Shown one piece after another: positions 1 to 64,000 of a stretch of 64,000 nt of DNA (position 1 is its first letter; each line of letters begins with the position of its first letter). A program made the position numbers and the translations under genes. Origin of the DNA: Thermodesulforhabdaceae bacterium (GTDB taxonomy: Bacteria > Desulfobacterota > Syntrophobacteria > Syntrophobacterales > Thermodesulforhabdaceae); NCBI GenBank assembly GCA_037482015.1, contig JBBFKT010000003.1, positions 54,645 through 118,644 of the forward strand, read 5' to 3'. Below the pieces are notes generated by a model, which had not been told where the DNA came from, did no database searches, and saw nothing but the letters and a program-made list of their open reading frames with translations.

Positions 1-78
1 CATCATTACAGGGCTGAGGCTGTGCCCAACCGGAGAACCTATGACCCCAAAGAGTCTTTCCTGAGCCGGGCGGATCAT
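1..78 (-). CDS. aroE: Shikimate dehydrogenase, N-terminal fragment
   Basis: Only the first 26 codons lie in the window; the gene runs off the left edge. The minus strand from an ATG at 78 reads MIRPAQERLFGVIGSPVGHS and continues LSPVMM, the hallmark N-terminus of shikimate dehydrogenase, where the SLSP-type serines bind shikimate. A GGGAG ribosome site sits about seven bases upstream of the ATG. The gene follows pheA by 49 bases on the same strand, so it is the third gene of an aromatic amino-acid operon (dehydroquinate synthase II, pheA, aroE). The enzyme reduces 3-dehydroshikimate with NADPH. Confidence 0.85.
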   Translation of the reverse strand, partial: MIRPAQERLFGVIGSPVGHSLSPVMM

Positions 79-127
79 ATGCTACTCCCTATAAGTCCTT
101 GGAAAGTCGTCCTTTCCCAAAGAACAA

Positions 128-1258
128 TTAAGTTTCGGTTCTGACCATTTCACCGTGAACTCTTACAGGCTCGTCTATGGAAGCCTTTGGGTAAGAACCC
201 AAAACTTTAAGTATTGATACATTACGCTCCATCTCCTCCAGGGCTTTACTAACTAAAGGATCCAGCCGATGTCCTTCAAGGTCAACAAAAAACAGATAAT
301 GCTTTGGGAGCCTTCGGTTGGGCCTGGACTCTATACGGCTCAGGTTTACGCCGTGTTTTGCAAAAGGCTCCAGAGCCTTATAGAGAGTCCCCGGGGTGTG
401 GTAGATAGCAAACACAATGGAGGTTTTATCGTTTCCTGTTGGTTCCGTCTGAGCTCTACCGAGAGCCACAAATCTTGTAACGGCTCCCGGATAATCGGCA
501 ATATTTTGAGCCATAACATAGAGGCCGTAATGGCGAGCTGCGAATAAATTACACAGAGCGGCTGTTCCTGGAGAAGCTTTTTCCTTACAACGCATTGCAG
601 CTTCAGCAGTGGAGGCGCATTCCACATAATTTACCGATCCCACATGCTCCGCAAGCCACTTCCTGCATTGATTCATAGCTCTTGGGTGAGCATAAACTTC
701 CCTGATAACAGAAGAGGACTCATCCGCCACAGCCAGCACATATTCCATAGCAACATAGCTCTCCCGAAGGATCGAAAGATCGTAATCAAAGAGAAAATCC
801 ATCGTCACACCAATACTTCCTTCAAGGGAATTTTCTATGGGAACAACGGCTATGGAACAAAGATTGCGGAAAGCTGCATCAAAAACGTCAGAAAGTGTAG
901 GAAACGGAATATATTCGACACTGTTTCCGAACATAAATCTGGCAGCGACGTGTGAATAGGTCCACTCGGGACCGAGATAAGCAACGCTTAAAGTGTATTG
1001 TAGAGATCTAGAAGCGGCGAATATTTCTCTATAAATGGATCGCAAAAAAGTCGGTTCTAAGAGCGGCTCCTTATTCGAAACAACAAGTTTTTTGATTAAC
1101 GCTTCTTCGCGATCAGCGTCAAAAAGAGGAAGCCCTTCCTTTCTTTTAACTTCGCCGATAGCCTTAGAAAGTCTCATTCTTTCGGCAAGGCATTCCAATA
1201 TACGTTCGTCAACTTCATCAATAAGCCGGCGTAACTTCTCCAGTTCTTCACTCATCAC
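128..1258 (-). CDS. pheA: Bifunctional chorismate mutase / prephenate dehydratase (P-protein)
   Basis: This 376-residue cytosolic enzyme converts chorismate to prephenate and then to phenylpyruvate for phenylalanine synthesis. Residues about 1-90 form an AroQ-type chorismate mutase helix bundle (EELRRLIDEVDERILECL pattern). Residues about 92-270 are the prephenate dehydratase domain, starting VAYLGPEWTYSH and including a TRF motif near VTRFVALG. Residues about 280-360 are an ACT regulatory domain with the ESRP motif that binds phenylalanine (SRIESRPNRRLPKHYLFF). Length and order match the family. It sits between dehydroquinate synthase II and aroE on the same strand and is probably feedback-inhibited by phenylalanine through the ACT domain. 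Confidence 0.95.
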   Translation of the reverse strand: MMSEELEKLRRLIDEVDERILECLAERMRLSKAIGEVKRKEGLPLFDADREEALIKKLVVSNKEPLLEPTFLRSIYREIFAASRSLQYTLSVAYLGPEWTYSHVAARFMFGNSVEYIPFPTLSDVFDAAFRNLCSIAVVPIENSLEGSIGVTMDFLFDYDLSILRESYVAMEYVLAVADESSSVIREVYAHPRAMNQCRKWLAEHVGSVNYVECASTAEAAMRCKEKASPGTAALCNLFAARHYGLYVMAQNIADYPGAVTRFVALGRAQTEPTGNDKTSIVFAIYHTPGTLYKALEPFAKHGVNLSRIESRPNRRLPKHYLFFVDLEGHRLDPLVSKALEEMERNVSILKVLGSYPKASIDEPVRVHGEMVRTET

Positions 1259-1344
1259 AACTTTTCCCTTTAAGAGTTATAGTTTTCCACCACGAAATTT
1301 CTTGCTCTTTCCGAGCCAGTTAGTCAACTGTCATAAAAATTGAT

Positions 1345-2376
1345 CTACTTTTCGGAAATCGTTTCTTCAACGGCAATTCCAAAATGACGCCCCGGGACAT
1401 CAGTCACAACAAGGACTCGGTCTCCCTTTTTTAATTCCACAACCGAGATAGGTTTCCCCGATGGACTAACGAGCCGTATAGTTTCGGCATTTTGCAAAAT
1501 GAGGCTTCCTTTTTGGGAGGTTCTTACAAGAGAAAGTCCATCATCAGATTTAGAAGCAAGCTGAGCCTTTATAATAAGAAGTGGGCGACGCTCAATTTTG
1601 ACTCGTCCAACCGCTGCTTCTTGAGCTTTACCATCATGCGAAACCACCAGAACAGGATCTCCCGACCTCAGTTCCGCAAGATACCTTGTTTTTCCACCGG
1701 GAATGCGGGTGTAAGCATGAACTCCTCCGGCATTTACCCGGAAAGGTCGCGGTGCCGCGTAAGGGTTTTCTATCGTCTCGCCATGCACCAAAAACAGAAA
1801 AGAGCTCGTATCTCCCACAAGAAGCCCCTCGCCCGGCCCAAGCATCATAGCCATATCAACACAGACTCTATCACCAAGCCCAACAGGTTCAACCGATGTT
1901 ACAACGGCTTCCTGTATCTGAAATGTTTCTCCCATGCCTTTGACAAGACTGGCAATCCCTCGCAGAATGTTCGGATCATCGGTTTCCACCAGAACGCCGG
2001 AGACGCCTTTCTCGAGAATGGTTAGAGCAAGCCGAGTTTCATCAAGACTACGCACCCCCAGGAGTAGCTTTCCTCCCGCAGCAACCAGGTTTTCCACCGC
2101 GATAATGTTCCAATCTGGCTGGCGTAAACATACAATACCATGCCTGAGACGCTCCAAAATTCTTAGCATATCTTCGGAAGATTTTATTTCCTCAAAGAAA
2201 ACGTCCTTTCCCGGTGCGAGATCGCCATTTGAAGATACGACAGTTATACGTCCCAGTTCTTTTATGCGACGTGTGAGTTCTTCGGGACTCACGATGCCAT
2301 CCACACCCAATTCAATAGCCGAAGTAACAAGGTCATGATCCCATTTTCCCAGGAAAAGCCACATTAGCTTTGCCAT
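1345..2376 (-). CDS. aroB': 3-dehydroquinate synthase II (archaeal-type AroB')
   Basis: The 343-residue protein matches the dehydroquinate synthase II family (Pfam PF01959), not classical AroB. Visible landmarks are the start MAKLMWLFLGKWDHDLVTSA, the GVLVETDD segment, the MMLGPGEGLLVGDTSSFLF segment, and the NPYAAPRPFRVNAGGVHAY segment. Family members oxidatively deaminate and cyclise 2-amino-3,7-dideoxy-D-threo-hept-6-ulosonate to 3-dehydroquinate, using NAD, in the aspartate-semialdehyde route to aromatics. The partner enzyme is not in the window. It heads the operon with pheA 86 bases downstream and aroE, which supports an aromatic role. It is divergent from the UbiD gene. Confidence 0.9.
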   Translation of the reverse strand: MAKLMWLFLGKWDHDLVTSAIELGVDGIVSPEELTRRIKELGRITVVSSNGDLAPGKDVFFEEIKSSEDMLRILERLRHGIVCLRQPDWNIIAVENLVAAGGKLLLGVRSLDETRLALTILEKGVSGVLVETDDPNILRGIASLVKGMGETFQIQEAVVTSVEPVGLGDRVCVDMAMMLGPGEGLLVGDTSSFLFLVHGETIENPYAAPRPFRVNAGGVHAYTRIPGGKTRYLAELRSGDPVLVVSHDGKAQEAAVGRVKIERRPLLIIKAQLASKSDDGLSLVRTSQKGSLILQNAETIRLVSPSGKPISVVELKKGDRVLVVTDVPGRHFGIAVEETISEK

Positions 2377-2585
2377 AACTTCTTACGTTCCCCTTTTAAT
2401 TATGCTACCGAGTAAAAGAAAACTATTGCCGTTATGTTCTATACCACGACTAACACTGGTGTAAAACCATCTCCTGGAAAAAACCCTATAGATTTTTAGG
2501 TTTTCGTTTGGACATAATCCGGCTATTTTTCTAAATGAAAAAGTTAGCGGATGAGAAAAATTAAAACCAGAATGCAGGGAAAGAA

Positions 2586-4442
2586 ATGACACAGAGCTGG
2601 TACAGAGATCTTCACGCTTTTGTCGAAGCACTAGAAAAATCTGGAGAGCTTTTGCGAATTAAAGCTCCAGTATCTAAGGACCTGGAAATTACAGAAATTA
2701 CCGACATCGCATCCAAGGCTCCGGGTGGGGGTAAGGCTTTACTTTTTGAAAACGTCGAAGGTTATTCCGTCCCCGTGCTTACAAATGCTTTTGGTAGCGA
2801 ACGGCGCATCTGTATGGCTCTAGGAGTGAAAAATCTTGAAGAACTCGCAGAACGAGTGCGAAGTTTTGTAGAATTCGGAGCTGGCAAAAAACCGGGTTCC
2901 TCCTTGAAAGCCATTAAGTTGGGCTGGGAAGCTATTAACTTCTTTCCTCGCCGCTACCGTGGAGGACGTCCTCCCTGTCAGGAAGTGGTTTATCTGGGAA
3001 AGGATGTGGATCTTTCCAGACTTCCCGTTCTAAAGTGCTGGCCCAGGGATGGAGGACCTTTTGTGACACTTCCTGTGGTCATAACAAAAAGCCTTAAAAC
3101 TGGAAAACGCAATGCTGGCATGTATCGCCTTCAGGTTTATGATCGATCTACAACGGGTATGCACTGGCACATTCACAAAGATGGTTCACATTACTATCAG
3201 GAATACCGAGAAGCTGGATTAAAAATGCCGGTTGCTGTAGCTATTGGAACAGATCCTGCCACAACCTATGCTGCTACGGCTCCTTTACCTAGAGGAATAG
3301 ACGAAATACTTTTTGCTGGCTTTATAAGGCGAAAACCGGTTCCAATGGCAAAATGCCTGACTGTTGACCTTGAAGTGCCTGCCTATGCTGAAATTGTTCT
3401 GGAAGGATATGTGCCGCCCGATGAATTGAGAATAGAAGGACCATTTGGAGACCATACCGGCTACTACTCCCTTGAAGATTTTTACCCTGTCTTCCATGTG
3501 ACAGCTATAACTCATAGAAAAAATCCCATTTACCCGGCGACCATCGTTGGACGGCCACCAATGGAAGATTGTTATATGGCAAAAGCGACCGAGAGGATCT
3601 TTCTTCCGCTTATTCAAATGATTCTTCCAGAAATTGTTGATTACTGGCTTCCCTGGGAAGGGGTTTTTCACAATATCACCATTGTTGCCATAAAAAAGGA
3701 ATATCCAAGACACGCTCACAAGGTCATGAACGCCTTATGGGGTCAGGGGCAGATGGCTTTTTGCAAAGCCATTGTGGTTGTTGACCATAATGTAGATTTG
3801 AAAAATCCTGCTGAAGTATTACGACACATTCTGAACAATGTGGACTTTGATAGAGATCTTTTACTTTCGGAAGGCATTCTCGATGTCCTGGATCACAGTT
3901 CCCCCAATCCTTTCTATGGCTCAAAAATAGGCATTGATGCTACCCTGCCCCACAAAGAGGAATCTCAAAGAAGACTACCAGAAGGCACACAAAAAACTCT
4001 TTCCAGAAACGATGCTCTTGTAATTCTTCGAGAAATAAGCTCAAATATAACTGACTGCTTCGCTCCGGACTTTAACACCCGGCATTCTGTTCTTCTCGTT
4101 GAATATTTGTCAGATGACACTTCTACGGGACATCGTCCCTGGCAGATAGCTCCGGTTATTCTGGAACATCCCGATTTACAAAACTTTTCTGTTTTCGTTA
4201 TCTGCGACAAAGGAATAAATTTAAAAGACGGTTCTATGGTCCTGTGGAAAATCTTCAATAATGTGGACCCCAAAAGGGATATTATCGTTAAGGAAGGCAG
4301 AATCGTTGTAAATGCTACAAAGAAAGGTTCACAGGACGGGCACACTCGCCCCTGGCCAGAGGACATAGTTATGGACGAGGATGTCCGCAAAAGAGTCAGA
4401 AGCCGAGCAAAGGAGCTCGGAATTGAAATATTCTTACAGTAA
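2586..4442 (+). CDS. UbiD family decarboxylase (long form, menaquinone-type)
   Basis: This 618-residue protein belongs to the prenylated-FMN-dependent UbiD decarboxylases. The strongest landmark is the ELRIEGPFGDHTGYYSLEDF segment at about residues 280-300, which holds the conserved Glu/Asp of the active site. Further support comes from GMYRLQVYDRSTTGMHWH, which corresponds to the prFMN/Mn binding region. The length of about 600 residues fits the subgroup often annotated as menaquinone biosynthesis decarboxylase rather than the 490-residue UbiD of E. coli. The start at 2586 has GGGAAAGAA just upstream. It precedes mnmG by 19 bases. Its exact substrate cannot be read from the sequence. Confidence 0.88.
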   Translation: MTQSWYRDLHAFVEALEKSGELLRIKAPVSKDLEITEITDIASKAPGGGKALLFENVEGYSVPVLTNAFGSERRICMALGVKNLEELAERVRSFVEFGAGKKPGSSLKAIKLGWEAINFFPRRYRGGRPPCQEVVYLGKDVDLSRLPVLKCWPRDGGPFVTLPVVITKSLKTGKRNAGMYRLQVYDRSTTGMHWHIHKDGSHYYQEYREAGLKMPVAVAIGTDPATTYAATAPLPRGIDEILFAGFIRRKPVPMAKCLTVDLEVPAYAEIVLEGYVPPDELRIEGPFGDHTGYYSLEDFYPVFHVTAITHRKNPIYPATIVGRPPMEDCYMAKATERIFLPLIQMILPEIVDYWLPWEGVFHNITIVAIKKEYPRHAHKVMNALWGQGQMAFCKAIVVVDHNVDLKNPAEVLRHILNNVDFDRDLLLSEGILDVLDHSSPNPFYGSKIGIDATLPHKEESQRRLPEGTQKTLSRNDALVILREISSNITDCFAPDFNTRHSVLLVEYLSDDTSTGHRPWQIAPVILEHPDLQNFSVFVICDKGINLKDGSMVLWKIFNNVDPKRDIIVKEGRIVVNATKKGSQDGHTRPWPEDIVMDEDVRKRVRSRAKELGIEIFLQ

Positions 4443-4461
4443 GGAAGGTGACAAGAAGGAA

Positions 4462-6417
4462 ATGGAGCGACAAAAGGAGTTGTCAACCGAAAGACAGCAA
4501 TCTCATTATAAGTATGATGTTATTGTAGTTGGAGCTGGACACGCTGGCTGTGAAGCAGCTCTAGCGGCTGCTCGTATGGGTTGTCGCACACTAATTCTTT
4601 CTATTTATCTCGACACCACTGCTCACATGCCCTGTTCGCCATCCATTGGAGGTATTGCAAAAGGTCATCTCGTAAAAGAGATAGATGCGCTTGGTGGTTT
4701 AATGGCAAGAGTGGCAGATCAGACGGCCATACAGTTTCGGATTCTAAACACCAGAAAAGGTCCTGCTGTGCGAGGCACACGCACTCAAAACGACAAAGTG
4801 CGATATCGAACTCTCATGAAACACGTTATCGAAAAAACCGAAGGAATTGACCTCAAACAGGCGCTTGTTGAAGAACTGGTGGTTGAAGATGGAGCAATTA
4901 AGGGAGTTATTGATCAGATTGGGGTCTTTTACGAAGCTCCAGCTGTTGTGCTGGCTACCGGGACGTTTCTTCACGGGTTGATTCACATTGGAAGGCGACA
5001 AATACCCGCTGGGCGAGCGGGTGAGTTTCCATCAAACCGCCTCGCCGATCAGCTTCAGGCTCTGGGGTTTGCTCTGGGACGGATGAAAACAGGGACTCCA
5101 GCAAGAATACATCGCCGAAGCATTGACTTTTCCAAGTTCGAACGGCAGGTCGGGGACGAAAATCCAAAGCCTTTCTCGCTCTTTACCGATCGCATTGTGC
5201 TTCCACAGGTTGAATGCTACATAGGTCGAACAACTAAAGAAACCCACCGCATTGTCAGAGAACACATACATCTTTCACCGCTTTATAATGGAACGATAAA
5301 AGGAGTTTCAGCCAGATACTGCCCTTCGCTCGAGGACAAGGTCATGAAGTTTTCTCACAAGGATTTTCATCAGATAATTCTGGAACCTGAAGGGCTCGAC
5401 ACGGAAGAAATCTACGCAAGCGGGACCGGAAATTCCCTTCCCTATGAAATTCAGATGAAAATCATCCATTCAATTCCAGGACTTGAGGAAGCCGAAGTTA
5501 TGAGACATGCTTACGCTATTGAATACGACTTCGTTCAACCCACTCAACTCTTCCTGACTCTAGAGACGAAGCTTGTGAGAGGTTTATTCTTTGCGGGGCA
5601 GATTAACGGGACATCAGGCTACGAAGAAGCGGCTGCTCAGGGATTGTGGGCAGGAATAAATGCGGCGCTTAAAGTGCAGGGACGGCCGCCTTTTATTCTG
5701 GATCGGTCAGAAGCTTACATGGCTGTTCTTGTAGATGATCTGGTCACAAGAGGAACCAATGAACCCTACAGGATGTTCACATCGAGAGCCGAATATCGTC
5801 TGCTTCTTCGAGAAGACAATGCCGACTTGAGACTTCTTGAAAAAGGCTATCAGCTAGGGCTACACGACCTGAACACATACAAGGAACTTCTAGAAAGAAG
5901 GGAGGAGATAAAACAAGAAGTTTCCAGGTTAAAAACCACGATAGTAGTTCCATCAAAGGAGCTGGCGGCTTTCCTTGAGGAAAGGCAATCGGCGCCGATT
6001 CAGGAACCGACAAGCCTTGATAAACTTCTGAAACGCCCTGAGCTTACTTATGAAGATATTTGCAAAATCTCTCCCCCACCAAAGGAGCTCTCTGAAAGAG
6101 TCAGGGAGCAAGTTGAAATTTCCTGTAAATATGAAGGCTACATAAGGAGGCAGGAAGCCGAAGTTAAGAAATTCAAAAACCTGGAAAGCATTCTCATTCC
6201 AGAAAATTTCTCCTATAAAGGCATTCCCGGACTTTCGAATGAACTTATAGAAAAACTTACCGCCATTCGACCTCGCTCTCTTGGGCAGGCATCAAGAATC
6301 CCCGGCATGACCCCGGCAGCTCTGTCCATTTTAATGATTTACATCCGCAAACAGTCTGCTCCTTCTGGCAAAGAATCCCTACCTGAGGAAGAAGAAAATT
6401 CCATAGCCGCCGTTTGA
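4462..6417 (+). CDS. mnmG: tRNA uridine-34 5-carboxymethylaminomethyl modification enzyme MnmG (GidA)
   Basis: MnmG is an FAD protein that, with MnmE, installs the carboxymethylaminomethyl group on wobble uridine 34 of several tRNAs. The FAD Rossmann motif VVGAGHAGCEAALAAARMG lies near the N-terminus, followed by CSPSIGGIAKGHLVKEIDAL and the FAGQINGTSGYEEAAAQGL segment, all diagnostic. The frame is open from an ATG at 4381 inside the UbiD gene, but the ATG at 4462 is preferred because it lies just after the UbiD stop and leaves a short leader before the Rossmann fold; an AAGGAAGG tract lies at 4441-4448. This gives 651 residues, close to the usual 620-650. MnmE is not nearby. Confidence 0.93.
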   Translation: MERQKELSTERQQSHYKYDVIVVGAGHAGCEAALAAARMGCRTLILSIYLDTTAHMPCSPSIGGIAKGHLVKEIDALGGLMARVADQTAIQFRILNTRKGPAVRGTRTQNDKVRYRTLMKHVIEKTEGIDLKQALVEELVVEDGAIKGVIDQIGVFYEAPAVVLATGTFLHGLIHIGRRQIPAGRAGEFPSNRLADQLQALGFALGRMKTGTPARIHRRSIDFSKFERQVGDENPKPFSLFTDRIVLPQVECYIGRTTKETHRIVREHIHLSPLYNGTIKGVSARYCPSLEDKVMKFSHKDFHQIILEPEGLDTEEIYASGTGNSLPYEIQMKIIHSIPGLEEAEVMRHAYAIEYDFVQPTQLFLTLETKLVRGLFFAGQINGTSGYEEAAAQGLWAGINAALKVQGRPPFILDRSEAYMAVLVDDLVTRGTNEPYRMFTSRAEYRLLLREDNADLRLLEKGYQLGLHDLNTYKELLERREEIKQEVSRLKTTIVVPSKELAAFLEERQSAPIQEPTSLDKLLKRPELTYEDICKISPPPKELSERVREQVEISCKYEGYIRRQEAEVKKFKNLESILIPENFSYKGIPGLSNELIEKLTAIRPRSLGQASRIPGMTPAALSILMIYIRKQSAPSGKESLPEEEENSIAAV

Positions 6418-6499
6418 ATCAAACAAAGAGCATGACTTAGTGTGGCTAGGGTAAAGATCTGGTAAAAACTGCTAACACCAAAGAAAAGGAGAAAAAGCC

Positions 6500-6985
6500 A
6501 TGAAGGCCTCTAGAACGCTTATCTTGGTAGTGATAACTTTGCTTGCCATCACTTTTTATGCTCATAGTTTAAGAGCACAAGCAGTAGAAGGTTTTTTAGT
6601 GAATATTTCTACTCGGGGCTATGTAGGAACCGGAGATAATGTTATGATTGCTGGTTTTTGTATAGCAGACCAGCCTCTTACCGTGATAATAAGGGCTTTA
6701 GGACCAAGTTTAAGTGCCTGGGGAGTTTACGGAACCCTGGCAGATCCAATGTTTGAAATTCGTTCGCCAAGCGGAGCTTTGCTTTACCAAAACGATGATT
6801 GGGGAAACGACCCAAGCGCTTCTTTCTTATTACAACTAGGAGTTCAACCATCTAGCGCAAGAGAAGCAGCAGCTATCGTTACGGCAAATCCTGGATGTTA
6901 TACGGTTATAGTCAGAGGTGTAGGTGGAAGAACTGGAGTTGCTCTCATTGAAGTTTACGATATTACGGAATTTTTGTATTTCTAA
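6500..6985 (+). CDS. Secreted single-domain protein, paralogue of the metalloprotease C-terminal domain
   Basis: A 161-residue protein with a cleavable signal peptide (hydrophobic core TLILVVITLLAITFYAHSL, residues 5-23) and one domain of about 130 residues. The domain starts VNISTRGYVGTGDNVMIAGF and contains VIIRALGPSL and NDDWGND motifs. It has two cysteines (in GFCIAD and NPGCYT) that could form a disulphide. This beta-rich domain is common at the C-termini of secreted proteins in other bacteria, but I know no assigned function. The same domain, nearly identical at DNA level, ends the next gene (7091-8812). The start has a GGAG ribosome site (aaaaggagaaaaagccATG). A GC hairpin at 6999-7024 may end the transcript. 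Confidence 0.8.
   Translation: MKASRTLILVVITLLAITFYAHSLRAQAVEGFLVNISTRGYVGTGDNVMIAGFCIADQPLTVIIRALGPSLSAWGVYGTLADPMFEIRSPSGALLYQNDDWGNDPSASFLLQLGVQPSSAREAAAIVTANPGCYTVIVRGVGGRTGVALIEVYDITEFLYF
6597..6984 (+). repeat. Duplicated domain-coding segment, copy 1 (copy 2 at 8427-8811)
   Basis: The segment encoding the shared secreted domain is present twice. The best conserved stretch, 6638-6717 against 8467-8546, differs at only about two positions, including mostly silent sites. The flanks and the hairpin-like region after the stop are also related in design. This degree of nucleotide identity points to a recent duplication or to gene conversion. Confidence 0.8.
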
Positions 6986-7090
6986 GATAAACCTATTTCG
7001 GGGGCGACCAATTAGACAATCGCCCCTATACTCTATTGCATACTTTATTTGAATTTACCAACAAAACCAAACACAGGAGCTAGAGAGATC

Positions 7091-8812
7091 ATGAAGTTCA
7101 TTCTTAGAACCTTATTGATCACTGTTATCGTATTGTTAACTGTCATACCTTACGGTCATGGTGAAAATAATCTACCCGTCTTGCTTTACTCCGTTTCCGG
7201 TCACGCTCAATTCCCCAAAGGAACTTTGGCGGATCCTACCCCAATTCCCAAAAATGAATACGCTATTGTGGATATTAACCAACTAAAGTCTTTAAAACCA
7301 AGTGATAAAGTCCTAGTAAATATAGGCAATGTCAACACAATAATGGATACAAAAAGTATCCAGAAAAGATCTGACGGCATAACTTGGTTGGGAATCCCAG
7401 AGAATTATTCTTCCTGGGACTATCTTCTTTTAACAACATCTGGAGACTATGTTTTTGGAACACTCCAAGCTGGATTGAGAATAATTAAAATTACACCATC
7501 GCAAGCTACAGGGCTCGTGGAATTAAATGAACTTAATCATGCCCTTGAGATGCCAATTGGAGACGACGTTAAAATTCCCTCTTTTCCTCTCAATGAATCC
7601 TCTCCTTACGAAAAGGACTCGCAAAATATTTTAGACAAAATCCCCGTAATAAAGCCTCCCAAGACCGAAGATTCTTCAAGTTCCACAACCGTGGATGTAA
7701 TGGTTTACTATACTCCCGGCGTTGTAGCTTATTACGGTTCTGAAGGGGCCACTCAAGCAGCTATTCAACATTTTGTAGATCTGACAAATCAGGCTTACGC
7801 AAATAGTCAGATTCCTCTCCAAATTCGATTAGTTTATAAACATCAGATTTCATACACTGACGATGGAGATCCATGTCAGATTCTTGACGAGCTGACCAAT
7901 GCCAGCGGGATTTTCTCAGAGATGCCTTCATTGAGATCTAGATATGGAGCAGACCTTGTAGTTCTTCTTAGAAGATTTAACAACTCCACGAATAATGCTT
8001 GCGGATGTGGATGGTTATTACCATCAATGACCCAAAAAGATTGGATGGCTAACCATGCAGCATTTTCGGTAATTCAAGTTGGTAATTCGGCTGATGGAAG
8101 TCCTTATTACTGCTCCGATTTTGCCTTTTCTCATGAATTAGGTCACAACCTTGGCTGCCAGCATGATCGAGCACATGCAAGAAGCCAAGGAATTTTTTCT
8201 TACTCTTACGGATACATCAACCCTTCGAACATCTGGGGAACAATTATGGCTTACCACTCATCAAGAATCCCTTTTTTTTCAAACCCTCGAGTTACTTATC
8301 GAGGGGAACCTGTTGGTGTAGATCGTAGTAGCCCAAACTCGGCTGACAACGCCCTAACAATAACCCAGACAAAAGATTTCGTAGCTTCGTATATGTCAAC
8401 CAGTGGTGGTGGAATAGATGGAACATTAATAAACATCTCCACCCGAGGCTACGTAGGAACCGGGGATAATGTTATGATTGCTGGTTTTTGTATAGCAGAC
8501 CAGCCTCTTACCGTAATAATAAGGGCTTTAGGACCAAGTTTAAATGCCATGGGTGTTTCTGGAACTCTAGCAGATCCAATGTTTGAAATTCGTTTGCCAA
8601 GCGGAACTCTTCTTTATCAAACTGACGATTGGGTAAACGACCCAACCGCTTCTACTTTATTACAACTAAGAATTCAACCACCCAACCCAAAAGAAGCAGC
8701 AGTTGTCGTTACGGCATATCCTGGATGTTATACGGTTATAGTAAAAGAAACAGGGGGAAGAACTGGAGTCGCTCTTGTTGAAATTTACGATATTAGCCCA
8801 TTTTTGAGATGA
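7091..8812 (+). CDS. Secreted reprolysin-like (M12B-type) zinc metalloprotease with C-terminal repeat domain
   Basis: The mature product is a secreted metalloprotease of the metzincin clan. An ATG at 7091 with AGGAGCTAGAGAG upstream is preferred over the 7049 start because it begins directly with a signal peptide (MKFILRTLLITVIVLL). The zinc motif HELGHNLGCQHD is at 8134-8169, with the extended HExxHxxGxxHD pattern, and a Met-turn follows in GTIMAYHSS. The N-terminal 180 residues look like a propeptide region; the catalytic part begins near VDVMVYYTPGVVAYYG. The last 130 residues repeat the domain of the upstream gene and probably serve surface attachment or substrate binding. The two genes are likely co-regulated. 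Confidence 0.88.
   Translation: MKFILRTLLITVIVLLTVIPYGHGENNLPVLLYSVSGHAQFPKGTLADPTPIPKNEYAIVDINQLKSLKPSDKVLVNIGNVNTIMDTKSIQKRSDGITWLGIPENYSSWDYLLLTTSGDYVFGTLQAGLRIIKITPSQATGLVELNELNHALEMPIGDDVKIPSFPLNESSPYEKDSQNILDKIPVIKPPKTEDSSSSTTVDVMVYYTPGVVAYYGSEGATQAAIQHFVDLTNQAYANSQIPLQIRLVYKHQISYTDDGDPCQILDELTNASGIFSEMPSLRSRYGADLVVLLRRFNNSTNNACGCGWLLPSMTQKDWMANHAAFSVIQVGNSADGSPYYCSDFAFSHELGHNLGCQHDRAHARSQGIFSYSYGYINPSNIWGTIMAYHSSRIPFFSNPRVTYRGEPVGVDRSSPNSADNALTITQTKDFVASYMSTSGGGIDGTLINISTRGYVGTGDNVMIAGFCIADQPLTVIIRALGPSLNAMGVSGTLADPMFEIRLPSGTLLYQTDDWVNDPTASTLLQLRIQPPNPKEAAVVVTAYPGCYTVIVKETGGRTGVALVEIYDISPFLR
8427..8811 (+). repeat. Duplicated domain-coding segment, copy 2
   Basis: This is the second copy of the segment described at 6597-6984. 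It lies in frame at the 3' end of the metalloprotease gene, so the duplication has generated a stand-alone secreted version of the protease's accessory domain. Confidence 0.8.
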
Positions 8813-8914
8813 ACCCATTTTTCGGGAGCGCCCAATTGGACACTCCCTTTAATTTCCAAGCTTGGAATAATGAAAATCAAACAAGACATTACGAACTTAA
8901 AAATGGAGGCATGT

Positions 8915-9454
8915 ATGACGCATAATTCTATTATCCTATACCGAGTGGATAATTCCGACAGGTTAATTTTTGTTAACGAAGAGTGGTTTCGTTTCGCAGA
9001 AGACAACGATGCTTCACATCTTGCATCGCCCTTCATTATTGGAAAAAGCTTGTGGGATTTAATTACTGACCAGGAAGTAAGAGCAATATACTCAGCAATT
9101 TTAAGCCGAGTTAGACAAACGGGAAAACCTATATCCTTCAACTTCCGATGTGATGCCCCCTCGTGCAGGCGATATATGCTGATGACTATCCTGCCTGTGG
9201 GTAAAGGAATTGTAGAATTTCAAAGTAGGATCTTAAAGATCGAGTATCGCAAACCCGTTCGTCTTCTCCTAAAAAATGTGTCGCGAGAAGAAACTTTTAT
9301 TGTAGTGTGTAGCTGGTGTAAGCGAGTTAAAGCAAAAGAAGACCTCTGGTTAGAAGTGGAAGAAGCTATCAACATGTTAGATCTAATGACGAAGCCTAAA
9401 CTGCCAAAAATAAGCCACGGAATATGCCTGGACTGTTATAAGAATGTGATCTAG
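8915..9454 (+). CDS. PAS-like sensory protein with C-terminal double-CxxC motif
   Basis: The ATG at 8915 is preferred over 8870 because GGAGG at 8905-8909 lies five bases upstream; this gives 179 residues. The N-terminal 95 residues resemble a PAS fold (YRVDNSDRLIFVNEEWFRFA, then GKSLWDLITDQEV). The C-terminus has CSWCKRVK followed about 40 residues later by SHGICLDCY. This pairing is seen at the ends of many PAS-type response proteins and may bind metal. There is no kinase or DNA-binding domain. It may relay a redox or ligand signal to an unlinked partner. It is convergent with the Cmr operon. Confidence 0.65.
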   Translation: MTHNSIILYRVDNSDRLIFVNEEWFRFAEDNDASHLASPFIIGKSLWDLITDQEVRAIYSAILSRVRQTGKPISFNFRCDAPSCRRYMLMTILPVGKGIVEFQSRILKIEYRKPVRLLLKNVSREETFIVVCSWCKRVKAKEDLWLEVEEAINMLDLMTKPKLPKISHGICLDCYKNVI

Positions 9455-9537
9455 GGGTTTATGTCGGAATTACATCAATAAACCTGCAACATATTGAAAA
9501 AATTGGGTAAGTCTTCAAAAAGACTCACTCTATAGCT

Positions 9538-10470
9538 TTAAACTCCAAACCGCCCGTGACCTGTTGATGTCTTTCCGCCAAAACCATGTTCTGAAATAGC
9601 TTTTTCAAAGGCTTTTTCAAAATTCTCCTTCATCTCGGATGAAAGTTCCTTTTTCAGCAGGAATATGAAGTCAAAAACAGAACCTGGCATTACAGCCAAA
9701 AAAGGAATAGGCACAGGCTGCTGATCTTCCGTAGGTCCTCTTTCCCCACCGTAATATTCCCTGTAATGGCAGTTGGTAATTTCGATCCCAAGTTCAGGCA
9801 CATCAGCGGGAAGAGCATCCATAAATATTACTTTTCCTTTTTTGGCACCAGTTCCCTGGGAACTTTCAACTCCAGCCCCGAAAAGATCTTTAAGACTTTC
9901 CCAATAAGTAGCATCTTCATCAGCCCAATGGCTGAAAAAATTTTCATCCTCCGTGGCTTTGTTTACAAGATACGCAAGCCGTAACACTCCCTTGACTCCT
10001 TCAGCAGGAATGTAGGGAATGCCCATAGTCCAGTGAAAAGTAAAGCCTCGCTCGGTAGGATTTGAATTTCCAAGCCCAACAATCAATGGGCTTAACAGCT
10101 TAGCCCGATACCGGTAACACTCGTATCCAATCCTTTTGAAAGCTTCGCAAATCCCATCCCTTTCTTCTATCTTGCGCTTAAGAATCTCAAATAGGAAAGG
10201 CTTTATTTTCCTGTAATATCCCACTGATTCATCAGCCTGATGATGGCCGCCCCCAGAAGATAAAACCGTTTCAGGTTTTGTTTGAAACTGATACTTGATG
10301 TGCCCCGTGGCGGTGGATTTTACCGCCTTTAGCCATTTGTTGAAATAGAGACCGAAGTTAAAGGGATTTTCATTACTTAGAGATTTTTCCACAACCTCAT
10401 TTACAACTGAAGGAAGGGGACGAAAATCCAGTTCTTTCGGCTTTTCTTTTTTACCTTTAGAATCACGCAT
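9538..10470 (-). CDS. cmr6: Type III-B CRISPR RAMP protein Cmr6
   Basis: This 310-residue RAMP protein caps the Cmr effector backbone near the 3' end of the crRNA. The family signature is the glycine-rich C-terminus GFGGKTSTGHGRFGV, and the LIVGLGNSNPTERGFTFHWT and IPYIPAEGVKGVLR segments are typical of the Cmr6 RRM-like fold. It is the last gene of the operon, one base after cmr5. Only a weak stem follows at 9509-9526, so the operon terminator is unclear. Confidence 0.9.
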   Translation of the reverse strand: MRDSKGKKEKPKELDFRPLPSVVNEVVEKSLSNENPFNFGLYFNKWLKAVKSTATGHIKYQFQTKPETVLSSGGGHHQADESVGYYRKIKPFLFEILKRKIEERDGICEAFKRIGYECYRYRAKLLSPLIVGLGNSNPTERGFTFHWTMGIPYIPAEGVKGVLRLAYLVNKATEDENFFSHWADEDATYWESLKDLFGAGVESSQGTGAKKGKVIFMDALPADVPELGIEITNCHYREYYGGERGPTEDQQPVPIPFLAVMPGSVFDFIFLLKKELSSEMKENFEKAFEKAISEHGFGGKTSTGHGRFGV

Positions 10471-10471
10471 T

Positions 10472-10876
10472 CTACTTATCCTCCACGAAAACCTTGCTCA
10501 CCACCTTGAACCATTCAAGAAACCTTAAAGCTTCCTCCTGGATCGCTATGACTTCCAGAACTCCTTTCTTTGTTATTTCCTCAATTAAATCAGCCGGCTT
10601 ATTTATGTCGAAGGAAAGCATTCCTCGTTCCTTGAGCCACTCCGCAAGAGCTTCAAAAGCAAGCCAGTGCTTGTCGTCCTTTTTATACTTGTTGTCACCT
10701 TGATTAGCCGCCTTTGCCAGAAGAAAGCACAAGGTATGCCCAAGGCCGTTTTGAAGAATCATGGCAGGAAGGCCTGCTACAAAGCTGGAAAATTCTTTCA
10801 TTGAACCAATTTTCTTAAAGGCGGACTTTGCTTTTTCATAAGCAAAAGCCGATCTTTCTTGGGACAGACTTTTCAT
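10472..10876 (-). CDS. cmr5: Type III-B small subunit Cmr5
   Basis: A 134-residue, mostly helical protein in the position where Cmr5 is expected, between cmr4 and cmr6. It begins MKSLSQERSAFAYEKA, as in the family, and contains the FVAGLPAMILQNGLGHTLCF helix pattern typical of Cmr5. It forms the minor filament of the effector with Cas10 and stabilises the target RNA. Its ATG overlaps the cmr4 stop by four bases (ATGA), which suggests translational coupling. Confidence 0.88.
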   Translation of the reverse strand: MKSLSQERSAFAYEKAKSAFKKIGSMKEFSSFVAGLPAMILQNGLGHTLCFLLAKAANQGDNKYKKDDKHWLAFEALAEWLKERGMLSFDINKPADLIEEITKKGVLEVIAIQEEALRFLEWFKVVSKVFVEDK

Positions 10877-11742
10877 TGCTTGCTACCTCCATTTACCCAT
10901 TGAACCTTGCAGATGCCCTTACCAAGAGTAAAATCTCCGCCGATTTGAATGTGAGAGCAAACGCCGTCCATGGTTACTTTGGAAGCTACATCTTTAGCTT
11001 TAATATTGACTCCTGAAGCTCTGACATCCGAAAAAAAAGCAAGAAAGTATAGAACCGAGTCGGAAGGAAGATATTCCTGGTATCTAAGGGAGCCATCCTT
11101 TGTGGTTCCGCTAGCATCGTCAATAGCAATGTGAGCCTGAACCTCCGTGGCTGTTCGGACCAGATAGCCAAAAATATCATCAGAAACGATAAGGGCTTTT
11201 TTAACTGAAGGGACATAGTTTTTGACAAAATTTTTAAGACTATCCAGCCTGGTATTGTTTTTTACATTAGTTACGATATCTTCAAGTATAACCTGGGCAG
11301 GCATACTTTCAATTAAAGCCAGAGATTCATCGGAATTAGACAGCTGGGGCACTCCTGGCAGGGGGTTATATCCAAGAAGTTCCAGATCTTCCGAAAGCCG
11401 CCTCAAAACGGCAGGGCATGTTACATGCACAAAGGGTGATACATTGGATCTCACAGGAAAGAATAGAATTCTGGCATCAGTAACGGTAATGGCACCGGCC
11501 CAATTGGATCCAGTCTCTCCCGATTTGCCAAAGATACTTTCGGCCGTCCCTTTGTCATTCCAGGCGTTTTCACACCAGTCTCTCATAGATCCCTTAATAC
11601 CGGAAGCCTGAATCATGGGCCAGGCTGTGTGACGTTCTCTTTGAATGGGAAGATCCACGGCCCCAAGAGCCTGCCCTGATCCGGCACAAAGAGGTGTCAA
11701 CGGATAAAGAATGCACAACCTTTTTTCTCCACCCCACAACAT
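10873..11742 (-). CDS. cmr4: Type III-B backbone nuclease Cmr4
   Basis: Cmr4 forms the multi-copy backbone that binds crRNA and cleaves target RNA at six-nucleotide intervals. The 289-residue protein shows the family start YPLTPLCAGSGQALGAVDLP, with the conserved HxxT-like region around RERHTAWPMIQASGIKGSMR. An aspartate in the family-conserved loop (GAVDLPIQRE) is a candidate catalytic residue. The ATG has an AGGAGG ribosome site six bases upstream. It lies between cmr3 and cmr5. Confidence 0.92.
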   Translation of the reverse strand: MLWGGEKRLCILYPLTPLCAGSGQALGAVDLPIQRERHTAWPMIQASGIKGSMRDWCENAWNDKGTAESIFGKSGETGSNWAGAITVTDARILFFPVRSNVSPFVHVTCPAVLRRLSEDLELLGYNPLPGVPQLSNSDESLALIESMPAQVILEDIVTNVKNNTRLDSLKNFVKNYVPSVKKALIVSDDIFGYLVRTATEVQAHIAIDDASGTTKDGSLRYQEYLPSDSVLYFLAFFSDVRASGVNIKAKDVASKVTMDGVCSHIQIGGDFTLGKGICKVQWVNGGSKQ

Positions 11743-11755
11743 AAAAACCTCCTAA

Positions 11756-12817
11756 TTAAAAAGATATCAGTTCACACAATCCGGGATTGCTTTTACCAAA
11801 GAATACCGTTCCTGCCGGGAAAAAAGTCTCAACGGGTTTGTGAAACCCCTTTCTCATGTCCCAGCCGCCAGTTCGGATGAGCTTTCCGGAAGCATAGGCT
11901 CCCTGCGTAAGTTTTTCATTTTGAGCCAGCCGCCAGGGCAATGGAGAAAGAAGAAGGAGTCTGTTTGCCTTTGGCTTCGGGGGTTCTATATCCCCTCCAA
12001 GAATACGGTAACGGGTCATCCTTCCTTCACCGCCAAATTGAAACACTCCCAACGGATCCAGATGGGACGGAACGAGTGGTTTGTCTATCCCCACTGCGAG
12101 AAAAACACCTTCCTTTAAGCGCACATGTTTTGTGGCATAAAGATGTCCTCGCCTTGTTGTTCTCAAGCTGTAATCCCTGGCAATACCAACTCGATTTTCC
12201 AGCACAAAAAGTGCATTTCTCGGAATAGCCATGGCTTTATCGTGCCTAATATTTTCAATGCGGCTTTTCACCGGAAGCTGGAAATTTTCCTGTTCTGCCG
12301 ATAATTCAAGAGCCTTTGCAGTTACCCAGTAACTTCCCGTTACGGGCTCTGCATCTCGAGGCGGATTCTTTATCCAGACCATGCAGGCTCTATCGGTGAA
12401 CACCCGGGGCACATTATCCTGCGGGAGCGCCTGAAAGATTTCCAGAATGTCCCTGCCCTTATTATTCTCGCGAAACCAGTTTGCGGGAGCCGGAAAGAGT
12501 AGAGTTCTTCCAACCATGAAAAGGGGACCCGCAATCCGGAAACCGCTTTTCTGAGGAGTTCCCCAGAAAGGAAGATTTTCGGCATCGAGGTCTTCATCGT
12601 CTCGAAGTTTTTTTACAAGATCAGGCGAGAGGTTTCTCTGAGCCAGTATGGCCGTTCTCAGGGCTCCGACTACAGTGTAAGGCATGGGCGGAAAAAGTGG
12701 TCTTCCCGTCTCATGAGTTTCACCCGCCTCCATCGGATCCCCACCCCTAAAGAAGAGGGTATCCAGCGGTCTTAGTTCAAGCCATTGTTCTACAAAAAAG
12801 TTCTGTTCCTGCGACAT
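11756..12817 (-). CDS. cmr3: Type III-B RAMP protein Cmr3
   Basis: Cmr3 binds the 5' tag of the crRNA next to Cas10. The protein has the family N-terminus LELRPLDTLFFRGGDPMEAG followed by PPMPYTVVGALRTAIL, and the later GGDIEPPKPKANRLLLLSP segment. The frame is open from a TTG at 12841 that overlaps the cas10 stop, but the ATG at 12817 is preferred because GGAG lies seven bases upstream; this gives 353 residues. Confidence 0.9.
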   Translation of the reverse strand: MSQEQNFFVEQWLELRPLDTLFFRGGDPMEAGETHETGRPLFPPMPYTVVGALRTAILAQRNLSPDLVKKLRDDEDLDAENLPFWGTPQKSGFRIAGPLFMVGRTLLFPAPANWFRENNKGRDILEIFQALPQDNVPRVFTDRACMVWIKNPPRDAEPVTGSYWVTAKALELSAEQENFQLPVKSRIENIRHDKAMAIPRNALFVLENRVGIARDYSLRTTRRGHLYATKHVRLKEGVFLAVGIDKPLVPSHLDPLGVFQFGGEGRMTRYRILGGDIEPPKPKANRLLLLSPLPWRLAQNEKLTQGAYASGKLIRTGGWDMRKGFHKPVETFFPAGTVFFGKSNPGLCELISF

Positions 12818-12833
12818 GCCCCATCTCCATCCT

Positions 12834-15656
12834 TTAGACAAAAGCTTTGTTTCTTCTTACGGCTTCCGCAACGAAATGGGCTATTTCGATTACTTCCGTT
12901 GATATGGATTCTTTGTTCTCATCGTCAGATCTTCCACCCAGAAGAAGAACGGCTATGTGTAAAGCCAGTTCGTTAAGAGCCACTGCCATAGGTTTTACCT
13001 TGCTCTTTTCAAGGCGAGAGGCGATAAGCCCTAGAAAGCTCTTTTTATCTACCTCCAGGTTGAGAAGAGCAGGTTCCAGTTCGGCAAGGTCGTAAATCAC
13101 AGAAGAACTGATTTCCTTTCTTGCGATTGCTTCCACGAGCTTTTCAAAAGAATCCCAGACTTTCACTTCCTCCCAGAAGGTATCCTTAAAACCTGCCGTA
13201 AAAAGACGCTCACCACCCGCTCTCTTCTGCAAGGAAAGACTCATTGCCGCTCGACCCTTATGTTTTGCATCTTCAAGCAGCTCATGAGCCCGGCTGATGG
13301 CAGCTCGAAGAGGCCACTTGTGATGGGCCATGAAAAGCCCAGCAGAAATGGAAATGTCCTTGCCTTCTCCAAGGTGAACAAGAAGACGATCTTTTTCGGA
13401 AATTTCGTCATCACTGACTATCGGGGCAACAGTGCCGTTGTTGAGCCTTACGAAAGCCCAGTTGTAGGCTTCAGCAAGCTCCCTTGCCGCTCTAACAGCC
13501 GTTGACACAGGAAAAACGGCGCATACGTCGTCACCTCCAGCATAGATGAGCCATCCCGAGTGTTTCTTAACAATTCGAGGAACCGTGTTTAGAGCGTATT
13601 CAGAAAGGGCCTGGGATATAGCACCATGAACAGAAGGCGACAGCATTCTATTTTCGTCCATTAAGGTTTTATTTTCCTCTTTCCTTACGATTTCATGCCA
13701 GAAGGACTGATATATTTTGGAAATCCTTTTGGCTTCAAGCCGCTTTACAATTTCCGGATGAAAAACATCACGCCACTCCGAAGAAAATCCTCCTGCAAGA
13801 AGTTTTCCCATGTTGTCGCCATCCATCACAAGAAGGGCGTAGTAGCGATCAACATTGTGAACAGGATCGTCTTCTGAAGCCTTCTGAATTATTTCCAGGA
13901 CCCGCTTTGTTTTTACATCGTCAACGGTTTCAATTTCATTTTTCTCACTTTCAGCGCTGTCCTGTCGATGAACGATTTCTGCCACTTCTCTGGGCTTTAA
14001 ACCCGCATCTCTAATTCTTTTGTCGTTTCTCCTGAGCCAGTCCGATAGAGAAACCTCCGTTGTGGACGGAAACCCCGCGGCATCCTTGAAAAATTCTTTA
14101 AGAGGATGGTTTTCTGGAACAGCTCTATAAAGGAGCCTTTTTATAAGTCCAATAGCCGAAAGCCTTTCCGTTTGTTTAATTTCTTTTTCGGAAAACCTTT
14201 TACGAATTTCTATCCAGCAGGGATCCAGGCTTGGTCTTGGGTTGGGATCAGGTTTTCTACCGGGATTTAAGACACAGTCCCTTCCCGCGATACTGCACTC
14301 AAGGCAGGAAAAGCGCAGGGCTTCAAGATCCGTGTGGAGATGGCATTTTATACCTGGTTCTTCGGCTCTTAAGTTTTCCGGCATAAGTTTCGTGGCCGCA
14401 AGGCTTCGTTGAGCCAGGTCGTGAGAAAGGCTGTAGAAAAAGCTTTCGCTATAATAAGCACTTTGATGAGTATCCTGATTTTCGTCCAGAGAGAAAGGAA
14501 GTTTATGCGCTCTGGCTTTCCCCAGGTATTCAGAAACCACATCAAAAACTTCTCCAGGTAAGAAATCTTTCCAGTCTGAAGCTTCTTGTTCAGTTAGAAG
14601 AGGCCCTGCCGCCCAGTGATATTCCCAGAAACTATCCACCTGACGATCAAAGATTCTTTCGAAAGCTTCAAGGCAGACCTTACCCTGGAGGTTCCGGAAG
14701 CATTTTTTAACGACTAGATCTTTAGTTTCCTCAGCGACCTTCTTCCATTCACCAGATACACTTTTCTGGACGAACTCCGCCGCTTCTTTTTCTTCTCCGG
14801 CGGGCACAAGAAAGACAATCTTATTCGGAAGGGTTGCCGCCCGGATTTCCAGGGAATATCTCGGCTTCCAGTCCCTGGGAAAACTGAACAGGATGTCCAG
14901 GAAAAGCTCAACCAGGGGTTGCCCCACAGGCCAGGGGTAGATAATGTGATCGGAACCATAGCGGAGTATAACCGCTTTCATTGCTTCTGAAGAAAGCCAG
15001 GAGAGAATAAGGGAAGCTGTCCAGTGATCTCGAAGTTTCCGGGATCGGGCAATAAAGTCCTGCACAGGAACAATGCTGAAAACCATAACGGCGGCTTTTC
15101 TTTCTGGAGACAACTCGTAGCAGGAGTAGAGTGCCGAAGTAAGGGCACAGTGTTGCCAGATTGTATGATCGGGTATGCGACTGTCTGCAGGAAGCCGGAT
15201 CCACTCCCAGCTCAAGTTTCCTGCTTTAGACGATGCAAGACGATAGGGCAGGATATGGCGGAAGTAATGAAAGAGAGCAGCAGATCGCAAGGGTTGAGTT
15301 CTGGGAAGCTGGTTTTCATCGTCTTCCAGCAAGGTTATCAAGTCTTTCGATGTATCAGCGAAAGAGTTTTTCATAGTAAGATGAGCTTTCGAAGTGGGAT
15401 GAGTGATGACCGGGCTTTTTATAAAATCCACCAGACCACCTTCGTCCTTTCCGGGCAAAAAGGCGCGATCCAGACCTGCGGCGATCATGTCAGCCTTCTT
15501 TATAAGATGCTCTTCCGCCGTCGTGAGGTAGAGTTCGCCAATTAATTCCCTGGATCGCCCTATATGATCCCGAAGTCCAAGAACTTTATCAGGCGGATCG
15601 TGAAGAAAGGCGGCAAGTTTTTTCTGCCAGTAATTTTCGTCACTTCGCAAGTTCAT
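12834..15656 (-). CDS. cas10: Cas10/Cmr2, large subunit with active GGDD cyclase motif
   Basis: The 940-residue signature subunit of the Cmr complex. An HD-like motif lies near the N-terminus (FLHDPPDKVLGLRDH). A zinc-binding stretch follows at mid-protein (CLECSIAGRDC). The palm domain carries the intact cyclase motif YAGGDDVCAVFP at about residue 730, so it should convert ATP to cyclic oligoadenylate when target RNA binds. This fits the two CARF proteins encoded just upstream. Its start overlaps the cmr1 end by 17 bases, so the operon is tightly coupled. Confidence 0.95.
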   Translation of the reverse strand: MNLRSDENYWQKKLAAFLHDPPDKVLGLRDHIGRSRELIGELYLTTAEEHLIKKADMIAAGLDRAFLPGKDEGGLVDFIKSPVITHPTSKAHLTMKNSFADTSKDLITLLEDDENQLPRTQPLRSAALFHYFRHILPYRLASSKAGNLSWEWIRLPADSRIPDHTIWQHCALTSALYSCYELSPERKAAVMVFSIVPVQDFIARSRKLRDHWTASLILSWLSSEAMKAVILRYGSDHIIYPWPVGQPLVELFLDILFSFPRDWKPRYSLEIRAATLPNKIVFLVPAGEEKEAAEFVQKSVSGEWKKVAEETKDLVVKKCFRNLQGKVCLEAFERIFDRQVDSFWEYHWAAGPLLTEQEASDWKDFLPGEVFDVVSEYLGKARAHKLPFSLDENQDTHQSAYYSESFFYSLSHDLAQRSLAATKLMPENLRAEEPGIKCHLHTDLEALRFSCLECSIAGRDCVLNPGRKPDPNPRPSLDPCWIEIRKRFSEKEIKQTERLSAIGLIKRLLYRAVPENHPLKEFFKDAAGFPSTTEVSLSDWLRRNDKRIRDAGLKPREVAEIVHRQDSAESEKNEIETVDDVKTKRVLEIIQKASEDDPVHNVDRYYALLVMDGDNMGKLLAGGFSSEWRDVFHPEIVKRLEAKRISKIYQSFWHEIVRKEENKTLMDENRMLSPSVHGAISQALSEYALNTVPRIVKKHSGWLIYAGGDDVCAVFPVSTAVRAARELAEAYNWAFVRLNNGTVAPIVSDDEISEKDRLLVHLGEGKDISISAGLFMAHHKWPLRAAISRAHELLEDAKHKGRAAMSLSLQKRAGGERLFTAGFKDTFWEEVKVWDSFEKLVEAIARKEISSSVIYDLAELEPALLNLEVDKKSFLGLIASRLEKSKVKPMAVALNELALHIAVLLLGGRSDDENKESISTEVIEIAHFVAEAVRRNKAFV

Positions 15657-16764
15657 TGATATTAACCCTCTTTACTGAGTTTTCTGAATCCAGTTTTTCG
15701 TAAACTTTTTTCCAGACATCTAATTGATGCGCTGGGCTGAAATAAAGCTCTTTGGTCTCAGGATTTTTGTTTATCTTCAATCCCATACCGAAAGGAATGT
15801 GAACTATAAAACCATAATATTTTTCCCCTTGCTTTCTCACCAGGAGACGAAGAGGCGACGCATGACGATCTCCTTCCCTGAGATGAGCCACAGGATGATG
15901 ATTTGTTACGGGAATCCCAAGAAGATGTCTTTCGGCGAGATTGCCTTTTGGTTGTAGAGAAAGAGATGTCCGAACATTTATGTAAATCTGAGCGAGTTCC
16001 TTCATGACATCCTGCCAGGAATCAAAAGGATTTTTCGTCCTCCATATAGCAAAACCTTTTCCATCTAGAGGAGCATGAGGGTAATCCTTTTCAAAAAGTT
16101 TTTCAGTGAATGGAATAGGATCCTGGGGTTGTGAAATTTCCAGGCTATTAACTGCTATTTGGAGACTTCCCCAGCCGTTTCTGGATCTGGATCCTGCCGC
16201 TGCGAAGGCTCTAAAGTAGTAAAGAGCTGTTTTGAATAATTCTGCCTGATCCTTATCATCAAGGATTTCAGAAGAAACTGAAAGGAAAATAGTAAAGGAA
16301 CCACCAGGTTTGAAATACTTTCTGTTGCAAAATACGCCACCTTTTTCTTTCTTGTAACGAATGCATCCATATCCCAGATAGAGCAAGGGATTCACCATTC
16401 CTCCGCTACGTTCAACCTCAGGATGTTTTACAAATCCCACCTGTTTCAGTTCCAGTTCCAGACCTTTGCCTATCCTTGGAAAACCATTAATTGTAACGAC
16501 AACGAGACTTTTCCCCCACTCATCCTTTTCGCCACCGGACCCACCAAAAATTTTATTTTCCGCTTCGAGAAGCTCTCCGTGTGATGGGTATTTTACTGAT
16601 GCGGCAAGGCGCCACCAGTAGCGAAGGAGAGCCTTAAAAGGTTCAGGTCTTAAGGAAGGTGCCTGTTTGGCATCCCCAAGGAACATAGGGGTTATAATGG
16701 TTGCCTGAATTTCGATTTTTTCTGTCCTGAAACGCCGTCTTAAAAGAATGCTTCTGTCGCTCAT
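15640..16764 (-). CDS. cmr1: Type III-B RAMP protein Cmr1
   Basis: Cmr1 caps the 3' end of the effector complex and captures target RNA. The family start is clear: IEIQATIITPMFLGDAKQAP followed by LRPEPFKALLRYWWRLAASV. A second glycine-rich RAMP segment appears as AAAGSRSRNGWGSLQ. The frame extends to a GTG at 16782, but the ATG at 16764 has GAGG six bases upstream and gives 374 residues. It is the first gene of the Cmr operon and is divergent from the CARF-HEPN gene. Confidence 0.92.
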   Translation of the reverse strand: MSDRSILLRRRFRTEKIEIQATIITPMFLGDAKQAPSLRPEPFKALLRYWWRLAASVKYPSHGELLEAENKIFGGSGGEKDEWGKSLVVVTINGFPRIGKGLELELKQVGFVKHPEVERSGGMVNPLLYLGYGCIRYKKEKGGVFCNRKYFKPGGSFTIFLSVSSEILDDKDQAELFKTALYYFRAFAAAGSRSRNGWGSLQIAVNSLEISQPQDPIPFTEKLFEKDYPHAPLDGKGFAIWRTKNPFDSWQDVMKELAQIYINVRTSLSLQPKGNLAERHLLGIPVTNHHPVAHLREGDRHASPLRLLVRKQGEKYYGFIVHIPFGMGLKINKNPETKELYFSPAHQLDVWKKVYEKLDSENSVKRVNINELAK

Positions 16765-16782
16765 GTCGTTCCTCGTAGACAC

Positions 16783-16966
16783 AGGTTATCTTTCTCTCAT
16801 TTTTGCTTTACGGGACTGAATGCCATTTTTTCAAAAATTGACTTCAAAATTTTTTGAATTTTTTCCGTGAATCTATTTGAAAAGCCGCTGCCAGAATCTG
16901 TAATGTAATAACGAGGATTCTGGGCAATGATCCAGTGAGGGAACCTGCAAAAGAGAGGGATTAAAT
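16783..16966. promoter_or_regulatory. Divergent regulatory region between cmr operon and CARF-HEPN gene
   Basis: The 184-base AT-rich gap must hold the start sites of two diverging transcripts. A 16-base palindrome, TTCAAAATTTTTTGAA, lies at 16843-16858 and could be an operator. No convincing sigma-70 pair can be chosen on either strand by eye. Confidence 0.4.
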
Positions 16967-18160
16967 ATGCCGAAGAAAATCCTTATTTTGACCGTAGGCG
17001 GATCCTGTGAACCCATTGTTAACGCTATTTCGAAAACCAGTCCTGACTTTGTTTATTTTGTCTGCTCCTCGGGATCAAAAGGGAGCAGAAAAGTTGTGGA
17101 CGGTAAGGACAAACCCTGTCAGGAAAGGGAAAAGGATGGAACTGTAAAGACCATGCCATCAATAGTTGACCAGGCGGGATTACAGGCTGAAAAATATGAA
17201 ATAATCGAAATAGAAGATCCCGACGATTTTCAGATGTGCTACGAAAAGCTGCTCGAAGTGAAGTCAGACATAGAAAAACGGTTTGCCGATGAAAGTCTCA
17301 GTGTGATAGCCAACTACACGGGCGGTACCAAGACCATGAGCGCCGCCCTGGTAGCTTTTTCGCTCCTTACAGACTGGGATCTTCAGTGCAATGTGGGACC
17401 AAGGGTTGATCTGATAAAGGTTCGATCGGGAGATGTTCCGGTTCCGGTAAGCGTCGCTCAGGTAAGAATCAGACAGCATCTTCAAATAGTAAGCGAACTT
17501 CTTCGGGGCTACCATTACGGGGAAGCTGTAGAAGTTCTCGAGAGATTGCTTACCGATTCACGATACATGCCCGGAGAAATACGAAGAGAACTCATTAAAG
17601 CAAACAACCTTTGTAAAGGCTTCAATGCATGGGATCTTTTTGATCATCGGGAAGCTCTAAGCTTTTTGGAACACTACGGTGAATTTACGGGCAGGTGGCT
17701 TGCGTTTTTAAGAAAGCTCATAAAAGCTCAAGATCAGGAACAGGGCGGATACGAGGAGGTAGAAGATCTTCTTTTGAACGCCGAAAGAAGAGCGGTTCAA
17801 ATGCGGTTTGACGATGCGGTGGCACGTCTCTATCGAGCGGTTGAGCTCCTTGCCCAGATAAGACTCAAAAAACAATACCAAATTGATACATCAAACGTGG
17901 ATCTCAGCAAAGTCCCGGAAAGTGTCAGAACAAAGCTCATCCCTGATGATGACGGTAAGGTCAGAATAGGGCAGAGCTGGGCTTATGCAATCCTGACAGC
18001 CATGGATAACGAACCAATGGGAGAAGTTTACCGCAAATGGGAAAAGCGATTGAAAAACGCTCTCACCAAAAGGAATTTTTCTATCCTGGCTCACGGGAAT
18101 GTTCCCATAGACAAGGCCACTTACGATGAAGTTTCCAGTACTGTGTGTTCCTTCATATAA
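16967..18160 (+). CDS. CARF-HEPN ribonuclease, Cas02710 (TIGR02710) family, Csm6-like
   Basis: A 397-residue accessory effector of type III CRISPR. The N-terminal CARF domain has the start KKILILTVGGSCEPIVNAIS and the ligand-loop motif NYTGGTKTMSAALVAFSLL. The middle is helical. The C-terminal region ends with RNFSILAHG, an R-x6-H motif of HEPN ribonucleases. By family knowledge the CARF domain binds cyclic oligoadenylate made by Cas10 and switches on RNA cleavage by the HEPN site. It is divergent from the Cmr operon, with GAGAGGG as ribosome site. The family assignment comes from motif recall. Confidence 0.85.
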   Translation: MPKKILILTVGGSCEPIVNAISKTSPDFVYFVCSSGSKGSRKVVDGKDKPCQEREKDGTVKTMPSIVDQAGLQAEKYEIIEIEDPDDFQMCYEKLLEVKSDIEKRFADESLSVIANYTGGTKTMSAALVAFSLLTDWDLQCNVGPRVDLIKVRSGDVPVPVSVAQVRIRQHLQIVSELLRGYHYGEAVEVLERLLTDSRYMPGEIRRELIKANNLCKGFNAWDLFDHREALSFLEHYGEFTGRWLAFLRKLIKAQDQEQGGYEEVEDLLLNAERRAVQMRFDDAVARLYRAVELLAQIRLKKQYQIDTSNVDLSKVPESVRTKLIPDDDGKVRIGQSWAYAILTAMDNEPMGEVYRKWEKRLKNALTKRNFSILAHGNVPIDKATYDEVSSTVCSFI

Positions 18161-18282
18161 AGAAAGTTTCGACGCTATAAAATACAAACAGCAGTTACAG
18201 CAGTTTCCGAATGTAATCCCATGCCTCTAGCTTAGCATTAAGGCGCCCGTATTCGGGTGCTCAGGTTACATTATTAACAGGG

Positions 18283-18698
18283 CTGTCCAATAAATGAGAG
18301 TGTTCTAAAAACTCCGTAATACATTGTAGGGGCACGGCATGCCGTGCCCCTACAATCGGTGCGCCCAGCATGGACGTGTTCCTGGAGGTGAGAGTCCTCT
18401 CGTGAGTTGATCACAGCGAGCGAAGGGAAGCGCAACTGCACGAGGGTGACCGAGTGTGGGGAGGAAGCGTGGAACGAAACTGCGAGCCAATGCACACAGG
18501 AACCAGACCCCACCCCGACCCTCCCCGTCAACAGGGAGGGAGACCTCTCCCCGACTCCCCGTTAACAGGGAGGGGGTGAGGAGCAGGGCAAGAATCCGCA
18601 AATCTCTTGTTACCAAGGCAAAGTGGCATAAATTCGGCGGCTGTGCATTATGTATCAGTCGCCCCTACGCTTTTTAAAACACCCTCTGTCCAATAAAT
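18283..18698. repeat. MITE-like element A with inverted termini and 13-bp direct repeats
   Basis: The element spans 18297-18685. Its ends are inverted: AGAGTGTTCTAAAAA at 18297-18311 against the reverse complement of 18671-18685, AGGGTGTTTTAAAAA (13 of 15 match). It is flanked by identical 13-base direct repeats CTGTCCAATAAAT at 18283-18295 and 18686-18698. Inside lie a perfect 34-base palindrome at 18323-18356 (core GGCACGGCATGCCGTGCC), a segment at 18431-18540 shared in inverted orientation with 30452-30562, and two GC palindromes at 18519-18540 and 18555-18575. No transposase is encoded. The rest of the 18161-18788 gap shows no gene. Confidence 0.7.
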
Positions 18699-18788
18699 TG
18701 CAACGTTACTATTTGATATGGTAAAAACATACTACTTATGGGGTTATAAACCGGTCAGCCGAATTTTAAAACTTTCCCGGAGGTTATC

Positions 18789-19937
18789 ATGTCGAGTCAC
18801 CATCATATTCTGGTAGCCAGTCGCCAACTATGGCCAAACATCACAGGACTTGTGCTTTTAAAGGAACGAGGTGATATCCCTGACCATATAATAATTCTTC
18901 ATACAGAAAACACTACGGAATCTGCAGGTCCAGCCGAAAGACTAAAGGATTTCACCAGGAAAACTCTCTTCAGTAATACAGATATATCTCTGATCCTTCT
19001 AAAAGACTCCACGCCAAAAACCGTTAAGGAAACGGTTAACTCCATTATAACCAATGCTCCTTCCGATGCACGTTTTACCATCAATGCAACAGGTGGTCTT
19101 AAAACGATATTTGCAGGTTTGTTGCCCCTGGTTTCGCTAAACAACGTGGAGGCTTTCTATAGAGAAATCAGCGGCGTCTGGTATCGTTTGTTGCCACCCG
19201 ATGAAATCGGTGGAGCCATTAACCTGGAAAAAATGGATATTCATGTTTCTACGGATGATCTTCCAGTTTTGGATCTTGTCGAAACCCAATTTGATAAAGT
19301 TCCGGGTAAGCAATGGAGAGGAGATAAACTTCCTGATATAAATGCTAAACGCCTCAAGGATCTGGTATCTTTAGGTTTTAAGCTTTTTTGGAAGTGGGAG
19401 CATCTGGCTAAATTATTCCCCGAGTTAACAAACGCTTCCAAGCAAATTCCAAAAGGCCACATCTTTGAGAGATTCTTTGGTGCCATGGTAAATCATTTCA
19501 TGAGTCATCCCAATCAAGCTGTTTTAAATGCCAGATGGATCGGAGACGACGGAAGTCATTCGGAAGAACTGGATCTTGTAGTAAACTCGGCGGGTAGAAT
19601 TGTCATCTTTGATCTCAAACTTTCCAAGGGCGGAAGTGCTTTCATTGACCAGCTAGCTAAAGTCTCTGATGCGGTTCGCCGTCTTGGTGGAATCAGCGCC
19701 ACAGGAGTCCTGGTGCGTCCCGGTATAGAACATTCAGTTCACTTTAAGAAAGAATTATCAAAACATTTTGGGCTTGAGTTATGGGCTCAAGAAGACATGC
19801 CTTTTATCATAGAACGCTTGGCACAAATATTGAAAACCTCCATTCCCAACGCTTTAAAACCTCTCAATGATTTTCTAAAAAGTAAAAGGCAAGAAAATTG
19901 TAAGTTTTTCATTAACGATGACCCAAAGAAGCGCTAA
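18789..19937 (+). CDS. CARF-PD-(D/E)XK nuclease, Card1/Can2-like (DUF1887-related)
   Basis: A 382-residue protein with an N-terminal CARF domain (HHHILVASRQLWPNITGLVL; ligand-loop motif NATGGLKTIFAGLLPLVSLN) and a C-terminal restriction-endonuclease fold. The nuclease motif is EELDLVVNSAGRIVIFDLKL at about residues 259-278, an E-D-x(n)-D-L-K pattern. Size and order match Card1/Can2 effectors, dimeric nucleases that nick DNA or cut RNA when cyclic tetra-adenylate binds. Together with the CARF-HEPN gene it gives this locus two separate cyclic-oligoadenylate outputs. A ribosome site GGAGG precedes the ATG. It is separated from the Cmr block by MITE-like element A. Confidence 0.85.
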   Translation: MSSHHHILVASRQLWPNITGLVLLKERGDIPDHIIILHTENTTESAGPAERLKDFTRKTLFSNTDISLILLKDSTPKTVKETVNSIITNAPSDARFTINATGGLKTIFAGLLPLVSLNNVEAFYREISGVWYRLLPPDEIGGAINLEKMDIHVSTDDLPVLDLVETQFDKVPGKQWRGDKLPDINAKRLKDLVSLGFKLFWKWEHLAKLFPELTNASKQIPKGHIFERFFGAMVNHFMSHPNQAVLNARWIGDDGSHSEELDLVVNSAGRIVIFDLKLSKGGSAFIDQLAKVSDAVRRLGGISATGVLVRPGIEHSVHFKKELSKHFGLELWAQEDMPFIIERLAQILKTSIPNALKPLNDFLKSKRQENCKFFINDDPKKR

Positions 19938-20004
19938 CGAATTGCGAAACTGGTATAATTAAGAAAATACTCAACTTCCACCAGGTGCACTGCTCGAACT
20001 CATA

Positions 20005-20949
20005 TCAGTAAAATTCTGGATAGCCTTTCTGATGCTCGAGAATAAAAGCTTCATCCACTGCCTTTCCTGCATCTTCATATCCCAGTTCCATAAGATCGAG
20101 AATAAACTGGCGGGAGAAATTAAGAACCGATGAAAAAGATGTATCAATATTTCTGGACGGGGAAATTCTTATTACTCTGATACCCTGAGCTCTGCAGCGT
20201 TCGTAGCAGTTGCAGAAGTTGCTTGTGGGAAAGTCTATGGACACTATAGCAGATGGTCTTCTGCTGCCCACCAGAAGCGGTTCCAGTGAAAGCCTTGCCC
20301 ATCCTGCATCAACCAGCTTTGCACCCCAGAGACTTTGAGCTCTGAAGAGAACGGGTATGGATGCAGATGCCAACAGAGCTCGCCTCAGGCTGTTTCCATC
20401 CAGATGGAAAGATGAAAGATATACCGGTTCTCTTGCGGGAGCCATCAGCACATCGAAGAGAAATCCAAATCCCTCCATGGTCGCTATTATGAGCTCCTTT
20501 GGAGATCTGCAGACAGCCTTATAGTCAATTACTGAATCAACGATGCTCACAAGAGGCATATCACCGAGAAAACCATCTCTTCCGGACAGCACATCCTCGA
20601 AGAGAGATGCAAAGGCGCTTTCAAAGGTCTTAGCACGTTGCATCATTTCGGACATTTTCGATATGATCGAAAGAATCATCGTGATGGAAAAGGTTTCGGG
20701 AAGGGAGAGCCAGACCTTGCAAAGATGGGTCATCTCTTCGGGTGAACCCGTTCCCTGAACGTAAAAGGCGCCGTTCAGAGCGCCGATGCTGGATCCCAGC
20801 ACTCGATCAAACCTTATTCCTTTCTCGGCAAGGCGAAGCAGAGCTCCAGCCTGGTAGGCTCCCTTCGCACCACCAGGAGCCAGGTTGAGACAAATTAAAG
20901 GGCTGGAGCTGATCCAATCTTGCTTTCTAACCAGATCCGTTGTTGCCAT
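20005..20949 (-). CDS. Patatin-like phospholipase
   Basis: A patatin-family acyl hydrolase with the oxyanion motif APGGAKGAYQAG, the nucleophile elbow GSSIG and the catalytic aspartate in VDAGWAR, giving a complete Ser-Asp dyad. The frame extends to a TTG at 20985, but the ATG at 20949 has AAGGGG seven bases upstream and is preferred, giving 314 residues. It likely hydrolyses membrane phospholipids or acyl esters. It follows the dynamin-beta-helix gene by about 50 bases on the same strand and is the last gene of the dynamin cluster, which suggests a shared membrane role. Confidence 0.88.
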   Translation of the reverse strand: MATTDLVRKQDWISSSPLICLNLAPGGAKGAYQAGALLRLAEKGIRFDRVLGSSIGALNGAFYVQGTGSPEEMTHLCKVWLSLPETFSITMILSIISKMSEMMQRAKTFESAFASLFEDVLSGRDGFLGDMPLVSIVDSVIDYKAVCRSPKELIIATMEGFGFLFDVLMAPAREPVYLSSFHLDGNSLRRALLASASIPVLFRAQSLWGAKLVDAGWARLSLEPLLVGSRRPSAIVSIDFPTSNFCNCYERCRAQGIRVIRISPSRNIDTSFSSVLNFSRQFILDLMELGYEDAGKAVDEAFILEHQKGYPEFY

Positions 20950-20997
20950 TGCGTCCCCTTCGGAGATTTTACCGCGATGGTTCAATTAAAATTGCAT

Positions 20998-23511
20998 CTA
21001 ATTCTGCATAACATACTTTTTCTTCAGTTCTTCCACCATTGCAATGTATATGGCTTTGGTTTTTTCATATTCTCCGCGCTGTATTGCAACAAGGCATCTG
21101 GTCAGGTATCTATTCCATATGTCTGCGTAAATGCTCTGTCTGTCTTCTCTTCTATTTATGTTTGAGACTATAACGGGAGCGATCCTGTAGTATTCTTCAA
21201 TGAGCTGCTTTCCGTCCGGCTCTTTGATCAACCATGTATCCCTGAAAGCTCTGAAAAGCTCAAGTTCATAGCAGTTGTCACCTTTTCCGAGTGTCTCAAT
21301 GGTTGCCGTGGTTATAAAGCACCATGATGCTCTGTTTTCAACTCCAGATGCTCTGTTTTCAACTCCATCGGGAAACTGACAATTTTGACAACTGACTTTT
21401 GAACCTCCGTGGTAATTAACACCGCACTTGTTTCCAAATGTTATGACATTATGCATGTGCACTTCTTTGACCTCGTCTTCCAAATATATTCCTGCTACTT
21501 TTCCATTGTACACCACGGAGTTACGAATAATCGCAGTAGCTGAATCTCCTACCAAAATCTGCGGATAGTCTCCTGCTTGTCCGTTATTTGAAACGGTAAC
21601 TGCATCTATGGTTGCTTCGGACTGTTCAAGTGCAACCAAGCCATTGCGTTTATTTCCTTCTATAGAGGAATATCTAATATCAACTTTGGATTTCTCAAAC
21701 CAAATACCTGTTCCATTGCCATTTATTATCTTCGAATTATTCACAATCTCAACAGTAGAATTTTCTATCCGAATCTGCGCATAATCCCCTGCATGTCCAT
21801 TGCTCGCAACAATAACCTCGCTTAACTCCATGTCAGATTGATCCCGTATATCTAAGCCATTGTATTTATTTTCTTCTATAGACGAATTCCTGATAACAAC
21901 GGTAGATTTAAAACTCCTGATACCTGTTCCATTGCCGTTGACTATTCTTGAATTACTCATAATCCTAATAGAAGAGTTTACTACCTGAACTTGGGGATAG
22001 TAATCTTGTCCATTACTCCCGATGGTGACTGCTTCAAGAGTCACATTGGATTGATCTTTTATATCCAAGCCATAGCACCTATTGCCTGCGATAAAAGAAC
22101 TTCTAACGGTAACTTTAGATTTTTGACATACAATGCCGGTCGCATTGCTGTTGATTATTCTCGAATTATTGGCAATTTCAGCGGTGGAGTTTTCTATCGA
22201 GACCTGCGGGTAGTCTCCTCCTTGTCCGTTATTTGCAATAGCAACTCCATCCAGAGTTATATTGGATTGATCCTTTGCTACCAAGCCACTGCCTCTGTTA
22301 TCCTCCACGGCAGAGTTCCTGACAGCAACTCTGGAATTGTCAGCCCAGATGCCAACTGAGCCGTTGCTTATTCTGGAGTTGTTCACAACCTCGACAGTAG
22401 AATTTAGTGTTACTAGAAGATAAGCATCATCCATGTAGCTCTTGAGATTAACACCATTCAGAGAAGCCCCTGAATTTTCAACTTTTAAGCTCCCCAGTAT
22501 ATTACACCCTATTAACTCCAAATTCGAACTGGTTGCAATGTCTACCCCAACAAAACTGCAGTTTGTGAATCTAACTTTGGTGAAGCCAGGTTCTATCACC
22601 AGCCTATTCCCTGTAAACTCTGTATTTTTAACCTCTAGTACTGAATTCCTGTTCTTAGGGGAAAGTATCAGGTCCCTAAAAAACAATTTGCTTTCCTCGC
22701 CGGAACCCTCTATGGTGAGTTTATCAACTACTGCCCTGCATTCCTCATCCACCAGCTCACACGGTGGAAGCTTCACCGTACCTTTACAGGACAATACATC
22801 TCCCAACGACCACCAGAACTTTCTTTTTCCATCGGCATATTGATATTCAAGGAATTCCTCGAAGTAGCCCTGGCATACAGCTACAAGGGGCAGGTTCGAT
22901 ACCCAGGATCCCGCAGCAAATCTTATAGATGCATCAATGACACTCCTGGCCTTTTCAAAAAGCTCTTGGGACGGGGTGTTTTCCGAAAGCAAGTCCGCAA
23001 GATTTGTCATGTGTCGTTTTATGTCGTTTATTATGTTGCCTTTTTCTACAATGCCTTCCCGTTCAAGCTTGTTGCTCAGTCGGCGCAGAGTTTCATCCGC
23101 TCTCCGAAGTATTACTTCTCTTACATTTTTTATTTCCTTCATCAAATCCATGATAAAGCTTCTAAGCATCTCGTCCGCAAAAAAGCTGGGCTCACCTATG
23201 TTTTCATCAGTTGTTACGGCAGTCCTGATAATCTCAACCATCCTCCTGTAAAGTTCCGTTGCTATACTGGATATTCCGCGTTGAAGTTTTTTCACCTCAG
23301 ATTTTATAATTTTATCCCAATTTGCACGCGATTCTGAAACAGCTTTGAGTATCTCCGTTTCCAAATTGTTCAATTCTCTATAGACAGCGGAAGTGGGTAC
23401 TACCACACTGTGGATGTTCTCCTGAGAGAGAATCTCTTTGATCTTATCCAGAGCCACATGTTTTTCTTCTTCCGTGTCCAGAAGATCAATCTTGTTTGCT
23501 GCGATTATCAA
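20998..23511 (-). CDS. Dynamin-like GTPase C, C-terminal part (G4 motif, parallel beta-helix, CFI-box C-terminus); frameshifted from its N-terminus
   Basis: This frame holds the second half of a GTPase split by a frameshift; it is open from about 23624, where protein-like sequence (NQDLTLTSHAIVLVVD) continues the N-terminal part. It begins with the G4 motif IIAANKIDLL. Residues about 80-230 are a helical stalk. Residues about 280-690 are a right-handed parallel beta-helix with about five tandem units of roughly 70 residues (recurring NNS-I-NGNGTGI, DQS and SNGQ-GDYPQ). The end carries a CFITTATIETLGKGDNC motif like the CFI-box C-terminal domain. No signal peptide is seen. A GTPase fused to a beta-helix is unusual. 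Confidence 0.75.
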   Translation of the reverse strand: MIIAANKIDLLDTEEEKHVALDKIKEILSQENIHSVVVPTSAVYRELNNLETEILKAVSESRANWDKIIKSEVKKLQRGISSIATELYRRMVEIIRTAVTTDENIGEPSFFADEMLRSFIMDLMKEIKNVREVILRRADETLRRLSNKLEREGIVEKGNIINDIKRHMTNLADLLSENTPSQELFEKARSVIDASIRFAAGSWVSNLPLVAVCQGYFEEFLEYQYADGKRKFWWSLGDVLSCKGTVKLPPCELVDEECRAVVDKLTIEGSGEESKLFFRDLILSPKNRNSVLEVKNTEFTGNRLVIEPGFTKVRFTNCSFVGVDIATSSNLELIGCNILGSLKVENSGASLNGVNLKSYMDDAYLLVTLNSTVEVVNNSRISNGSVGIWADNSRVAVRNSAVEDNRGSGLVAKDQSNITLDGVAIANNGQGGDYPQVSIENSTAEIANNSRIINSNATGIVCQKSKVTVRSSFIAGNRCYGLDIKDQSNVTLEAVTIGSNGQDYYPQVQVVNSSIRIMSNSRIVNGNGTGIRSFKSTVVIRNSSIEENKYNGLDIRDQSDMELSEVIVASNGHAGDYAQIRIENSTVEIVNNSKIINGNGTGIWFEKSKVDIRYSSIEGNKRNGLVALEQSEATIDAVTVSNNGQAGDYPQILVGDSATAIIRNSVVYNGKVAGIYLEDEVKEVHMHNVITFGNKCGVNYHGGSKVSCQNCQFPDGVENRASGVENRASWCFITTATIETLGKGDNCYELELFRAFRDTWLIKEPDGKQLIEEYYRIAPVIVSNINRREDRQSIYADIWNRYLTRCLVAIQRGEYEKTKAIYIAMVEELKKKYVMQN

Positions 23512-23585
23512 AGGAACCTGGGTTTCCTTTCTTATTCCCCTTACGAGTTCGAGTATAGACTTTTTTATCTGCTGTTGAACATCAA

Positions 23586-24245
23586 CTACAAGAACAATTG
23601 CATGAGAAGTAAGCGTGAGATCCTGATTTTTTCATTTATCCTGCCTTCTTTATCATCTATCCCATGAAAGCCTGGAGTGTCCAGAAACTCGATCTCCTTA
23701 AAGTGTTCCGGGATATCTGGGGCTTCTAGAACGATCCAGTCAAATTCGTTCAAATACGCTTTTACAAGGAGGTTGTCGGTCTCACCTTTCCGGATATTTC
23801 TGAAATCCGTCAGCCCGTCTTTGGGTTCATACGAATATACACTTCCATCCTCGTTTCTCTTTTCCCAAAAAACTCTTTCTTTATTTCCCTTTCTGAGCAC
23901 CGTTGGAATTGCTGTACACTCGTCGAGATCTTCTGGAAGAACGCTCTTCTTCATAATGGCATTAATCAAGGAAGATTTACCAGCAGAGAAAGCTCCCCAG
24001 AATGCTACTCTGGGACTAGTATTTAAAAGCCCTTTGACCCTGTTGTAAATGAGTTCAAAATCTTTCCATTCCTTGTCTAATTTTTTTTCCAATTCATTTT
24101 TTTCATTCTTACTTTTGGGAATGTCATTCTTAAAATAAACCAGCAATGGATGCTTTCTATAGAAGGCAAAAGGATTTGTTTCGAAAATATTTTTAAATCT
24201 TACATTTTGCCCGGATGGGTCTAACATGGATACAAAGCCCTTCAT
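23586..24245 (-). CDS. Dynamin-like GTPase C, N-terminal part (G1-G3); ends at a frameshift
   Basis: The 219-residue frame holds the first half of a dynamin-like GTPase. The P-loop is GAFSAGKSSLINAI, G2 is the TAIPT segment and G3 is EFLDTPGFHG. The frame then ends early after the run of six T at 23627-23632 (six A on the coding strand). One extra A would restore GRINEK-NQDLTLTSHAIVLV and join the 20998-23511 frame to give a protein of about 1080 residues. It starts ten bases after the GTPase B stop. Confidence 0.78.
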   Translation of the reverse strand: MKGFVSMLDPSGQNVRFKNIFETNPFAFYRKHPLLVYFKNDIPKSKNEKNELEKKLDKEWKDFELIYNRVKGLLNTSPRVAFWGAFSAGKSSLINAIMKKSVLPEDLDECTAIPTVLRKGNKERVFWEKRNEDGSVYSYEPKDGLTDFRNIRKGETDNLLVKAYLNEFDWIVLEAPDIPEHFKEIEFLDTPGFHGIDDKEGRINEKIRISRLLLMQLFL

Positions 24246-24255
24246 CTGAGAAAAC

Positions 24256-25422
24256 TCACATGCTGTCCCTTAATCGTGCCATCTCTTCCACTATCCATTC
24301 CCTGTGCTTATTCAATCTTGCCTTCCAGTTCTCAAAATCCTCTTTTTTCTCCTCCGCTTTTTCCAGAGCATTTTTCATCGCCTGCTCAATATTTTTTAGC
24401 TGTTCGGAAGAATAATTTTCTGCAACCTCCTCCAGCTTTGGGTACAACTCATTTTCGGCGTATTCATAAAGCCTCTCTCGAAAATCATCTGCCATTTCAT
24501 TTGCCTTTTTGACCAGCTCGTTTCGGATGCGCTCCTCGCTAAGCGGATCCAGAATCTTATGAAGTCTCAATACCATCAACAAACCACCCACCACTTCTAA
24601 AACGCCCTTCAAGAGTCGGAAAACAGGAGGAATCCCCATTAGAAAAACAGGAAGTGCATTCAAAAAAATCCTTGAGTAACTTGCCCTAGAATCCCCAGTA
24701 ACTTCAATATCTTCTAGGTTGATGCCCTGGCTAACAAATATGTTTAATTCCTCTTCTACTGCCCCTTCGATTTTCATCGCTGCCTTTTCCAGAATTTCAA
24801 TAGCAACAATATTGAAAGCCGCATAGTTCCTCTCAGCGACGACCCGACCAACCGTGTTTAATGCGGCATCTACCAGAGCCTTCCGAACATCTATAACTTC
24901 GTTTCTTATTATCAAATCCACTTTCCTCTTCAATTCAGCGATTTTTCTTTTGATTTCTTCCTGAATCCTTTTCCTTTGTTGTTGAGCTTTCTCGATTTCC
25001 TGCTGGATCTCGTCCATATTCAATGAACCAGCTTCCAGGGATCTATCAATCAGGCTTAAGAGCACAGGAAGCATATTCAAAGCTTTTTTGGTTATTGATA
25101 TCGATTTCAATTCAAGCGATGCACTCAAAACTTCTTCCAGTATAAACTTTCTAAGTTTATCTATCTCTTCAGGTGTTGTGGTGTTTACCGCCACCACTCT
25201 GCTGATACTAACTTCTTGAGCTATCTTGCGAACATGTTCAACCTGTTGTCTTATCTCTTCTTCGCTGTCCAGCAAGTCCGTTTTGGTCATCAGAACTACA
25301 ATCCTCGCGGCAAAAGAAGGCCTATCAGCTATGAAAGACAGATCACTTCTGGCCAATCCCTGGCTGGCTGGAACTGTGTAAAATACAAAATCAGCATTTG
25401 CTAAAACCTCTGATGCCAGCAT
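24256..25422 (-). CDS. Dynamin-like GTPase B, C-terminal part (G4, stalk, membrane paddle); frameshifted
   Basis: This frame continues GTPase B after a frameshift. It carries the G4 motif VVLMTKTDLL, a long helical stalk with coiled coil (QQEIEKAQQQRKRIQEEI), a hydrophobic stretch VFLMGIPPVFRLLKGVLEVV that looks like a dynamin paddle or transmembrane hairpin, and a C-terminal coiled coil. The frame overlaps the N-terminal part by 32 bases at 25391-25422. The whole protein would have about 530 residues, close to bacterial dynamin-like proteins that tubulate membranes. Confidence 0.78.
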   Translation of the reverse strand: MLASEVLANADFVFYTVPASQGLARSDLSFIADRPSFAARIVVLMTKTDLLDSEEEIRQQVEHVRKIAQEVSISRVVAVNTTTPEEIDKLRKFILEEVLSASLELKSISITKKALNMLPVLLSLIDRSLEAGSLNMDEIQQEIEKAQQQRKRIQEEIKRKIAELKRKVDLIIRNEVIDVRKALVDAALNTVGRVVAERNYAAFNIVAIEILEKAAMKIEGAVEEELNIFVSQGINLEDIEVTGDSRASYSRIFLNALPVFLMGIPPVFRLLKGVLEVVGGLLMVLRLHKILDPLSEERIRNELVKKANEMADDFRERLYEYAENELYPKLEEVAENYSSEQLKNIEQAMKNALEKAEEKKEDFENWKARLNKHREWIVEEMARLRDSM

Positions 25423-25846
25423 TTCCCTTGCCGAAAAAAACAGATTTTATACCGGGCGTGTCTATGAAAACTGTTCCTGGCGGAAAAAGATTGGTGATGA
25501 TTTTTACCTCGACAATTTGCTTTTCGGCAAAATCTATATCTTTTATTTTCTCCAGGGGATGCCTTGCCCCGGAAACACTTATAAACTCTTCGCCATCTTG
25601 GGTCGTTGTCAATCTGACAATAGTCTGTGTGGTTTCATTCAGACCTGTTGGTAGCAGATCTCTTTCCAGTAGGGCGTTAATAACCGATGTTTTTCCAGAC
25701 GAAAAGGGACCCACCAGAGCTATACTCAATGGCTCAGACATTGCCATTTCAAGATCGGAAACAAGAGACTTCACATTGCTGTCATTTACAGCGATGTCTC
25801 TGCATATCTCCTCAATCCTGGCTACAAGCTGTTTTTGCTTTTCCAT
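25391..25846 (-). CDS. Dynamin-like GTPase B, N-terminal part (G1-G3); ends at a frameshift
   Basis: A 151-residue frame with P-loop LVGPFSSGKTSVINALLERD, the G2 threonines of NETTQTIV and G3 VFIDTPGIKS. Just after G3 a run of seven A at 25434-25440 (T on the coding strand) shifts the frame into GKGNAGIRGFSKC and a stop. Removing one base gives DTPGIKSVFSAREMLASEVL and joins the 24256-25422 frame. It starts two bases after the stop of the preceding gene. The gene is either interrupted or read through by slippage. Confidence 0.78.
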   Translation of the reverse strand: MEKQKQLVARIEEICRDIAVNDSNVKSLVSDLEMAMSEPLSIALVGPFSSGKTSVINALLERDLLPTGLNETTQTIVRLTTTQDGEEFISVSGARHPLEKIKDIDFAEKQIVEVKIITNLFPPGTVFIDTPGIKSVFFGKGNAGIRGFSKC

Positions 25847-25848
25847 TT

Positions 25849-26351
25849 TTAGTCCACTCCCCTTTTTACAAATTCCAGAACCTCTTCAAAGGGCTTACCT
25901 TCCTGGAGAAGACTGACAACCTTTTCTGCCACCTGGTTTTTTCCATAAGTCTTTGCCCATGTGGAAAACGCTTGAATATCGTCGGTGTTTGATGGATTGG
26001 TGGTTTTGATTTTTTGCTTTAGAGCCTGAGGGTCACTGGGCATTCGATTTTTGTTTTCCTGTATGTATTGATTGAGCTTTTTTATGGCAAAATCCCTGCT
26101 TTTCTCAACTTTTGCTGTGGCTTCTTCTTCCAAAATCCCTAAAACTGCTTGCATATCCAATCGAAAACTTTCCCTTCCCTTGTTCCTGAGCCACTTTTCA
26201 GCTTCCTCAAGGGGATCAGGAGATTGCATAATTTCTCTGACAACGGAGTCGGGACATCCTGCTCCTATAAGCTCTCCTACGATAAACCCTTCATAGGGCC
26301 ACTGTTTTTTGTAAGCTGGTTGGCGTTGTGTGGGCTGGTAAAATCCTTCAC
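25849..26351 (-). CDS. Hypothetical protein of the dynamin cluster, possibly with a damaged 5' end
   Basis: The clear frame runs from an ATG at 26229 (126 residues, helical, rich in charged residues: PLEEAEKWLRNKGRESFRLD). The same frame stays open and protein-like upstream to 26362 (YKKQWPYEGFIVGELIGAG then CPDSVVREIM), but has no ATG, GTG or TTG there. A GTG at 26351 with an AAGGAGGAGA ribosome site would reach this frame if one T were added to the run GATTTTAC near 26340-26343. Alternatively the frame was once joined to the small membrane protein upstream, which ends with an in-frame TAA. The function is unknown; the position between GTPases A and B suggests a partner role. Confidence 0.55.
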
Positions 26352-26364
26352 TCTCCTCCTTTTT

Positions 26365-26466
26365 TTAAGGTTCTGATTTCTTAAACCACATCCAAACCAA
26401 CAATCCAAAGGCACCTATAAAAAGCAAGTAAACTAAAAAACTGAGATCAACTCCTTGATTTTCCAT
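26365..26466 (-). CDS. Small single-pass membrane protein (33 residues)
   Basis: On the minus strand an ATG at 26466 opens a 33-residue frame, MENQGVDLSFLVYLLFIGAF and then GLLVWMWFKKSEP. It has a perfect ribosome site AAGGAGGG seven bases upstream. The centre is one hydrophobic helix of about 20 residues followed by two lysines, which predicts an inner-membrane protein with a cytoplasmic C-terminus. It lies between dynamin A and the 126-residue hypothetical gene, in the same frame as the latter and separated from it by a TAA. It could anchor the dynamin complex. Confidence 0.65.
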   Translation of the reverse strand: MENQGVDLSFLVYLLFIGAFGLLVWMWFKKSEP

Positions 26467-26479
26467 CGTTACACCCTCC

Positions 26480-28561
26480 TTAGTTTTTTATGATGTTCTC
26501 TATCTCACCTAACCGAGAAAGCCTTCTGCTGATTTCTTCTTTAAGTGATTCAAGAGATTTTCTCATTTTTTCTTTTTTATCTATGATGTCATCAATTTCT
26601 TTTTTCCCTTCCTCCTTTCTTTTTTCCACCAAGGTGATTTCGTTATTTAATCTGCGCAGTCTCTCTTCAATTTCCTCTCTGAAGGTTCCCATGATAGCGT
26701 TTTCTAGTCCATCTAGAGATTTCGTTATCTTATCTATAAGAATTTGCTTAACCGAACCGGCTTGTTGGGACAGCACTTCGTTCACCTCGACATAAACGTT
26801 TTGTACTAGCTCATCCTTATCAAACCATCTCCGCCAACCTAAAAATCCGGTATCTATATTCAGCTTTACATTGAATTTTGCCACCTCTTTTTCCATGAAA
26901 TAATTAATGGTTCTCTCAATGCTGGAAACAATGGACTCCCTTAGTTTAACAGTAGTTTCGGTGCTTTCGCTTTTTTTAATGAAGTGGTCCAGTACCACTT
27001 CATTGAGGTCTTCCCTCAATTTATTAAATCCCTCTTGAACAGATTTTTTTGCTTTCTCCAGTGAATTACTGATCCTGTCCCTTATTTCAAAGGAAAATCT
27101 TCTCTTCATTGCTTCTTCTGAACTTATATCTTCTGATCTGACATTTATCTTTCCACAATTGAGTGTTGCGCGTTTCTCCAATTTCAGCTTGTGTTTTAAA
27201 AGTTCTTCTTTAATACTAACACGGAACTCTCTTCCTTCCAGTTCCATCTTTCTGAGATAGTCTCTCTTCTCGTTAAGTTCCTTCTCCAAAACTTCTAATC
27301 CTTTTCTGGCATTATCAAGTTCTTCGTCAATCTCTGCTATGTGGTCCTGAGCTTCCTTATGGAGATTCTTAAAGGTGGTTTTCAGGAAATTCAAAGCAAC
27401 AAATGTTATTATTTCCGACATGTTTTTAACGATGAGCTCATCGAGCTTACTTTCCAGCAAATCAATGCCACTTTGTTTGATCCACTCTTCAGGATCATCT
27501 CCCCACTTATTGGCCTTTGCTCGCTCTATGATGCTTTTATCTTTTTCCCTTATAAGACGTCCATTTTTTACTCTCATGCCCACAAGGTAGAGAGCGGCTG
27601 AAACCTCTATAATCCTGTTGGGATCAAAAATCCTGGCCATTTCCTTAGAAAGGCTATCACCATAACCAAAGTTTTTTGACGCCTCTAAAACTCTGGATGA
27701 TGCCTTTCTAAGCATTTCTTTGAGCCTTGTTCTTTCATCGGGCCTGAGCCGGTCAAGCTGGGTAACAGCAGTGACAACAGAGCTATGAGAAGCCTTTTCA
27801 ACAAATTCTGCAAGGTAATTTATATCCTTGCTGTCCATAAAACGTATACTGGGGGCTGTGCAGTAAAGGATAGCAACTGCTCTTTTGAGGAGTTCCCTGG
27901 TGGTATTTGATCTGGCTTCTATGGGATCATCCAACCCTGGGGTGTCCACTATATCTAGAGACCGCAAAATATCATGTTCAAGATACAGGGTTGCCTGTTT
28001 GACCACATAGCTGTACTTACCTCTTGATGAAACAAAGTCTTCAATTTCGTCCCATTCAACTTCTCTGGTGGTTCCGAGCACACTGTGAATTTCACTTCCA
28101 AGAGCATGCTCGGCAAAATTCACCATCTCTTGAGCCCATTTGCTGTCTTCCGTTCTAGACCTGGATTTTTCAACTATTTGCTCCCATTCTTCTGGAGAGT
28201 AGAATTCAACTTCGGCTTTTCGCTTGTTCCCCCACTTTATAATGGTAAGACGAGCTGTCTCCGGCGAAACACTTGTCGGCAGAACCTCATCCCTGAAGAA
28301 CAAAGCATTCATCAATGTCGTCTTTCCTGATTTTATCTGGCCGGCCATTGCAACAAGGGGCTTCTTTTCTCCCCCACAGTAACTTTCCAGGTCTTTTAAT
28401 CTTTCGAGGATATCCGGATTCTCGCCTGGTAGCTTTTTCCCCCTTTCATCAAAGATTGCTTTAACTTCCGGAGGGAACTCTCCCATTACCAGCTTTTTTA
28501 CTTCAAGTGCCAGTTCCATCAATTTTCTAGTTTTCTCAAAGGCTAAGCCATCACTGATCAT
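26480..28561 (-). CDS. Dynamin-like GTPase A with long coiled-coil stalk
   Basis: The ATG at 28561 is preferred over the GTG at 28585 because GGGAGG lies six bases upstream; this gives 693 residues. The P-loop is MAGQIKSGKTTLMNALFF, G2 falls in VSPETARLT, G3 is LDIVDTPGLDD and G4 is TAVTQLDRL. After the GTPase domain come long helices with strong coiled coil near residues 415-450 and at the C-terminus (EKRKEEGKKEIDDIIDKKEK). There is no clear transmembrane segment. It is the only intact GTPase of the three, is transcribed first after the DUF1232 gene and probably forms hetero-assemblies with B and C. Confidence 0.85.
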   Translation of the reverse strand: MISDGLAFEKTRKLMELALEVKKLVMGEFPPEVKAIFDERGKKLPGENPDILERLKDLESYCGGEKKPLVAMAGQIKSGKTTLMNALFFRDEVLPTSVSPETARLTIIKWGNKRKAEVEFYSPEEWEQIVEKSRSRTEDSKWAQEMVNFAEHALGSEIHSVLGTTREVEWDEIEDFVSSRGKYSYVVKQATLYLEHDILRSLDIVDTPGLDDPIEARSNTTRELLKRAVAILYCTAPSIRFMDSKDINYLAEFVEKASHSSVVTAVTQLDRLRPDERTRLKEMLRKASSRVLEASKNFGYGDSLSKEMARIFDPNRIIEVSAALYLVGMRVKNGRLIREKDKSIIERAKANKWGDDPEEWIKQSGIDLLESKLDELIVKNMSEIITFVALNFLKTTFKNLHKEAQDHIAEIDEELDNARKGLEVLEKELNEKRDYLRKMELEGREFRVSIKEELLKHKLKLEKRATLNCGKINVRSEDISSEEAMKRRFSFEIRDRISNSLEKAKKSVQEGFNKLREDLNEVVLDHFIKKSESTETTVKLRESIVSSIERTINYFMEKEVAKFNVKLNIDTGFLGWRRWFDKDELVQNVYVEVNEVLSQQAGSVKQILIDKITKSLDGLENAIMGTFREEIEERLRRLNNEITLVEKRKEEGKKEIDDIIDKKEKMRKSLESLKEEISRRLSRLGEIENIIKN

Positions 28562-28703
28562 AGATTTCCTCCCGGATAAATTCACTCGTATATGCTCTTT
28601 CCGTTTCCCAAAAATGTTCTAACGTAAAAGCAGCTCACCCAAAGGAATCTCCCTGCATTCCCATTGCTTTTCATCAGTTAAATAACGTCTAAATGGTAAG
28701 ATT

Positions 28704-29120
28704 TTATGCAAATAACTCGTCATATATCTCTTTAAATTCTCTGTCCTGTGTTGCCTTCCATTTGCAGTATTTTCTGAGATCTTCCCCTACCAGGTTCCAG
28801 GCGATAAACAACACACTGACGTCATCGGCAAACCCAGCAAGTGGAATAAAATCGGGGATTAAATCTACTGGGTTAATGACATAGAGCAAAACAAAGGCTA
28901 TAGAAGCTATTGTAAACCACGGAACATCTTTGTATCTATCATCCACAAAATCTTTCAACATATTCCACAAAAGCTTTAATTTCTTAATCTGCTTAGCCAG
29001 AAGACTTGATTTTTGTATTACATTGAAAAGTTCGCTTCCGCTGCTTGCGGCTCTGAAAACATCTTCCTGCGATATTTTTCCAACACCTTCTTCGAAATGC
29101 TTTTTGTAATCTTCTGCCAT
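28704..29120 (-). CDS. DUF1232 (YkvA family) membrane protein
   Basis: This 138-residue protein carries the DUF1232 signature in VPWFTIASIAFVLLYVINP followed by VDLIPDFIPLAGFADDVSVL, which forms a membrane hairpin. The N-terminal 70 residues are amphipathic helices. A GGAGG ribosome site lies seven bases before the ATG. It is the first gene of the minus-strand dynamin cluster, about 140 bases upstream of GTPase A. The family's biochemical function is not established; a link to membrane integrity is plausible from context. Confidence 0.82.
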   Translation of the reverse strand: MAEDYKKHFEEGVGKISQEDVFRAASSGSELFNVIQKSSLLAKQIKKLKLLWNMLKDFVDDRYKDVPWFTIASIAFVLLYVINPVDLIPDFIPLAGFADDVSVLFIAWNLVGEDLRKYCKWKATQDREFKEIYDELFA

Positions 29121-29487
29121 GGGACACCTCCAGCTTTTAGTGGTTATACCTGATAACCCTTACACTCAGGTTCTTTCCACAAGTTTTCAAAACATCCTTT
29201 CCCATACACGATCTCTCAGCCTCCTATCTGTATTACGGAACCAGAAACGATTTTTTCAAATCCTCAGGCATAAATTTTTTTCGAAAAGAGATTTTTTTGA
29301 TGACCCCTTAAGGAAAGGAACCGCGGAGCAAACCCGCGAGCCACTGTCTCGAGAGGGACGGCGTCCACACCGTCTCTTGTTTGACCTACCCGCTGATTCA
29401 ATTTCTCGCACAGCCCGGTGCGGACCATCACGCCGAGTTTAGTGAAAAGTGATCAGTTAGCCAGTCTGACCGTCCCTGCAGAAAATC
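29121..29487. other. Non-coding gap upstream of the coiled-coil nuclease gene
   Basis: No gene is supported. The stretch must hold the start of the minus-strand dynamin transcript. It contains GC-rich palindromic scraps (for example ACGGCGTCCACACCGTC near 29360-29378), but no clear repeat unit. Confidence 0.4.
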
Positions 29488-29542
29488 TTGTGGAAATACC
29501 ACAGATATCTGGCTATAAATTTTCTTGAGGTGAGGTTTGAAG
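29488..29542 (+). promoter_or_regulatory. Conserved promoter/leader of DUF3782-type gene, shared with the copy at 49060-49120
   Basis: The bases before the 29543 ATG closely match those before the paralogue at 49059 (minus strand). Shared blocks are TTGTGGAAAT, CAGATAT, TGGCTATAAA and TTTTGAGGTGAGG or TCTTGAGGTGAGG. TATAAA is a candidate -10 box and GAGGTGAGG holds the ribosome site. The conservation implies that the regulatory region was copied with the gene. Confidence 0.6.
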
Positions 29543-30202
29543 ATGATCAGTGGAGCATTTATCAGAAAGCTGGAAAGAGTCCCGCCAGATCTCAGGGACG
29601 TTTTGATTAGCCTTATAGAGGAAATTGAACGGCAAAGGGAGGAGTCCGTAACCAGAAGAGAGTTCAACGAGCTTAAGGAAATAGTTAGAGATCTGGCTGA
29701 AGCTCAGAAGAAAACCGAACAAAGGCTCAACGAACTTGCTGAAGCTCAGAAGAAAACCGAAGAAGAACTGAAGAAGCTTATTGGAGAACACAGGAAAACC
29801 AGAGAGGAAGTTGGCAAGCTTTCCCACTCTATTGGGTATATTCTCGAAGACCGGGCTTTTGTCCATCTACCACGATTGCTTAAGCGAGATGAGGGAATCG
29901 AAGTTGATGCTGAAGGGCTTAAAAGAGATTTCGTGGAAATTACGCCCGGGCGATATGAAGAAGTCAATATTCTCGGTAAGGGTTATAAAGGAGACAAGCC
30001 GGTTTGGATAATAGCCGAATGTAAAACTCAATTCAAAAAGAGGGATGTTGAAGACTTCCTTAAGAAACTTGCAAGAATAGAGCGGTTTTTCCCCGGAGAT
30101 CGCATACTTATTGCCGTAACCTATCAGACCCCGCCTCAAATACAGCAACTGCTGAGAGAAAAGGGCATAAGGCTTTACTTTTCGTATCAGTTTGGCTTTT
30201 AG
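29543..30202 (+). CDS. Coiled-coil PD-(D/E)XK protein (DUF3782-like), short-coil form
   Basis: The ATG at 29543 is chosen over the TTG at 29537 because it matches the MISG start of the paralogue; the product has 219 residues. The N-terminus is conserved (LERVPPDLRDVLISLIEEIE). Two 14-residue coiled-coil units (LAEAQKKTEQRLNE type) follow. The C-terminal 130 residues hold a nuclease-like motif: NILGKGYKGDKPVWIIAECK, where E-C-K and the upstream acidic residues fit a PD-(D/E)XK fold. Related proteins are common in thermophiles and cyanobacteria and their function is not known. The paralogue at 48091-49059 has nine units. Confidence 0.75.
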   Translation: MISGAFIRKLERVPPDLRDVLISLIEEIERQREESVTRREFNELKEIVRDLAEAQKKTEQRLNELAEAQKKTEEELKKLIGEHRKTREEVGKLSHSIGYILEDRAFVHLPRLLKRDEGIEVDAEGLKRDFVEITPGRYEEVNILGKGYKGDKPVWIIAECKTQFKKRDVEDFLKKLARIERFFPGDRILIAVTYQTPPQIQQLLREKGIRLYFSYQFGF

Positions 30203-30321
30203 TTTTGCTGTATTCTGTTGAAATTCTTATCATTTCTCCACCTTCGGTTGAGGATATTCTGAAAAACCACCGGGTATTTTAAAGGGGATGCTCGAAGGTC
30301 CGATTTTGACTTTGTGAGATC

Positions 30322-30606
30322 AGGGTGTTTCACCACAAAATTAGCTCACGGTGTCCTCGCCATCCGTTTTTCGAGAAGTTGAGTCGAATTTACGCTACTT
30401 CGCATTGATCACGAGAGCTTCGCAGACTCTAGCCCACTCGCCCTGCTCCGCACTCCCTCCCCGTTGACGGGGAGGGTTGGGGAGGGGTCCGGTTCTTGTC
30501 CATCGGTTCGCAGTTTCGCTCCACACTTCCTCCCCACACTCGGTCACCCTCGTGCAGTTGCGTTTCTATATTTCGCTACCCCATAAGGGAAATTCTAGAA
30601 CACCCT
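30322..30606. repeat. MITE-like element B, inverted relative to element A
   Basis: The ends read AGGGTGTT at 30322-30329 and AACACCCT at 30599-30606. Inside, 30452-30562 is the reverse complement of 18431-18540 with roughly 85-90 percent identity by eye (shared blocks GAGTGTGGGGAGGAAG and CGCAACTGCACGAGGGTGAC). The GC palindrome CCCTCCCCGTTGACGGGGA lies at 30455-30473. It has no coding capacity. The preceding 30203-30321 shows no gene. Confidence 0.65.
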
Positions 30607-30617
30607 TTCAGCTTCGG

Positions 30618-30647
30618 TTGACAGGACATAAATACTTCCAGTATAGT
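30618..30647 (+). promoter_or_regulatory. Sigma-70-type promoter of the sigma/anti-sigma/protease cluster
   Basis: A -35 box TTGACA at 30618-30623 and a -10 box TATAGT at 30642-30647 are separated by 18 bases. The pair lies 55 bases before the 30703 start, immediately after MITE-like element B. The match is close to consensus, so basal expression by the housekeeping sigma factor is likely. Confidence 0.7.
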
Positions 30648-30702
30648 AAAATTTACCATGGTCAAGGTCAGGTGTAATAACCCCTCGCAAGAGAGGGTAG
30701 CT

Positions 30703-31134
30703 ATGTCTTACAGCGATCAAATCTGGGGGAAACCCGAACCCCCCATAGAAATCCTGGGTGAATCTATAAAACATTTAGGAGTTGCTCACTGGACACATCG
30801 AATGATGTTTGCCGGCTTCCAGGATTGGCTTCTCAGAAAATATACCCGAACCTTCCCCGTCACCATAAAAAATAAAAAATCATGGCATCCTATATTCGTG
30901 CTCAAAGCTTACCCTTCCTATGCCCACAAAGTCTGCCCATGCACGTCGAAATATAAGCCGAAAACACCCTACATCCGTGCAGGATGTGTCCTGGAACACA
31001 CGGGAAAAACCCTCACCAGGACGTCCTTCATTCTTGAAAAGCTCTCTTTTAATATACCCGAAGACGCAAAAGTTATCGATGAACTCAAATATACAGGGCG
31101 AGTGCCGGAAGAGTGCATTAAGAAAAACTCTTAA
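30703..31134 (+). CDS. Hypothetical protein, possible MazF/PemK-like fold
   Basis: The ATG at 30703 follows GAGAGGG and is preferred over the 30658 ATG; the product has 143 residues. It shows a weak MazF/PemK-like pattern: HPIFVLKAYPSYAHKVCPCT, then SK, a strand with R-x-G, then TSFILEKL and a closing GRVPEECI. Three cysteines lie in the middle. It is the first gene after the promoter and lies 23 bases before the sigma-factor start, so it is probably the upstream member of that operon. I do not recognise a family with certainty. Confidence 0.5.
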   Translation: MSYSDQIWGKPEPPIEILGESIKHLGVAHWTHRMMFAGFQDWLLRKYTRTFPVTIKNKKSWHPIFVLKAYPSYAHKVCPCTSKYKPKTPYIRAGCVLEHTGKTLTRTSFILEKLSFNIPEDAKVIDELKYTGRVPEECIKKNS

Positions 31135-31157
31135 CCACCAGAATGTCGAGGATCCAA

Positions 31158-32174
31158 ATGGATTGGGAAGACTGGTTAAATTCCGAAGAATCCCAAAAAA
31201 TACTAAGAAAATGCGCTCACAAAATAATGCGAAAAATACAAACATCCAGCCTGGTTTATCTTTTCTCAAATGAACTTGATTCCACCGACGAAATCGTTTC
31301 TGAACTCTGGCTCTATTTAAAATCACATGCAAAACTCTGGGACTCAAAAAAACTCCTTTTATTGCTCGAAAACGGTGAACGATGCCTCATCTTATGGATT
31401 GTCAATAAGTTTATCTTACACCTTCAAGACAAGATGAGATCACATGAGTTATCTCCTGAAGCGTATTTTTACCTGAGACTGAGGCGCGTCCTTTCTTCTC
31501 ACGATGGAATATCAACAGCAGGATTCAGGGGTAAAACTTTTTACTGTTGCAATAATTCCCTGCCTTATAGCCCTGAAAATACTTACATTCCGGAACAAAG
31601 TGATTTTTCCAGCTTTGGTTTCCCTGAAGACATATCTCAGGAAAACATCTTCGACAAAGAATCCATCATTACTGTTGCTAAACATTTCTGGTATGAGGTT
31701 GCAAAAAAAGTATCCCGACCCGTGTGGATACCTCTGAGGAACCTTAAAGATTACATAAAGACTTTCATAGTTATCCCGACAAATATCGCTCTTGAAGAAG
31801 TTTCAAATTCATTAAAAGAAACTCTGAAAAACGATGACTGGCACACAAACTATATCCTGACAGAAAAAGAGTTAACAATCGGATTAACGGGTGTTAACAT
31901 TAGAAGCCTTGCAGAAACATGCGCTATACACCTGGATGAAAAGGAAAGAGAAGTTCTTGTAAGGCTAAACATAGAAAAACAAACACTTGAAACGGTGGCA
32001 AAAGCCATGGGTTATTCGAGAGCGTCAGCCGTTGCTTACATAAGAAACAAAGCATTCAGAAAGATTAAGGAGTTTTGTATTGCCGAATCTCTCCTGTCCC
32101 CACCAGATCTGGATCAGGAAATTTTGGACGAATTCATAGAAAATCTTTTTGACGTTTGTAAAAAGTCCTTTTGA
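31158..32174 (+). CDS. Sigma-70 family (ECF-like) RNA polymerase sigma factor
   Basis: The ATG at 31158 has GAGG six bases upstream and is preferred over 31143; the product has 338 residues. A sigma region-2-like helix set lies at residues about 10-110 (LDSTDEIVSELWLYLKSHAK). A long linker follows. Region 4 is clear near residues 265-310: LDEKEREVLVRLNIEKQTLE followed by TVAKAMGYSRASAVAYIRNK, a helix-turn-helix for -35 recognition. The next gene encodes a zinc-finger anti-sigma-like protein and the third a Lon-like protease. This arrangement suggests regulated proteolytic release of the sigma factor. Confidence 0.72.
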   Translation: MDWEDWLNSEESQKILRKCAHKIMRKIQTSSLVYLFSNELDSTDEIVSELWLYLKSHAKLWDSKKLLLLLENGERCLILWIVNKFILHLQDKMRSHELSPEAYFYLRLRRVLSSHDGISTAGFRGKTFYCCNNSLPYSPENTYIPEQSDFSSFGFPEDISQENIFDKESIITVAKHFWYEVAKKVSRPVWIPLRNLKDYIKTFIVIPTNIALEEVSNSLKETLKNDDWHTNYILTEKELTIGLTGVNIRSLAETCAIHLDEKEREVLVRLNIEKQTLETVAKAMGYSRASAVAYIRNKAFRKIKEFCIAESLLSPPDLDQEILDEFIENLFDVCKKSF

Positions 32175-32256
32175 TGACCGTATAGAAAAGTGAAGGCAAC
32201 TTTAGCACCCGAGAAGTCTGGTAAAAAAAACGATAAAATAAAGTTTGGAGCTGAGA

Positions 32257-33312
32257 ATGGTTCTTCTTGAGAACGCCCTTGAATTGAAATTGTCTCTGAG
32301 ATTCATGCGGCAGTTGAGATTCTGCCCGCCTCCAGGAAAAGTCTCTCAGGAACACTTAAAAAGATGTCCTTATTGCCAGGAGTTCTACGACGGCGAAGTT
32401 GATTTGCTTTCTGAAGACCAGACTGTATCGTCCCCAGTATCCCATATTGTAGTCCCATCACCCGGCCAAATATGGAAAACCGCCGAAGAACTTTCTGGCT
32501 ATGATGAAGATTACCGTTACCATAACCCGGCATTAGTCCTGATTACCGAAATCATTGACGAAAAAATCGTCAGAGTAGCCCTTGTTCATCTGGAAGAATG
32601 TCTGGCTTTTGAAGGAGACGTGGAAGTGGCTCCCAGCGTTTTTGCCGAAATGTGGAATACCTTCCCTCTTCCGGTAAAATATCTGGGAAAATACATAACT
32701 TCTGTTACTTTGCCTCCCGTAATCCATTTTGCCGATCTAGCAGAACCGCCAACCCTGGTTCATTACTACTTTCGTAAAATGGAAGCGGAAGTTGCTTTCT
32801 ATTTCGTGGTAAAAACCTGGTACGAAATTATCGAAGAATATGACCAGGACGTGGCAGACTTAATAACATCTCAGGAAGATTATTTCACGGTTGAGGGCGC
32901 AGAACTTCCAGAAAATATACCCGACATTCTGGACAGATTAGCTTTAGCATCGCCCTGGGATTCATCCATGGCTATGGCTGCGGCAGACCGCAGCGAAGAA
33001 CTAATATCCGTCAACGTGGCTGTAGTCTCAGACGCAAAAATTTCTCTCAGAACGGCGCTAGGCTACATAAATTTTCGACACGATGACGAAAAGGGGCTGA
33101 TAATAGGAGGACGAGTCATAGGCAAATTTTCTTCCGATGCGGCTATTCATGCTTTGTGGAAGCATCGAGACACGGGAGAGATTCTTGCCAGAGCAGAACT
33201 GGCGTCTTTTGATCCTGAGGATGGCTTCTTCAGGCTGGTTTTTCCTCCCCTTACCTACGATGATAGAAAAAACGGAACCATCGCCCTGCTGGTATGCACT
33301 CGCAAAACTTAA
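32257..33312 (+). CDS. Zinc-finger (zf-HC2-like) anti-sigma candidate with large C-terminal domain
   Basis: The ATG at 32257 has GGAG upstream and replaces the TTG at 32245; the product has 351 residues. The N-terminus has an anti-sigma zinc motif: a first cysteine in RFCPPPG, then EHLKRCPYC, the H-x3-C-x2-C pattern of zf-HC2 anti-sigma factors. A segment beginning PSPGQIWKTAEEL looks like a PemK-type SH3 barrel. The rest is unassigned and ends in a beta-rich region (GRVIGKFSSDAAIH). There is no membrane helix, so it should be cytosolic. It overlaps the protease gene by 19 bases, which suggests coupled translation and a direct link; it is the obvious candidate substrate. Confidence 0.65.
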   Translation: MVLLENALELKLSLRFMRQLRFCPPPGKVSQEHLKRCPYCQEFYDGEVDLLSEDQTVSSPVSHIVVPSPGQIWKTAEELSGYDEDYRYHNPALVLITEIIDEKIVRVALVHLEECLAFEGDVEVAPSVFAEMWNTFPLPVKYLGKYITSVTLPPVIHFADLAEPPTLVHYYFRKMEAEVAFYFVVKTWYEIIEEYDQDVADLITSQEDYFTVEGAELPENIPDILDRLALASPWDSSMAMAAADRSEELISVNVAVVSDAKISLRTALGYINFRHDDEKGLIIGGRVIGKFSSDAAIHALWKHRDTGEILARAELASFDPEDGFFRLVFPPLTYDDRKNGTIALLVCTRKT

Positions 33313-35450
33313 CAAGCTGGTCTCTTCGTGAACTTTTAATCTGGAATAAATGGCATGCCCTTGAAGAAAGACTCAGGACATCCTGTATAACTCCTTACAA
33401 CTGGCGCTGGGAAGAAGACGCTGAACGATTTGAAGATGTTGTATATAAATGCAGGAAATCACTAAATCCCGGGTCATGGCAATTTCTTCAAGAAATAATC
33501 GCAGCCGCATTGCTTACAAAAGTTGCTGTCCTGGACAGCTCCATCACAAATGAGCTTATTGTTTCTGCTCTCCATGATCAATCCGTTACAGAAGACAAAA
33601 TTGAAGACGCTAAATGGAGTGTTGTGTCGTGGGTAATGATATTTCCCCATGAGCCAGGAAAACTAAAAGGCCGAATAGGCAAAGCTCTGGTTGGTGTTTC
33701 CGATGATGTCCCGCTTACGGATCTTCCACCATGGTTTTACTCGGTTTGCGACAGTAAAGCCGCAAGGTCTGTTCAAAACGCCATAAAACTTGTTCGCAAA
33801 AATATTTCCCACCATATATTATTTCGCCCTTTGCTGATGGATCATGACAGCACTCAGATATGTGGGGCTTCTCTGGGGCTTGCTGTCTGCGCTGGAGCCA
33901 TCTGTGCAAGAGATCAAATAAAAGCCGATCAAAGGTTTGCCTTTTCGGGAGGCGTTACCGAATCTGGCGAATTTACCGAACCGGGTTACATCAGAGACAA
34001 GGCTCTAACAGCAAAAGTCAATGGATTTAAAGCTCTCATCTGTGGATCCGGCGCTGGTGCGAAAAGGTCTTACTTCAAGGATGGAGTGGAAATCATCCCT
34101 GTTTCGAGACCCGAAGACATTGAATGGGTTCTGCTCTTCTCCACTCCCTACATGCCAGGCGATGGAAATAAAGCTATCAACATGGCTAAAATCATGTCTG
34201 AACCAGACATTCTTGCTATGAAGGTAGAAAAAATAGATCTTACTGTTGTGCGATCGCCTTTGTTTTCCTCCGGGTATCTGAAAACTGTCGAAAGAATTAT
34301 GGAATCCCCGAAAAATGCTGAACTTTTTGCCAGAAACCTGGCGGACTTTTGCAGCAGTCGTGGTTATGATCCTGATATCTGGGAATATCTCATTAAGCCT
34401 CTGGACGCTCTATTAGCAAAAAACCTAGACCATATAACCCCTGTGGCCGTCTGGCACATAGCTGTGACTGGCTGGACCTGTGCCGATGCGGAAGGGTCAC
34501 ATAAGGATGCGGGAAAGTGGCAATCTCTGGCGAGACACGCTTTGAATATAATCTCTCGGAGACAGGAGGGACTCGAATGCATTGCTGACTATCAAAACAG
34601 GCTATTTGTTCACTGTCGCCATCTATCTTTTCATTTTGAAGAAAAATTACCGGAAAGCTTTTCTGAAGTATTAAGCAAGCTAGAGGGCTTATATCGAATA
34701 GCAAACTACGAAGTCTATCCAGTTCTTGGCAGAATGTATGGAACGGTTGCCCAGAACCATGGATTTTGCGGACCTTCATATTTAAACAAATTACAGGAAT
34801 ATGTTCACAGAGCTCAAAAAGCCTTTGGAGAAGGCAGGGTTGAAGACTTCAGGGAAGACTGGCGCAGGGAGTTCAACTACCTTGTTTATGGATATCTTGA
34901 TGCGGAACTGTTAAAGGATGCCGAAGAGACTTTAAAAATTTACCTTGAAACATCCAGTCTTAAGGACCTGGATTTTTCTAATATGGGGCGTTATGAAACT
35001 GCCGCTTTGATTCGCTTTGCTGCCGATACGGGAGCAGATTCGATATTGCACATGGAGGCTGTGACGAGGTTTTTGAACGAGCAGAAGGCGGTTCATCCTT
35101 ACCAACTCATCCTTTTTAATTCAGGAAGGCTTTTGAAAGAAAGAGACCTCAAAAGAGCGGTCTGGAAGAAATCTCTGGACGTGGCCTGTAAACTGAAGGG
35201 AGCTCGGCGAGTCCTCGGGCTATTACCTCTTTCAGCCATGTATGTGGAGGAACTGGCATCGGAAGAAGAAATCCTCAAAGGATTTCAGCATATATTTAAC
35301 GAAGCTAGATCCATAAAAGGATTTAATCTGAATCACTTTGGCGGAATTTTAAGTGATAGTGCCATATTTTCAGATTTTTCTTCCCTGGGAGAGGCCCTGA
35401 CAAACCTCTGGAACAATCGACACCGTATTTTTCCATTCACTTACAGATAA
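33294..35450 (+). CDS. Lon-like (S16) serine protease with helical C-terminal region
   Basis: A 718-residue protein without an ATPase domain. Residues about 180-290 match the Lon proteolytic domain: QICGASLGLAVCAGAICARD carries the nucleophile serine (Lon has GPSAG here), and FSGGVTESGEFTEPGYIRDK followed by ALTAKVNGFKALI carries the lysine of the Ser-Lys dyad. The C-terminal 420 residues are helical and repeat-like, and I see no SAVED or CARF motif. It is the last gene of the sigma/anti-sigma set, 14 bases before the CRISPR array's degenerate repeat. By analogy with CalpL-CalpT-CalpS it could cleave the anti-sigma protein on a signal. Confidence 0.7.
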   Translation: MHSQNLTSWSLRELLIWNKWHALEERLRTSCITPYNWRWEEDAERFEDVVYKCRKSLNPGSWQFLQEIIAAALLTKVAVLDSSITNELIVSALHDQSVTEDKIEDAKWSVVSWVMIFPHEPGKLKGRIGKALVGVSDDVPLTDLPPWFYSVCDSKAARSVQNAIKLVRKNISHHILFRPLLMDHDSTQICGASLGLAVCAGAICARDQIKADQRFAFSGGVTESGEFTEPGYIRDKALTAKVNGFKALICGSGAGAKRSYFKDGVEIIPVSRPEDIEWVLLFSTPYMPGDGNKAINMAKIMSEPDILAMKVEKIDLTVVRSPLFSSGYLKTVERIMESPKNAELFARNLADFCSSRGYDPDIWEYLIKPLDALLAKNLDHITPVAVWHIAVTGWTCADAEGSHKDAGKWQSLARHALNIISRRQEGLECIADYQNRLFVHCRHLSFHFEEKLPESFSEVLSKLEGLYRIANYEVYPVLGRMYGTVAQNHGFCGPSYLNKLQEYVHRAQKAFGEGRVEDFREDWRREFNYLVYGYLDAELLKDAEETLKIYLETSSLKDLDFSNMGRYETAALIRFAADTGADSILHMEAVTRFLNEQKAVHPYQLILFNSGRLLKERDLKRAVWKKSLDVACKLKGARRVLGLLPLSAMYVEELASEEEILKGFQHIFNEARSIKGFNLNHFGGILSDSAIFSDFSSLGEALTNLWNNRHRIFPFTYR

Positions 35451-35464
35451 GCGTTTTTGTCAAT

Positions 35465-35500
35465 GTCGCAATCCCCTAAAATTGGGGCGAGTGTTTGGAG
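35465..35500 (-). repeat. Degenerate leader-distal CRISPR repeat
   Basis: The 36 bases keep GTCGCAATCCCCT and GGGGCGAG of the array repeat but differ in the loop and at the end. It is 161 bases from the next repeat instead of about 40, because a palindromic element lies between. Decay at this end fits a leader on the other side. Confidence 0.75.
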
Positions 35501-35501
35501 T

Positions 35502-35656
35502 GGGAATTAGGGATTGGGGATTGGGATTCAGGATAAACCTTACAACATCAACCAGTGGAAACATTAACAACAACTCCAGCAACAAAAAATATCTGTCACT
35601 CCAGGAATCAAACAAACTAAATCCCCAATTCCCATTCCCCAATCCCCATTCCCTAA
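35502..35656. repeat. Inverted-repeat element inserted at the distal end of the CRISPR array
   Basis: Left arm at about 35502-35530 (GGGAATTAGGGATTGGGGAT type) and right arm at about 35620-35656 (AATCCCCAATTCCCATTCCC type) are imperfect inverted copies with a loop of about 90 bases. The loop is AT-rich and non-coding. It occupies what should be a normal spacer, so it probably inserted there after the array formed. Confidence 0.6.
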
Positions 35657-35661
35657 GACAA

Positions 35662-36609
35662 CTCGCAATCCCCTCGAAGCGGGGCGAGTTTTCCGACAGT
35701 GCTACTATTGGCAATGGCGGGAAGACTTGAACGATTAGTCGCAATCCCCTCGAAGCGGGGCGAGCTTTCCGACGGAGAATAAGGTGGGAAAGGGACACAA
35801 GGGGTTTGAAGTGTGTCGCAATCCCCTCGAAGCGGGGCGAGTTTTCCGACGCTGCCGTGGCGACGTACGACCCTCGTCTCGGGGGGGTGGTGTCGCAATC
35901 CCCTCGAAGCGGGGCGAGTTTTCCGACTCGTCTTCGAAACTCTCAATTCTCATGGCTATTTTTGTGAGTTGCAATCCCCTCGAAGCGGGGCGAGTTTTCC
36001 GACTCGTCTTCGAAACTCTCAATTCTCATGGCTATTTTTGTGAGTTGCAATCCCCTCGAAGCGGGGCGAGTTTTCCGACCCTAAATTCTAGAAGGAGGAA
36101 AAGGTATGATATCGTTGCAGTCGCAATCCCCTCGAAGCGGGGCGAGTTTTCCGACATTGGATGTGAAAAAATACGTGTATTCTGAAGAAAAAACGTCGCA
36201 ATCCCCTCGAAGCGGGGCGAGTTTTCCGACCGTTCTTGCCATTCTAAATAACGGCGTTTCAAGCCTAGGTCGCAATCCCCTCGAAGCGGGGCGAGTTTTC
36301 CGACTTACTTCGCTCACCGATTTGCTGGTTTGGTGGCAAAGGTAGTCGCAATCCCCTCGAAGCGGGGCGAGTTTTCCGACACCTTCCTGAAATTCGTAAA
36401 GAAAGATAAACGGAATGAAGTCGCAATCCCCTCGAAGCGGGGCGAGTTTTCCGACCCAAGTTGGTTAAGAAGACCGAGGACGGTTTCTTCTTAGAAGTCG
36501 CAATCCCCTCGAAGCGGGGCGAGTTTTCCGACCTAATAAACATCGTGCCGCCCTCGTTCTCACTGACTGTGACGTCGCAATCCCCTCGAAGCGGGGCGAG
36601 TTTTCCGAC
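35662..36609 (-). CRISPR. CRISPR array, 13 repeats of 36 bp and 12 spacers of 38-41 bp
   Basis: Repeats start at 35662, 35738, 35815, 35892, 35968, 36044, 36120, 36195, 36269, 36345, 36420, 36497 and 36574. The plus-strand repeat begins GTCGCAATCCCCTCGAAGCG and ends GGGCGAGTTTTCCGAC. Read on the minus strand it ends GGGGATTGCGAC, giving the 8-base crRNA 5' tag ATTGCGAC expected after Cas6 cutting, with a CCCC/GGGG hairpin. The leader and cas genes lie to the right, so transcription is on the minus strand. Variants: C at base 1 in the first repeat, T-to-C near the end of the second, T at base 3 in the repeats at 35968 and 36044. The spacers at 35928-35967 and 36004-36043 are identical. Confidence 0.97.
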
Positions 36610-36875
36610 CGCATACCTTAAAACAAAAGAAATGTCAATACTTTATAAGCCAATTTTGGGGGACCTCCCCCTTTTGCCAGAAAAACCCCCAAAAATTTCA
36701 TCCTAAATTACCCCCTAAAATAACATAAGATATTGATATTGCTAGAAAAACCCGTCAGGTAGGAACTCGAATGACCGCTTTCAATAATTTCAATAACTTA
36801 GACCAATTTTTAAAAACCCCCCGGACCTCCCCCCTAGGTTGCACAAAATTGTGCAACTTGACCCACTCCTAAAAA
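36610..36875 (-). promoter_or_regulatory. CRISPR leader and cas2 downstream region
   Basis: An AT-rich 266-base stretch between the newest repeat and the cas2 stop. It holds two copies of GGACCTCCCCC (near 36661 and 36824) set in C-runs, and a hairpin with 8-base arms GTTGCACA and TGTGCAAC at 36838-36857. It should contain the array promoter and adaptation signals. No gene is present. Confidence 0.65.
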
Positions 36876-37154
36876 CTATGCCATCCCGAACTCCTCCGTC
36901 TTTGGCTTCCTTCCATAACCGCTAATTAAAACCTTATTCAAACAAGAACCGCACTGGGCATAATACCTTATGCTGTCTGTCTTAAAATCTATAAGAGCTT
37001 CCAGCCTCCTGACCAAACGCATTAACTTCTCCTCAGTTAAATGAGGACACTCAAAAACCGACTTCTGCACTCTATAACCGTATCCCTTCAGCACCTTGAC
37101 CACTCGATATCTTATCCTGTCATCGCTTATGTCAAACGTTACAACATAAAACAT
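36876..37154 (-). CDS. cas2: CRISPR adaptation protein Cas2
   Basis: A 92-residue Cas2 with the family start YVVTFDISDDRIRYRVVKVL, which carries the conserved first-strand aspartate, and the VQKSVFECPHL segment. The C-terminus has a CGSC pair (YYAQCGSCLNKV), a possible metal site. It forms the Cas1-Cas2 integrase core. It lies 98 bases downstream of cas1 and next to the leader. Confidence 0.93.
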   Translation of the reverse strand: MFYVVTFDISDDRIRYRVVKVLKGYGYRVQKSVFECPHLTEEKLMRLVRRLEALIDFKTDSIRYYAQCGSCLNKVLISGYGRKPKTEEFGMA

Positions 37155-37252
37155 AAAACGCCTCCGTCACTATTTAAGAAACATCATTCCACATTACACC
37201 GCCCAGAGTTTCTAAAAAAGTTGAGTTATTCAGTTTTCAAAGAACACCCAAA

Positions 37253-38308
37253 TTAATAAATGCTGTCCCAGGGAAAAGGATCAAATCTATCCGATTTGTC
37301 CATGATAAAATTCAAAAAACGGCGAGCCTGATCGTAAATTAACCCTCTATACGTAACCTCCTTCCCGGAAAAGGGATCTCTTATTGTTCTGGAAAGCCAT
37401 TTCTCATAGGCTCTTATAAAAGCTCTCATAACTCTTGGCTTCATTTCAACAGGTCTTAAAGGCTTCTTTTCTCCATCGTTAGACGATCCACTTTCTGGCT
37501 CACTCAGATGATAAATAAAATCATCAGGATTTACTATCTTCCGGTTTATCAGTGTCAGAACTAAACGATCGCCTAAAAAATTTCGCCACTCCTCTACAAG
37601 ATCACAGGCTAAAGACGGTCTTCCATACTCAACGGCGTGAAGGGCTCCAAGATAAGGATCAAGTCCCACTCGCTGAACCGCCGTGAGAACTTCATTGGTT
37701 AATAGAGTATAAACGAAGGAAAGCAATGCATTTACAGGATCCAGAGGAGGTCTCCTGTTTCTGGATTCAAAGAAAAAACCTGGAGCTTTTATCAGATGTG
37801 AAAAACGCGAAAAATACAAGTTGGAGGCTCTACCCTCTATGCCTATAATGACTTCAAGAGTAGATTCTTGAGAAGCAATCTTAGCAAGACTCTTCAACTG
37901 AAGTCCCAAAGCACCAAGTTCTTTGTCAGAATATTCCTTGCTTCGCTGAGCAACAAAATAAGCACAGGACTGTATTTTGGAACTCACAACAGTGGCAGCT
38001 ATGAGCGCTTTGACAGAGGGATCGCTTAGTTTCAGGTATTGCTTCATCCGCCGTTCTACATGTTTATGCTCGTCCACGACTAAACGCGCTCTAAAACGCC
38101 CCTCAGGAGTAAGAAGCACCGTCTCTATCCTGCGCCTTATAAGCTCGTCAAGCACTGCCCCACTAAGAGACGATCTTCCCACAATGGTAAGAGTTTCCAG
38201 ATCTTCAAGAGAAATCTCCTCTACAACTCGATCACCCAGATAAACCTTCAAAAGATTGCCTTCCTTCCTCAAATAACAGCCCTGCTCGATAACATAAAAC
38301 CGTTTCAT
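37253..38308 (-). CDS. cas1: CRISPR integrase Cas1
   Basis: The 351-residue integrase inserts new spacers at the leader end. The metal ligands are visible: the glutamate in IIGIEGRASNLYF, the histidine in GALHAVEYGRPS and the acidic residues in LACDLVEEWR. The N-terminal beta domain begins FYVIEQGCYLRKEGNLLKVY. There is no fused reverse transcriptase or Cas4. Its start overlaps the primase-polymerase stop by four bases (ATGA), so the two are translationally coupled. Confidence 0.96.
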   Translation of the reverse strand: MKRFYVIEQGCYLRKEGNLLKVYLGDRVVEEISLEDLETLTIVGRSSLSGAVLDELIRRRIETVLLTPEGRFRARLVVDEHKHVERRMKQYLKLSDPSVKALIAATVVSSKIQSCAYFVAQRSKEYSDKELGALGLQLKSLAKIASQESTLEVIIGIEGRASNLYFSRFSHLIKAPGFFFESRNRRPPLDPVNALLSFVYTLLTNEVLTAVQRVGLDPYLGALHAVEYGRPSLACDLVEEWRNFLGDRLVLTLINRKIVNPDDFIYHLSEPESGSSNDGEKKPLRPVEMKPRVMRAFIRAYEKWLSRTIRDPFSGKEVTYRGLIYDQARRFLNFIMDKSDRFDPFPWDSIY

Positions 38309-39876
38309 TCTTTAACCTCGTCAGATCTTAGCAAAAATTTCTCCACAGCCAGAATAGCCATCCTAAGAAGATTCAGAGCATCCTGAAGGTTCGTGATCCT
38401 TTCTGAAACAGGCGATGTCATAAACTCCCTTTGCTCACGCACTTCAGGAATGTGAAGCAAAGGAGAAGGATAGGCATAACTACCTTCAAAAACACAGTAA
38501 TCACCCGTTATGTTCAACAACCTATGAATGGACTTACATCCAAGAGGAGTCGATCGAACTCGAGACAGCTTGTAATCAACTAAATGATGGTTGTAATCGG
38601 GAAGGTTTCTAAGAAGGTAATGCACCAACAGCCTGCCCCTGGGGAGAAACGAAACGGTTCCAAAAACAACCTTTTCCTCCCTTATTGAGACAAACCGTCC
38701 CTGGCGACACTGATCTATAATCTGTCCAAGAACCATACAGCGACTGCTTAAAAGAGCGAGCTCTGGAAAAGTCTTTGCCCATTCTTCGTCCCTGGGATGA
38801 ACTATCAATTTTTTTGAATCGGTTTCACATCTAGAATAACTTTCTAATACTTTTGCAGGAATACGAGGAACTTTTTCAAGCCATGCAAGTTGAGTCTCCA
38901 GAGATCGATCGGGAGCATGAACAAAAAATGAGGGTTTTCCTGTAACTTGATGAATGCCAAGAGGAAGCTTCACAAGATTTCCAAAGCCCTTGCCAGTTAT
39001 TTTGTCCTGTTTGGGAAAAACCTCCAGTTTGAAAAATTTAAGATCCTTTTCTACATGCTGAGCCACGGGTATTAGAACCTTTCTTACAAGAGCGGCAGAA
39101 ACGGGGGTTTCAAAGGAAAGCCAGAAATGGTATCCTTTGCTGCCGCTAAATTCCACAAAACAGCTCAACCCCTGTTGATTCAAAACCTCAGGAATTCTTC
39201 TCAACAGGTAAGAATTCTCCTGCTTAAAATGGTAGCGATCGTCCCGACTGATGCCCTCCTTGAATAAGCTTATGTCGCAGTCTGCATCTATAACGGCGAC
39301 GCTTACAGTGTTGTCTCTATGCAACAAATAGATACCGTAGGTTTGTTTGCCTTCAAGATGATCCTGCACATCTTTTTCAGTTAAGGGTCTTCTAACAGGG
39401 TAGTAGCCGTGAGTCCTGTTTTGCCGATCTGCCCATTGACGAGCAAAAGCATCCTCTTTGCCTTTGAAGATGCTCATGTAAATTTCCAGATACTTCTCCA
39501 TCCTGCGAAAACTGGTAAAGGGAGTGGCTAGATCTTCCACAGCAGAGCCATCATTAAAGTTTTCAGAACGGCTGGATCTACGGAGAAGAAATTCCAGAAG
39601 TTTTGTCTTGGCTTCCCAGAGACCAATATTGTCAGGATCTTTGGTCAAGGCAGACTCGAGAACTTTAAGTCCCAGATCGTGTTTTCCCGCAGCCTGAGCA
39701 ATTTCTGACCATTGAAGAGCCTTATCGGAAGGAAGCTGACTCCAAACAGTCTCGTCTTCCAGGAGCGTTTCTAACTGTGGATCTTTTTCGTCTTTAAGCA
39801 AAAGATTTTTCAGCTTCCTTAGCAAAAGCTCCCAGTCAATATTTGAAGCGGCTTTGCCTTTATTTCCTTCCTTCAT
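38305..39876 (-). CDS. CRISPR-associated primase-polymerase (CAPP, AEP superfamily) with N-terminal TPR-like region
   Basis: A 523-residue protein of the archaeo-eukaryotic primase superfamily. Residues about 1-100 are TPR-like (GLKVLESALTKDPDNIGLWE). The primase core shows the D-x-D metal motif in VAVIDADCDISLF, the S-x-H-like motif in FSGSKGYHFWLSF, and KLPLGIHQVTGK, the third AEP element. The C-terminal region has cysteines in TPLGCKSIHRLLN and TGDYCVFEG, like the PriCT-type zinc helix. Proteins of this type linked to Cas1/Cas2 have been described as CRISPR-associated prim-pols that act in adaptation, perhaps by making or filling prespacers. Coupling to cas1 supports the same role. Confidence 0.88.
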   Translation of the reverse strand: MKEGNKGKAASNIDWELLLRKLKNLLLKDEKDPQLETLLEDETVWSQLPSDKALQWSEIAQAAGKHDLGLKVLESALTKDPDNIGLWEAKTKLLEFLLRRSSRSENFNDGSAVEDLATPFTSFRRMEKYLEIYMSIFKGKEDAFARQWADRQNRTHGYYPVRRPLTEKDVQDHLEGKQTYGIYLLHRDNTVSVAVIDADCDISLFKEGISRDDRYHFKQENSYLLRRIPEVLNQQGLSCFVEFSGSKGYHFWLSFETPVSAALVRKVLIPVAQHVEKDLKFFKLEVFPKQDKITGKGFGNLVKLPLGIHQVTGKPSFFVHAPDRSLETQLAWLEKVPRIPAKVLESYSRCETDSKKLIVHPRDEEWAKTFPELALLSSRCMVLGQIIDQCRQGRFVSIREEKVVFGTVSFLPRGRLLVHYLLRNLPDYNHHLVDYKLSRVRSTPLGCKSIHRLLNITGDYCVFEGSYAYPSPLLHIPEVREQREFMTSPVSERITNLQDALNLLRMAILAVEKFLLRSDEVKE

Positions 39877-39888
39877 AGAAATTACCTC

Positions 39889-41247
39889 TCAGGTTCTGGA
39901 AATTTTCGCCAGTTCTTTTCTGAGCCTGTTAAGATGGGGATAGTAGGGGTTAAAGCTGTAAAGATCCTGAAGGGTTTTTTCTGCTTCAGACTTTCGCCCC
40001 ATTTTGATCAGTATAGCTGTTTGCCAGAACAGAGCTTCATGGTAGGGATTTCCATAGGTTTTCTGAAAGAACATGTTGGCTTTTTCAACAGATTCTAAAG
40101 CCTTTGAGAGGTTACCCACACGTATTTCAAGTTTAGCAAGCCTTATTAAAGCCTTGTGAGCGCCTTTTCTGTCTATTTCTGAGGCTTTCAGTAGAGTCTG
40201 TTTTGCTTTGTCAAGTTGCTTAAGGGCGACAGCTATTTCTGCTTCCGTCCACAGAATATAGGGACGTCTTCGAGATTGGGGAATCTTCGCCAGAACTTCC
40301 TGAGCCTTAACGGGAAGAGATTGAGCCAGGTAGCTTCTTGCCAGAAGTTCAAAAACGTAATCATTGCTTTCGGGATGGGCTTCTACAAGGGCTCTCTCCA
40401 GAGCTTTAGAAGCTTCTTCGTAATTTTTCATGGCGTAGTGGGCTTTTCCCAGAGAGTAATACTTATGCACACTGGACATGTATCCGGTGCTACTGTCTTC
40501 TTCGATGCATTTCTGAATCCAGTTAAAAGCCTGATCCGGTTTTTCCATATCAAGATGGCAAACGGCTAGCTGATAGAGAGATTTTACGTAATTTTTTCGT
40601 TCTTGATGGCGTGCCTTTCTTTTTTCTTCATCGTATTGTTCCCAGTTTTCCACGGCTCTCTGGAAAAGCGGAATAGCTTTTTCCAGTTTCCCGCCAAAGT
40701 TTTTATAAAGCATACCGTGACGATAGAAGCAGGTTACGCCGTCAGGCCTGAGATGCTGTGATTTTGTGAAATAAAGATGTGTAAGTTCTCGAAATTTCTT
40801 CCTTTCTTTTGGGGTCAAAACGATCTCCCTGTTTTTATCAGCCAGAAGAGCGCTATAAGCAACAAAGGCAAGCTGAGAATGAGCCATGAAGTTGTTTTCA
40901 TCTGCTGAGACTCTTGCAAGTCCTACATCTAAAGCTTCCGCGAATCGCTTAAGCTGGCAGAGGGCAAAGAGAACTTCTCCCTGAATGTGATAAACAAGAT
41001 TTGCTTCTGCAAGATGAGGCCATTTTTCTTCGACAGGGTGGCAGAGAATCAAGATCTGTTCCCAGCGGTTTTCTGACCGAAGAATTTCAATTTCGTTTAG
41101 AAGTTTCCTGTATTCCCGCTGAAGGTGAGATATGGAAAGATCTTCTTCTACGAATCTTTCCAGAAAGTCTTCTTCCTTTTCCAGATCTTCCTGTTCTTGA
41201 TAAGCCTGAGCCAAGTACACAACATTGTTGGTTTTTTCCTGCACCAT
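39889..41247 (-). CDS. TPR-repeat protein of the CRISPR adaptation operon
   Basis: The ATG at 41247 has GGAGG eight bases upstream and is preferred over 41262; the product has about 452 residues. It is built of tetratricopeptide repeats from about residue 45 to the end (YSLGKAHYAMKNYEEASKAL, YQLAVCHLDMEKPDQAFNWI). No catalytic motif, signal peptide or membrane helix is visible. It lies 12 bases upstream of the primase-polymerase, which itself has a TPR-like N-terminus. It is probably a scaffold for that enzyme or for the Cas1-Cas2 complex; I know no assigned function. Confidence 0.75.
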   Translation of the reverse strand: MVQEKTNNVVYLAQAYQEQEDLEKEEDFLERFVEEDLSISHLQREYRKLLNEIEILRSENRWEQILILCHPVEEKWPHLAEANLVYHIQGEVLFALCQLKRFAEALDVGLARVSADENNFMAHSQLAFVAYSALLADKNREIVLTPKERKKFRELTHLYFTKSQHLRPDGVTCFYRHGMLYKNFGGKLEKAIPLFQRAVENWEQYDEEKRKARHQERKNYVKSLYQLAVCHLDMEKPDQAFNWIQKCIEEDSSTGYMSSVHKYYSLGKAHYAMKNYEEASKALERALVEAHPESNDYVFELLARSYLAQSLPVKAQEVLAKIPQSRRRPYILWTEAEIAVALKQLDKAKQTLLKASEIDRKGAHKALIRLAKLEIRVGNLSKALESVEKANMFFQKTYGNPYHEALFWQTAILIKMGRKSEAEKTLQDLYSFNPYYPHLNRLRKELAKISRT

Positions 41248-41379
41248 GGGTTTATCCTCCATTTTTAGCCTCTGGTTAATTTTCTATTTTCCGTCTAATT
41301 ATTTTTTCGGTAACAATTTGGCTTTTTTCAAAAATGGGCAGGAATTTTTTTAACTTAGAGGACAAAAATTTGAGGGTTT

Positions 41380-41577
41380 CTAAAAACCGCTTTTTTCGGA
41401 CAGGTATAGAGGAAAATTCAGGAACAGTCCCAACAGTGTTGCCAGTGGCATCCGGGTTATAAGGTTCATGTGCCAGCGCAGGGGATTGGCGTGGATGTAT
41501 TTAAGGACGGCGTTCAGGGTCTGTTCAGTGCGGATGATATGTTCGTAATACCGGTCATCCCGCGATATTGATTGATT
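41380..41577 (-). pseudogene. Remnant of a REP-associated tyrosine transposase (RAYT)
   Basis: The minus strand encodes SRDDRYYEHIIRTEQTLNAV followed by LKYIHANPLRW, which matches the C-terminal part of RAYT (IS200-like) transposases. The catalytic HUH and most of the protein are missing. The palindrome it probably mobilised lies next to it at 41595-41620. The rest of the 41263-41818 gap shows no intact gene. Confidence 0.7.
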
Positions 41578-41594
41578 CGCTTGGGGGATATTCC

Positions 41595-41620
41595 TGTAGG
41601 GGCGACGCATGCGTCGCCCC
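41595..41620. repeat. REP-like palindrome
   Basis: TGTA is followed by a perfect 22-base palindrome with core GGGGCGACGCATGCGTC at 41599-41615. It resembles the 34-base palindrome inside element A at 18323-18356, which has the same TGTAGGGGC start. Both look like targets of RAYT-type enzymes. Confidence 0.75.
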
Positions 41621-41818
41621 AACGTGCTGGTACGCTTGTGCCGGACGCACTAGGGAACGGACGGTGAGGACCCCGTCCATCCCATAACGGCGGTAGGATA
41701 TTGGGATGGTCGCTGTCCTCGGCGACCGATGCATTGGAAATTTTACGGTCAGGAGCACGCCCATACGGGGCGCATTAGAGAAAACAGGGGCGCAGACAGG
41801 GCTGCACCCCCTAAAAGC

Positions 41819-42769
41819 TTAAATCTTTGGCATTACAGATTCAAAAATATCTCCGGTCTTGATCCCAAAAGACCTGGCAAAGTCAACTGCTTCCATCTTT
41901 CCCGTCTCTTTGCTCTGGATCTTTTTCACCACCAGATGTCCCTGCCCTGTTTGAACCAAAATACCTTCTTCTGTTACAGCAATAACTTTGCCCGGATCGT
42001 GAGAAGGCTTTTCCCAAATTTCATCATCTTTCACTGAAGCCTCAATCACAGCAAGTTCCTTTCCGTGAAAGCGAGTTATCGCTCCCGGCACCGGCACACT
42101 GCCCCTTACAAGGTTGTAAATAGTTGACGCACGCTGACGCCAGTCTATTCCGGTATGGTCAGGTTTCAGAGCAGGCTGGAAGGAAGCAAGGCGAGGATCC
42201 TGAGGTATCCTCGGGGCTTTTCCTTCTCTAATGAGCCTCACAGCTTCTGCGACGAGTTTAACCCCCAGCGGAAACAGTTTGTTATAATAAAGTGTTACCG
42301 TTGTATCATGGGGATCAATAGGCACACTTTCCTGAATGATTATGTCTCCGGTATCAACACCTTCGTCAGTGTAGTGAATCGTAACTCCTGTTTGGGTTTC
42401 ACCATTTATGATCGCCCAGGCGATGGCACTTCCTCCTCGGTATTTAGGAAGAAGTGAAGGATGGTAATTTATGCCACCGTATGTTGCTAAGTCCATTACT
42501 TCTTTAGAGATGAACTGGGTAACAAAAACGAGCACAAGAAGATCTGGTTGCTGTTCCTTCACCCATTCAAAAAATTCTCTATTTTTAAGATTCTTAGGCT
42601 GAATAAGGGGAATGCGCAACTCTTGAGCCAGTTCCTTAAAAGGATTTGGCTTTTTCGCTCCAGGGACATCCGGCACCGTAACGGCACCTATAATTTCCTC
42701 TCCCTGATTTACCAACGCTTGAAGACACTCACGCCCAAAAGGCGCCTGACCTATAACAATAAGACGCAT
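41819..42769 (-). CDS. Formyltransferase-family protein (Fmt / 10-formyl-THF hydrolase type)
   Basis: A 316-residue protein with the formyl-transferase catalytic set: GGINYHPSLLPKYRGGSAIA holds the N and H residues and EGVDTGDIIIQ the aspartate. The C-terminal 100 residues fit the Fmt C-terminal domain. The YHPSLLP-RGGSAI pattern and TVTLYYNKLFPLGVKLVAEA resemble the hydrolase domain of 10-formyltetrahydrofolate dehydrogenase more than classical Fmt, which has HASLLPRWRGAAPI. It could act on methionyl-tRNA, on a sugar amine or on formyl-THF. No peptide deformylase gene is adjacent. Confidence 0.78.
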   Translation of the reverse strand: MRLIVIGQAPFGRECLQALVNQGEEIIGAVTVPDVPGAKKPNPFKELAQELRIPLIQPKNLKNREFFEWVKEQQPDLLVLVFVTQFISKEVMDLATYGGINYHPSLLPKYRGGSAIAWAIINGETQTGVTIHYTDEGVDTGDIIIQESVPIDPHDTTVTLYYNKLFPLGVKLVAEAVRLIREGKAPRIPQDPRLASFQPALKPDHTGIDWRQRASTIYNLVRGSVPVPGAITRFHGKELAVIEASVKDDEIWEKPSHDPGKVIAVTEEGILVQTGQGHLVVKKIQSKETGKMEAVDFARSFGIKTGDIFESVMPKI

Positions 42770-43016
42770 GGCTTCCCTCCACTTAGCGGTTAAGCTTGCC
42801 TGTTATGACAAAAAAACTTAGGGCGCTTATAACCCACTACCTTTCAGCAAGCCCCTGGATGGGAATCAGAGATCCTGGGTAAGAATAGGGAAAAACCTGA
42901 ACGGAATGCCTTATGTTAACAGCTTTACGATCTCTGTAAGAAATGAAGATCAAGCAAGGGGAAAGCCAAAAACCGTAACTGAACGATTTCTTTCGGAATC
43001 AGAAAGACAAACTAAA

Positions 43017-43103
43017 TGGTGCCGAAGCGGGGACTCGAACCCCGACAGGCATACGCCTACTAGATCCTGAATCTAGCGCGTCTACCAATTCCGCCACTTC
43101 GGC
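43017..43103 (-). tRNA. tRNA-Leu (anticodon CAG)
   Basis: On the minus strand the acceptor GCCGAAG pairs with CTTCGGC. The anticodon stem CTAGA/TCTAG encloses TTCAGGA, anticodon CAG. A long variable arm (GTAGGCGTATGCCT region) marks a type II tRNA. The T loop GTTCGAGTC is standard. The 3' CCA is encoded at 43017-43019. The D loop has GGTAGACGC. Confidence 0.96.
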
Positions 43104-43232
43104 ACTAATTAAACGAAAATCCATTGATCCAAAAGCGTTTTTACCATATCTTACAACTTCTCAATTGTCAAGATCGGCAAATAATGCTTGAAAATTTGAG
43201 ATCAAGAAAAACGTGGAAGGGGGTCTCAAGGT

Positions 43233-44159
43233 ATGGAAGTGATTGAAGGATTCTCAAAAGATAAGCGACTCAAACTGAAAAACCCGGTTGTGACTATCGG
43301 AAACTTCGACGGAGTTCACAAGGGACATCAAGCGCTAATAAAAACTGCAAAGCAGCGTGCGGAAGAATTAGATGGCTCGACCGTGGTTATTACCTTTAAT
43401 CCCCATCCAGTAAAGGTGCTCTGTCCAAACTGTAACCTGCGGTTTATTACTCCACACTACGAAAAACTTTCCATCCTTAAGGATTTGGGCGTTGACTACA
43501 CTATTGTGATTCCCTTTTCTCATGAATTCGCATCCGTGACTGCTCAGGAGTTCATAGAATCCTATCTGGTTCAGAATCTGGGAGTAAAATGGATGGTGGT
43601 AGGATACGATTACCATTTCGGCAAAGGAAGAGAAGGCAACATAGAAATGCTCAGAAACTACGGCAATCGCTACGGTTTTGGCGTGGACACCCTTCCAGAG
43701 ATTTCAATTGAAGGCTTTGTGGTAAGCAGCACAGCAATTAGAAAGATTATTCAGGAAGGACGAGTCCACTTTGCGGCGAAACTCCTTGGCCGGTCTTACT
43801 CAATAACCGGTCCTGTTCTTAAAGGGCGAGATAGGGGCGGAAAACTGCTAGGTTTCCCAACAGCCAACGTGGATGTTGGCGACCATGTCATTCCCAAAGA
43901 AGGAGTTTATGCGGTATGGGTTTTTTTTGAAGGCAAAAGATACAAGGGAGCCACCAACATTGGCTATAATCCAACCTTTGGAAATACTCAACTTTCTCTG
44001 GAAGTTCACATCCTGGACTTCAGCGGCAACCTTTACGGGAAAGAAATAACTGTATCCTTTGAACATTATATCCGTGGAGAAAAGAAATTTTCAGGCGTTG
44101 AGGAATTAATAGCCCAAATCCAGCAGGATGTGGATCTGGCAAGAACAATCCTTAGATGA
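43233..44159 (+). CDS. ribF: Bifunctional riboflavin kinase / FAD synthetase
   Basis: The 308-residue enzyme makes FMN and FAD. The N-terminal FAD synthetase domain has GNFDGVHKGHQALI (nucleotidyltransferase HxGH-type) and ITFNPHP. The VVSSTAIRKII segment ends that domain. The C-terminal riboflavin kinase domain has GRDRGGKLLGFPTANV, the G-F-P-T-A-N signature, and later TNIGYNPTFG and SFEHYIRGEKKF. Length is normal. The ATG is preceded by GGAAGGGGG. It is convergent with hflX; no FMN riboswitch was recognised upstream. Confidence 0.96.
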   Translation: MEVIEGFSKDKRLKLKNPVVTIGNFDGVHKGHQALIKTAKQRAEELDGSTVVITFNPHPVKVLCPNCNLRFITPHYEKLSILKDLGVDYTIVIPFSHEFASVTAQEFIESYLVQNLGVKWMVVGYDYHFGKGREGNIEMLRNYGNRYGFGVDTLPEISIEGFVVSSTAIRKIIQEGRVHFAAKLLGRSYSITGPVLKGRDRGGKLLGFPTANVDVGDHVIPKEGVYAVWVFFEGKRYKGATNIGYNPTFGNTQLSLEVHILDFSGNLYGKEITVSFEHYIRGEKKFSGVEELIAQIQQDVDLARTILR

Positions 44160-44176
44160 GGAAATTCTTCTACACT

Positions 44177-45856
44177 CTAAGATTCACTAGTCTGCTGTAT
44201 CGATGCTCTGGCATTATCTAACGGAGTTATAACTGACATGAGGGCTGAGATAAGGGGATGGAAAGTGGATCTTTCAAGAGCCGAAATAGGTATAGCACCA
44301 TAGCGTTCAGCAAGAGCCATCGCTTTATGTGACGGAAGCAAATCAATTTTGTTAAAAACCAGAATGCGAGGTTTTTCGTGGAGATTCAATTTGCTCAGGA
44401 TTTTATTAACGGCATCAATGTGATCTTCAAACCTCGGGTTGCTGATATCTACAACGTGAACGAGCACATCGGCATCATGAAGTTCTTCGAGAGTAGCGGC
44501 AAAGGCATCGAGAAGTTCATCGGGAAGATCGCTTATAAATCCAACCGTATCGGTAACAATTACTTCAAAATCGTTTGGAAATCGGAGCCTACGGCTTAGG
44601 GGATCAAGTGTTGCAAAAAATTGGTCCATCACCACAGCGTTACTTTTAGTGAGAGCGTTAAGTAGGGTCGATTTACCAGCATTTGTGTAGCCAATAATTG
44701 AAATAACAGGAAAATCCAGCTTCTGACGTTTTCTTCTGCGTTCAGCTCGACTTTTTCTGATTTCAGCAAGTTCTCTTTCTAGATGATCGAGCCTTTCTTT
44801 GATGCGGCGCCGGTCAATTTCAAGCTTGGTTTCGCCGGGACCTCGAGTTCCAATACCGCCAGCGAGCCGAGAAAGGGCGTCGTCCTTAACGTTGAGACGC
44901 GGCATGAGATACCTTAGTTGAGCCATTTCGACCTGAATTTTTCCTTCACGGCTTTTAGCTCGTCTCGCAAAAATATCTAGAATAAGCTGAGTTCTGTCGA
45001 TCACTCTGAGTTCTGTAGCATCGGTAAGAGATCTGACCTGCGAAGGATTCAATTCCCGATCGAAGATCAGCAAATCAACTCCATGGCGTAAAGCCGTAAG
45101 CATAACTTCAGTGAGCTTACCCTTCCCTATGAAATATTTTGTATTAATTTCCTTAACCTTCTGAACCACGGTATCCACTATGGCTATTCCGCTGGCTCTG
45201 GCGAGTTCCTTCATCTCCTCAATTGTTGACTGGATATCCGGCGATCTTCTATCAGCAACAACAACCAGTATCGCTTGATCCTCACTTTTTATAGAAGACA
45301 GGTGAAACGCCCGTTGTCGCTCAAGCTCCTCTTCTAAAGAACGCACTAGTTCAATGAAATTTATAGTAGGGGTAGCGCAATGAGCAGGAGTAAGAATCAC
45401 CCAGCTCTGAGAATCTCCATCCATGCTTTTCCCGCCCGGGAAAAGGTGCGCTGCAAATAGGTGTTCGGCTCCTCCATGACGATCTACTCCCACGGCGGCA
45501 ACGCAATCCAGACGAAGAAAGGCAAGATCCATTAAATCATCCTGAGACAGGGGTTCATTGTTGAAATGAGTATGAATCAGGCGGAGTCCTCTGAGCCTTT
45601 TTCTGGCTTCTCTACTTTTAGGAAGTTCCGGGATGTAAAGCGATCGTGCATTCCCAACAATCACCATTTCAATGGAACCGTCACGAGCAACAAGGATTCC
45701 GATCTGACGCCCTGTTTCAAAACTCCATCGTGCCATATCTCTTGCCACTTCCGGAGAAACGATTTGCTCTGGTGGGATTTTACGTCTGTAAAGATTCTGG
45801 ATTTTCCCAAGAACCGAACTCTTTAGACCGGAAGTATTACCGTAAACCTTTCTAAT
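44177..45856 (-). CDS. hflX: Ribosome-associated GTPase HflX, apparently starting at an ATT codon
   Basis: HflX splits stalled ribosomes. The G domain has IIGYTNAGKSTLLNALTKSN, TDTVGFISDLPDELLDAFAA and NKID; upstream is RYLMPRLNVKDDALSRLAGG followed by IGTRGPGETKLE, diagnostic of HflX. The first GTG is at 45748, but the frame continues upstream for 36 conserved codons (RKVYGNTSGLKSSVLGKIQ, RRKIPPEQIVSPE), matching the usual long-form N-terminus. The stop TAG upstream leaves no ATG, GTG or TTG. An ATT at 45856 has GGAGGG eight bases upstream, so AUU is the likely start, giving 559 residues. An A added near 45857 would instead create an ATG start at 45864. Confidence 0.88.
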   Translation of the reverse strand: MRKVYGNTSGLKSSVLGKIQNLYRRKIPPEQIVSPEVARDMARWSFETGRQIGILVARDGSIEMVIVGNARSLYIPELPKSREARKRLRGLRLIHTHFNNEPLSQDDLMDLAFLRLDCVAAVGVDRHGGAEHLFAAHLFPGGKSMDGDSQSWVILTPAHCATPTINFIELVRSLEEELERQRAFHLSSIKSEDQAILVVVADRRSPDIQSTIEEMKELARASGIAIVDTVVQKVKEINTKYFIGKGKLTEVMLTALRHGVDLLIFDRELNPSQVRSLTDATELRVIDRTQLILDIFARRAKSREGKIQVEMAQLRYLMPRLNVKDDALSRLAGGIGTRGPGETKLEIDRRRIKERLDHLERELAEIRKSRAERRRKRQKLDFPVISIIGYTNAGKSTLLNALTKSNAVVMDQFFATLDPLSRRLRFPNDFEVIVTDTVGFISDLPDELLDAFAATLEELHDADVLVHVVDISNPRFEDHIDAVNKILSKLNLHEKPRILVFNKIDLLPSHKAMALAERYGAIPISALERSTFHPLISALMSVITPLDNARASIQQTSES

Positions 45857-45907
45857 TTCTTCATCCCTCCACTAAAAACGCAGAATTATTTTTAAATAAT
45901 AAATTCA

Positions 45908-46666
45908 TTATGATGCCTCAAGGAAGGAGAGAATTTCTTTTTCCGCAGAAACATACTTTTCATGCTGAGGCCAGTAGATGAAACGCTGACAGTGAGGACA
46001 ATTCATTAGCGATTCGTTCTTCTGAAGTTCTATGAACTTCTGAGGCGGGATACTCACGTGACATACTCTACATACGCCTTTTTCCACTGGGGCCACCGCA
46101 ATACCGTTTTTCTTAAGCATAAGAAATTCGCATTTTTTTCTGAGCTGTTCATCCAGCTTAATCTTAAGGTCTTCCTGGAGTTTCCCAATTCGGACAATTT
46201 TTTGCTCTATTTCATACTGTTCAGCATCAAGGGCTTCAAGGTCCTTACGGAGAGCCTCGCGACGTTCCGCCACCTGTCTCTCGAGGTTCCTAACTTCCTG
46301 CTGAAGAAGTTCAATCTTTTCCATGCACTCCAGCAATTGATCTTCCTTTTGGCCAATCTCGCGTTTAATTTCTTCTTGCTCCGCAAGAAGCGCTTTGTAT
46401 TCCTTGTTGGTTTTAACTTCACTCTCCTTTTGCCTGCTCTTTCTAAATCGATCTTCAAGCATAGCGATTTGTTTTTCAAGATCGCGGTAAAATTTACGCT
46501 GATGCTCTATTTCGGTTTTTTTCATAAGGAAGTGACTTTCAAATTCGTTAAAATCCTTTTCTAATTTTACCTTTTTTCGAGGAATATCTTTCAACTCCTC
46601 AAGAAAATTCTTTCTCTGGTTTTCCAGAACCTGAAACTGTATCAAATATTTAAGTTGATCCTGCAA
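45908..46666 (-). CDS. Coiled-coil protein with C4 zinc ribbon (DUF164 / zf-RING_7 type)
   Basis: Residues 1-180 form a long coiled-coil hairpin (IEHQRKFYRDLEKQIAMLED). The C-terminus carries a four-cysteine zinc ribbon: CRVCHVSIPPQ and then NCPHCQRFIYW. This matches the C4-type zinc-ribbon proteins that are widely found next to Nif3 in Gram-negative bacteria. The molecular role is not established; nucleic-acid binding is likely. It is 24 bases after the Nif3 gene and probably co-transcribed. Confidence 0.87.
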   Translation of the reverse strand: MQDQLKYLIQFQVLENQRKNFLEELKDIPRKKVKLEKDFNEFESHFLMKKTEIEHQRKFYRDLEKQIAMLEDRFRKSRQKESEVKTNKEYKALLAEQEEIKREIGQKEDQLLECMEKIELLQQEVRNLERQVAERREALRKDLEALDAEQYEIEQKIVRIGKLQEDLKIKLDEQLRKKCEFLMLKKNGIAVAPVEKGVCRVCHVSIPPQKFIELQKNESLMNCPHCQRFIYWPQHEKYVSAEKEILSFLEAS

Positions 46667-46690
46667 TCTAAATCCCTCCTTTCAAAAACT

Positions 46691-47515
46691 TCATGCGTCA
46701 AAAGACTGAAAAGGTGCTATATGATCCATTTCTTGTTCAAACACGAAGACTTCAAGAGCCTCATGGGCGGATTTAGACCATTCTTGAAGTTCCTGTGCGA
46801 TCTTTGCCATCATAAATCTTTCTGATCCAAAATGCCCCAAAGCGATAACGGTAAGCTTTGATTCCTCCGCCCATACAGCATCGTGGTATTTAAGCTCACC
46901 GGTTATGAAGCAGTCGGCTCCCAAATCCCTGACTCTCCCGAGGAGCGAACCGCCGCTTCCTGTACAGACAGCGATTGTTTTAACGATTTTCAATGAATCA
47001 CCCACAAGATTGAGTCTTTCAATTTCAAAACATGATTTTAACTGCTGGCATAGATTTTTTACCGTGACAGGTTGTGAGAGTTCTCCAAAAAGCCCAATAC
47101 CGATGTATTTTGAATCTTGAGAAAACTTTTGACTAACACTAAGAGGCTTTCTGTCTTGAAGTTTCAAAGCTTCAGCAATAAGCCAGTTTCCGCCGATTTT
47201 AGCCGCATCCAGGTTAGTATGAGCCACGATAAGATTAACTCTTTGTCGGATAAAATCGATTGCCAAGCTCTGAGGATATAGATCACTTCTAAGATTTTTA
47301 ACGCCTTCAAGGAAAAGAGGGTGGTGGGTTATAAGGCACTCACAGTTAAGGTTCACCGCTTCAGCAAGAGATGATGATGTAGGGTCTAGAGCAAAAAGCA
47401 CTCGTTTAACATCACCATCAGGATCTCCGATTTGAAGCCCAACGTTATCCCAGGGTTCAGCATAATCAAAAGGCGCAACAGAATCCAACCAGGAAACGAT
47501 ATCTCTTACACGCAT
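46691..47515 (-). CDS. Nif3-like dinuclear metal-centre protein (GTP cyclohydrolase 1 type 2 homologue)
   Basis: A 274-residue Nif3/YbgI family protein. The start has the family pattern APFDYAEPWDNVGLQIGD, then CECLITHHPLF with the paired histidines that bind metal, VAHTNLDAA, and the C-terminal GHFGSERFMMAKIAQELQ with His and Glu ligands. The protein forms a toroidal hexamer in homologues. The physiological substrate is not known. It is operonic with the zinc-ribbon gene. Confidence 0.92.
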   Translation of the reverse strand: MRVRDIVSWLDSVAPFDYAEPWDNVGLQIGDPDGDVKRVLFALDPTSSSLAEAVNLNCECLITHHPLFLEGVKNLRSDLYPQSLAIDFIRQRVNLIVAHTNLDAAKIGGNWLIAEALKLQDRKPLSVSQKFSQDSKYIGIGLFGELSQPVTVKNLCQQLKSCFEIERLNLVGDSLKIVKTIAVCTGSGGSLLGRVRDLGADCFITGELKYHDAVWAEESKLTVIALGHFGSERFMMAKIAQELQEWSKSAHEALEVFVFEQEMDHIAPFQSFDA

Positions 47516-47530
47516 AAAAACTTCAACCCA

Positions 47531-47568
47531 AAAAAGAAGGGGGCATTCGCAATGCGAACACCCCCTTC
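47531..47568 (-). terminator. Rho-independent terminator after the CAT tRNA
   Basis: On the minus strand the stem GAAGGGGG/CCCCCTTC, with an inner stem TTCGC/GCGAA, is followed by six T. It lies between the tRNA (47674-47749) and the Nif3 start (47515), so it should end the tRNA transcript. Confidence 0.85.
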
Positions 47569-47673
47569 ATTGCTTACGAGACTCGACCGTTTTATGCCCT
47601 CTTTATAGACCTCCATAAGGGCTTCAAACTCCCCTTTCCTAACTTACGGCTTTCAAAGAAGAAACTGCTCTTT

Positions 47674-47749
47674 TGGTGGGCCCACCTGGCCTCGAACCAG
47701 GGACCTACCGGTTATGAGCCGGTGGCTCTACCAGCTGAGCTATGGGCCC
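47674..47749 (-). tRNA. tRNA with anticodon CAT (tRNA-Met, or tRNA-Ile2 if lysidine-modified)
   Basis: On the minus strand the acceptor GGGCCCA pairs with TGGGCCC. The anticodon loop CTCATAA gives CAT in the stem CCGG/CCGG. The D loop (AGCTCAGCTGGTAGAGC) and T loop (GGTTCGAGG) are standard. The CCA is encoded at 47674-47676. The first acceptor pair is G-C, so it is not the initiator tRNA. Elongator Met and Ile2 cannot be told apart by eye. Confidence 0.93.
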
Positions 47750-47809
47750 TTTCCTAACGGAAGCAATATAGATAAAACCATAAAGTTGGTTTCTGTCAAT
47801 CATTAATTG

Positions 47810-48040
47810 AGGGTGTTTCGGAATTCTTTATAATTTTGAGCAATTAACTAGCATTGTTTTTACTTTTCGTCCTATCACGAGGGTAGCAAGAACATAAGTG
47901 ACTGTAAGACAGGTGCACAGTAGCCGCTACTATATAATTTTCCGAACACTATTAGTAGCAAGGGGAGAGTCGGTATTCGCCAGAGCGAGGGCAAAGAATG
48001 AGCGACATCGTGGATTCTCCCCCATTAACGGCATAGTTTT
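47810..48040. repeat. Non-coding stretch with decayed palindromic elements
   Basis: An AGGGTGTT end at 47810-47817, like those of elements A and B, faces an inverted CGAACACTATT at 47943-47953. A 10-base stem GGGGAGAGTC at 47962-47971 pairs with GATTCTCCCC at 48013-48022. The stretch looks like relics of the same MITE-like family. No gene is supported. Confidence 0.4.
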
Positions 48041-48090
48041 TCAAAGTGGGATTCCAGAGATGATAAAAATTCAGGAACAATAGGACGAAG

Positions 48091-49059
48091 CTAAAAGCCA
48101 AACAGATATGAAAAATAAAGCCTTATACCCTTTTCTTTGAGCAGTTCTTGTATTTGAGGCGGACTCTGGTAAGTTACAGCAATAAGTATTCGCTCTCCAG
48201 GAAAGAAACGCTCTATTTTTTCAAGTTTTTTAAGGAAGCCCTCAACATCCTTCTTTTTGAATTGAGTCTTACATTCGCCTATTATCCAGACCGGTTTGTT
48301 TCCTTTATAACCTTTACCAAGGATGTTGATTTCTTCATAACGTCCTGGTCCAAGTTCTACAAAATCTCTTTTCAATTCCTCAACATCAACGCCTTCGTCT
48401 TTCTTAAGCAATCGCGGAAGGTGCACAATAGCTCGATCCTCCAAAACATATCCAACTGAGTGGGAGAGCTTGCCAAGTTCCTCTCTAGTTTTCCTATGTT
48501 CCCCAACAAGCTTCTTTAGTTCTTCCTCGGTTTTCCTTTGAGCTTCAGCCAGTTCGTTGAGCCTTTGTTCGGTTTTCCTTTGGGCTTCAGCAAGCTCGTT
48601 AAGTCTTTCCTCAGTTTTCCTTTGAGCTTCAGCAAGCTTGTCGAGTCTTTCCTCGGTTTTCTTTTGAGCTTCAGCTAGTTCGTTAAGCTTTTGCTCGGTT
48701 TTCCTTTGGGCTTCAGTAAGCTCGTTAAGTCTCTGTTCAGTTAGCTTCTGCGCTTCGGCGAGTTCATTAAGTCTCTGCTCAGTTTTCTTCTGAGCTTCAA
48801 CAAGTTCGTCAAGTTTTTGTTCGGTTTTCTTTTGAGCTTCGGCAAGTTCGTTTACTCTTCCTTCAGTTTTTATTTGGGCTTCAGCAAGTTTCTTCTGAGC
48901 TTCAGCTAGATCTCTAACTATTTCCTTAAGTTCGTTGAATTCCTTCTTTGTTACGGACTCCTCCCTTTGCCGCTCGACTTCCTCTACTAGAGTAATCAAG
49001 ACATCCCTGAGATCTGGTGGGACTTTTTCCAACTTTCTAAGCAATGTTCCACTGATCAT
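48091..49059 (-). CDS. Coiled-coil PD-(D/E)XK protein (DUF3782-like), long-coil form
   Basis: A 322-residue paralogue of the protein at 29543-30202. The N-terminal 50 residues and the C-terminal nuclease-like domain (INILGKGYKGNKPVWIIGEC then K) are close copies. The middle holds nine 14-residue units (LAEAQRKTEQRLNE type) plus a half unit, against two in the paralogue. Each unit is 42 bases and repeats are visible in the DNA (48525-48900). The coil would be about 19 nm longer than in the short form. Its function is unknown. The promoter region is also conserved between the two genes. Confidence 0.77.
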   Translation of the reverse strand: MISGTLLRKLEKVPPDLRDVLITLVEEVERQREESVTKKEFNELKEIVRDLAEAQKKLAEAQIKTEGRVNELAEAQKKTEQKLDELVEAQKKTEQRLNELAEAQKLTEQRLNELTEAQRKTEQKLNELAEAQKKTEERLDKLAEAQRKTEERLNELAEAQRKTEQRLNELAEAQRKTEEELKKLVGEHRKTREELGKLSHSVGYVLEDRAIVHLPRLLKKDEGVDVEELKRDFVELGPGRYEEINILGKGYKGNKPVWIIGECKTQFKKKDVEGFLKKLEKIERFFPGERILIAVTYQSPPQIQELLKEKGIRLYFSYLFGF

Positions 49060-49196
49060 CTTTAAGCCTCACCTCAAAAGATTTTATAGCCAAATATCTG
49101 GAGCATTTCCACAAAATTTTCTTGACGATACAACCAGCCCCTGTTAGATAACATAATGCATACTACGTAATATGAGGACAAAAACTATTGAAAGCG

Positions 49197-49772
49197 ATGA
49201 CCAAACGGGAACTTCAGGCAAGCGAAACGCGGCAGCGCATAATTAAAAGCGCAGTGGGGCTTTTTGCCCGCTTCGGCTACCACAAAACCACTGTATCTGA
49301 AATAGCTCAAGTTGCAGGCGTAACCACTGGCGCACTCTTTCATCATTTCGACTCCAAAGAAGATTTACTAAATGCCGTCATCGACTGGCTTTCAAAAGGA
49401 ATCAACGCCTACAGCGAACACCTTAAAAAAGAAACAAAACCCTCTTTTTCTACCGTATCGGACATGATAAATCTTATGTGCTCCCATTACGAAAGATATC
49501 CTGAAGCAACCATCTGCCTTGCAATGCTTGCAACAGAATTTTCAGGATCTCACCATCCAATAGAAGAGCGAATTAGATCCGTTTACGAAGTCTTTATACA
49601 GGCTCTTACCCCTATTCTCGCTACCAATCCTCGAATTCGTAACCCTCGCGCTGCCGCTATCGCTTTTATAGGTTCCGTTCAGGGTATTGCCATACAGGCA
49701 ATAATGAGAGAAAAGGAGGTGGATATAAAAACCCTTGCAGAAGGGTTTGAATCAATGCTTCAGGTATGGTGA
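49197..49772 (+). CDS. TetR family transcriptional regulator
   Basis: A regulator of about 191 residues with an N-terminal TetR helix-turn-helix (TVSEIAQVAGVTTGALFHHF) after RQRIIKSAVGLFARFGYHKT. The ATG at 49197 is preferred over a TTG at 49188. The C-terminal ligand domain is helical. It lies 43 bases upstream of three beta-oxidation genes and probably represses them in response to an acyl-CoA or fatty acid, as many TetR members do. No operator was identified with confidence. Confidence 0.88.
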   Translation: MTKRELQASETRQRIIKSAVGLFARFGYHKTTVSEIAQVAGVTTGALFHHFDSKEDLLNAVIDWLSKGINAYSEHLKKETKPSFSTVSDMINLMCSHYERYPEATICLAMLATEFSGSHHPIEERIRSVYEVFIQALTPILATNPRIRNPRAAAIAFIGSVQGIAIQAIMREKEVDIKTLAEGFESMLQVW

Positions 49773-49815
49773 AATAACCTTTTAATAGCAACAGCAACTT
49801 TCAAGGAGAGGAACC

Positions 49816-50676
49816 ATGGAGATCACCAAAGTTTGCGTGCTTGGAGCCGGTATCATGGGATCCGGCATAGCCCAAGTGATTGCCGAAGCAGGCTGTCAGG
49901 TAACCATTCGAGACATTGAAACTAGCTTCGTCGAAAAAGGTATAGCAACCATCAAAGCCAATCTGGATCGAGCTGTCTCTAAAGGCAAAAAGGATGCATC
50001 CGAAGCCGAAGCAGTTATGAAGCGCATCAAAGGCACTACCGATCTTAAAGAAGCTGCCCAGGACTGCCAGCTCGTTATCGAAGCCGTTGTCGAAATTATG
50101 GATGTAAAAAAGCAAGTTTTCAAAGAACTTGATTCTATCTGCCCCGAATCGACCATTTTCGCATCCAACACTTCCGGTCTGTCCATCACAGAAATGGCAT
50201 CGGTAACGAAGCGACCCGACAAATTCATAGGAATGCACTTCTTCAATCCGGTTCCTGTAATGAAACTTGTGGAACTCATCAGAGGTTTTGCTACCTCTGA
50301 TGAAACTTATGCAACCGCTAAAACTTTTGTAGAAAAAATCGGTAAAACCCCTGTCGAAGTCAAGGAAGCTCCCGGCTTTGTGGTAAACCGTATCCTTTGC
50401 CCCATGATAAACGAAGCAATCTTTGTATATTCTGAAGGACTCGCATCAGCCGAAGACATCGATAAAGCCATGATGCTCGGTGCCAACCACCCGATCGGGC
50501 CACTTGCTCTTGCCGATATGGTGGGTCTTGACACTCTCCTCCACGTTCTTGAAGGACTCCATAAAGAACTGGGCGAAGATAAGTATCGCCCTGCACCGCT
50601 TCTTAGAAAAATGGTCCGAGCTGGTTATTTGGGGCGAAAAACAGGAAAAGGATTTTACAACTATTCTTCCAAGTAA
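49816..50676 (+). CDS. hbd: 3-hydroxyacyl-CoA (3-hydroxybutyryl-CoA) dehydrogenase
   Basis: This 286-residue NAD enzyme oxidises 3-hydroxyacyl-CoA. The NAD motif is [20 protein letters not shown], the catalytic region is [19 protein letters not shown] with the histidine of the His-Glu pair, and [13 protein letters not shown] leads to the C-terminal domain. Single-domain length fits the Hbd/PaaH type, not the multifunctional FadB. The AGGAGAGG ribosome site is strong. It heads the run hbd, acyl-CoA dehydrogenase, thiolase, which together can degrade or build short-chain acyl-CoAs. Confidence 0.93.
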
Positions 50677-50703
50677 ATAAAAAACAAAAGGAGGGAACCA
50701 CCT

Positions 50704-51870
50704 ATGTCACATCATCTTTACGAACTGACCGAAGAACATAAGATGTTAAGAGACATGGTAAGAAGGCTTGCGAAGGAGCAAGTTGCTCCTGGAGCAGCTA
50801 AAAGGGATGAAACAGGCGAATTCGATTGGGACATGGTTAATCTCCTTCGAGAGAATGGCCTTTACGGTATTGATTTTCCCGTAGAATACGGCGGATCTGG
50901 TGCAGGCGTTCTCGCTATGGCGATCGCCGTTGAAGAGCTTTCCAAGGTTGATGCAGCCTGCGGACTTCTTATCGCCGATCATGAACTTGGATCTCTTCCC
51001 ATTTTGCTTGCGGCAAATGAAGAACAAAGGAAAAAATATCTCCCCAAACTTTCAACCGGCGAATGGCTCGCCGCCTTTGCTCTGACCGAACCGGGAGGAG
51101 GATCGGACGTTGCATCCCTTAGATGTCGCGCCGTAAAAGACGGTGACTATTACGTTCTCAACGGCACAAAGACCTTCATCACCAACGGCAGTGTAGCCGA
51201 TGTGGTAACGGTTTATGCCATCACCGATCCCCAGAAGCCGTCCCATAAAAACGCTGGCGTTTTCATCGTGGAAAAGGGAACCCCAGGATTTTCTGTGGGC
51301 AAAAAGGAAGACAAGATGGGCATTAGATGGTCTGACACAGTAGAACTCATCTTCGAAGACTGCCGTGTCCCTGCCGAAAATCTCCTTGGAAACGGCGAAG
51401 ATGGGTTCCACATCATGATGAAAACTCTCGACTTCTCAAGACTTGGCGTTGCGGCTCAGGCTCTCGGAATAGCCGCAGGAGCCTTTGAATACGCAACAGC
51501 CTATGCAAAGGAACGAATCGCCTTTGGAAAACCCATAATCCAGCACGAGGGAATTGGATTTAAACTCGCTGACATGGCAATGAAAGTTGAAGCGGCTCGC
51601 CAGCTTCTTTACAAAACCTGCGCCATGTATGACCATCTGCCCAAGGATATGAGCCGGCTCAGCCCTGAACTCATCAAAATGAGCGCTATGGCAAAGTGCT
51701 TATGCGGTGACGTAGCCATGTGGGTAACCACGGAAGCAGTGCAGGTGCTGGGAGGCTACGGCTACATCAAAGAATACCCTGTAGAACGCATGATGCGCGA
51801 CGCCAAGATTACTCAAATTTACGAAGGCACCAACGAAATTCTGCGACTTGTAATATCAAGATGCCTGTAA
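50704..51870 (+). CDS. Acyl-CoA dehydrogenase, short-chain (butyryl-CoA) type
   Basis: A 388-residue FAD flavoprotein with the family pattern FALTEPGGGSDVASLRCRAV, then NGTKTFITNGSVADV and the C-terminal signature VQVLGGYGYIKEYPVERMMR followed by DAKITQIYEGTNEI, where the glutamate of YEGTNE is the usual catalytic base. It introduces the trans-2 double bond into acyl-CoA and passes electrons to an ETF, which is not in the window. It lies 27 bases after hbd and ends at a strong terminator at 51922. Confidence 0.94.
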   Translation: MSHHLYELTEEHKMLRDMVRRLAKEQVAPGAAKRDETGEFDWDMVNLLRENGLYGIDFPVEYGGSGAGVLAMAIAVEELSKVDAACGLLIADHELGSLPILLAANEEQRKKYLPKLSTGEWLAAFALTEPGGGSDVASLRCRAVKDGDYYVLNGTKTFITNGSVADVVTVYAITDPQKPSHKNAGVFIVEKGTPGFSVGKKEDKMGIRWSDTVELIFEDCRVPAENLLGNGEDGFHIMMKTLDFSRLGVAAQALGIAAGAFEYATAYAKERIAFGKPIIQHEGIGFKLADMAMKVEAARQLLYKTCAMYDHLPKDMSRLSPELIKMSAMAKCLCGDVAMWVTTEAVQVLGGYGYIKEYPVERMMRDAKITQIYEGTNEILRLVISRCL

Positions 51871-51921
51871 AACTTCCTGTAACCATCATAATCGAAGGGC
51901 CAGGGGGGTTTTAATTTTACC

Positions 51922-51963
51922 AGGCGGTGGTAACGTTATGGAGGGGTTCCCACCGCCTTTTTA
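51922..51963 (+). terminator. Rho-independent terminator between acyl-CoA dehydrogenase and thiolase genes
   Basis: The stem AGGCGGTGG/CCACCGCCT with a 19-base loop is followed by six T (TTTTTT at 51958-51963). It should end the hbd/acyl-CoA dehydrogenase transcript, so the thiolase gene is either read through partially or has its own promoter. Confidence 0.85.
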
Positions 51964-51992
51964 TTACTTAAGAAACAGGAGGCAAAGTATCT

Positions 51993-53195
51993 ATGAACAA
52001 GGATCAAGACGTAGTAATCGTAGGGGGAGTTAGAACGGCGATAGGAAAATTCGGTGGAGCTCTGAAAGATTTGCGAGCATCTCAACTGGCGGCTCACGTT
52101 ATGAAGGCCGTGGTTGAGCGCACAGGGATAGATCCCGCCATTCTCGATGACATAATAGCCGGCGATTGTATCCAGTGCGCCGACGAAGCCAATACTGCCA
52201 GAACGGCAGCTCTCATGGCAGGATTCCCCATCCATGTTTCTGCTTATACCATCCAGCGTCAGTGTTCGTCATCCATGCAGGCTCTTGCTTCGGCAGCTCA
52301 GGTTATCCGAGCGGGAGACGCTGAAGTCATCATGGTTGTTGGTGTCGAATCCATGAGTTCGGCTCCCTATTACATAGCCAAAGCCAGATGGGGACTTCGA
52401 TTGATGCATCAGGAAATCACTGACTCTCTGTGGGAAGCTCTCCACTCCGGAAGCCGCCTTCTCGGAAAACCAATGATCATGGGAGAGACGGCGGAAAATC
52501 TTGCAGAAAAATATAACATCTCCCGTGAAGAACAGGATCAGGTAGCTCTTGAAAGCCACCATAAAGCCGAAGCAGCTATAAAAGCAGGCAAGTTCAAAGA
52601 CGAAATTGTTCCCATTGAAGTGCCGGGTTCTAAAAAGGGTGAAAAGATTATCTTCTCTCAGGACGAACATCCACGGTTTGGGCTTACTATGGATGATCTG
52701 GTAAAGCTTCCCCCAGTTTTCAAGAAAAACGGCACTGTAACAGCGGGAAATTCCTCAGGATTAAACGACGGAGCCGCAGCAGCACTCGTCATGACCCGCA
52801 AAAAAGCAAGGGAACTGGGGCTTGAACCCATGGGACGGATAGTTACAACGGCTGTGGCTGGTGTTGAACCACATCTTATGGGCTATGGTCCCGTGCCAGC
52901 TACAGAAAAAGCTCTTAAAAAGGCGGGCATGACCTTAAAGGACATTCAGCTTGTAGAACTCAATGAAGCCTTTGCCGCTCAGTATATTGCCTGCGAACGT
53001 GGTCTTGGGCTTGATCGATCCATAACGAACGTAAACGGTAGCGGTATAAGCCTCGGGCATCCAGTAGGATGCACCGGTCTTAGAATCGTCGTATCTCTTC
53101 TTCACGAAATGCGCCGCCGCAATCTGGAAGTTGGGCTTGCAACTCTCTGTGTAGGAGGCGGCATGGGGATGACAACCATAATTGCAAGAGATTAG
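51993..53195 (+). CDS. Acetyl-CoA C-acyltransferase (thiolase)
   Basis: A 400-residue thiolase. The acylated cysteine is in [11 protein letters not shown], the catalytic histidine in [20 protein letters not shown] and the second cysteine in TLCVGGGMG. The start [20 protein letters not shown] is typical. It cleaves 3-ketoacyl-CoA to acetyl-CoA in beta-oxidation or condenses two acetyl-CoA in reverse. The AGGAGG ribosome site precedes the ATG. It completes the 49.2-53.2 kb cluster, which lacks an enoyl-CoA hydratase. Confidence 0.95.
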
Positions 53196-53364
53196 TCAAC
53201 GGCGGTAATTATCAAAAGGGGCAAGATTCTGCACCATGTCCTTTAGATATTTATCTTTGATGGTGCTTTAGAAACGTAGGGACGACCGGCCGGTTGCTCC
53301 TATGCGAATATCCTCCACAGGGCCGAACAGATGCGTCATCAACGGGGATGAGACCCATCCCCAG

Positions 53365-53619
53365 CCCTCCCCGTCAACGGGGAGGGAGAGGAAGTCCCCC
53401 CGTTGACGGGGGGATTTAGGGGGGCAATACTTCCGTGCCTTTACGAACACAGGCTGGATCAAATAGCAAGTTGCTCGAACCGGTAATCATAACAATGCAG
53501 TGCTCAACGACTTTACGTTGATAGAAACAGTTCCTACATCGATCCTCCCCGTCAACGGGGAGGGAGAAGAAGTCACCCGTTGACGGAAATAATGTGTAAG
53601 TCCCCCCGTTGACGGGGGG
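53365..53619. repeat. Cluster of four GC-rich palindromes in a 740-base non-coding gap
   Basis: Palindromes of the CTCCCCGTCAACGGGGAG type occur at 53365-53386 and 53544-53563, and of the CCCCCCGTTGACGGGGGG type at 53396-53413 and 53602-53619, the latter two followed by ATTTAGGGGGG. The same family occurs at 18519, 18555 and 30455. They look like dispersed small palindromic elements. The remainder of 53196-53937 shows no gene; a partial DNA palindrome ACCGGCCGGT lies near 53284. Confidence 0.75.
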
Positions 53620-53937
53620 ATTTAGGGGGGTCAACAGAGCATCAAACCGGGAAGAAGAACCAGTGTTATTTTCAGAGCCAGAAGCCGTTTACAAAGAAGA
53701 TACAGCCAGAAAAGCTCACCAGGGTTACGAGAAGCCATTTCTAAAATTCAGGAAAGCCTCTTCCCCTGCAAACACTCTTGACCAAACATTATGATATTCA
53801 CCCCTTCCTTCTCCGCTAAAAGCATTGAAGTTGGTTTCACAATTTTTTGCTGTCTTGAATTTTTCATCATGACACTTCCTCATTTTTCTGGAAAAATAAT
53901 CTCGTATCGTTAACTCTTTCACAGGAGGGGAAATGCC

Positions 53938-54729
53938 GTGAATGAGTACCAGTCCATACAGGAAGCCATACTTGGAGCCACAAGAACGAGAAGCTTTCCT
54001 ATTGCGGTAAGATTTATGGAAAAAGGCGAGTCTTTTCCAGAAAGTGCAAGACGTCCCGCGAAAGCGCTCGGGAAGCGTATAACCATCTGCCAGGCTATCA
54101 CAATGGCAAGAATATACGGCTGGACGGTTGGACTGGACAAATCTGACTTAATTTGTGTGCCTGCAATACTTGCCTGGGGCATGAGCCACGCTCAGGATGC
54201 TCGCAAAGAAATGGTTTCCCTTCTTGTTCAGGTTGGATTTGCCCAAAACGAAGAAACGGCAAAGGCTCAAATTGAAGCCATGATCATTCCAGAAGAAGGG
54301 AGCATTACCGGCATTCTTATGGCGCCTCTTGCCAAAGCGGAATGGGATCCGCACGTGGTTGTCATTTACGGAAATCCAGCTCAATTAATGCGTCTTGTTC
54401 AGGCGCTACGCTTCAGCCGCTCGGAAAATATTACAGGGGATTTTCAGGGGAAAATCGCATGTGTGGAAACTCTTTATGCCGCTTATGCAACTCAAGCCCC
54501 CAGAATTTCTATTCCCGGCATGGGCGATCGCATCTTCTCCATGACCCAGGACGATGAACTGGCTCTGTCCATCCCACCGACTTTTCTTTCTGATCTTGTG
54601 ACCGGACTTGTTGAAGCCGGGAAACCGATTGGGGCGAGATATCCTGTAACTTTTTATCAGAACTTTGAACCTCTCTTTCCCAAACCCTATCAGGAAATGG
54701 CAAAAAAGCTCGGGCTTTTTTCAACTTAA
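53938..54729 (+). CDS. DUF169 family protein
   Basis: A 263-residue protein of the DUF169 family, recognised by PIAVRFMEKGESFPESARRP followed by an ICQAITMARIYG segment and by HVVVIYGNPAQLMRLVQAL. The start is a GTG at 53938 with AGGAGGGG eight bases upstream. Members occur mainly in anaerobes and methanogens; no function is firmly known. It is alone on its transcript or leads the following genes, with 40 bases to the DegT fusion gene. Confidence 0.85.
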   Translation: MNEYQSIQEAILGATRTRSFPIAVRFMEKGESFPESARRPAKALGKRITICQAITMARIYGWTVGLDKSDLICVPAILAWGMSHAQDARKEMVSLLVQVGFAQNEETAKAQIEAMIIPEEGSITGILMAPLAKAEWDPHVVVIYGNPAQLMRLVQALRFSRSENITGDFQGKIACVETLYAAYATQAPRISIPGMGDRIFSMTQDDELALSIPPTFLSDLVTGLVEAGKPIGARYPVTFYQNFEPLFPKPYQEMAKKLGLFST

Positions 54730-54769
54730 ATTTTTGTGACAGATCAAGCTAAGGGGGCGCAGACAGGAA

Positions 54770-56425
54770 ATGATCACCGATCTTTTGATTGCTCCAGATA
54801 TAGCAGTAGATTCGTGTATTGGCGAAACCGATGACGCAATTTCTAGAACTTTTTCCAAAGCTCAAACTGAAGGCGTAAAAACATGGCTTTACGTGGGAAG
54901 TGTTGATCGAATTCACAGCGAACTTGCCGAAAAACTTATGAATCTTAAATTGCTCTCTAAAGAAGAAGCCTCCGTGAATGCTTCCAGGCTTCTCAAAGAC
55001 TTCTCTTCTCGCCACTCCTGGCTTGCGGCTTTAACCGAAGACGGGGAAGCAGTTACCGATCCTTTCCCACTTAGATCTCAACTTTCTAAAGCTGTAAATC
55101 GGCTTGGACAGGGAGCTTACATTCTAACCAGAAGTGAAGATTTCCTGAAAGATCCGTCCATTAAATCCATATCTCCGGAAGATTATCTGGTAACTTTATC
55201 TTCTGCACCTCCCGAGATTCCCTTCGTTGATCTTTACCGCCAGCAAGATTTGATCCGAGGCGAAATCGAAAGAAGGATCTTTACCGTATTGAGACATTGC
55301 CGGTATGTAGGAGGACCCGAAATCGCCGAACTGGAAGAACGGCTTAAAGACGAAGTTGGGGTCCAGCACGCCATAACCTGCTCAAGTGGAACGGATGCTC
55401 TTTTTATGTCTTTACTTGCTCTGGGAATTGGACCAGGAGATGCCGTCTTTACTGTGCCATTCACATTCGCAGCAACGGCAGAAGTGATTCGGCTCGCAGG
55501 GGCAACTCCTGTATTCGTTGACATAGATCCCGTATGCTTTGTAATGGATCCGGAATCACTTCGAAAAGCAATTGAAGCTGTAGAAGGCAAAAGAAGAGAT
55601 GTACCTCTCCCCAGAGGAGCCGACAAACTTAAACCTAAAGCAATTATCGCTGTAGATCTTTTTGGATGTCCTGCGCCGTATAAAGAAATTTCCAGAATCG
55701 CTCACCAGTATGGACTATTTTTGATAGAAGATGCGGCTCAGGCTTTTGGAAGTCGCTATGGGAAAAAAATGGCGGGCAGTCTTGGAAATGTAGGATGTGT
55801 ATCCTTCTTTCCGGCGAAATCTTTAGGAGCTTACGGCGACGGCGGCGCCATATTTACCGATTCGGAAGAACTGGCTGAAAGATTAAGGCTCATAAGAAAT
55901 CACGGCACCGATAGCGTTCCTTATCAGCACAGGATCATTGGATTAAACGGCAGACTTGACAGCATCCAGGCTGCTGTGCTTCTTGCAAAACTTAAAATAT
56001 TCGGTGCCGAAAAGAGACAGCGGCAACACATTGCAGATCTTTACACGGAAAAGCTTTCTGGAATACCAGGCATTATTACTCCAACTACTCCCGAAAGTGT
56101 AGAAAGTGTCTGGTCTCAGTATAGCATCCTGACCCCTTCAAGAATTTTTCGGGACACTCTTCGAAAAGAACTTGCTGAAAATCGCATCCCCACGGCGATA
56201 TATTATCCTTTGCCTCTTCATCTGCAACCAGCTTTTGAAGATCTCGGCTATAAATCTGGAGATTTTCCAGTAGCGGAATCCTGCGCAGAAAGAATTTTAT
56301 CTCTTCCGATACATCCATATGTTAAGAAAGAAGTCATAGAAAAAGTTGTTGAAATAGCAGCCCGTGTAAACCGAAACAGGAAAGGCTGTGATCATGAAGC
56401 GGTCGGTAGCTATTGTTTATCATGA
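54770..56425 (+). CDS. PIN-like domain fused to DegT/DnrJ/EryC1 aminotransferase
   Basis: A 551-residue fusion. Residues about 1-140 look like a PIN-type domain (LLIAPDIAVDSCIGETDD at the start and YILTRSEDFLKDPSIKSISP at the end, like the closing PIN aspartate motif). Residues about 150-530 are a PLP aminotransferase of the DegT family that modifies nucleotide sugars; the PLP lysine lies in SFFPAKSLGAYGDGGAIF, and CSSGTDALFMSLLALGIG and GLNGRLDSIQAAVL are typical. DegT enzymes are usually 360-390 residues. The ribosome site before 54770 is weak. The 3' end overlaps the deacetylase gene by 32 bases. Confidence 0.82.
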   Translation: MITDLLIAPDIAVDSCIGETDDAISRTFSKAQTEGVKTWLYVGSVDRIHSELAEKLMNLKLLSKEEASVNASRLLKDFSSRHSWLAALTEDGEAVTDPFPLRSQLSKAVNRLGQGAYILTRSEDFLKDPSIKSISPEDYLVTLSSAPPEIPFVDLYRQQDLIRGEIERRIFTVLRHCRYVGGPEIAELEERLKDEVGVQHAITCSSGTDALFMSLLALGIGPGDAVFTVPFTFAATAEVIRLAGATPVFVDIDPVCFVMDPESLRKAIEAVEGKRRDVPLPRGADKLKPKAIIAVDLFGCPAPYKEISRIAHQYGLFLIEDAAQAFGSRYGKKMAGSLGNVGCVSFFPAKSLGAYGDGGAIFTDSEELAERLRLIRNHGTDSVPYQHRIIGLNGRLDSIQAAVLLAKLKIFGAEKRQRQHIADLYTEKLSGIPGIITPTTPESVESVWSQYSILTPSRIFRDTLRKELAENRIPTAIYYPLPLHLQPAFEDLGYKSGDFPVAESCAERILSLPIHPYVKKEVIEKVVEIAARVNRNRKGCDHEAVGSYCLS

Positions 56426-57260
56426 AAGCTTCAGCAGGCGAAGTTACCTGACTCGAGGCACACGGCTTCAGGACTTTCCTCAAATCTTAAGCGACATTCT
56501 GAAAGATGATCGCTTTCATCTCCTTTACGCCCAGCCCATAAGTGAGGAATGGATCCTTCAGGTTCATACCTATGATCATCTTGCGGAAGTAATGCGAGAT
56601 CCTCTCTGCAGCACTGCATGGCATTCTGTTGGGAGCGTGGTTCTTGGCGCAGAAACTATCCTCAAGGGAGAACATCTTCGATCCTTTGCCTTAATTGGCG
56701 CCGGCGGACATCATGCAGGCAGAAACTATTTCTGGGGCTACTGCTGTTTTAACGACGTGGTAATAGCCATTAAGATCATGCGAAGCCTTTATGGAGTCAG
56801 ACGCATAGCCATAGTAGATACTGATGCCCATCATGGGGATGGCACAAGAGAACTTATTGGTAACGATCCGGAAGTGCTCCACTGCTGCATCTGCCAGCAA
56901 AATTACGAATCTCCCGACGGGACAAAGGTTGATGTGTCAGCTTACGATCATCTTGCAAAGGCTAGAACCGAAAGCGACAGGAACTCAGCTTATGCAGCCA
57001 TTGTAGAAAAGGAGTTTGCACCGAGAATTCGAAAATTCGCTCCGGAGTTTCTTTTCTGGTATTTTGGTTTTGATACTCACAGGGGCGACTACGGAGATCT
57101 GGGGCTCACCAGAGGCGCCTATGAAGCTATAGCTCGCACCATGTGCGCTCTTTCTGACGAAGTATGCCAGGGAAGACTTGAAGTGGTCCTTGGAGGCGGA
57201 TCCAGCCGGGAAATTGCAAATATGGTTATTCCGCCAATTATTCGCATCCTGGGAGAGTAA
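56394..57260 (+). CDS. Histone deacetylase family hydrolase
   Basis: A 288-residue zinc hydrolase. The catalytic and metal motifs are LIGAGGHHAGRNYFWGYCCF (paired histidines), VDTDAHHGDGTREL (Asp and His ligands) and GFDTHRGDYGDLGLT (third Asp ligand). The ATG at 56394 is chosen over the GTG at 56388 because AGGAAAGG lies upstream. Bacterial members act on acetoin, polyamines or other N-acetyl groups. It overlaps the DegT fusion gene and is followed by the KptA-like gene three bases on. Confidence 0.9.
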   Translation: MKRSVAIVYHESFSRRSYLTRGTRLQDFPQILSDILKDDRFHLLYAQPISEEWILQVHTYDHLAEVMRDPLCSTAWHSVGSVVLGAETILKGEHLRSFALIGAGGHHAGRNYFWGYCCFNDVVIAIKIMRSLYGVRRIAIVDTDAHHGDGTRELIGNDPEVLHCCICQQNYESPDGTKVDVSAYDHLAKARTESDRNSAYAAIVEKEFAPRIRKFAPEFLFWYFGFDTHRGDYGDLGLTRGAYEAIARTMCALSDEVCQGRLEVVLGGGSSREIANMVIPPIIRILGE

Positions 57261-57263
57261 GCC

Positions 57264-58046
57264 ATGAAGCCTCAGCAACTTGCAAAAATTCTAAAAACCA
57301 TGACGGTTGTAAATCCAGCTGAATACGGGCTTTTCTGGGACAAGGATGGATCTATGCCGTGGAAGGAATTCCTGTGGGCGCTCCAGAGAGAAGAAGATCT
57401 TCGGTTTTTCAGAGAAAGCCACATTAGAGAAATCGAACTTGCCGGCGTTGATCTTCCGTTTTATCTGCAAGAAGGAAGACTAAAGCTAAAAACGCCCTTA
57501 CCGGATTATCCTGTTGTCACACCACCGGAGCATCTTTATATAGCTGTGCCGTTAAGGGGTGTGCCCTTTGTGCAGAAAAAGGGGATTCTTTTACCATCGC
57601 ACCGTTCTTATATTGCTCTATGGAGCGATCCTCAAGAAAGCCTCAGGATGGCAAAACCGTCGTCTGATGAAAAACTTATTGTTATCACCGTGGATACAGA
57701 AAACCTTCCGGGGCATCTATTCTATCAGGCTGGAGAAAGACTCTTTCTTACTGACTCATCACTACCATCTTCTTCTCTTATAATTCCGCTCGTGTCAGAA
57801 AAAGAACTCGAAGAAATTCGAGAAATCAGGAAGGAAAAGGCTCACCGCGAAAAAAGCAAAACAGTTCAGCCTGCAGAATCTGAAAAACTCTACGGATCTT
57901 TTGCTCTTACCGTTGAAGCTTTCAAGAAACAGTTTGGCATAGAAGACGAGCAGTCTGACAAAAAGAGCGAAAAGAAGAAAAAATCAAAAGGACCTGACTG
58001 GAAGCGGGAAGCTCGAAAAATCAGGAAAACCAAAAGATCGATTTAA
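57264..58046 (+). CDS. Divergent KptA/Tpt1-like protein, likely lacking RNA 2'-phosphotransferase activity
   Basis: Residues about 1-180 align with KptA: the N-terminal winged region, and a C-terminal ADP-ribosyltransferase-like part (PPEHLYIAVPLRGVPFVQKK, then SHRSYIALWSDPQES, IVITVDTE, GHLFYQAGERLFLTDSSLP). In KptA the matching positions read LYHGT and RHYVHLS, so the key histidines are replaced (IAV, IAL), and the N-terminal RH pair is VN. The last 50 residues are lysine-rich. I infer a non-catalytic RNA- or nucleotide-binding role. The assignment is from pattern memory. Confidence 0.6.
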   Translation: MKPQQLAKILKTMTVVNPAEYGLFWDKDGSMPWKEFLWALQREEDLRFFRESHIREIELAGVDLPFYLQEGRLKLKTPLPDYPVVTPPEHLYIAVPLRGVPFVQKKGILLPSHRSYIALWSDPQESLRMAKPSSDEKLIVITVDTENLPGHLFYQAGERLFLTDSSLPSSSLIIPLVSEKELEEIREIRKEKAHREKSKTVQPAESEKLYGSFALTVEAFKKQFGIEDEQSDKKSEKKKKSKGPDWKREARKIRKTKRSI

Positions 58047-58048
58047 TT

Positions 58049-59665
58049 ATGAAAAGCCGAAAATTTTTGCTATTTGCCATCTTCGTGTTTTTGTGCGCTC
58101 TGGTGGTAATTTCCATATGGGTGTCAAAGCCATCATCCGTTGAAGGAAACGTACTGGGCAACCGTCTTGTAATGCATCTTAGCGCCGAACCTGCCACACT
58201 GAATCCCATCACAGCAACGGATGCCTACGCCGCTCAGGTAAATGACTTTATTTACGAATCCCTTCTTAAACGAGACGAAAAAACAATGGAACTGGTGCCG
58301 CTTCTTGCAAAAGGCTGGGCGGTTTCGGGAGATCATCTTGTTTACACTTTTTTTCTCAGAGACGATGTTAAATGGCACGACGGAACACCTTTTACAGCCA
58401 GAGATGTTCTTTTTAGCTACGAACGAATCATGGATCCGGCGGTAGATGCTCTTCATCTCAGAAATTACTATCAGGACATCGTCAAAGTTGAAGCTCTGGA
58501 TGATCACACCGTAAGGTTTACCTACCGTCAACCCTATTTTAAAGCTCTGGAAGTTTGCGGCACCATGCCCATCGTGCCGGCTCATCTTTTTGAAAAAGGC
58601 GGAAACTTCAATGCTCATCCTATAGGAAGATCCCCTGTTGGCACGGGACCTTATGTATTCAAGAAATGGGAGACCGGCAAAGAGATTGTGCTCGAAAAAA
58701 ATCCAGACTACTGGGGCGAAAAACCAGCCATATCAGAGATTGTCTTTAAGATCATCACTGACTCCACTGTGGCTTTGCAGGTGCTCAAGCAGGAAGGACT
58801 TGATGTGATGGGGTTACGTCCTATACAGTGGGTTTATCAAACGAGAGGAAAACGCTTTCAGAAGCACTTCCAGAAGCTTAGCTATCATACGCCGCAATAT
58901 AGCTTTATCGGCTGGAATTTAAGGAAGCCTCTTTTTCAGGACAGGCGAGTTCGCCAGGCGATGACAATGCTTTTAGATAGAAAAATTATTCTTGAAAAAA
59001 TTCTTTTTGGTTTAGGAACAATCGTCTCTGGACCTTTTTATGTGAACAGCCCTGAATACAACAAAGCGATTGAACCTTATCCATACGATCCCGATCAAGC
59101 AAAGAAACTTCTCGAAGAAGCAGGCTGGGTGGATCACGATGGCGATGGGATCCGTGACAAAGATGGGATGCCTTTTTCTTTTGAATTTTTGATTTCTGCT
59201 GGATCTAAATTTGCTGAACAGCTAGCAACGATCTTTCAGGAAAATCTTAAAGAAGCAGGCATTCGCATGACGATTCGGCGACTTGAATGGGCTGTTTTTA
59301 TCCAAAAGATTCAATCCCATGATTTTGATGCTTGCACTCTGGGATGGAGCCTTGGATGGGAATCTGATCCCTATCAGGTGTGGCATTCATCCCAGCAGGA
59401 AGGTGGATCCAATTTTGTAGGATTTGCAAACGAAGAAGCTGACAGGATCATAGAAGAAGCCCGGCGAGAATTTGATCCTGAAAGGCGGCGCAGGCTTTAT
59501 CACAGGCTTCACGAGATCCTTCATGAAGAACAGCCCTATATTTTTCTATTTACGACCAGGGCTCTGGTAGCGGTTAACAGGCGCTTTGGCAACGTTCATG
59601 TCTATCCCATGGGTCTCAACCCCAGGGAATGGCGTATTATCGGGGAAAAAGTTCAGGAAGACTAG
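58049..59665 (+). CDS. Oligopeptide/dipeptide ABC transporter substrate-binding protein
   Basis: A 538-residue family-5 extracellular solute-binding protein. A hydrophobic N-terminus (FLLFAIFVFLCALVVISIWV) acts as signal or anchor. The body has LSAEPATLNPITATDAYAAQ, WHDGTPFTARDVLFSYERIM and GTGPYVFKKWETGKEIVLEK, all typical of DppA/OppA proteins. No permease or ATPase gene is adjacent, so it is an orphan binding protein. It begins three bases after the KptA-like gene. Confidence 0.9.
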   Translation: MKSRKFLLFAIFVFLCALVVISIWVSKPSSVEGNVLGNRLVMHLSAEPATLNPITATDAYAAQVNDFIYESLLKRDEKTMELVPLLAKGWAVSGDHLVYTFFLRDDVKWHDGTPFTARDVLFSYERIMDPAVDALHLRNYYQDIVKVEALDDHTVRFTYRQPYFKALEVCGTMPIVPAHLFEKGGNFNAHPIGRSPVGTGPYVFKKWETGKEIVLEKNPDYWGEKPAISEIVFKIITDSTVALQVLKQEGLDVMGLRPIQWVYQTRGKRFQKHFQKLSYHTPQYSFIGWNLRKPLFQDRRVRQAMTMLLDRKIILEKILFGLGTIVSGPFYVNSPEYNKAIEPYPYDPDQAKKLLEEAGWVDHDGDGIRDKDGMPFSFEFLISAGSKFAEQLATIFQENLKEAGIRMTIRRLEWAVFIQKIQSHDFDACTLGWSLGWESDPYQVWHSSQQEGGSNFVGFANEEADRIIEEARREFDPERRRRLYHRLHEILHEEQPYIFLFTTRALVAVNRRFGNVHVYPMGLNPREWRIIGEKVQED

Positions 59666-59696
59666 AGCATGGAAAGATTTTCTCATAATCTTTTTG

Positions 59697-59726
59697 TTGA
59701 CATCTTCAAAACGGAGATTGTATATA
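59697..59726 (+). promoter_or_regulatory. Sigma-70-type promoter with a long leader upstream of a secreted-protein gene
   Basis: A TTGACA box at 59697-59702 and TATATA at 59721-59726 are 18 bases apart. The next start is 59980, so the leader would be about 245 bases. A second, weaker pair (TTGACC near 59780 and TATTTA 17 bases later) lies within it. No known riboswitch was recognised in the leader. Confidence 0.55.
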
Positions 59727-59979
59727 GTGGATTCGTTGGAAAAAGTTGTTTTGTGATGTTATTTTTCACGAAAAATGTTGACCCGATTGTTGGATTTTGT
59801 TATTTAGCAAGCTAACAGAGCGGATTAAGGAAACAGAGCAGAAAGGCATGGTAATCAACTAAAAAGCGAAGGGGGTGGTAGAGCGAGGAGGAAAGGGTTT
59901 GGGTGAGATCAGGTTTTTATGGGGTTTGTAATTGTCAGAGGTTATTTCAACAAGGTCTTAAGTTAAGAAGGAGGAGATC

Positions 59980-61092
59980 ATGAAGAAGTGGATGGTTTTA
60001 GCACTTGCAGTAGGTTTTGTGCTTACTGCGTCTTTGTCTGCGCAAGCAGATTCAATTTTGTTTCCCTGGGTGGTGAAAGATAAAGATATATCGACGGTTA
60101 TTTCGCTTGTGAATACATACGATCCAGGCAGTGCTAAGATTAGATATCATCTCATATACGAATATAAGAAAACTACTGCTAATGGTCAGACAGAAAAATG
60201 CGAAGAAGTTGATTTTTGTGCTCCTACCAGCTTCAATGACGTAGTGGTTTTTGATGCTGCTGGTAACTTCAACGGTGGTTCTCCCCTCTTTGGAGATACT
60301 ACAGTGAAAGGCACCAAATACACCACCGTTCAGGGAACATCCTTTGCTCTCCCCGTAGATGGGCCAAGGAGAGCTTTCTTGATAGTAGACAACGAAATGT
60401 ATACAACAGAACAATGTGGCCTTGGTTATGAAACTCCCGATGGAACCCTCTATGGTGAAGCTATGGTTGTTGACATTGCCAATGGTGCTGCTTGGGGTTA
60501 TGCCGCTTACAATCCACGAAGAGAAGCTAATGTAACAAGTTGGAGAGACTTTTCTGATAATGAATCTGATAGTGCTGGTCTTATACCGTCTGACTCTTTT
60601 GGAGAGGTTCTGAATGGAGATACGATGGATGGTGTGGCAGATGATGTTGAGTTCGCCAGAGTTGTCTTCATGCCTCCAAAGACCTTCACCACCAAGATGT
60701 TCGTGACGCCTATCGCCAATGAAGAAATAGCGGATCAGTGGTGGGGGAGCTACTCCGTAAAGGTTCAGCTTTATTGCTACCCTGGTTTCGGTGGAATGTT
60801 TGATCTTGACGAAAACTGCATAAGCTTCGATCAAGTAAAAGACATTGTTTGTACGGATGCTTCCACCTTAGATCACTTCGTAAGTAGCGGCGCTTGGATT
60901 ATATTCAATAATACCGCAGGTCCCGGCTGGGCAAATCTTAGGGTCCTAACAGGGTCTAGTCTGCTTGGAACGCCCACAGATCAAGCTACTGTTGGAAAGC
61001 TTGAATACAATATCGGTACTACAACCTTCGACGGAAATTCTGTAAGAGGTGCCATCAACAACTTCATCTGGCTAAGAGCTCATGTAAGGTAA
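59980..61092 (+). CDS. Secreted protein of unknown function, possible surface protein
   Basis: A 370-residue protein with a classical signal peptide (MKKWMVLALAVGFVLTASLS, cut after AQA) and a strong AAGGAGGAG ribosome site. The mature part begins DSILFPWVVKDKDISTVISL and is beta-rich with several cysteines. It has no enzyme motif that I recognise. The strong promoter, perfect ribosome site and intrinsic terminator at 61121 suggest an abundant monocistronic secreted or surface-layer-like protein. Confidence 0.75.
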   Translation: MKKWMVLALAVGFVLTASLSAQADSILFPWVVKDKDISTVISLVNTYDPGSAKIRYHLIYEYKKTTANGQTEKCEEVDFCAPTSFNDVVVFDAAGNFNGGSPLFGDTTVKGTKYTTVQGTSFALPVDGPRRAFLIVDNEMYTTEQCGLGYETPDGTLYGEAMVVDIANGAAWGYAAYNPRREANVTSWRDFSDNESDSAGLIPSDSFGEVLNGDTMDGVADDVEFARVVFMPPKTFTTKMFVTPIANEEIADQWWGSYSVKVQLYCYPGFGGMFDLDENCISFDQVKDIVCTDASTLDHFVSSGAWIIFNNTAGPGWANLRVLTGSSLLGTPTDQATVGKLEYNIGTTTFDGNSVRGAINNFIWLRAHVR

Positions 61093-61120
61093 TGGTTGGT
61101 CTCTAATAAACGCGATATCT

Positions 61121-61151
61121 AAAAGGTAGCCTTTATGGCTACCTTTTTTTT
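61121..61151 (+). terminator. Rho-independent terminator
   Basis: The stem AAAAGGTAGCC/GGCTACCTTTT (61121-61131 and 61137-61147) with a five-base loop is followed by a run of T. It ends the 59980 gene and shows that the apparent upstream start at 61135 for the next gene is not used. Confidence 0.92.
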
Positions 61152-61179
61152 GCCCCAAATTTATAAAGAGAGGTGTTCC

Positions 61180-62577
61180 ATGGCAAGATTTTTAAGATCC
61201 ACTATTTTAATAACAATAGCCTCTTTATTTATAATTGCAGCGACAACAGTTTCTTTTGCACTGGAGTTTAACGAAGAGAGTTTTGAAAAGTATAAGTTAG
61301 ATCTTCAGAAACCACGATATATTAGTATTTCCCCTGATGAAAATATATGGATCCATTTTACCACAGCAGAAAATGCCATAATTGCCAAATCCCTTAAATC
61401 AAAAGATAAAGACTTCGTGATAAATGATAGCGGCAAACCCAACGCTTCAGGAAGCATATGGGCTTTTCAAAAGGATTACATCTACTTTGTATGGAGAGAA
61501 AAATCGGACGATAAAAGCCTTGTTTTCCGGAGCCTTAATCTAAAAGACTTGTCTTTAAGCAGTCCCATTGTGGTGGACAAAGATAGCCAACCCCTTACAC
61601 GAATTAAACTGGGAGCCACAGAAAAGGGGCTTGTAAAGATCGTATGGTATGGAGAAAAAGCCGATTCCAAAGGAAGAAGATACTCCATCTACTCAGCCGA
61701 TTCAAAAGATTTCGGAAAAAGCTTTACCAAAACTCTAGACCTGACACCTCAGAGCAGAGCTTCCCTCTACCCGAGCCTTTTAGTAGATGAAAAGGGCAAC
61801 TCCTATATGTTCACGGAGGTCGTCAATGAAAATGGAAGGGAGATGATTTTCCGAAAGGATACTGGAAAGGGATGGGAAGAACCGGTTTCCCTTGGAAAAG
61901 TCGGTGTCGTTTCCCTATACATAAGACCCCTTAAGGTAGGAAACAGGATTATGGTGTTCTGGTTCAATTCTTATGAAGGAACGCCTGTCACCGAAATGGC
62001 TTATTCCGACGATGAAGGTAAGACCTGGGAAAGGAAAGCTTTGGAAGTCACAAGAGGTCTAGATCTTACGGGGATGCAGGCAGTATCTGGTGGTGAGGGA
62101 CAGAGTGTTTATCTTGCCATAAGTGGAGTTGATATAAAAGTAGCTGAGAAGGATAAGGATAAAAAAGAGGAGCAGGAAGATGTAAAGAAGAGGAAAGATA
62201 CTGTTTACCTTCTCTATTCTCACGATGGCGGAAAAACTTTTTCAAATCTCATTCATCTACGTCATTATCCTTACAGTCACACCAGAGCAAACCTTCCTAA
62301 TATAGCAGCTCGAGGAAAAGATTTAGTCGTAGCCTGGACAGATTATAGAAACATAAGATCCAACATTTACATGAATTACTCTAAAGATGGGGGAATTACC
62401 TGGCAGAAAGAAGATATTCCCCTGGAAGAACCAGGAAAATTCAATACGGTGCTTCACTGGGATGTTAATAATCTTGTGTCTCTCAAAGACAAATACTACC
62501 TGCTATGCCACCGGTTTAAAGACGATAGCATGGATGTGGCTTATCCTGTAATTATCGAATTCAAGATCGATAAGTAA
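61180..62577 (+). CDS. Secreted sialidase-fold protein with Asp-box (BNR) repeats
   Basis: The ATG at 61180 has AGAGAGG upstream and starts a signal peptide (RSTILITIASLFIIAATTVS); the frame's earlier ATG lies in a terminator. The product has 465 residues. Asp-box motifs of the S-x-D-x-G-x-[TS]-[WF] type appear as YSDDEGKTWERK, YSHDGGKTFSNL and YSKDGGITWQK, with a looser one in SADSKDFGKSFTK. These mark a six-bladed beta-propeller. The sialidase catalytic set is not obvious, so a binding role is possible. It may be translated with the following lipoprotein gene. Confidence 0.82.
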   Translation: MARFLRSTILITIASLFIIAATTVSFALEFNEESFEKYKLDLQKPRYISISPDENIWIHFTTAENAIIAKSLKSKDKDFVINDSGKPNASGSIWAFQKDYIYFVWREKSDDKSLVFRSLNLKDLSLSSPIVVDKDSQPLTRIKLGATEKGLVKIVWYGEKADSKGRRYSIYSADSKDFGKSFTKTLDLTPQSRASLYPSLLVDEKGNSYMFTEVVNENGREMIFRKDTGKGWEEPVSLGKVGVVSLYIRPLKVGNRIMVFWFNSYEGTPVTEMAYSDDEGKTWERKALEVTRGLDLTGMQAVSGGEGQSVYLAISGVDIKVAEKDKDKKEEQEDVKKRKDTVYLLYSHDGGKTFSNLIHLRHYPYSHTRANLPNIAARGKDLVVAWTDYRNIRSNIYMNYSKDGGITWQKEDIPLEEPGKFNTVLHWDVNNLVSLKDKYYLLCHRFKDDSMDVAYPVIIEFKIDK

Positions 62578-62593
62578 TCGAGGAGAAAGTATC

Positions 62594-63079
62594 ATGAAAA
62601 ATCTGCTAAAAATTTTAACGATATTTATATTCCTGGCTTTCCTCGCCAGTGGTTGTGCTTCAGTGCCGGGAGCAAAACCAACATCCCTTGTGAATGACTT
62701 AGGCTCTCCGAAAAAGTCAAAACTTCTGGAACAAAGAGCATCCCTTTTCTGGACGGCTATGGTTAAAGGTGATCTGAAAGAAGCTTATAAATACTACGAC
62801 CCATTCTTGCGGTCTAAAATGAGTGTTGAGGAATTTATTACTAAGCATGGGCTTGTAAAATATCACGAATTCAAAATTACGGGCGTCAAAGTTGAAGGAA
62901 ATATCGGGACTATAAAGGTCAAGGTGAAATATTCTGTGCCGAAAACAAAGATAAAGCAGTTAGAAGCTTCCGTTCCCGAAACTACCCAAGAACTAGAAGA
63001 ACGGTGGCTTTTTATATACGACGAATGGTATAAAGAGTACTATCTGAAATTTTTCGAAACGGGCGCTGCTTTTTACTAA
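62594..63079 (+). CDS. Lipoprotein of unknown function
   Basis: A 161-residue protein with a lipobox at LASGC (residues 18-22) after the hydrophobic stretch KILTIFIFLAFLA. The mature part has a fold like a NTF2-type or surface-exposed accessory domain (FWTAMVKGDLKEAYKYYDPF). It lies 17 bases after the propeller protein with ribosome site GAGGAGAAAG and is probably co-transcribed, perhaps anchoring a complex to the membrane. Confidence 0.8.
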   Translation: MKNLLKILTIFIFLAFLASGCASVPGAKPTSLVNDLGSPKKSKLLEQRASLFWTAMVKGDLKEAYKYYDPFLRSKMSVEEFITKHGLVKYHEFKITGVKVEGNIGTIKVKVKYSVPKTKIKQLEASVPETTQELEERWLFIYDEWYKEYYLKFFETGAAFY

Positions 63080-63171
63080 TTCCCAAGAAATGTTTGAAAC
63101 TGTTAAAATGATCCTGAGAGAAAACCTTAAATGGGGTTCCTCTCAGGGTCTCTAAAAGTGGGTCACAAAAA

Positions 63172-63597
63172 ATGGGATATGATGTTTTGATAGTCCATCC
63201 AACTGTGGGATGGGGAGGAGCAGAAAAAACCACTTTAAACATTGTCGAGGCACTTTCGAAAAACTCTTTTAGAGTAGCTCTTACGACCAATCAAGAGAGA
63301 TTCCAAAATGCTGCAAAGAGCAAAACATCTCTTATGATTGATTCTTTTAGCGGATGGTTTGGCACATGGTCAGACATAGTAAAAGACATTAGAAAACTCG
63401 CCAGAATAATAAAGATCATAAAACCTCAAGTAGTTTTGGCAATGATGCCCTACGGGTGTTTTTTAACATCACTTGTGAGATTTTTTTCCCAGTATAGATA
63501 TACCTACATAGCAAGCCCCAGGGGTTCTGCTGTGAGCTATCTCCGAAACTTTGTGCCTGAACGTTATAAGCGTTTGAAGTATAGAATTTTTTTTTAA
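63172..63597 (+). CDS. Glycosyltransferase family 4-like, N-terminal part; ends at a frameshift
   Basis: A 141-residue frame with the start MGYDVLIVHPTVGWGGAEKT, typical of GT4 family enzymes whose N-terminal Rossmann domain binds acceptor. The glycine-rich GWGGAEK motif is the usual N-terminal signature. The frame ends after a run of nine T at 63587-63595. Adding one T gives ATT TTT TTT TTA and joins the reading frame that continues to the window end. Confidence 0.82.
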   Translation: MGYDVLIVHPTVGWGGAEKTTLNIVEALSKNSFRVALTTNQERFQNAAKSKTSLMIDSFSGWFGTWSDIVKDIRKLARIIKIIKPQVVLAMMPYGCFLTSLVRFFSQYRYTYIASPRGSAVSYLRNFVPERYKRLKYRIFF

Positions 63598-63599
63598 CC

Positions 63600-64000
63600 G
63601 CTTTCGCCTTATCAGATTATTTCTTGACCCCATCCTGGGGATCGCTTAAAGACTACTGTTCTCACTTTTTCGTAAATCCTAGAAAAGGTGTTGTTATTCC
63701 TAATGGGGTTCCTTTGCCTCCTATGGATTGGAAAGAAGTCACAAGAACAAGAATTTCAAGCCGGTCTGCTCCAAGGGTAATTTGGGTGGGAAGAATATCT
63801 CTGGAGAAGCGAATTGATTTCATCATGAAAGCCTTTTCTATCTTTTCGAAGGAGAAAAGTAACGCAAGGCTTATTCTTGTGGGTGATGGTCCATACAAAG
63901 ATCATTATTTTCGGTATAGTCAAGACATTGGCATAAGCGATAAGGTTGAATGGACAGGCTATAAAGAAGATGTTTTTACCTATCTCCTGGAAGGTCATGT
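63600..64000 (+). CDS. Glycosyltransferase family 4-like, C-terminal part, runs off the window
   Basis: This frame reads AFALSDYFLTPSWGSLKDYC, then KGVVIPNGVPLPP and RVIWVGRISLEKRIDFIMKA, LILVGDGPYK and VEWTGYKEDVFTYLLEG, the usual GT4 donor-binding domain (GRISLEKR and DGP motifs). It follows the N-terminal part without a start codon and is out of frame with it by one base. It continues beyond 64000. Confidence 0.8.

Follow-up and report, generated by a model that had tools for sequence, protein, structure and literature searches.

The window (the whole 64,000-nucleotide stretch of DNA analysed) contained an operon of four plus-strand genes, designated MAZ, SIG, ANTI and LON, the last three of which (31158-35450) encode a sigma-70-family factor, a cytosolic zinc anti-sigma factor and an ATPase-free Lon/S16 protein, respectively (Table 1). 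The four open reading frames matched in strand and coordinates those described in an earlier reading of the same DNA made without database searches (the sequence-only reading), and the frames of ANTI and LON shared 19 nt. A sigma70-type promoter preceded the operon, and TTGACA was also found in a similar position in two relatives. The location of these genes in a type III CRISPR island, already proposed in that reading, was corroborated by the Cmr, Csx1 and CARF-PDDEXK genes upstream and the CRISPR array downstream. Beyond the features listed, no further CRISPR array, tRNA or Rfam element was found in the search of the operon.

Table 1. Features of the window, with coordinates, strand and type of evidence.
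Feature	Position	Strand	Evidence
Cmr genes (type III-B): cmr6, cmr5, cmr4, cmr3, cas10 (with GGDD), cmr1	9538-16782	-	gene annotation
Candidate SIG promoter, TTTGAAAA-N14-CCGTA, 26 nt before cmr1 (Cmr operon)	16809-16833	-	motif
Csx1-type CARF-HEPN effector (TIGR02710)	16967-18160	+	profile match
CARF-PDDEXK effector	18789-19937	+	profile match
DUF1232, dynamin-like GTPases, beta-helix protein, patatin-like phospholipase (cluster putatively under SIG control)	20005-29120	-	annotation; motif at 29234-29258
Candidate SIG promoter, TTTGAAAA-N14-CCGTA, 113 nt before DUF1232/dynamin/patatin cluster	29234-29258	-	motif
Sigma70-type promoter of MAZ-SIG-ANTI-LON operon, TTGACA-18-TATAGT	30618-30647	+	sequence; relatives
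MAZ, small protein (143 aa), usual first gene of operon, no assigned function	30703-31134	+	conservation
SIG, sigma-70-family factor, region 4 and conserved C-terminal extension	31158 (or 31143)-32174	+	Pfam, profiles
ANTI, cytosolic anti-sigma	32257-33312 (TTG start at 32245 possible)	+	conservation, profiles
LON, 718 aa, S16 protease domain and TPR-like alpha-solenoid	33294-35450	+	profiles, AF2, Foldseek
CRISPR array, about 13 repeats of 36 nt, directly after LON	35654-36609		array detection
Adaptation operon: Cas2, Cas1, PrimPol, TPR gene	36876-41262	-	annotation

The assignment of SIG as an ECF-like sigma factor, first made from the sequence alone, was upheld by a Pfam match to Sigma70_r4 (E=3e-5), by the comparison of its profile with the solved FliA (3e-5) and by a match to the sigma70-ECF model (E=2.2e-4, reaching 8.4e-9 in the homologue L009) that spanned both ends of the protein; region 2 was covered solely within this last match. 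In ANTI (residues numbered from 32245), an N-terminal zinc motif (C27, H37, C41 and C44) was followed by a flexible linker (51-65), an SH3/MazF-like barrel (73-155) and a C-terminal Ig-like sandwich (252-353). The zf-HC2 motif that had been claimed for this cytosolic protein proved to be a conserved ZAS-type zinc motif with the pattern C-x9-H-x3-C-x2-C, in which C27, H37 and C41 were invariant and C44 nearly so among 17 homologues. The Pfam zf-HC2 cut-off was cleared only by the ANTI counterpart occupying the same slot in a divergent locus (L031; 26.3 vs. 22.2 bits), which matched both RsrA and zf-HC2 models and whose neighbour is a sigma70-ECF protein. ANTI resembles the ZAS anti-sigma factors (RsrA, zf-HC2) in its N-terminal cytosolic motif and differs from them in carrying an additional barrel and Ig-like domain, and in that its release of the sigma factor is predicted to occur by proteolysis rather than by redox. 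The MazF-like barrel outscored all 60 shuffled controls, yet it remained without a fold assignment because the Foldseek search of ANTI returned only immunoglobulin-like matches (E above 0.008).

The small protein MAZ, with invariant cysteines at positions 78, 80, 95 and 138, commonly precedes SIG, but not universally: L020 lacks it ahead of SIG, and L031 ahead of its sigma gene. Pfam and PADLOC gave no match to MAZ, and 14 members of its family lacked Pfam matches. Its identification as MazF/PemK was rejected, given that the comparison with the PemK profile fell within the shuffled range (3 of 60 controls were equally good), and no similarity between MAZ and the ANTI barrel was found. The earlier description of a MazF-like first protein could therefore not be demonstrated; the MazF-like barrel sits in ANTI instead, where no shuffled control was as good.

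The profile of LON matched Lon with E=5e-14, and its AlphaFold (AF2) model (pLDDT 89.8) had the CalpL and Lon domains as best Foldseek matches. The S16 domain spans residues ~105-285 with the Ser193/Lys236 pair, and no ATPase is present, in line with the Lon Ser-Lys site lacking an ATPase that had been recognised previously. It could be argued that the S16 domain of LON has degenerated into an inactive scaffold and that a one-to-one sigma/anti-sigma pair is released in some other way, as ATPase-free single-domain S16 proteins may be non-proteolytic (e.g. RadA, which the LON profile also matches); this is very improbable in view of the invariance of Ser193 and Lys236 in 24 of 24 members, with identities down to 18%, while the rest of the domain is variable. 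The remaining ~430 C-terminal residues (286-718) formed an all-helical, TPR-like solenoid in the model, with an invariant or nearly invariant FPF(T/S)YR sequence at the C-terminus, and Pfam TPR matches were obtained for some homologues. Foldseek against viral models matched LON to solenoids only, none below E=0.001. SAVED was not found by Pfam in any of the 24 LON members, whereas the same search did recognise SAVED in a true CalpL relative (1.2e-18), so that the substitution of SAVED by a helical C-terminus was also substantiated; neither CARF nor any recognised cyclic-nucleotide-binding domain was found in LON. The solenoid was the most conserved part of the protein (36 of 288 columns at a level of at least 90%, vs. 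7 of 181 in S16), and a fixed ligand is therefore favoured. A new trigger has not been shown, because the sensor half is new, yet its ligand may still be cA4.

A close comparison is with CalpLTS (CalpL-CalpT-CalpS, the SAVED-Lon system of type III), which is activated by cA4 through the C-terminal SAVED sensor of CalpL and acts by cleavage of an anti-sigma factor. Both systems share an S16 protease without ATPase, a sigma factor and a type III context, and the gene order found beside cas10 in CalpL loci (small gene-sigma-anti-sigma-Lon) is also that of the present operon; a cytosolic anti-sigma with a MazF-like barrel would be a further common trait, CalpT having reportedly been published as a MazF homologue. 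They differ in that LON carries a TPR-like solenoid where CalpL carries SAVED, that ANTI has a zinc anti-sigma domain and that no ligand of LON has been identified. The sole homology to CalpLTS that could be shown was that of the S16 domains (hhalign probability 93, E=3.6e-7), LonB and LonA scoring above CalpL in the S16 profile comparison. With 7-8 sequences each, homology was not demonstrable between ANTI and CalpT, SIG and CalpS, or MAZ and the first gene of CalpLTS; ANTI and CalpT aligned in the same register with a score no better than shuffles.

The SIG-ANTI-LON order was kept in relatives and in distant Desulfobacterota, adjoining Cas10, which confirms that the trio is maintained in other genomes and is associated with type III CRISPR. 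None of the three outcomes that would have refuted the sequence-only reading was seen, as an S16 fold with its Ser-Lys pair, sigma region 4 and co-conservation of the genes were all found. Considering only contigs over 20 kb, 8 of 10 LON genes were located at most 31 kb from Cas10 (P ~3e-11), while the presence of Cas10 differed only weakly between genomes with and without LON (10/14 vs. 9/26, P=0.046). GGDD was present in the five LON-linked Cas10 proteins checked (5/5), and also in the partial Cas10 of G031. The family was paired with Csm in some genomes and with Cmr in others, and LON loci were often adjoined by Csx20, a cA4 ring nuclease (PMC12409355). In Desulfobulbus elongatus the genes LON-Csx20-Cas6-Csx1-Cmr1-Cas10 lie all on one strand; the strain DSM 2908 of this species is a cultured host of the module. 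No relatives of the module were found in viral contigs, phages or plasmids in the mobility search.

The combination of TPR, protease, anti-sigma and sigma also recalls the CASP/Craspase system (Cas7-11, Csx29 TPR-CHAT, Csx30 and CASP-sigma), described for type III-E in another sulphate reducer, where a protease with a TPR part cleaves a sigma inhibitor and an ECF sigma targets defence genes, cas1 among them (PMC10028731). LON is an S16 serine protease, in contrast to the caspase-like CHAT of Csx29; separate Csm/Cmr genes with Cas10 occur here instead of Cas7-11 (gRAMP), and the operons putatively targeted by SIG are of types I and III and are spread over the genome. Neither ANTI nor LON matched the solved Csx30 or Csx29 in sequence. 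By analogy, the solenoid may dock directly on Csm/Cmr, as Csx29 does on Cas7-11, target RNA then activating the protease allosterically without any messenger. This remains a minor possibility: it accords with the solenoid-protease-anti-sigma-sigma layout of III-E CASP (PMC10028731), the TPR matches among LON homologues and the strong conservation of the solenoid, whereas the pairing of the family with either Csm or Cmr, depending on the genome, is a better fit to a diffusible messenger, and the occurrence of Csx1 and Csx20 in these loci indicates that a cyclic-oligoadenylate signal is present.

An ECF-type promoter motif, TTTGAAAA-N13/14-CCGTA, was predicted by a post-hoc dyad search whose signal came from pooling genera; within the window's own family alone, the search was not clearly above shuffles (4 vs. 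3). The window's genome and one relative (G000 and G004) contained eight exact copies between them, every one situated shortly upstream of CRISPR operons (III-A, III-B and I-B) or of the dynamin/patatin cluster, and six of them fall outside the regions used for motif discovery. These promoters might be used by another ECF sigma, with SIG regulating other targets, given that binding data for SIG are lacking and that the promoter of the window's operon is of the sigma70 type, the motif not being found before MAZ. This appears unlikely, however, as exact matches at type III loci were confined to genomes that have LON/SIG (11/15 vs. 0/11 without; P=2e-4), with a similar result for the relaxed motif (15/57 vs. 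1/47; P=6e-4), and as the motif was also present upstream of ANTI and Csx20 in the distant locus L039. In LON-less genomes the motif showed no excess over reversed-pattern controls (11 vs. 12 matches), with none at Cas10. Among more distant genomes with LON, merely 2 of 12 exact matches were seen at CRISPR genes.

The solenoid could alternatively sense a phage or stress protein, the module being a neighbouring defence or stress system within the island. The absence of CARF and SAVED from LON, the frequent binding of peptides by TPR proteins and the dynamin and patatin genes alongside are compatible with such a trigger, which is nonetheless regarded as quite unlikely on account of the type III linkage across distant lineages (with a Csx20/Cas6 operon intervening in D. 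elongatus) and of the motif upstream of cas operons. Moreover, diversification would be expected if phage proteins were what is sensed, yet the solenoid is the most conserved half of LON.

Taken together, we lean towards interpreting the operon as a sigma switch that is released by a protease and coupled to type III CRISPR, for which no experiment is available. Domain identities, conservation, type III linkage and promoter placement were obtained by computation; the domains, the gene linkage and the helical, non-SAVED half strengthen the switch interpretation advanced earlier, and cleavage of the anti-sigma stays inferred. At rest, the N-terminal zinc domain of ANTI would hold SIG, an interaction that is itself inferred. 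Upon activation of Cas10 by invader RNA, LON would be turned on via its C-terminal solenoid; the likeliest trigger would be a conserved ligand, for instance a cyclic nucleotide that Cas10 produces, with cA4 as first candidate. Whether cA4, a different messenger or direct contact is at work is likewise a matter of inference. Active LON would then cut ANTI, perhaps at the disordered linker 51-65 between zinc domain and barrel, and the freed SIG, whose recognition of the motif is also inferred, may bring RNA polymerase to TTTGAAAA-N13/14-CCGTA promoters of cmr, csm, cas6, cas10, csx1, csx20, adaptation and type I-B operons and of the dynamin/patatin cluster, so that a single type III alarm would boost the cell's CRISPR systems. 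The chances are about even that the TPR-like solenoid represents a type III sensor of a new class, distinct from both CARF and SAVED, and that the freed sigma activates type I and III CRISPR operons in trans, the entire CRISPR arsenal of the cell then being raised by one type III alarm.

The module, conserved in sulphate-reducing bacteria beside type III CRISPR, probably turns on CRISPR operons upon virus detection. If so, it would constitute a third type III CRISPR circuit in which a protease frees a sigma factor, one combining the Lon fold of CalpL with a Craspase-like TPR part and a sensor without known ligand, and with a defined promoter predicted upstream of adaptation operons as well as those of types I and III. 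RNA-sensing immunity would, in these bacteria, raise DNA-targeting immunity and spacer uptake.

The four plus-strand genes MAZ (the small first gene), SIG (a sigma-70-family factor), ANTI (a zinc anti-sigma protein) and LON (an ATPase-free S16/Lon protease with a TPR-like solenoid) were flanked by a type III island on one side and by a CRISPR array, starting 200 bp past LON, on the other. Cmr genes were found in the neighbourhood, their Cas10 carrying GGDD and HD; the island also encoded a Csx1-type CARF-HEPN protein and a CARF-PDDEXK protein, and Cas1, Cas2 and PrimPol were encoded around the operon. Given the sigma70-type promoter before MAZ, and TTGACA at a similar position in the operons of two relatives, basal expression by the housekeeping sigma factor is probable from sequence.

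Features of the window and of compared genomes (G000, the window's genome; G004, a relative; L-numbers, compared loci; motif, candidate SIG promoter)
Feature	Position	Strand	Remark
Promoter TTGACA-18-TATAGT	30618-30647		Before MAZ
MAZ	30703-31134	+	
SIG	31158-32174	+	Further in-frame ATG at 31143
ANTI	ATG 32257	+	TTGGAG Shine-Dalgarno precedes; mechanically called TTG start, 32245
LON	33294-35450	+	
Duplicated spacer	35892-36043		Two consecutive CRISPR repeat-spacer units, 99% identical across 76 nt
PrimPol-like protein	38305-39876		In adaptation operon with Cas1 and Cas2; same in relatives
DUF1232/dynamin/patatin cluster	20005-29120	-	Between CARF genes and sigma operon
Related coiled-coil proteins	48091-49059; 29537-30202		Nine 42-nt tandem repeats in the former gene, so its coil length probably varies
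Scattered short intergenic repeats	18496-18577; 30459-30485; 53342-53630		Cores CCCCGTTGACGGGGAGG
G000 motif	26 nt before cmr1		
G000 motif	113 nt before DUF1232/dynamin/patatin cluster		Precedes first gene
G000 motif	114 nt before cas6		Csm locus, separate contig
G000 motif	92 nt before cas8b-cas7-cas5-cas3-cas4-cas1		
G004 motif	before csx1-cmr		
G004 motif	before cas10/csm1		
G004 motif (two)	76 and 148 nt		Before two cas8b-led type I operons
LON remnant	G017:C1:3189313-3189579		N- and C-terminal pieces in 248-aa frame, ~20 kb from intact Cas10
Gene before CalpLTS sigma	L089:5310-5753; L090:5700-6152; L099, L100, L102-L104		Conserved, 120-150 aa; Thermodesulfobacteriia
Sigma and anti-sigma genes of other types before LON	L031:7590-11716		Desulfofervidaceae MAG; ZAS motif at residue 224 of 439 aa

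Single-sequence searches with LON gave weak matches (Lon_C, 0.061; solved M. jannaschii Lon, 1.5e-4), while a profile of 24 homologues matched solved Lon domains (5e-14) and CalpL, the SAVED-Lon protease of the type III CalpLTS system (1.9e-4), in the S16 part only; Ser193 and Lys236 were invariant in the homologue alignment. Against the PDB, Foldseek placed CalpL first (1.6e-4), with an rmsd of 12.9 and thus only partial superposition, followed by Lon proteolytic domains (TM by target ~0.6). The sequence-only reading had proposed a helical C-terminus instead of SAVED, and this held: the AlphaFold2 model (pLDDT 89.8, pTM 0.79) was all helix beyond residue ~286, and Pfam detected TPR in some LON members (best 1.6e-4) and SAVED in none. 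Columns conserved at ≥90% clustered in the latter half of the solenoid (36/288, versus 7/181 in S16), and the family ended almost universally in FPF(T/S)YR. Such conservation is not what one would expect of a sensor for variable phage proteins, and it fits a ligand or partner that stays the same.

Region 4 of SIG was recognized by Pfam (3e-5), a SIG profile matched FliA (3e-5), and in SIG homologues the sigma70-ECF match covered the whole length. ANTI carries a C27/H37/C41/C44 pattern, zf-HC2 remaining below the Pfam cut-off in ANTI itself. Stronger support for the anti-sigma identity comes from a Candidatus Desulfofervidaceae locus (L031), where the gene preceding LON exceeded the zf-HC2 cut-off and matched anti-sigma models, and a sigma70-ECF protein was encoded just before it. 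That anti-sigma matched the ANTI profile weakly in the zinc and C-terminal parts (E=0.024). Both partner genes at this locus are of other types, as if LON function had been kept and its partners exchanged. In the ANTI model (pLDDT 85.5), helices at the N-terminus led into a disordered linker (51-65), followed by a barrel (73-155) and, at the C-terminus, a sandwich that was Ig-like by Foldseek. The suggestion that MAZ is MazF-like was not borne out by profile comparison with PemK/MazF using column shuffles; the resemblance resides instead in the ANTI barrel (score 24.1 versus ≤13.7 in 60 shuffles, P=0.0017).

CalpL relatives were located in Thermodesulfobacteriia; matches to the CalpL structure entry (8e-31) and to SAVED (1e-18) confirmed their identity. 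In 7/8 CalpLTS loci a 120-150 aa gene, for which no description was found in the CalpLTS literature examined, preceded sigma, CalpT and CalpL, the same order as in the window. Profile comparison proved that the S16 domains are related (probability 93, E=3.6e-7) and did not show homology outside them. The shared order either was inherited from a common ancestor, with the sensor since exchanged, or arose by convergence; since archaeal and bacterial Lon outscored CalpL against the LON S16 profile, independent recruitment of Lon is possible. Because the SAVED test failed, the operon was filed as a protease-released sigma effector and not as a CalpLTS member.

LON was found in 14/40 relatives, adjoined by ANTI and SIG in at least 13 of the 14 and by MAZ in most. 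A scan of 84,980 species for a single peptide motif, which would miss relatives without it, yielded 19 LON loci, all in Desulfobacterota and 12 of them previously unfound; LON was not found in viral contigs, phages or plasmids. Cas10 occurred on the LON contig, within 31 kb, in G000, G004, G005, G008, G009, G013, G031 and G033, that is, in 8/10 contigs >20 kb (chance ~3e-11), short contigs explaining most LON genes without linked Cas10. Cas10 presence per se differed weakly (10/14 LON-bearing versus 9/26 LON-less genomes, P=0.046). Both Csm and Cmr systems neighboured LON, and Desulfobulbus elongatus showed the one-strand run SIG-ANTI-LON-Csx20-Cas6-Csx1-Cmr1-Cas10-Cmr3.

A dyad search upstream of cas operons and MAZ in LON-bearing genomes recovered TGAAA-N15-CCGTA in 5 regions, versus ≤3 for any dyad in 20 shuffles; it resembles ECF promoters such as that of B. 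subtilis SigW (TGAAAC/CGTA). Genome-wide, TTTGAAAA-N13/14-CCGTA occurred four times each in G000 and G004, 6/8 copies lying outside the discovery regions; Cas8b, Cas3, Cas6, Csx20 and Cas10 identities at motif-linked loci were confirmed with PADLOC models. The dynamin-like cluster in G000 encodes DUF1232, several dynamin-like GTPases (some frames broken or split), a beta-helix protein that contains internal repeats, and a patatin-like phospholipase. Two further exact copies each lay near cas or MAZ genes in G013, G019 and G005, and a single copy in G003 was not accounted for by such genes. At L105 (G005) and L120 (G019), a motif divergent from MAZ precedes a conserved small protein, CGWVDDETHRAAxxYLERxGLGMPSAA. 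The 26 LON-less genomes gave 11 exact matches versus 12 for the reversed pattern, mostly within reading frames and none near Cas10, not counting one copy 1.4 kb from Cas10 in G017, which retains the LON remnant and was classed as LON-less. Of the exact matches, 11/15 in LON-bearing genomes versus 0/11 in LON-less ones lay no more than 6 kb from LON or Cas10 (P=2e-4); for relaxed matches within 10 kb, an approximate hand tally among the matches listed gave ~15/57, versus ~1/47 in those LON-less genomes that have Cas10 (P=6e-4). Distant LON-bearing genomes held 12 exact matches versus 3 controls, and as only two were clearly at CRISPR genes (Cmr1-like in L139, Csx20 in L145), the motif may drift along with the sigma factor.

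Beyond the observed protein identities, conservation, type III linkage and promoter placement, we infer that SIG would be held by ANTI until a type III signal, acting through the solenoid, switched on LON, which would cut ANTI and let SIG transcribe the motif promoters. Since Csx1 and Csx20, the latter a cA4 ring nuclease (PMC12409355), adjoin, and linked Cas10 proteins retain GGDD, cA4 is the first candidate for this inferred trigger; the main rival is activation by direct contact with the type III complex, for which Craspase, of the type III-E CASP system, provides a precedent (PMC10028731). TPR-Lon was not found in the literature searched, which did yield CalpLTS and CASP and did not cover subscription papers and preprints, so an earlier description cannot be excluded. 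The LON operon was filed as a new variety of protease-released sigma effector, whose putative positive feedback on cas genes would have a precedent in CASP-sigma, which acts on cas1 (PMC10028731).
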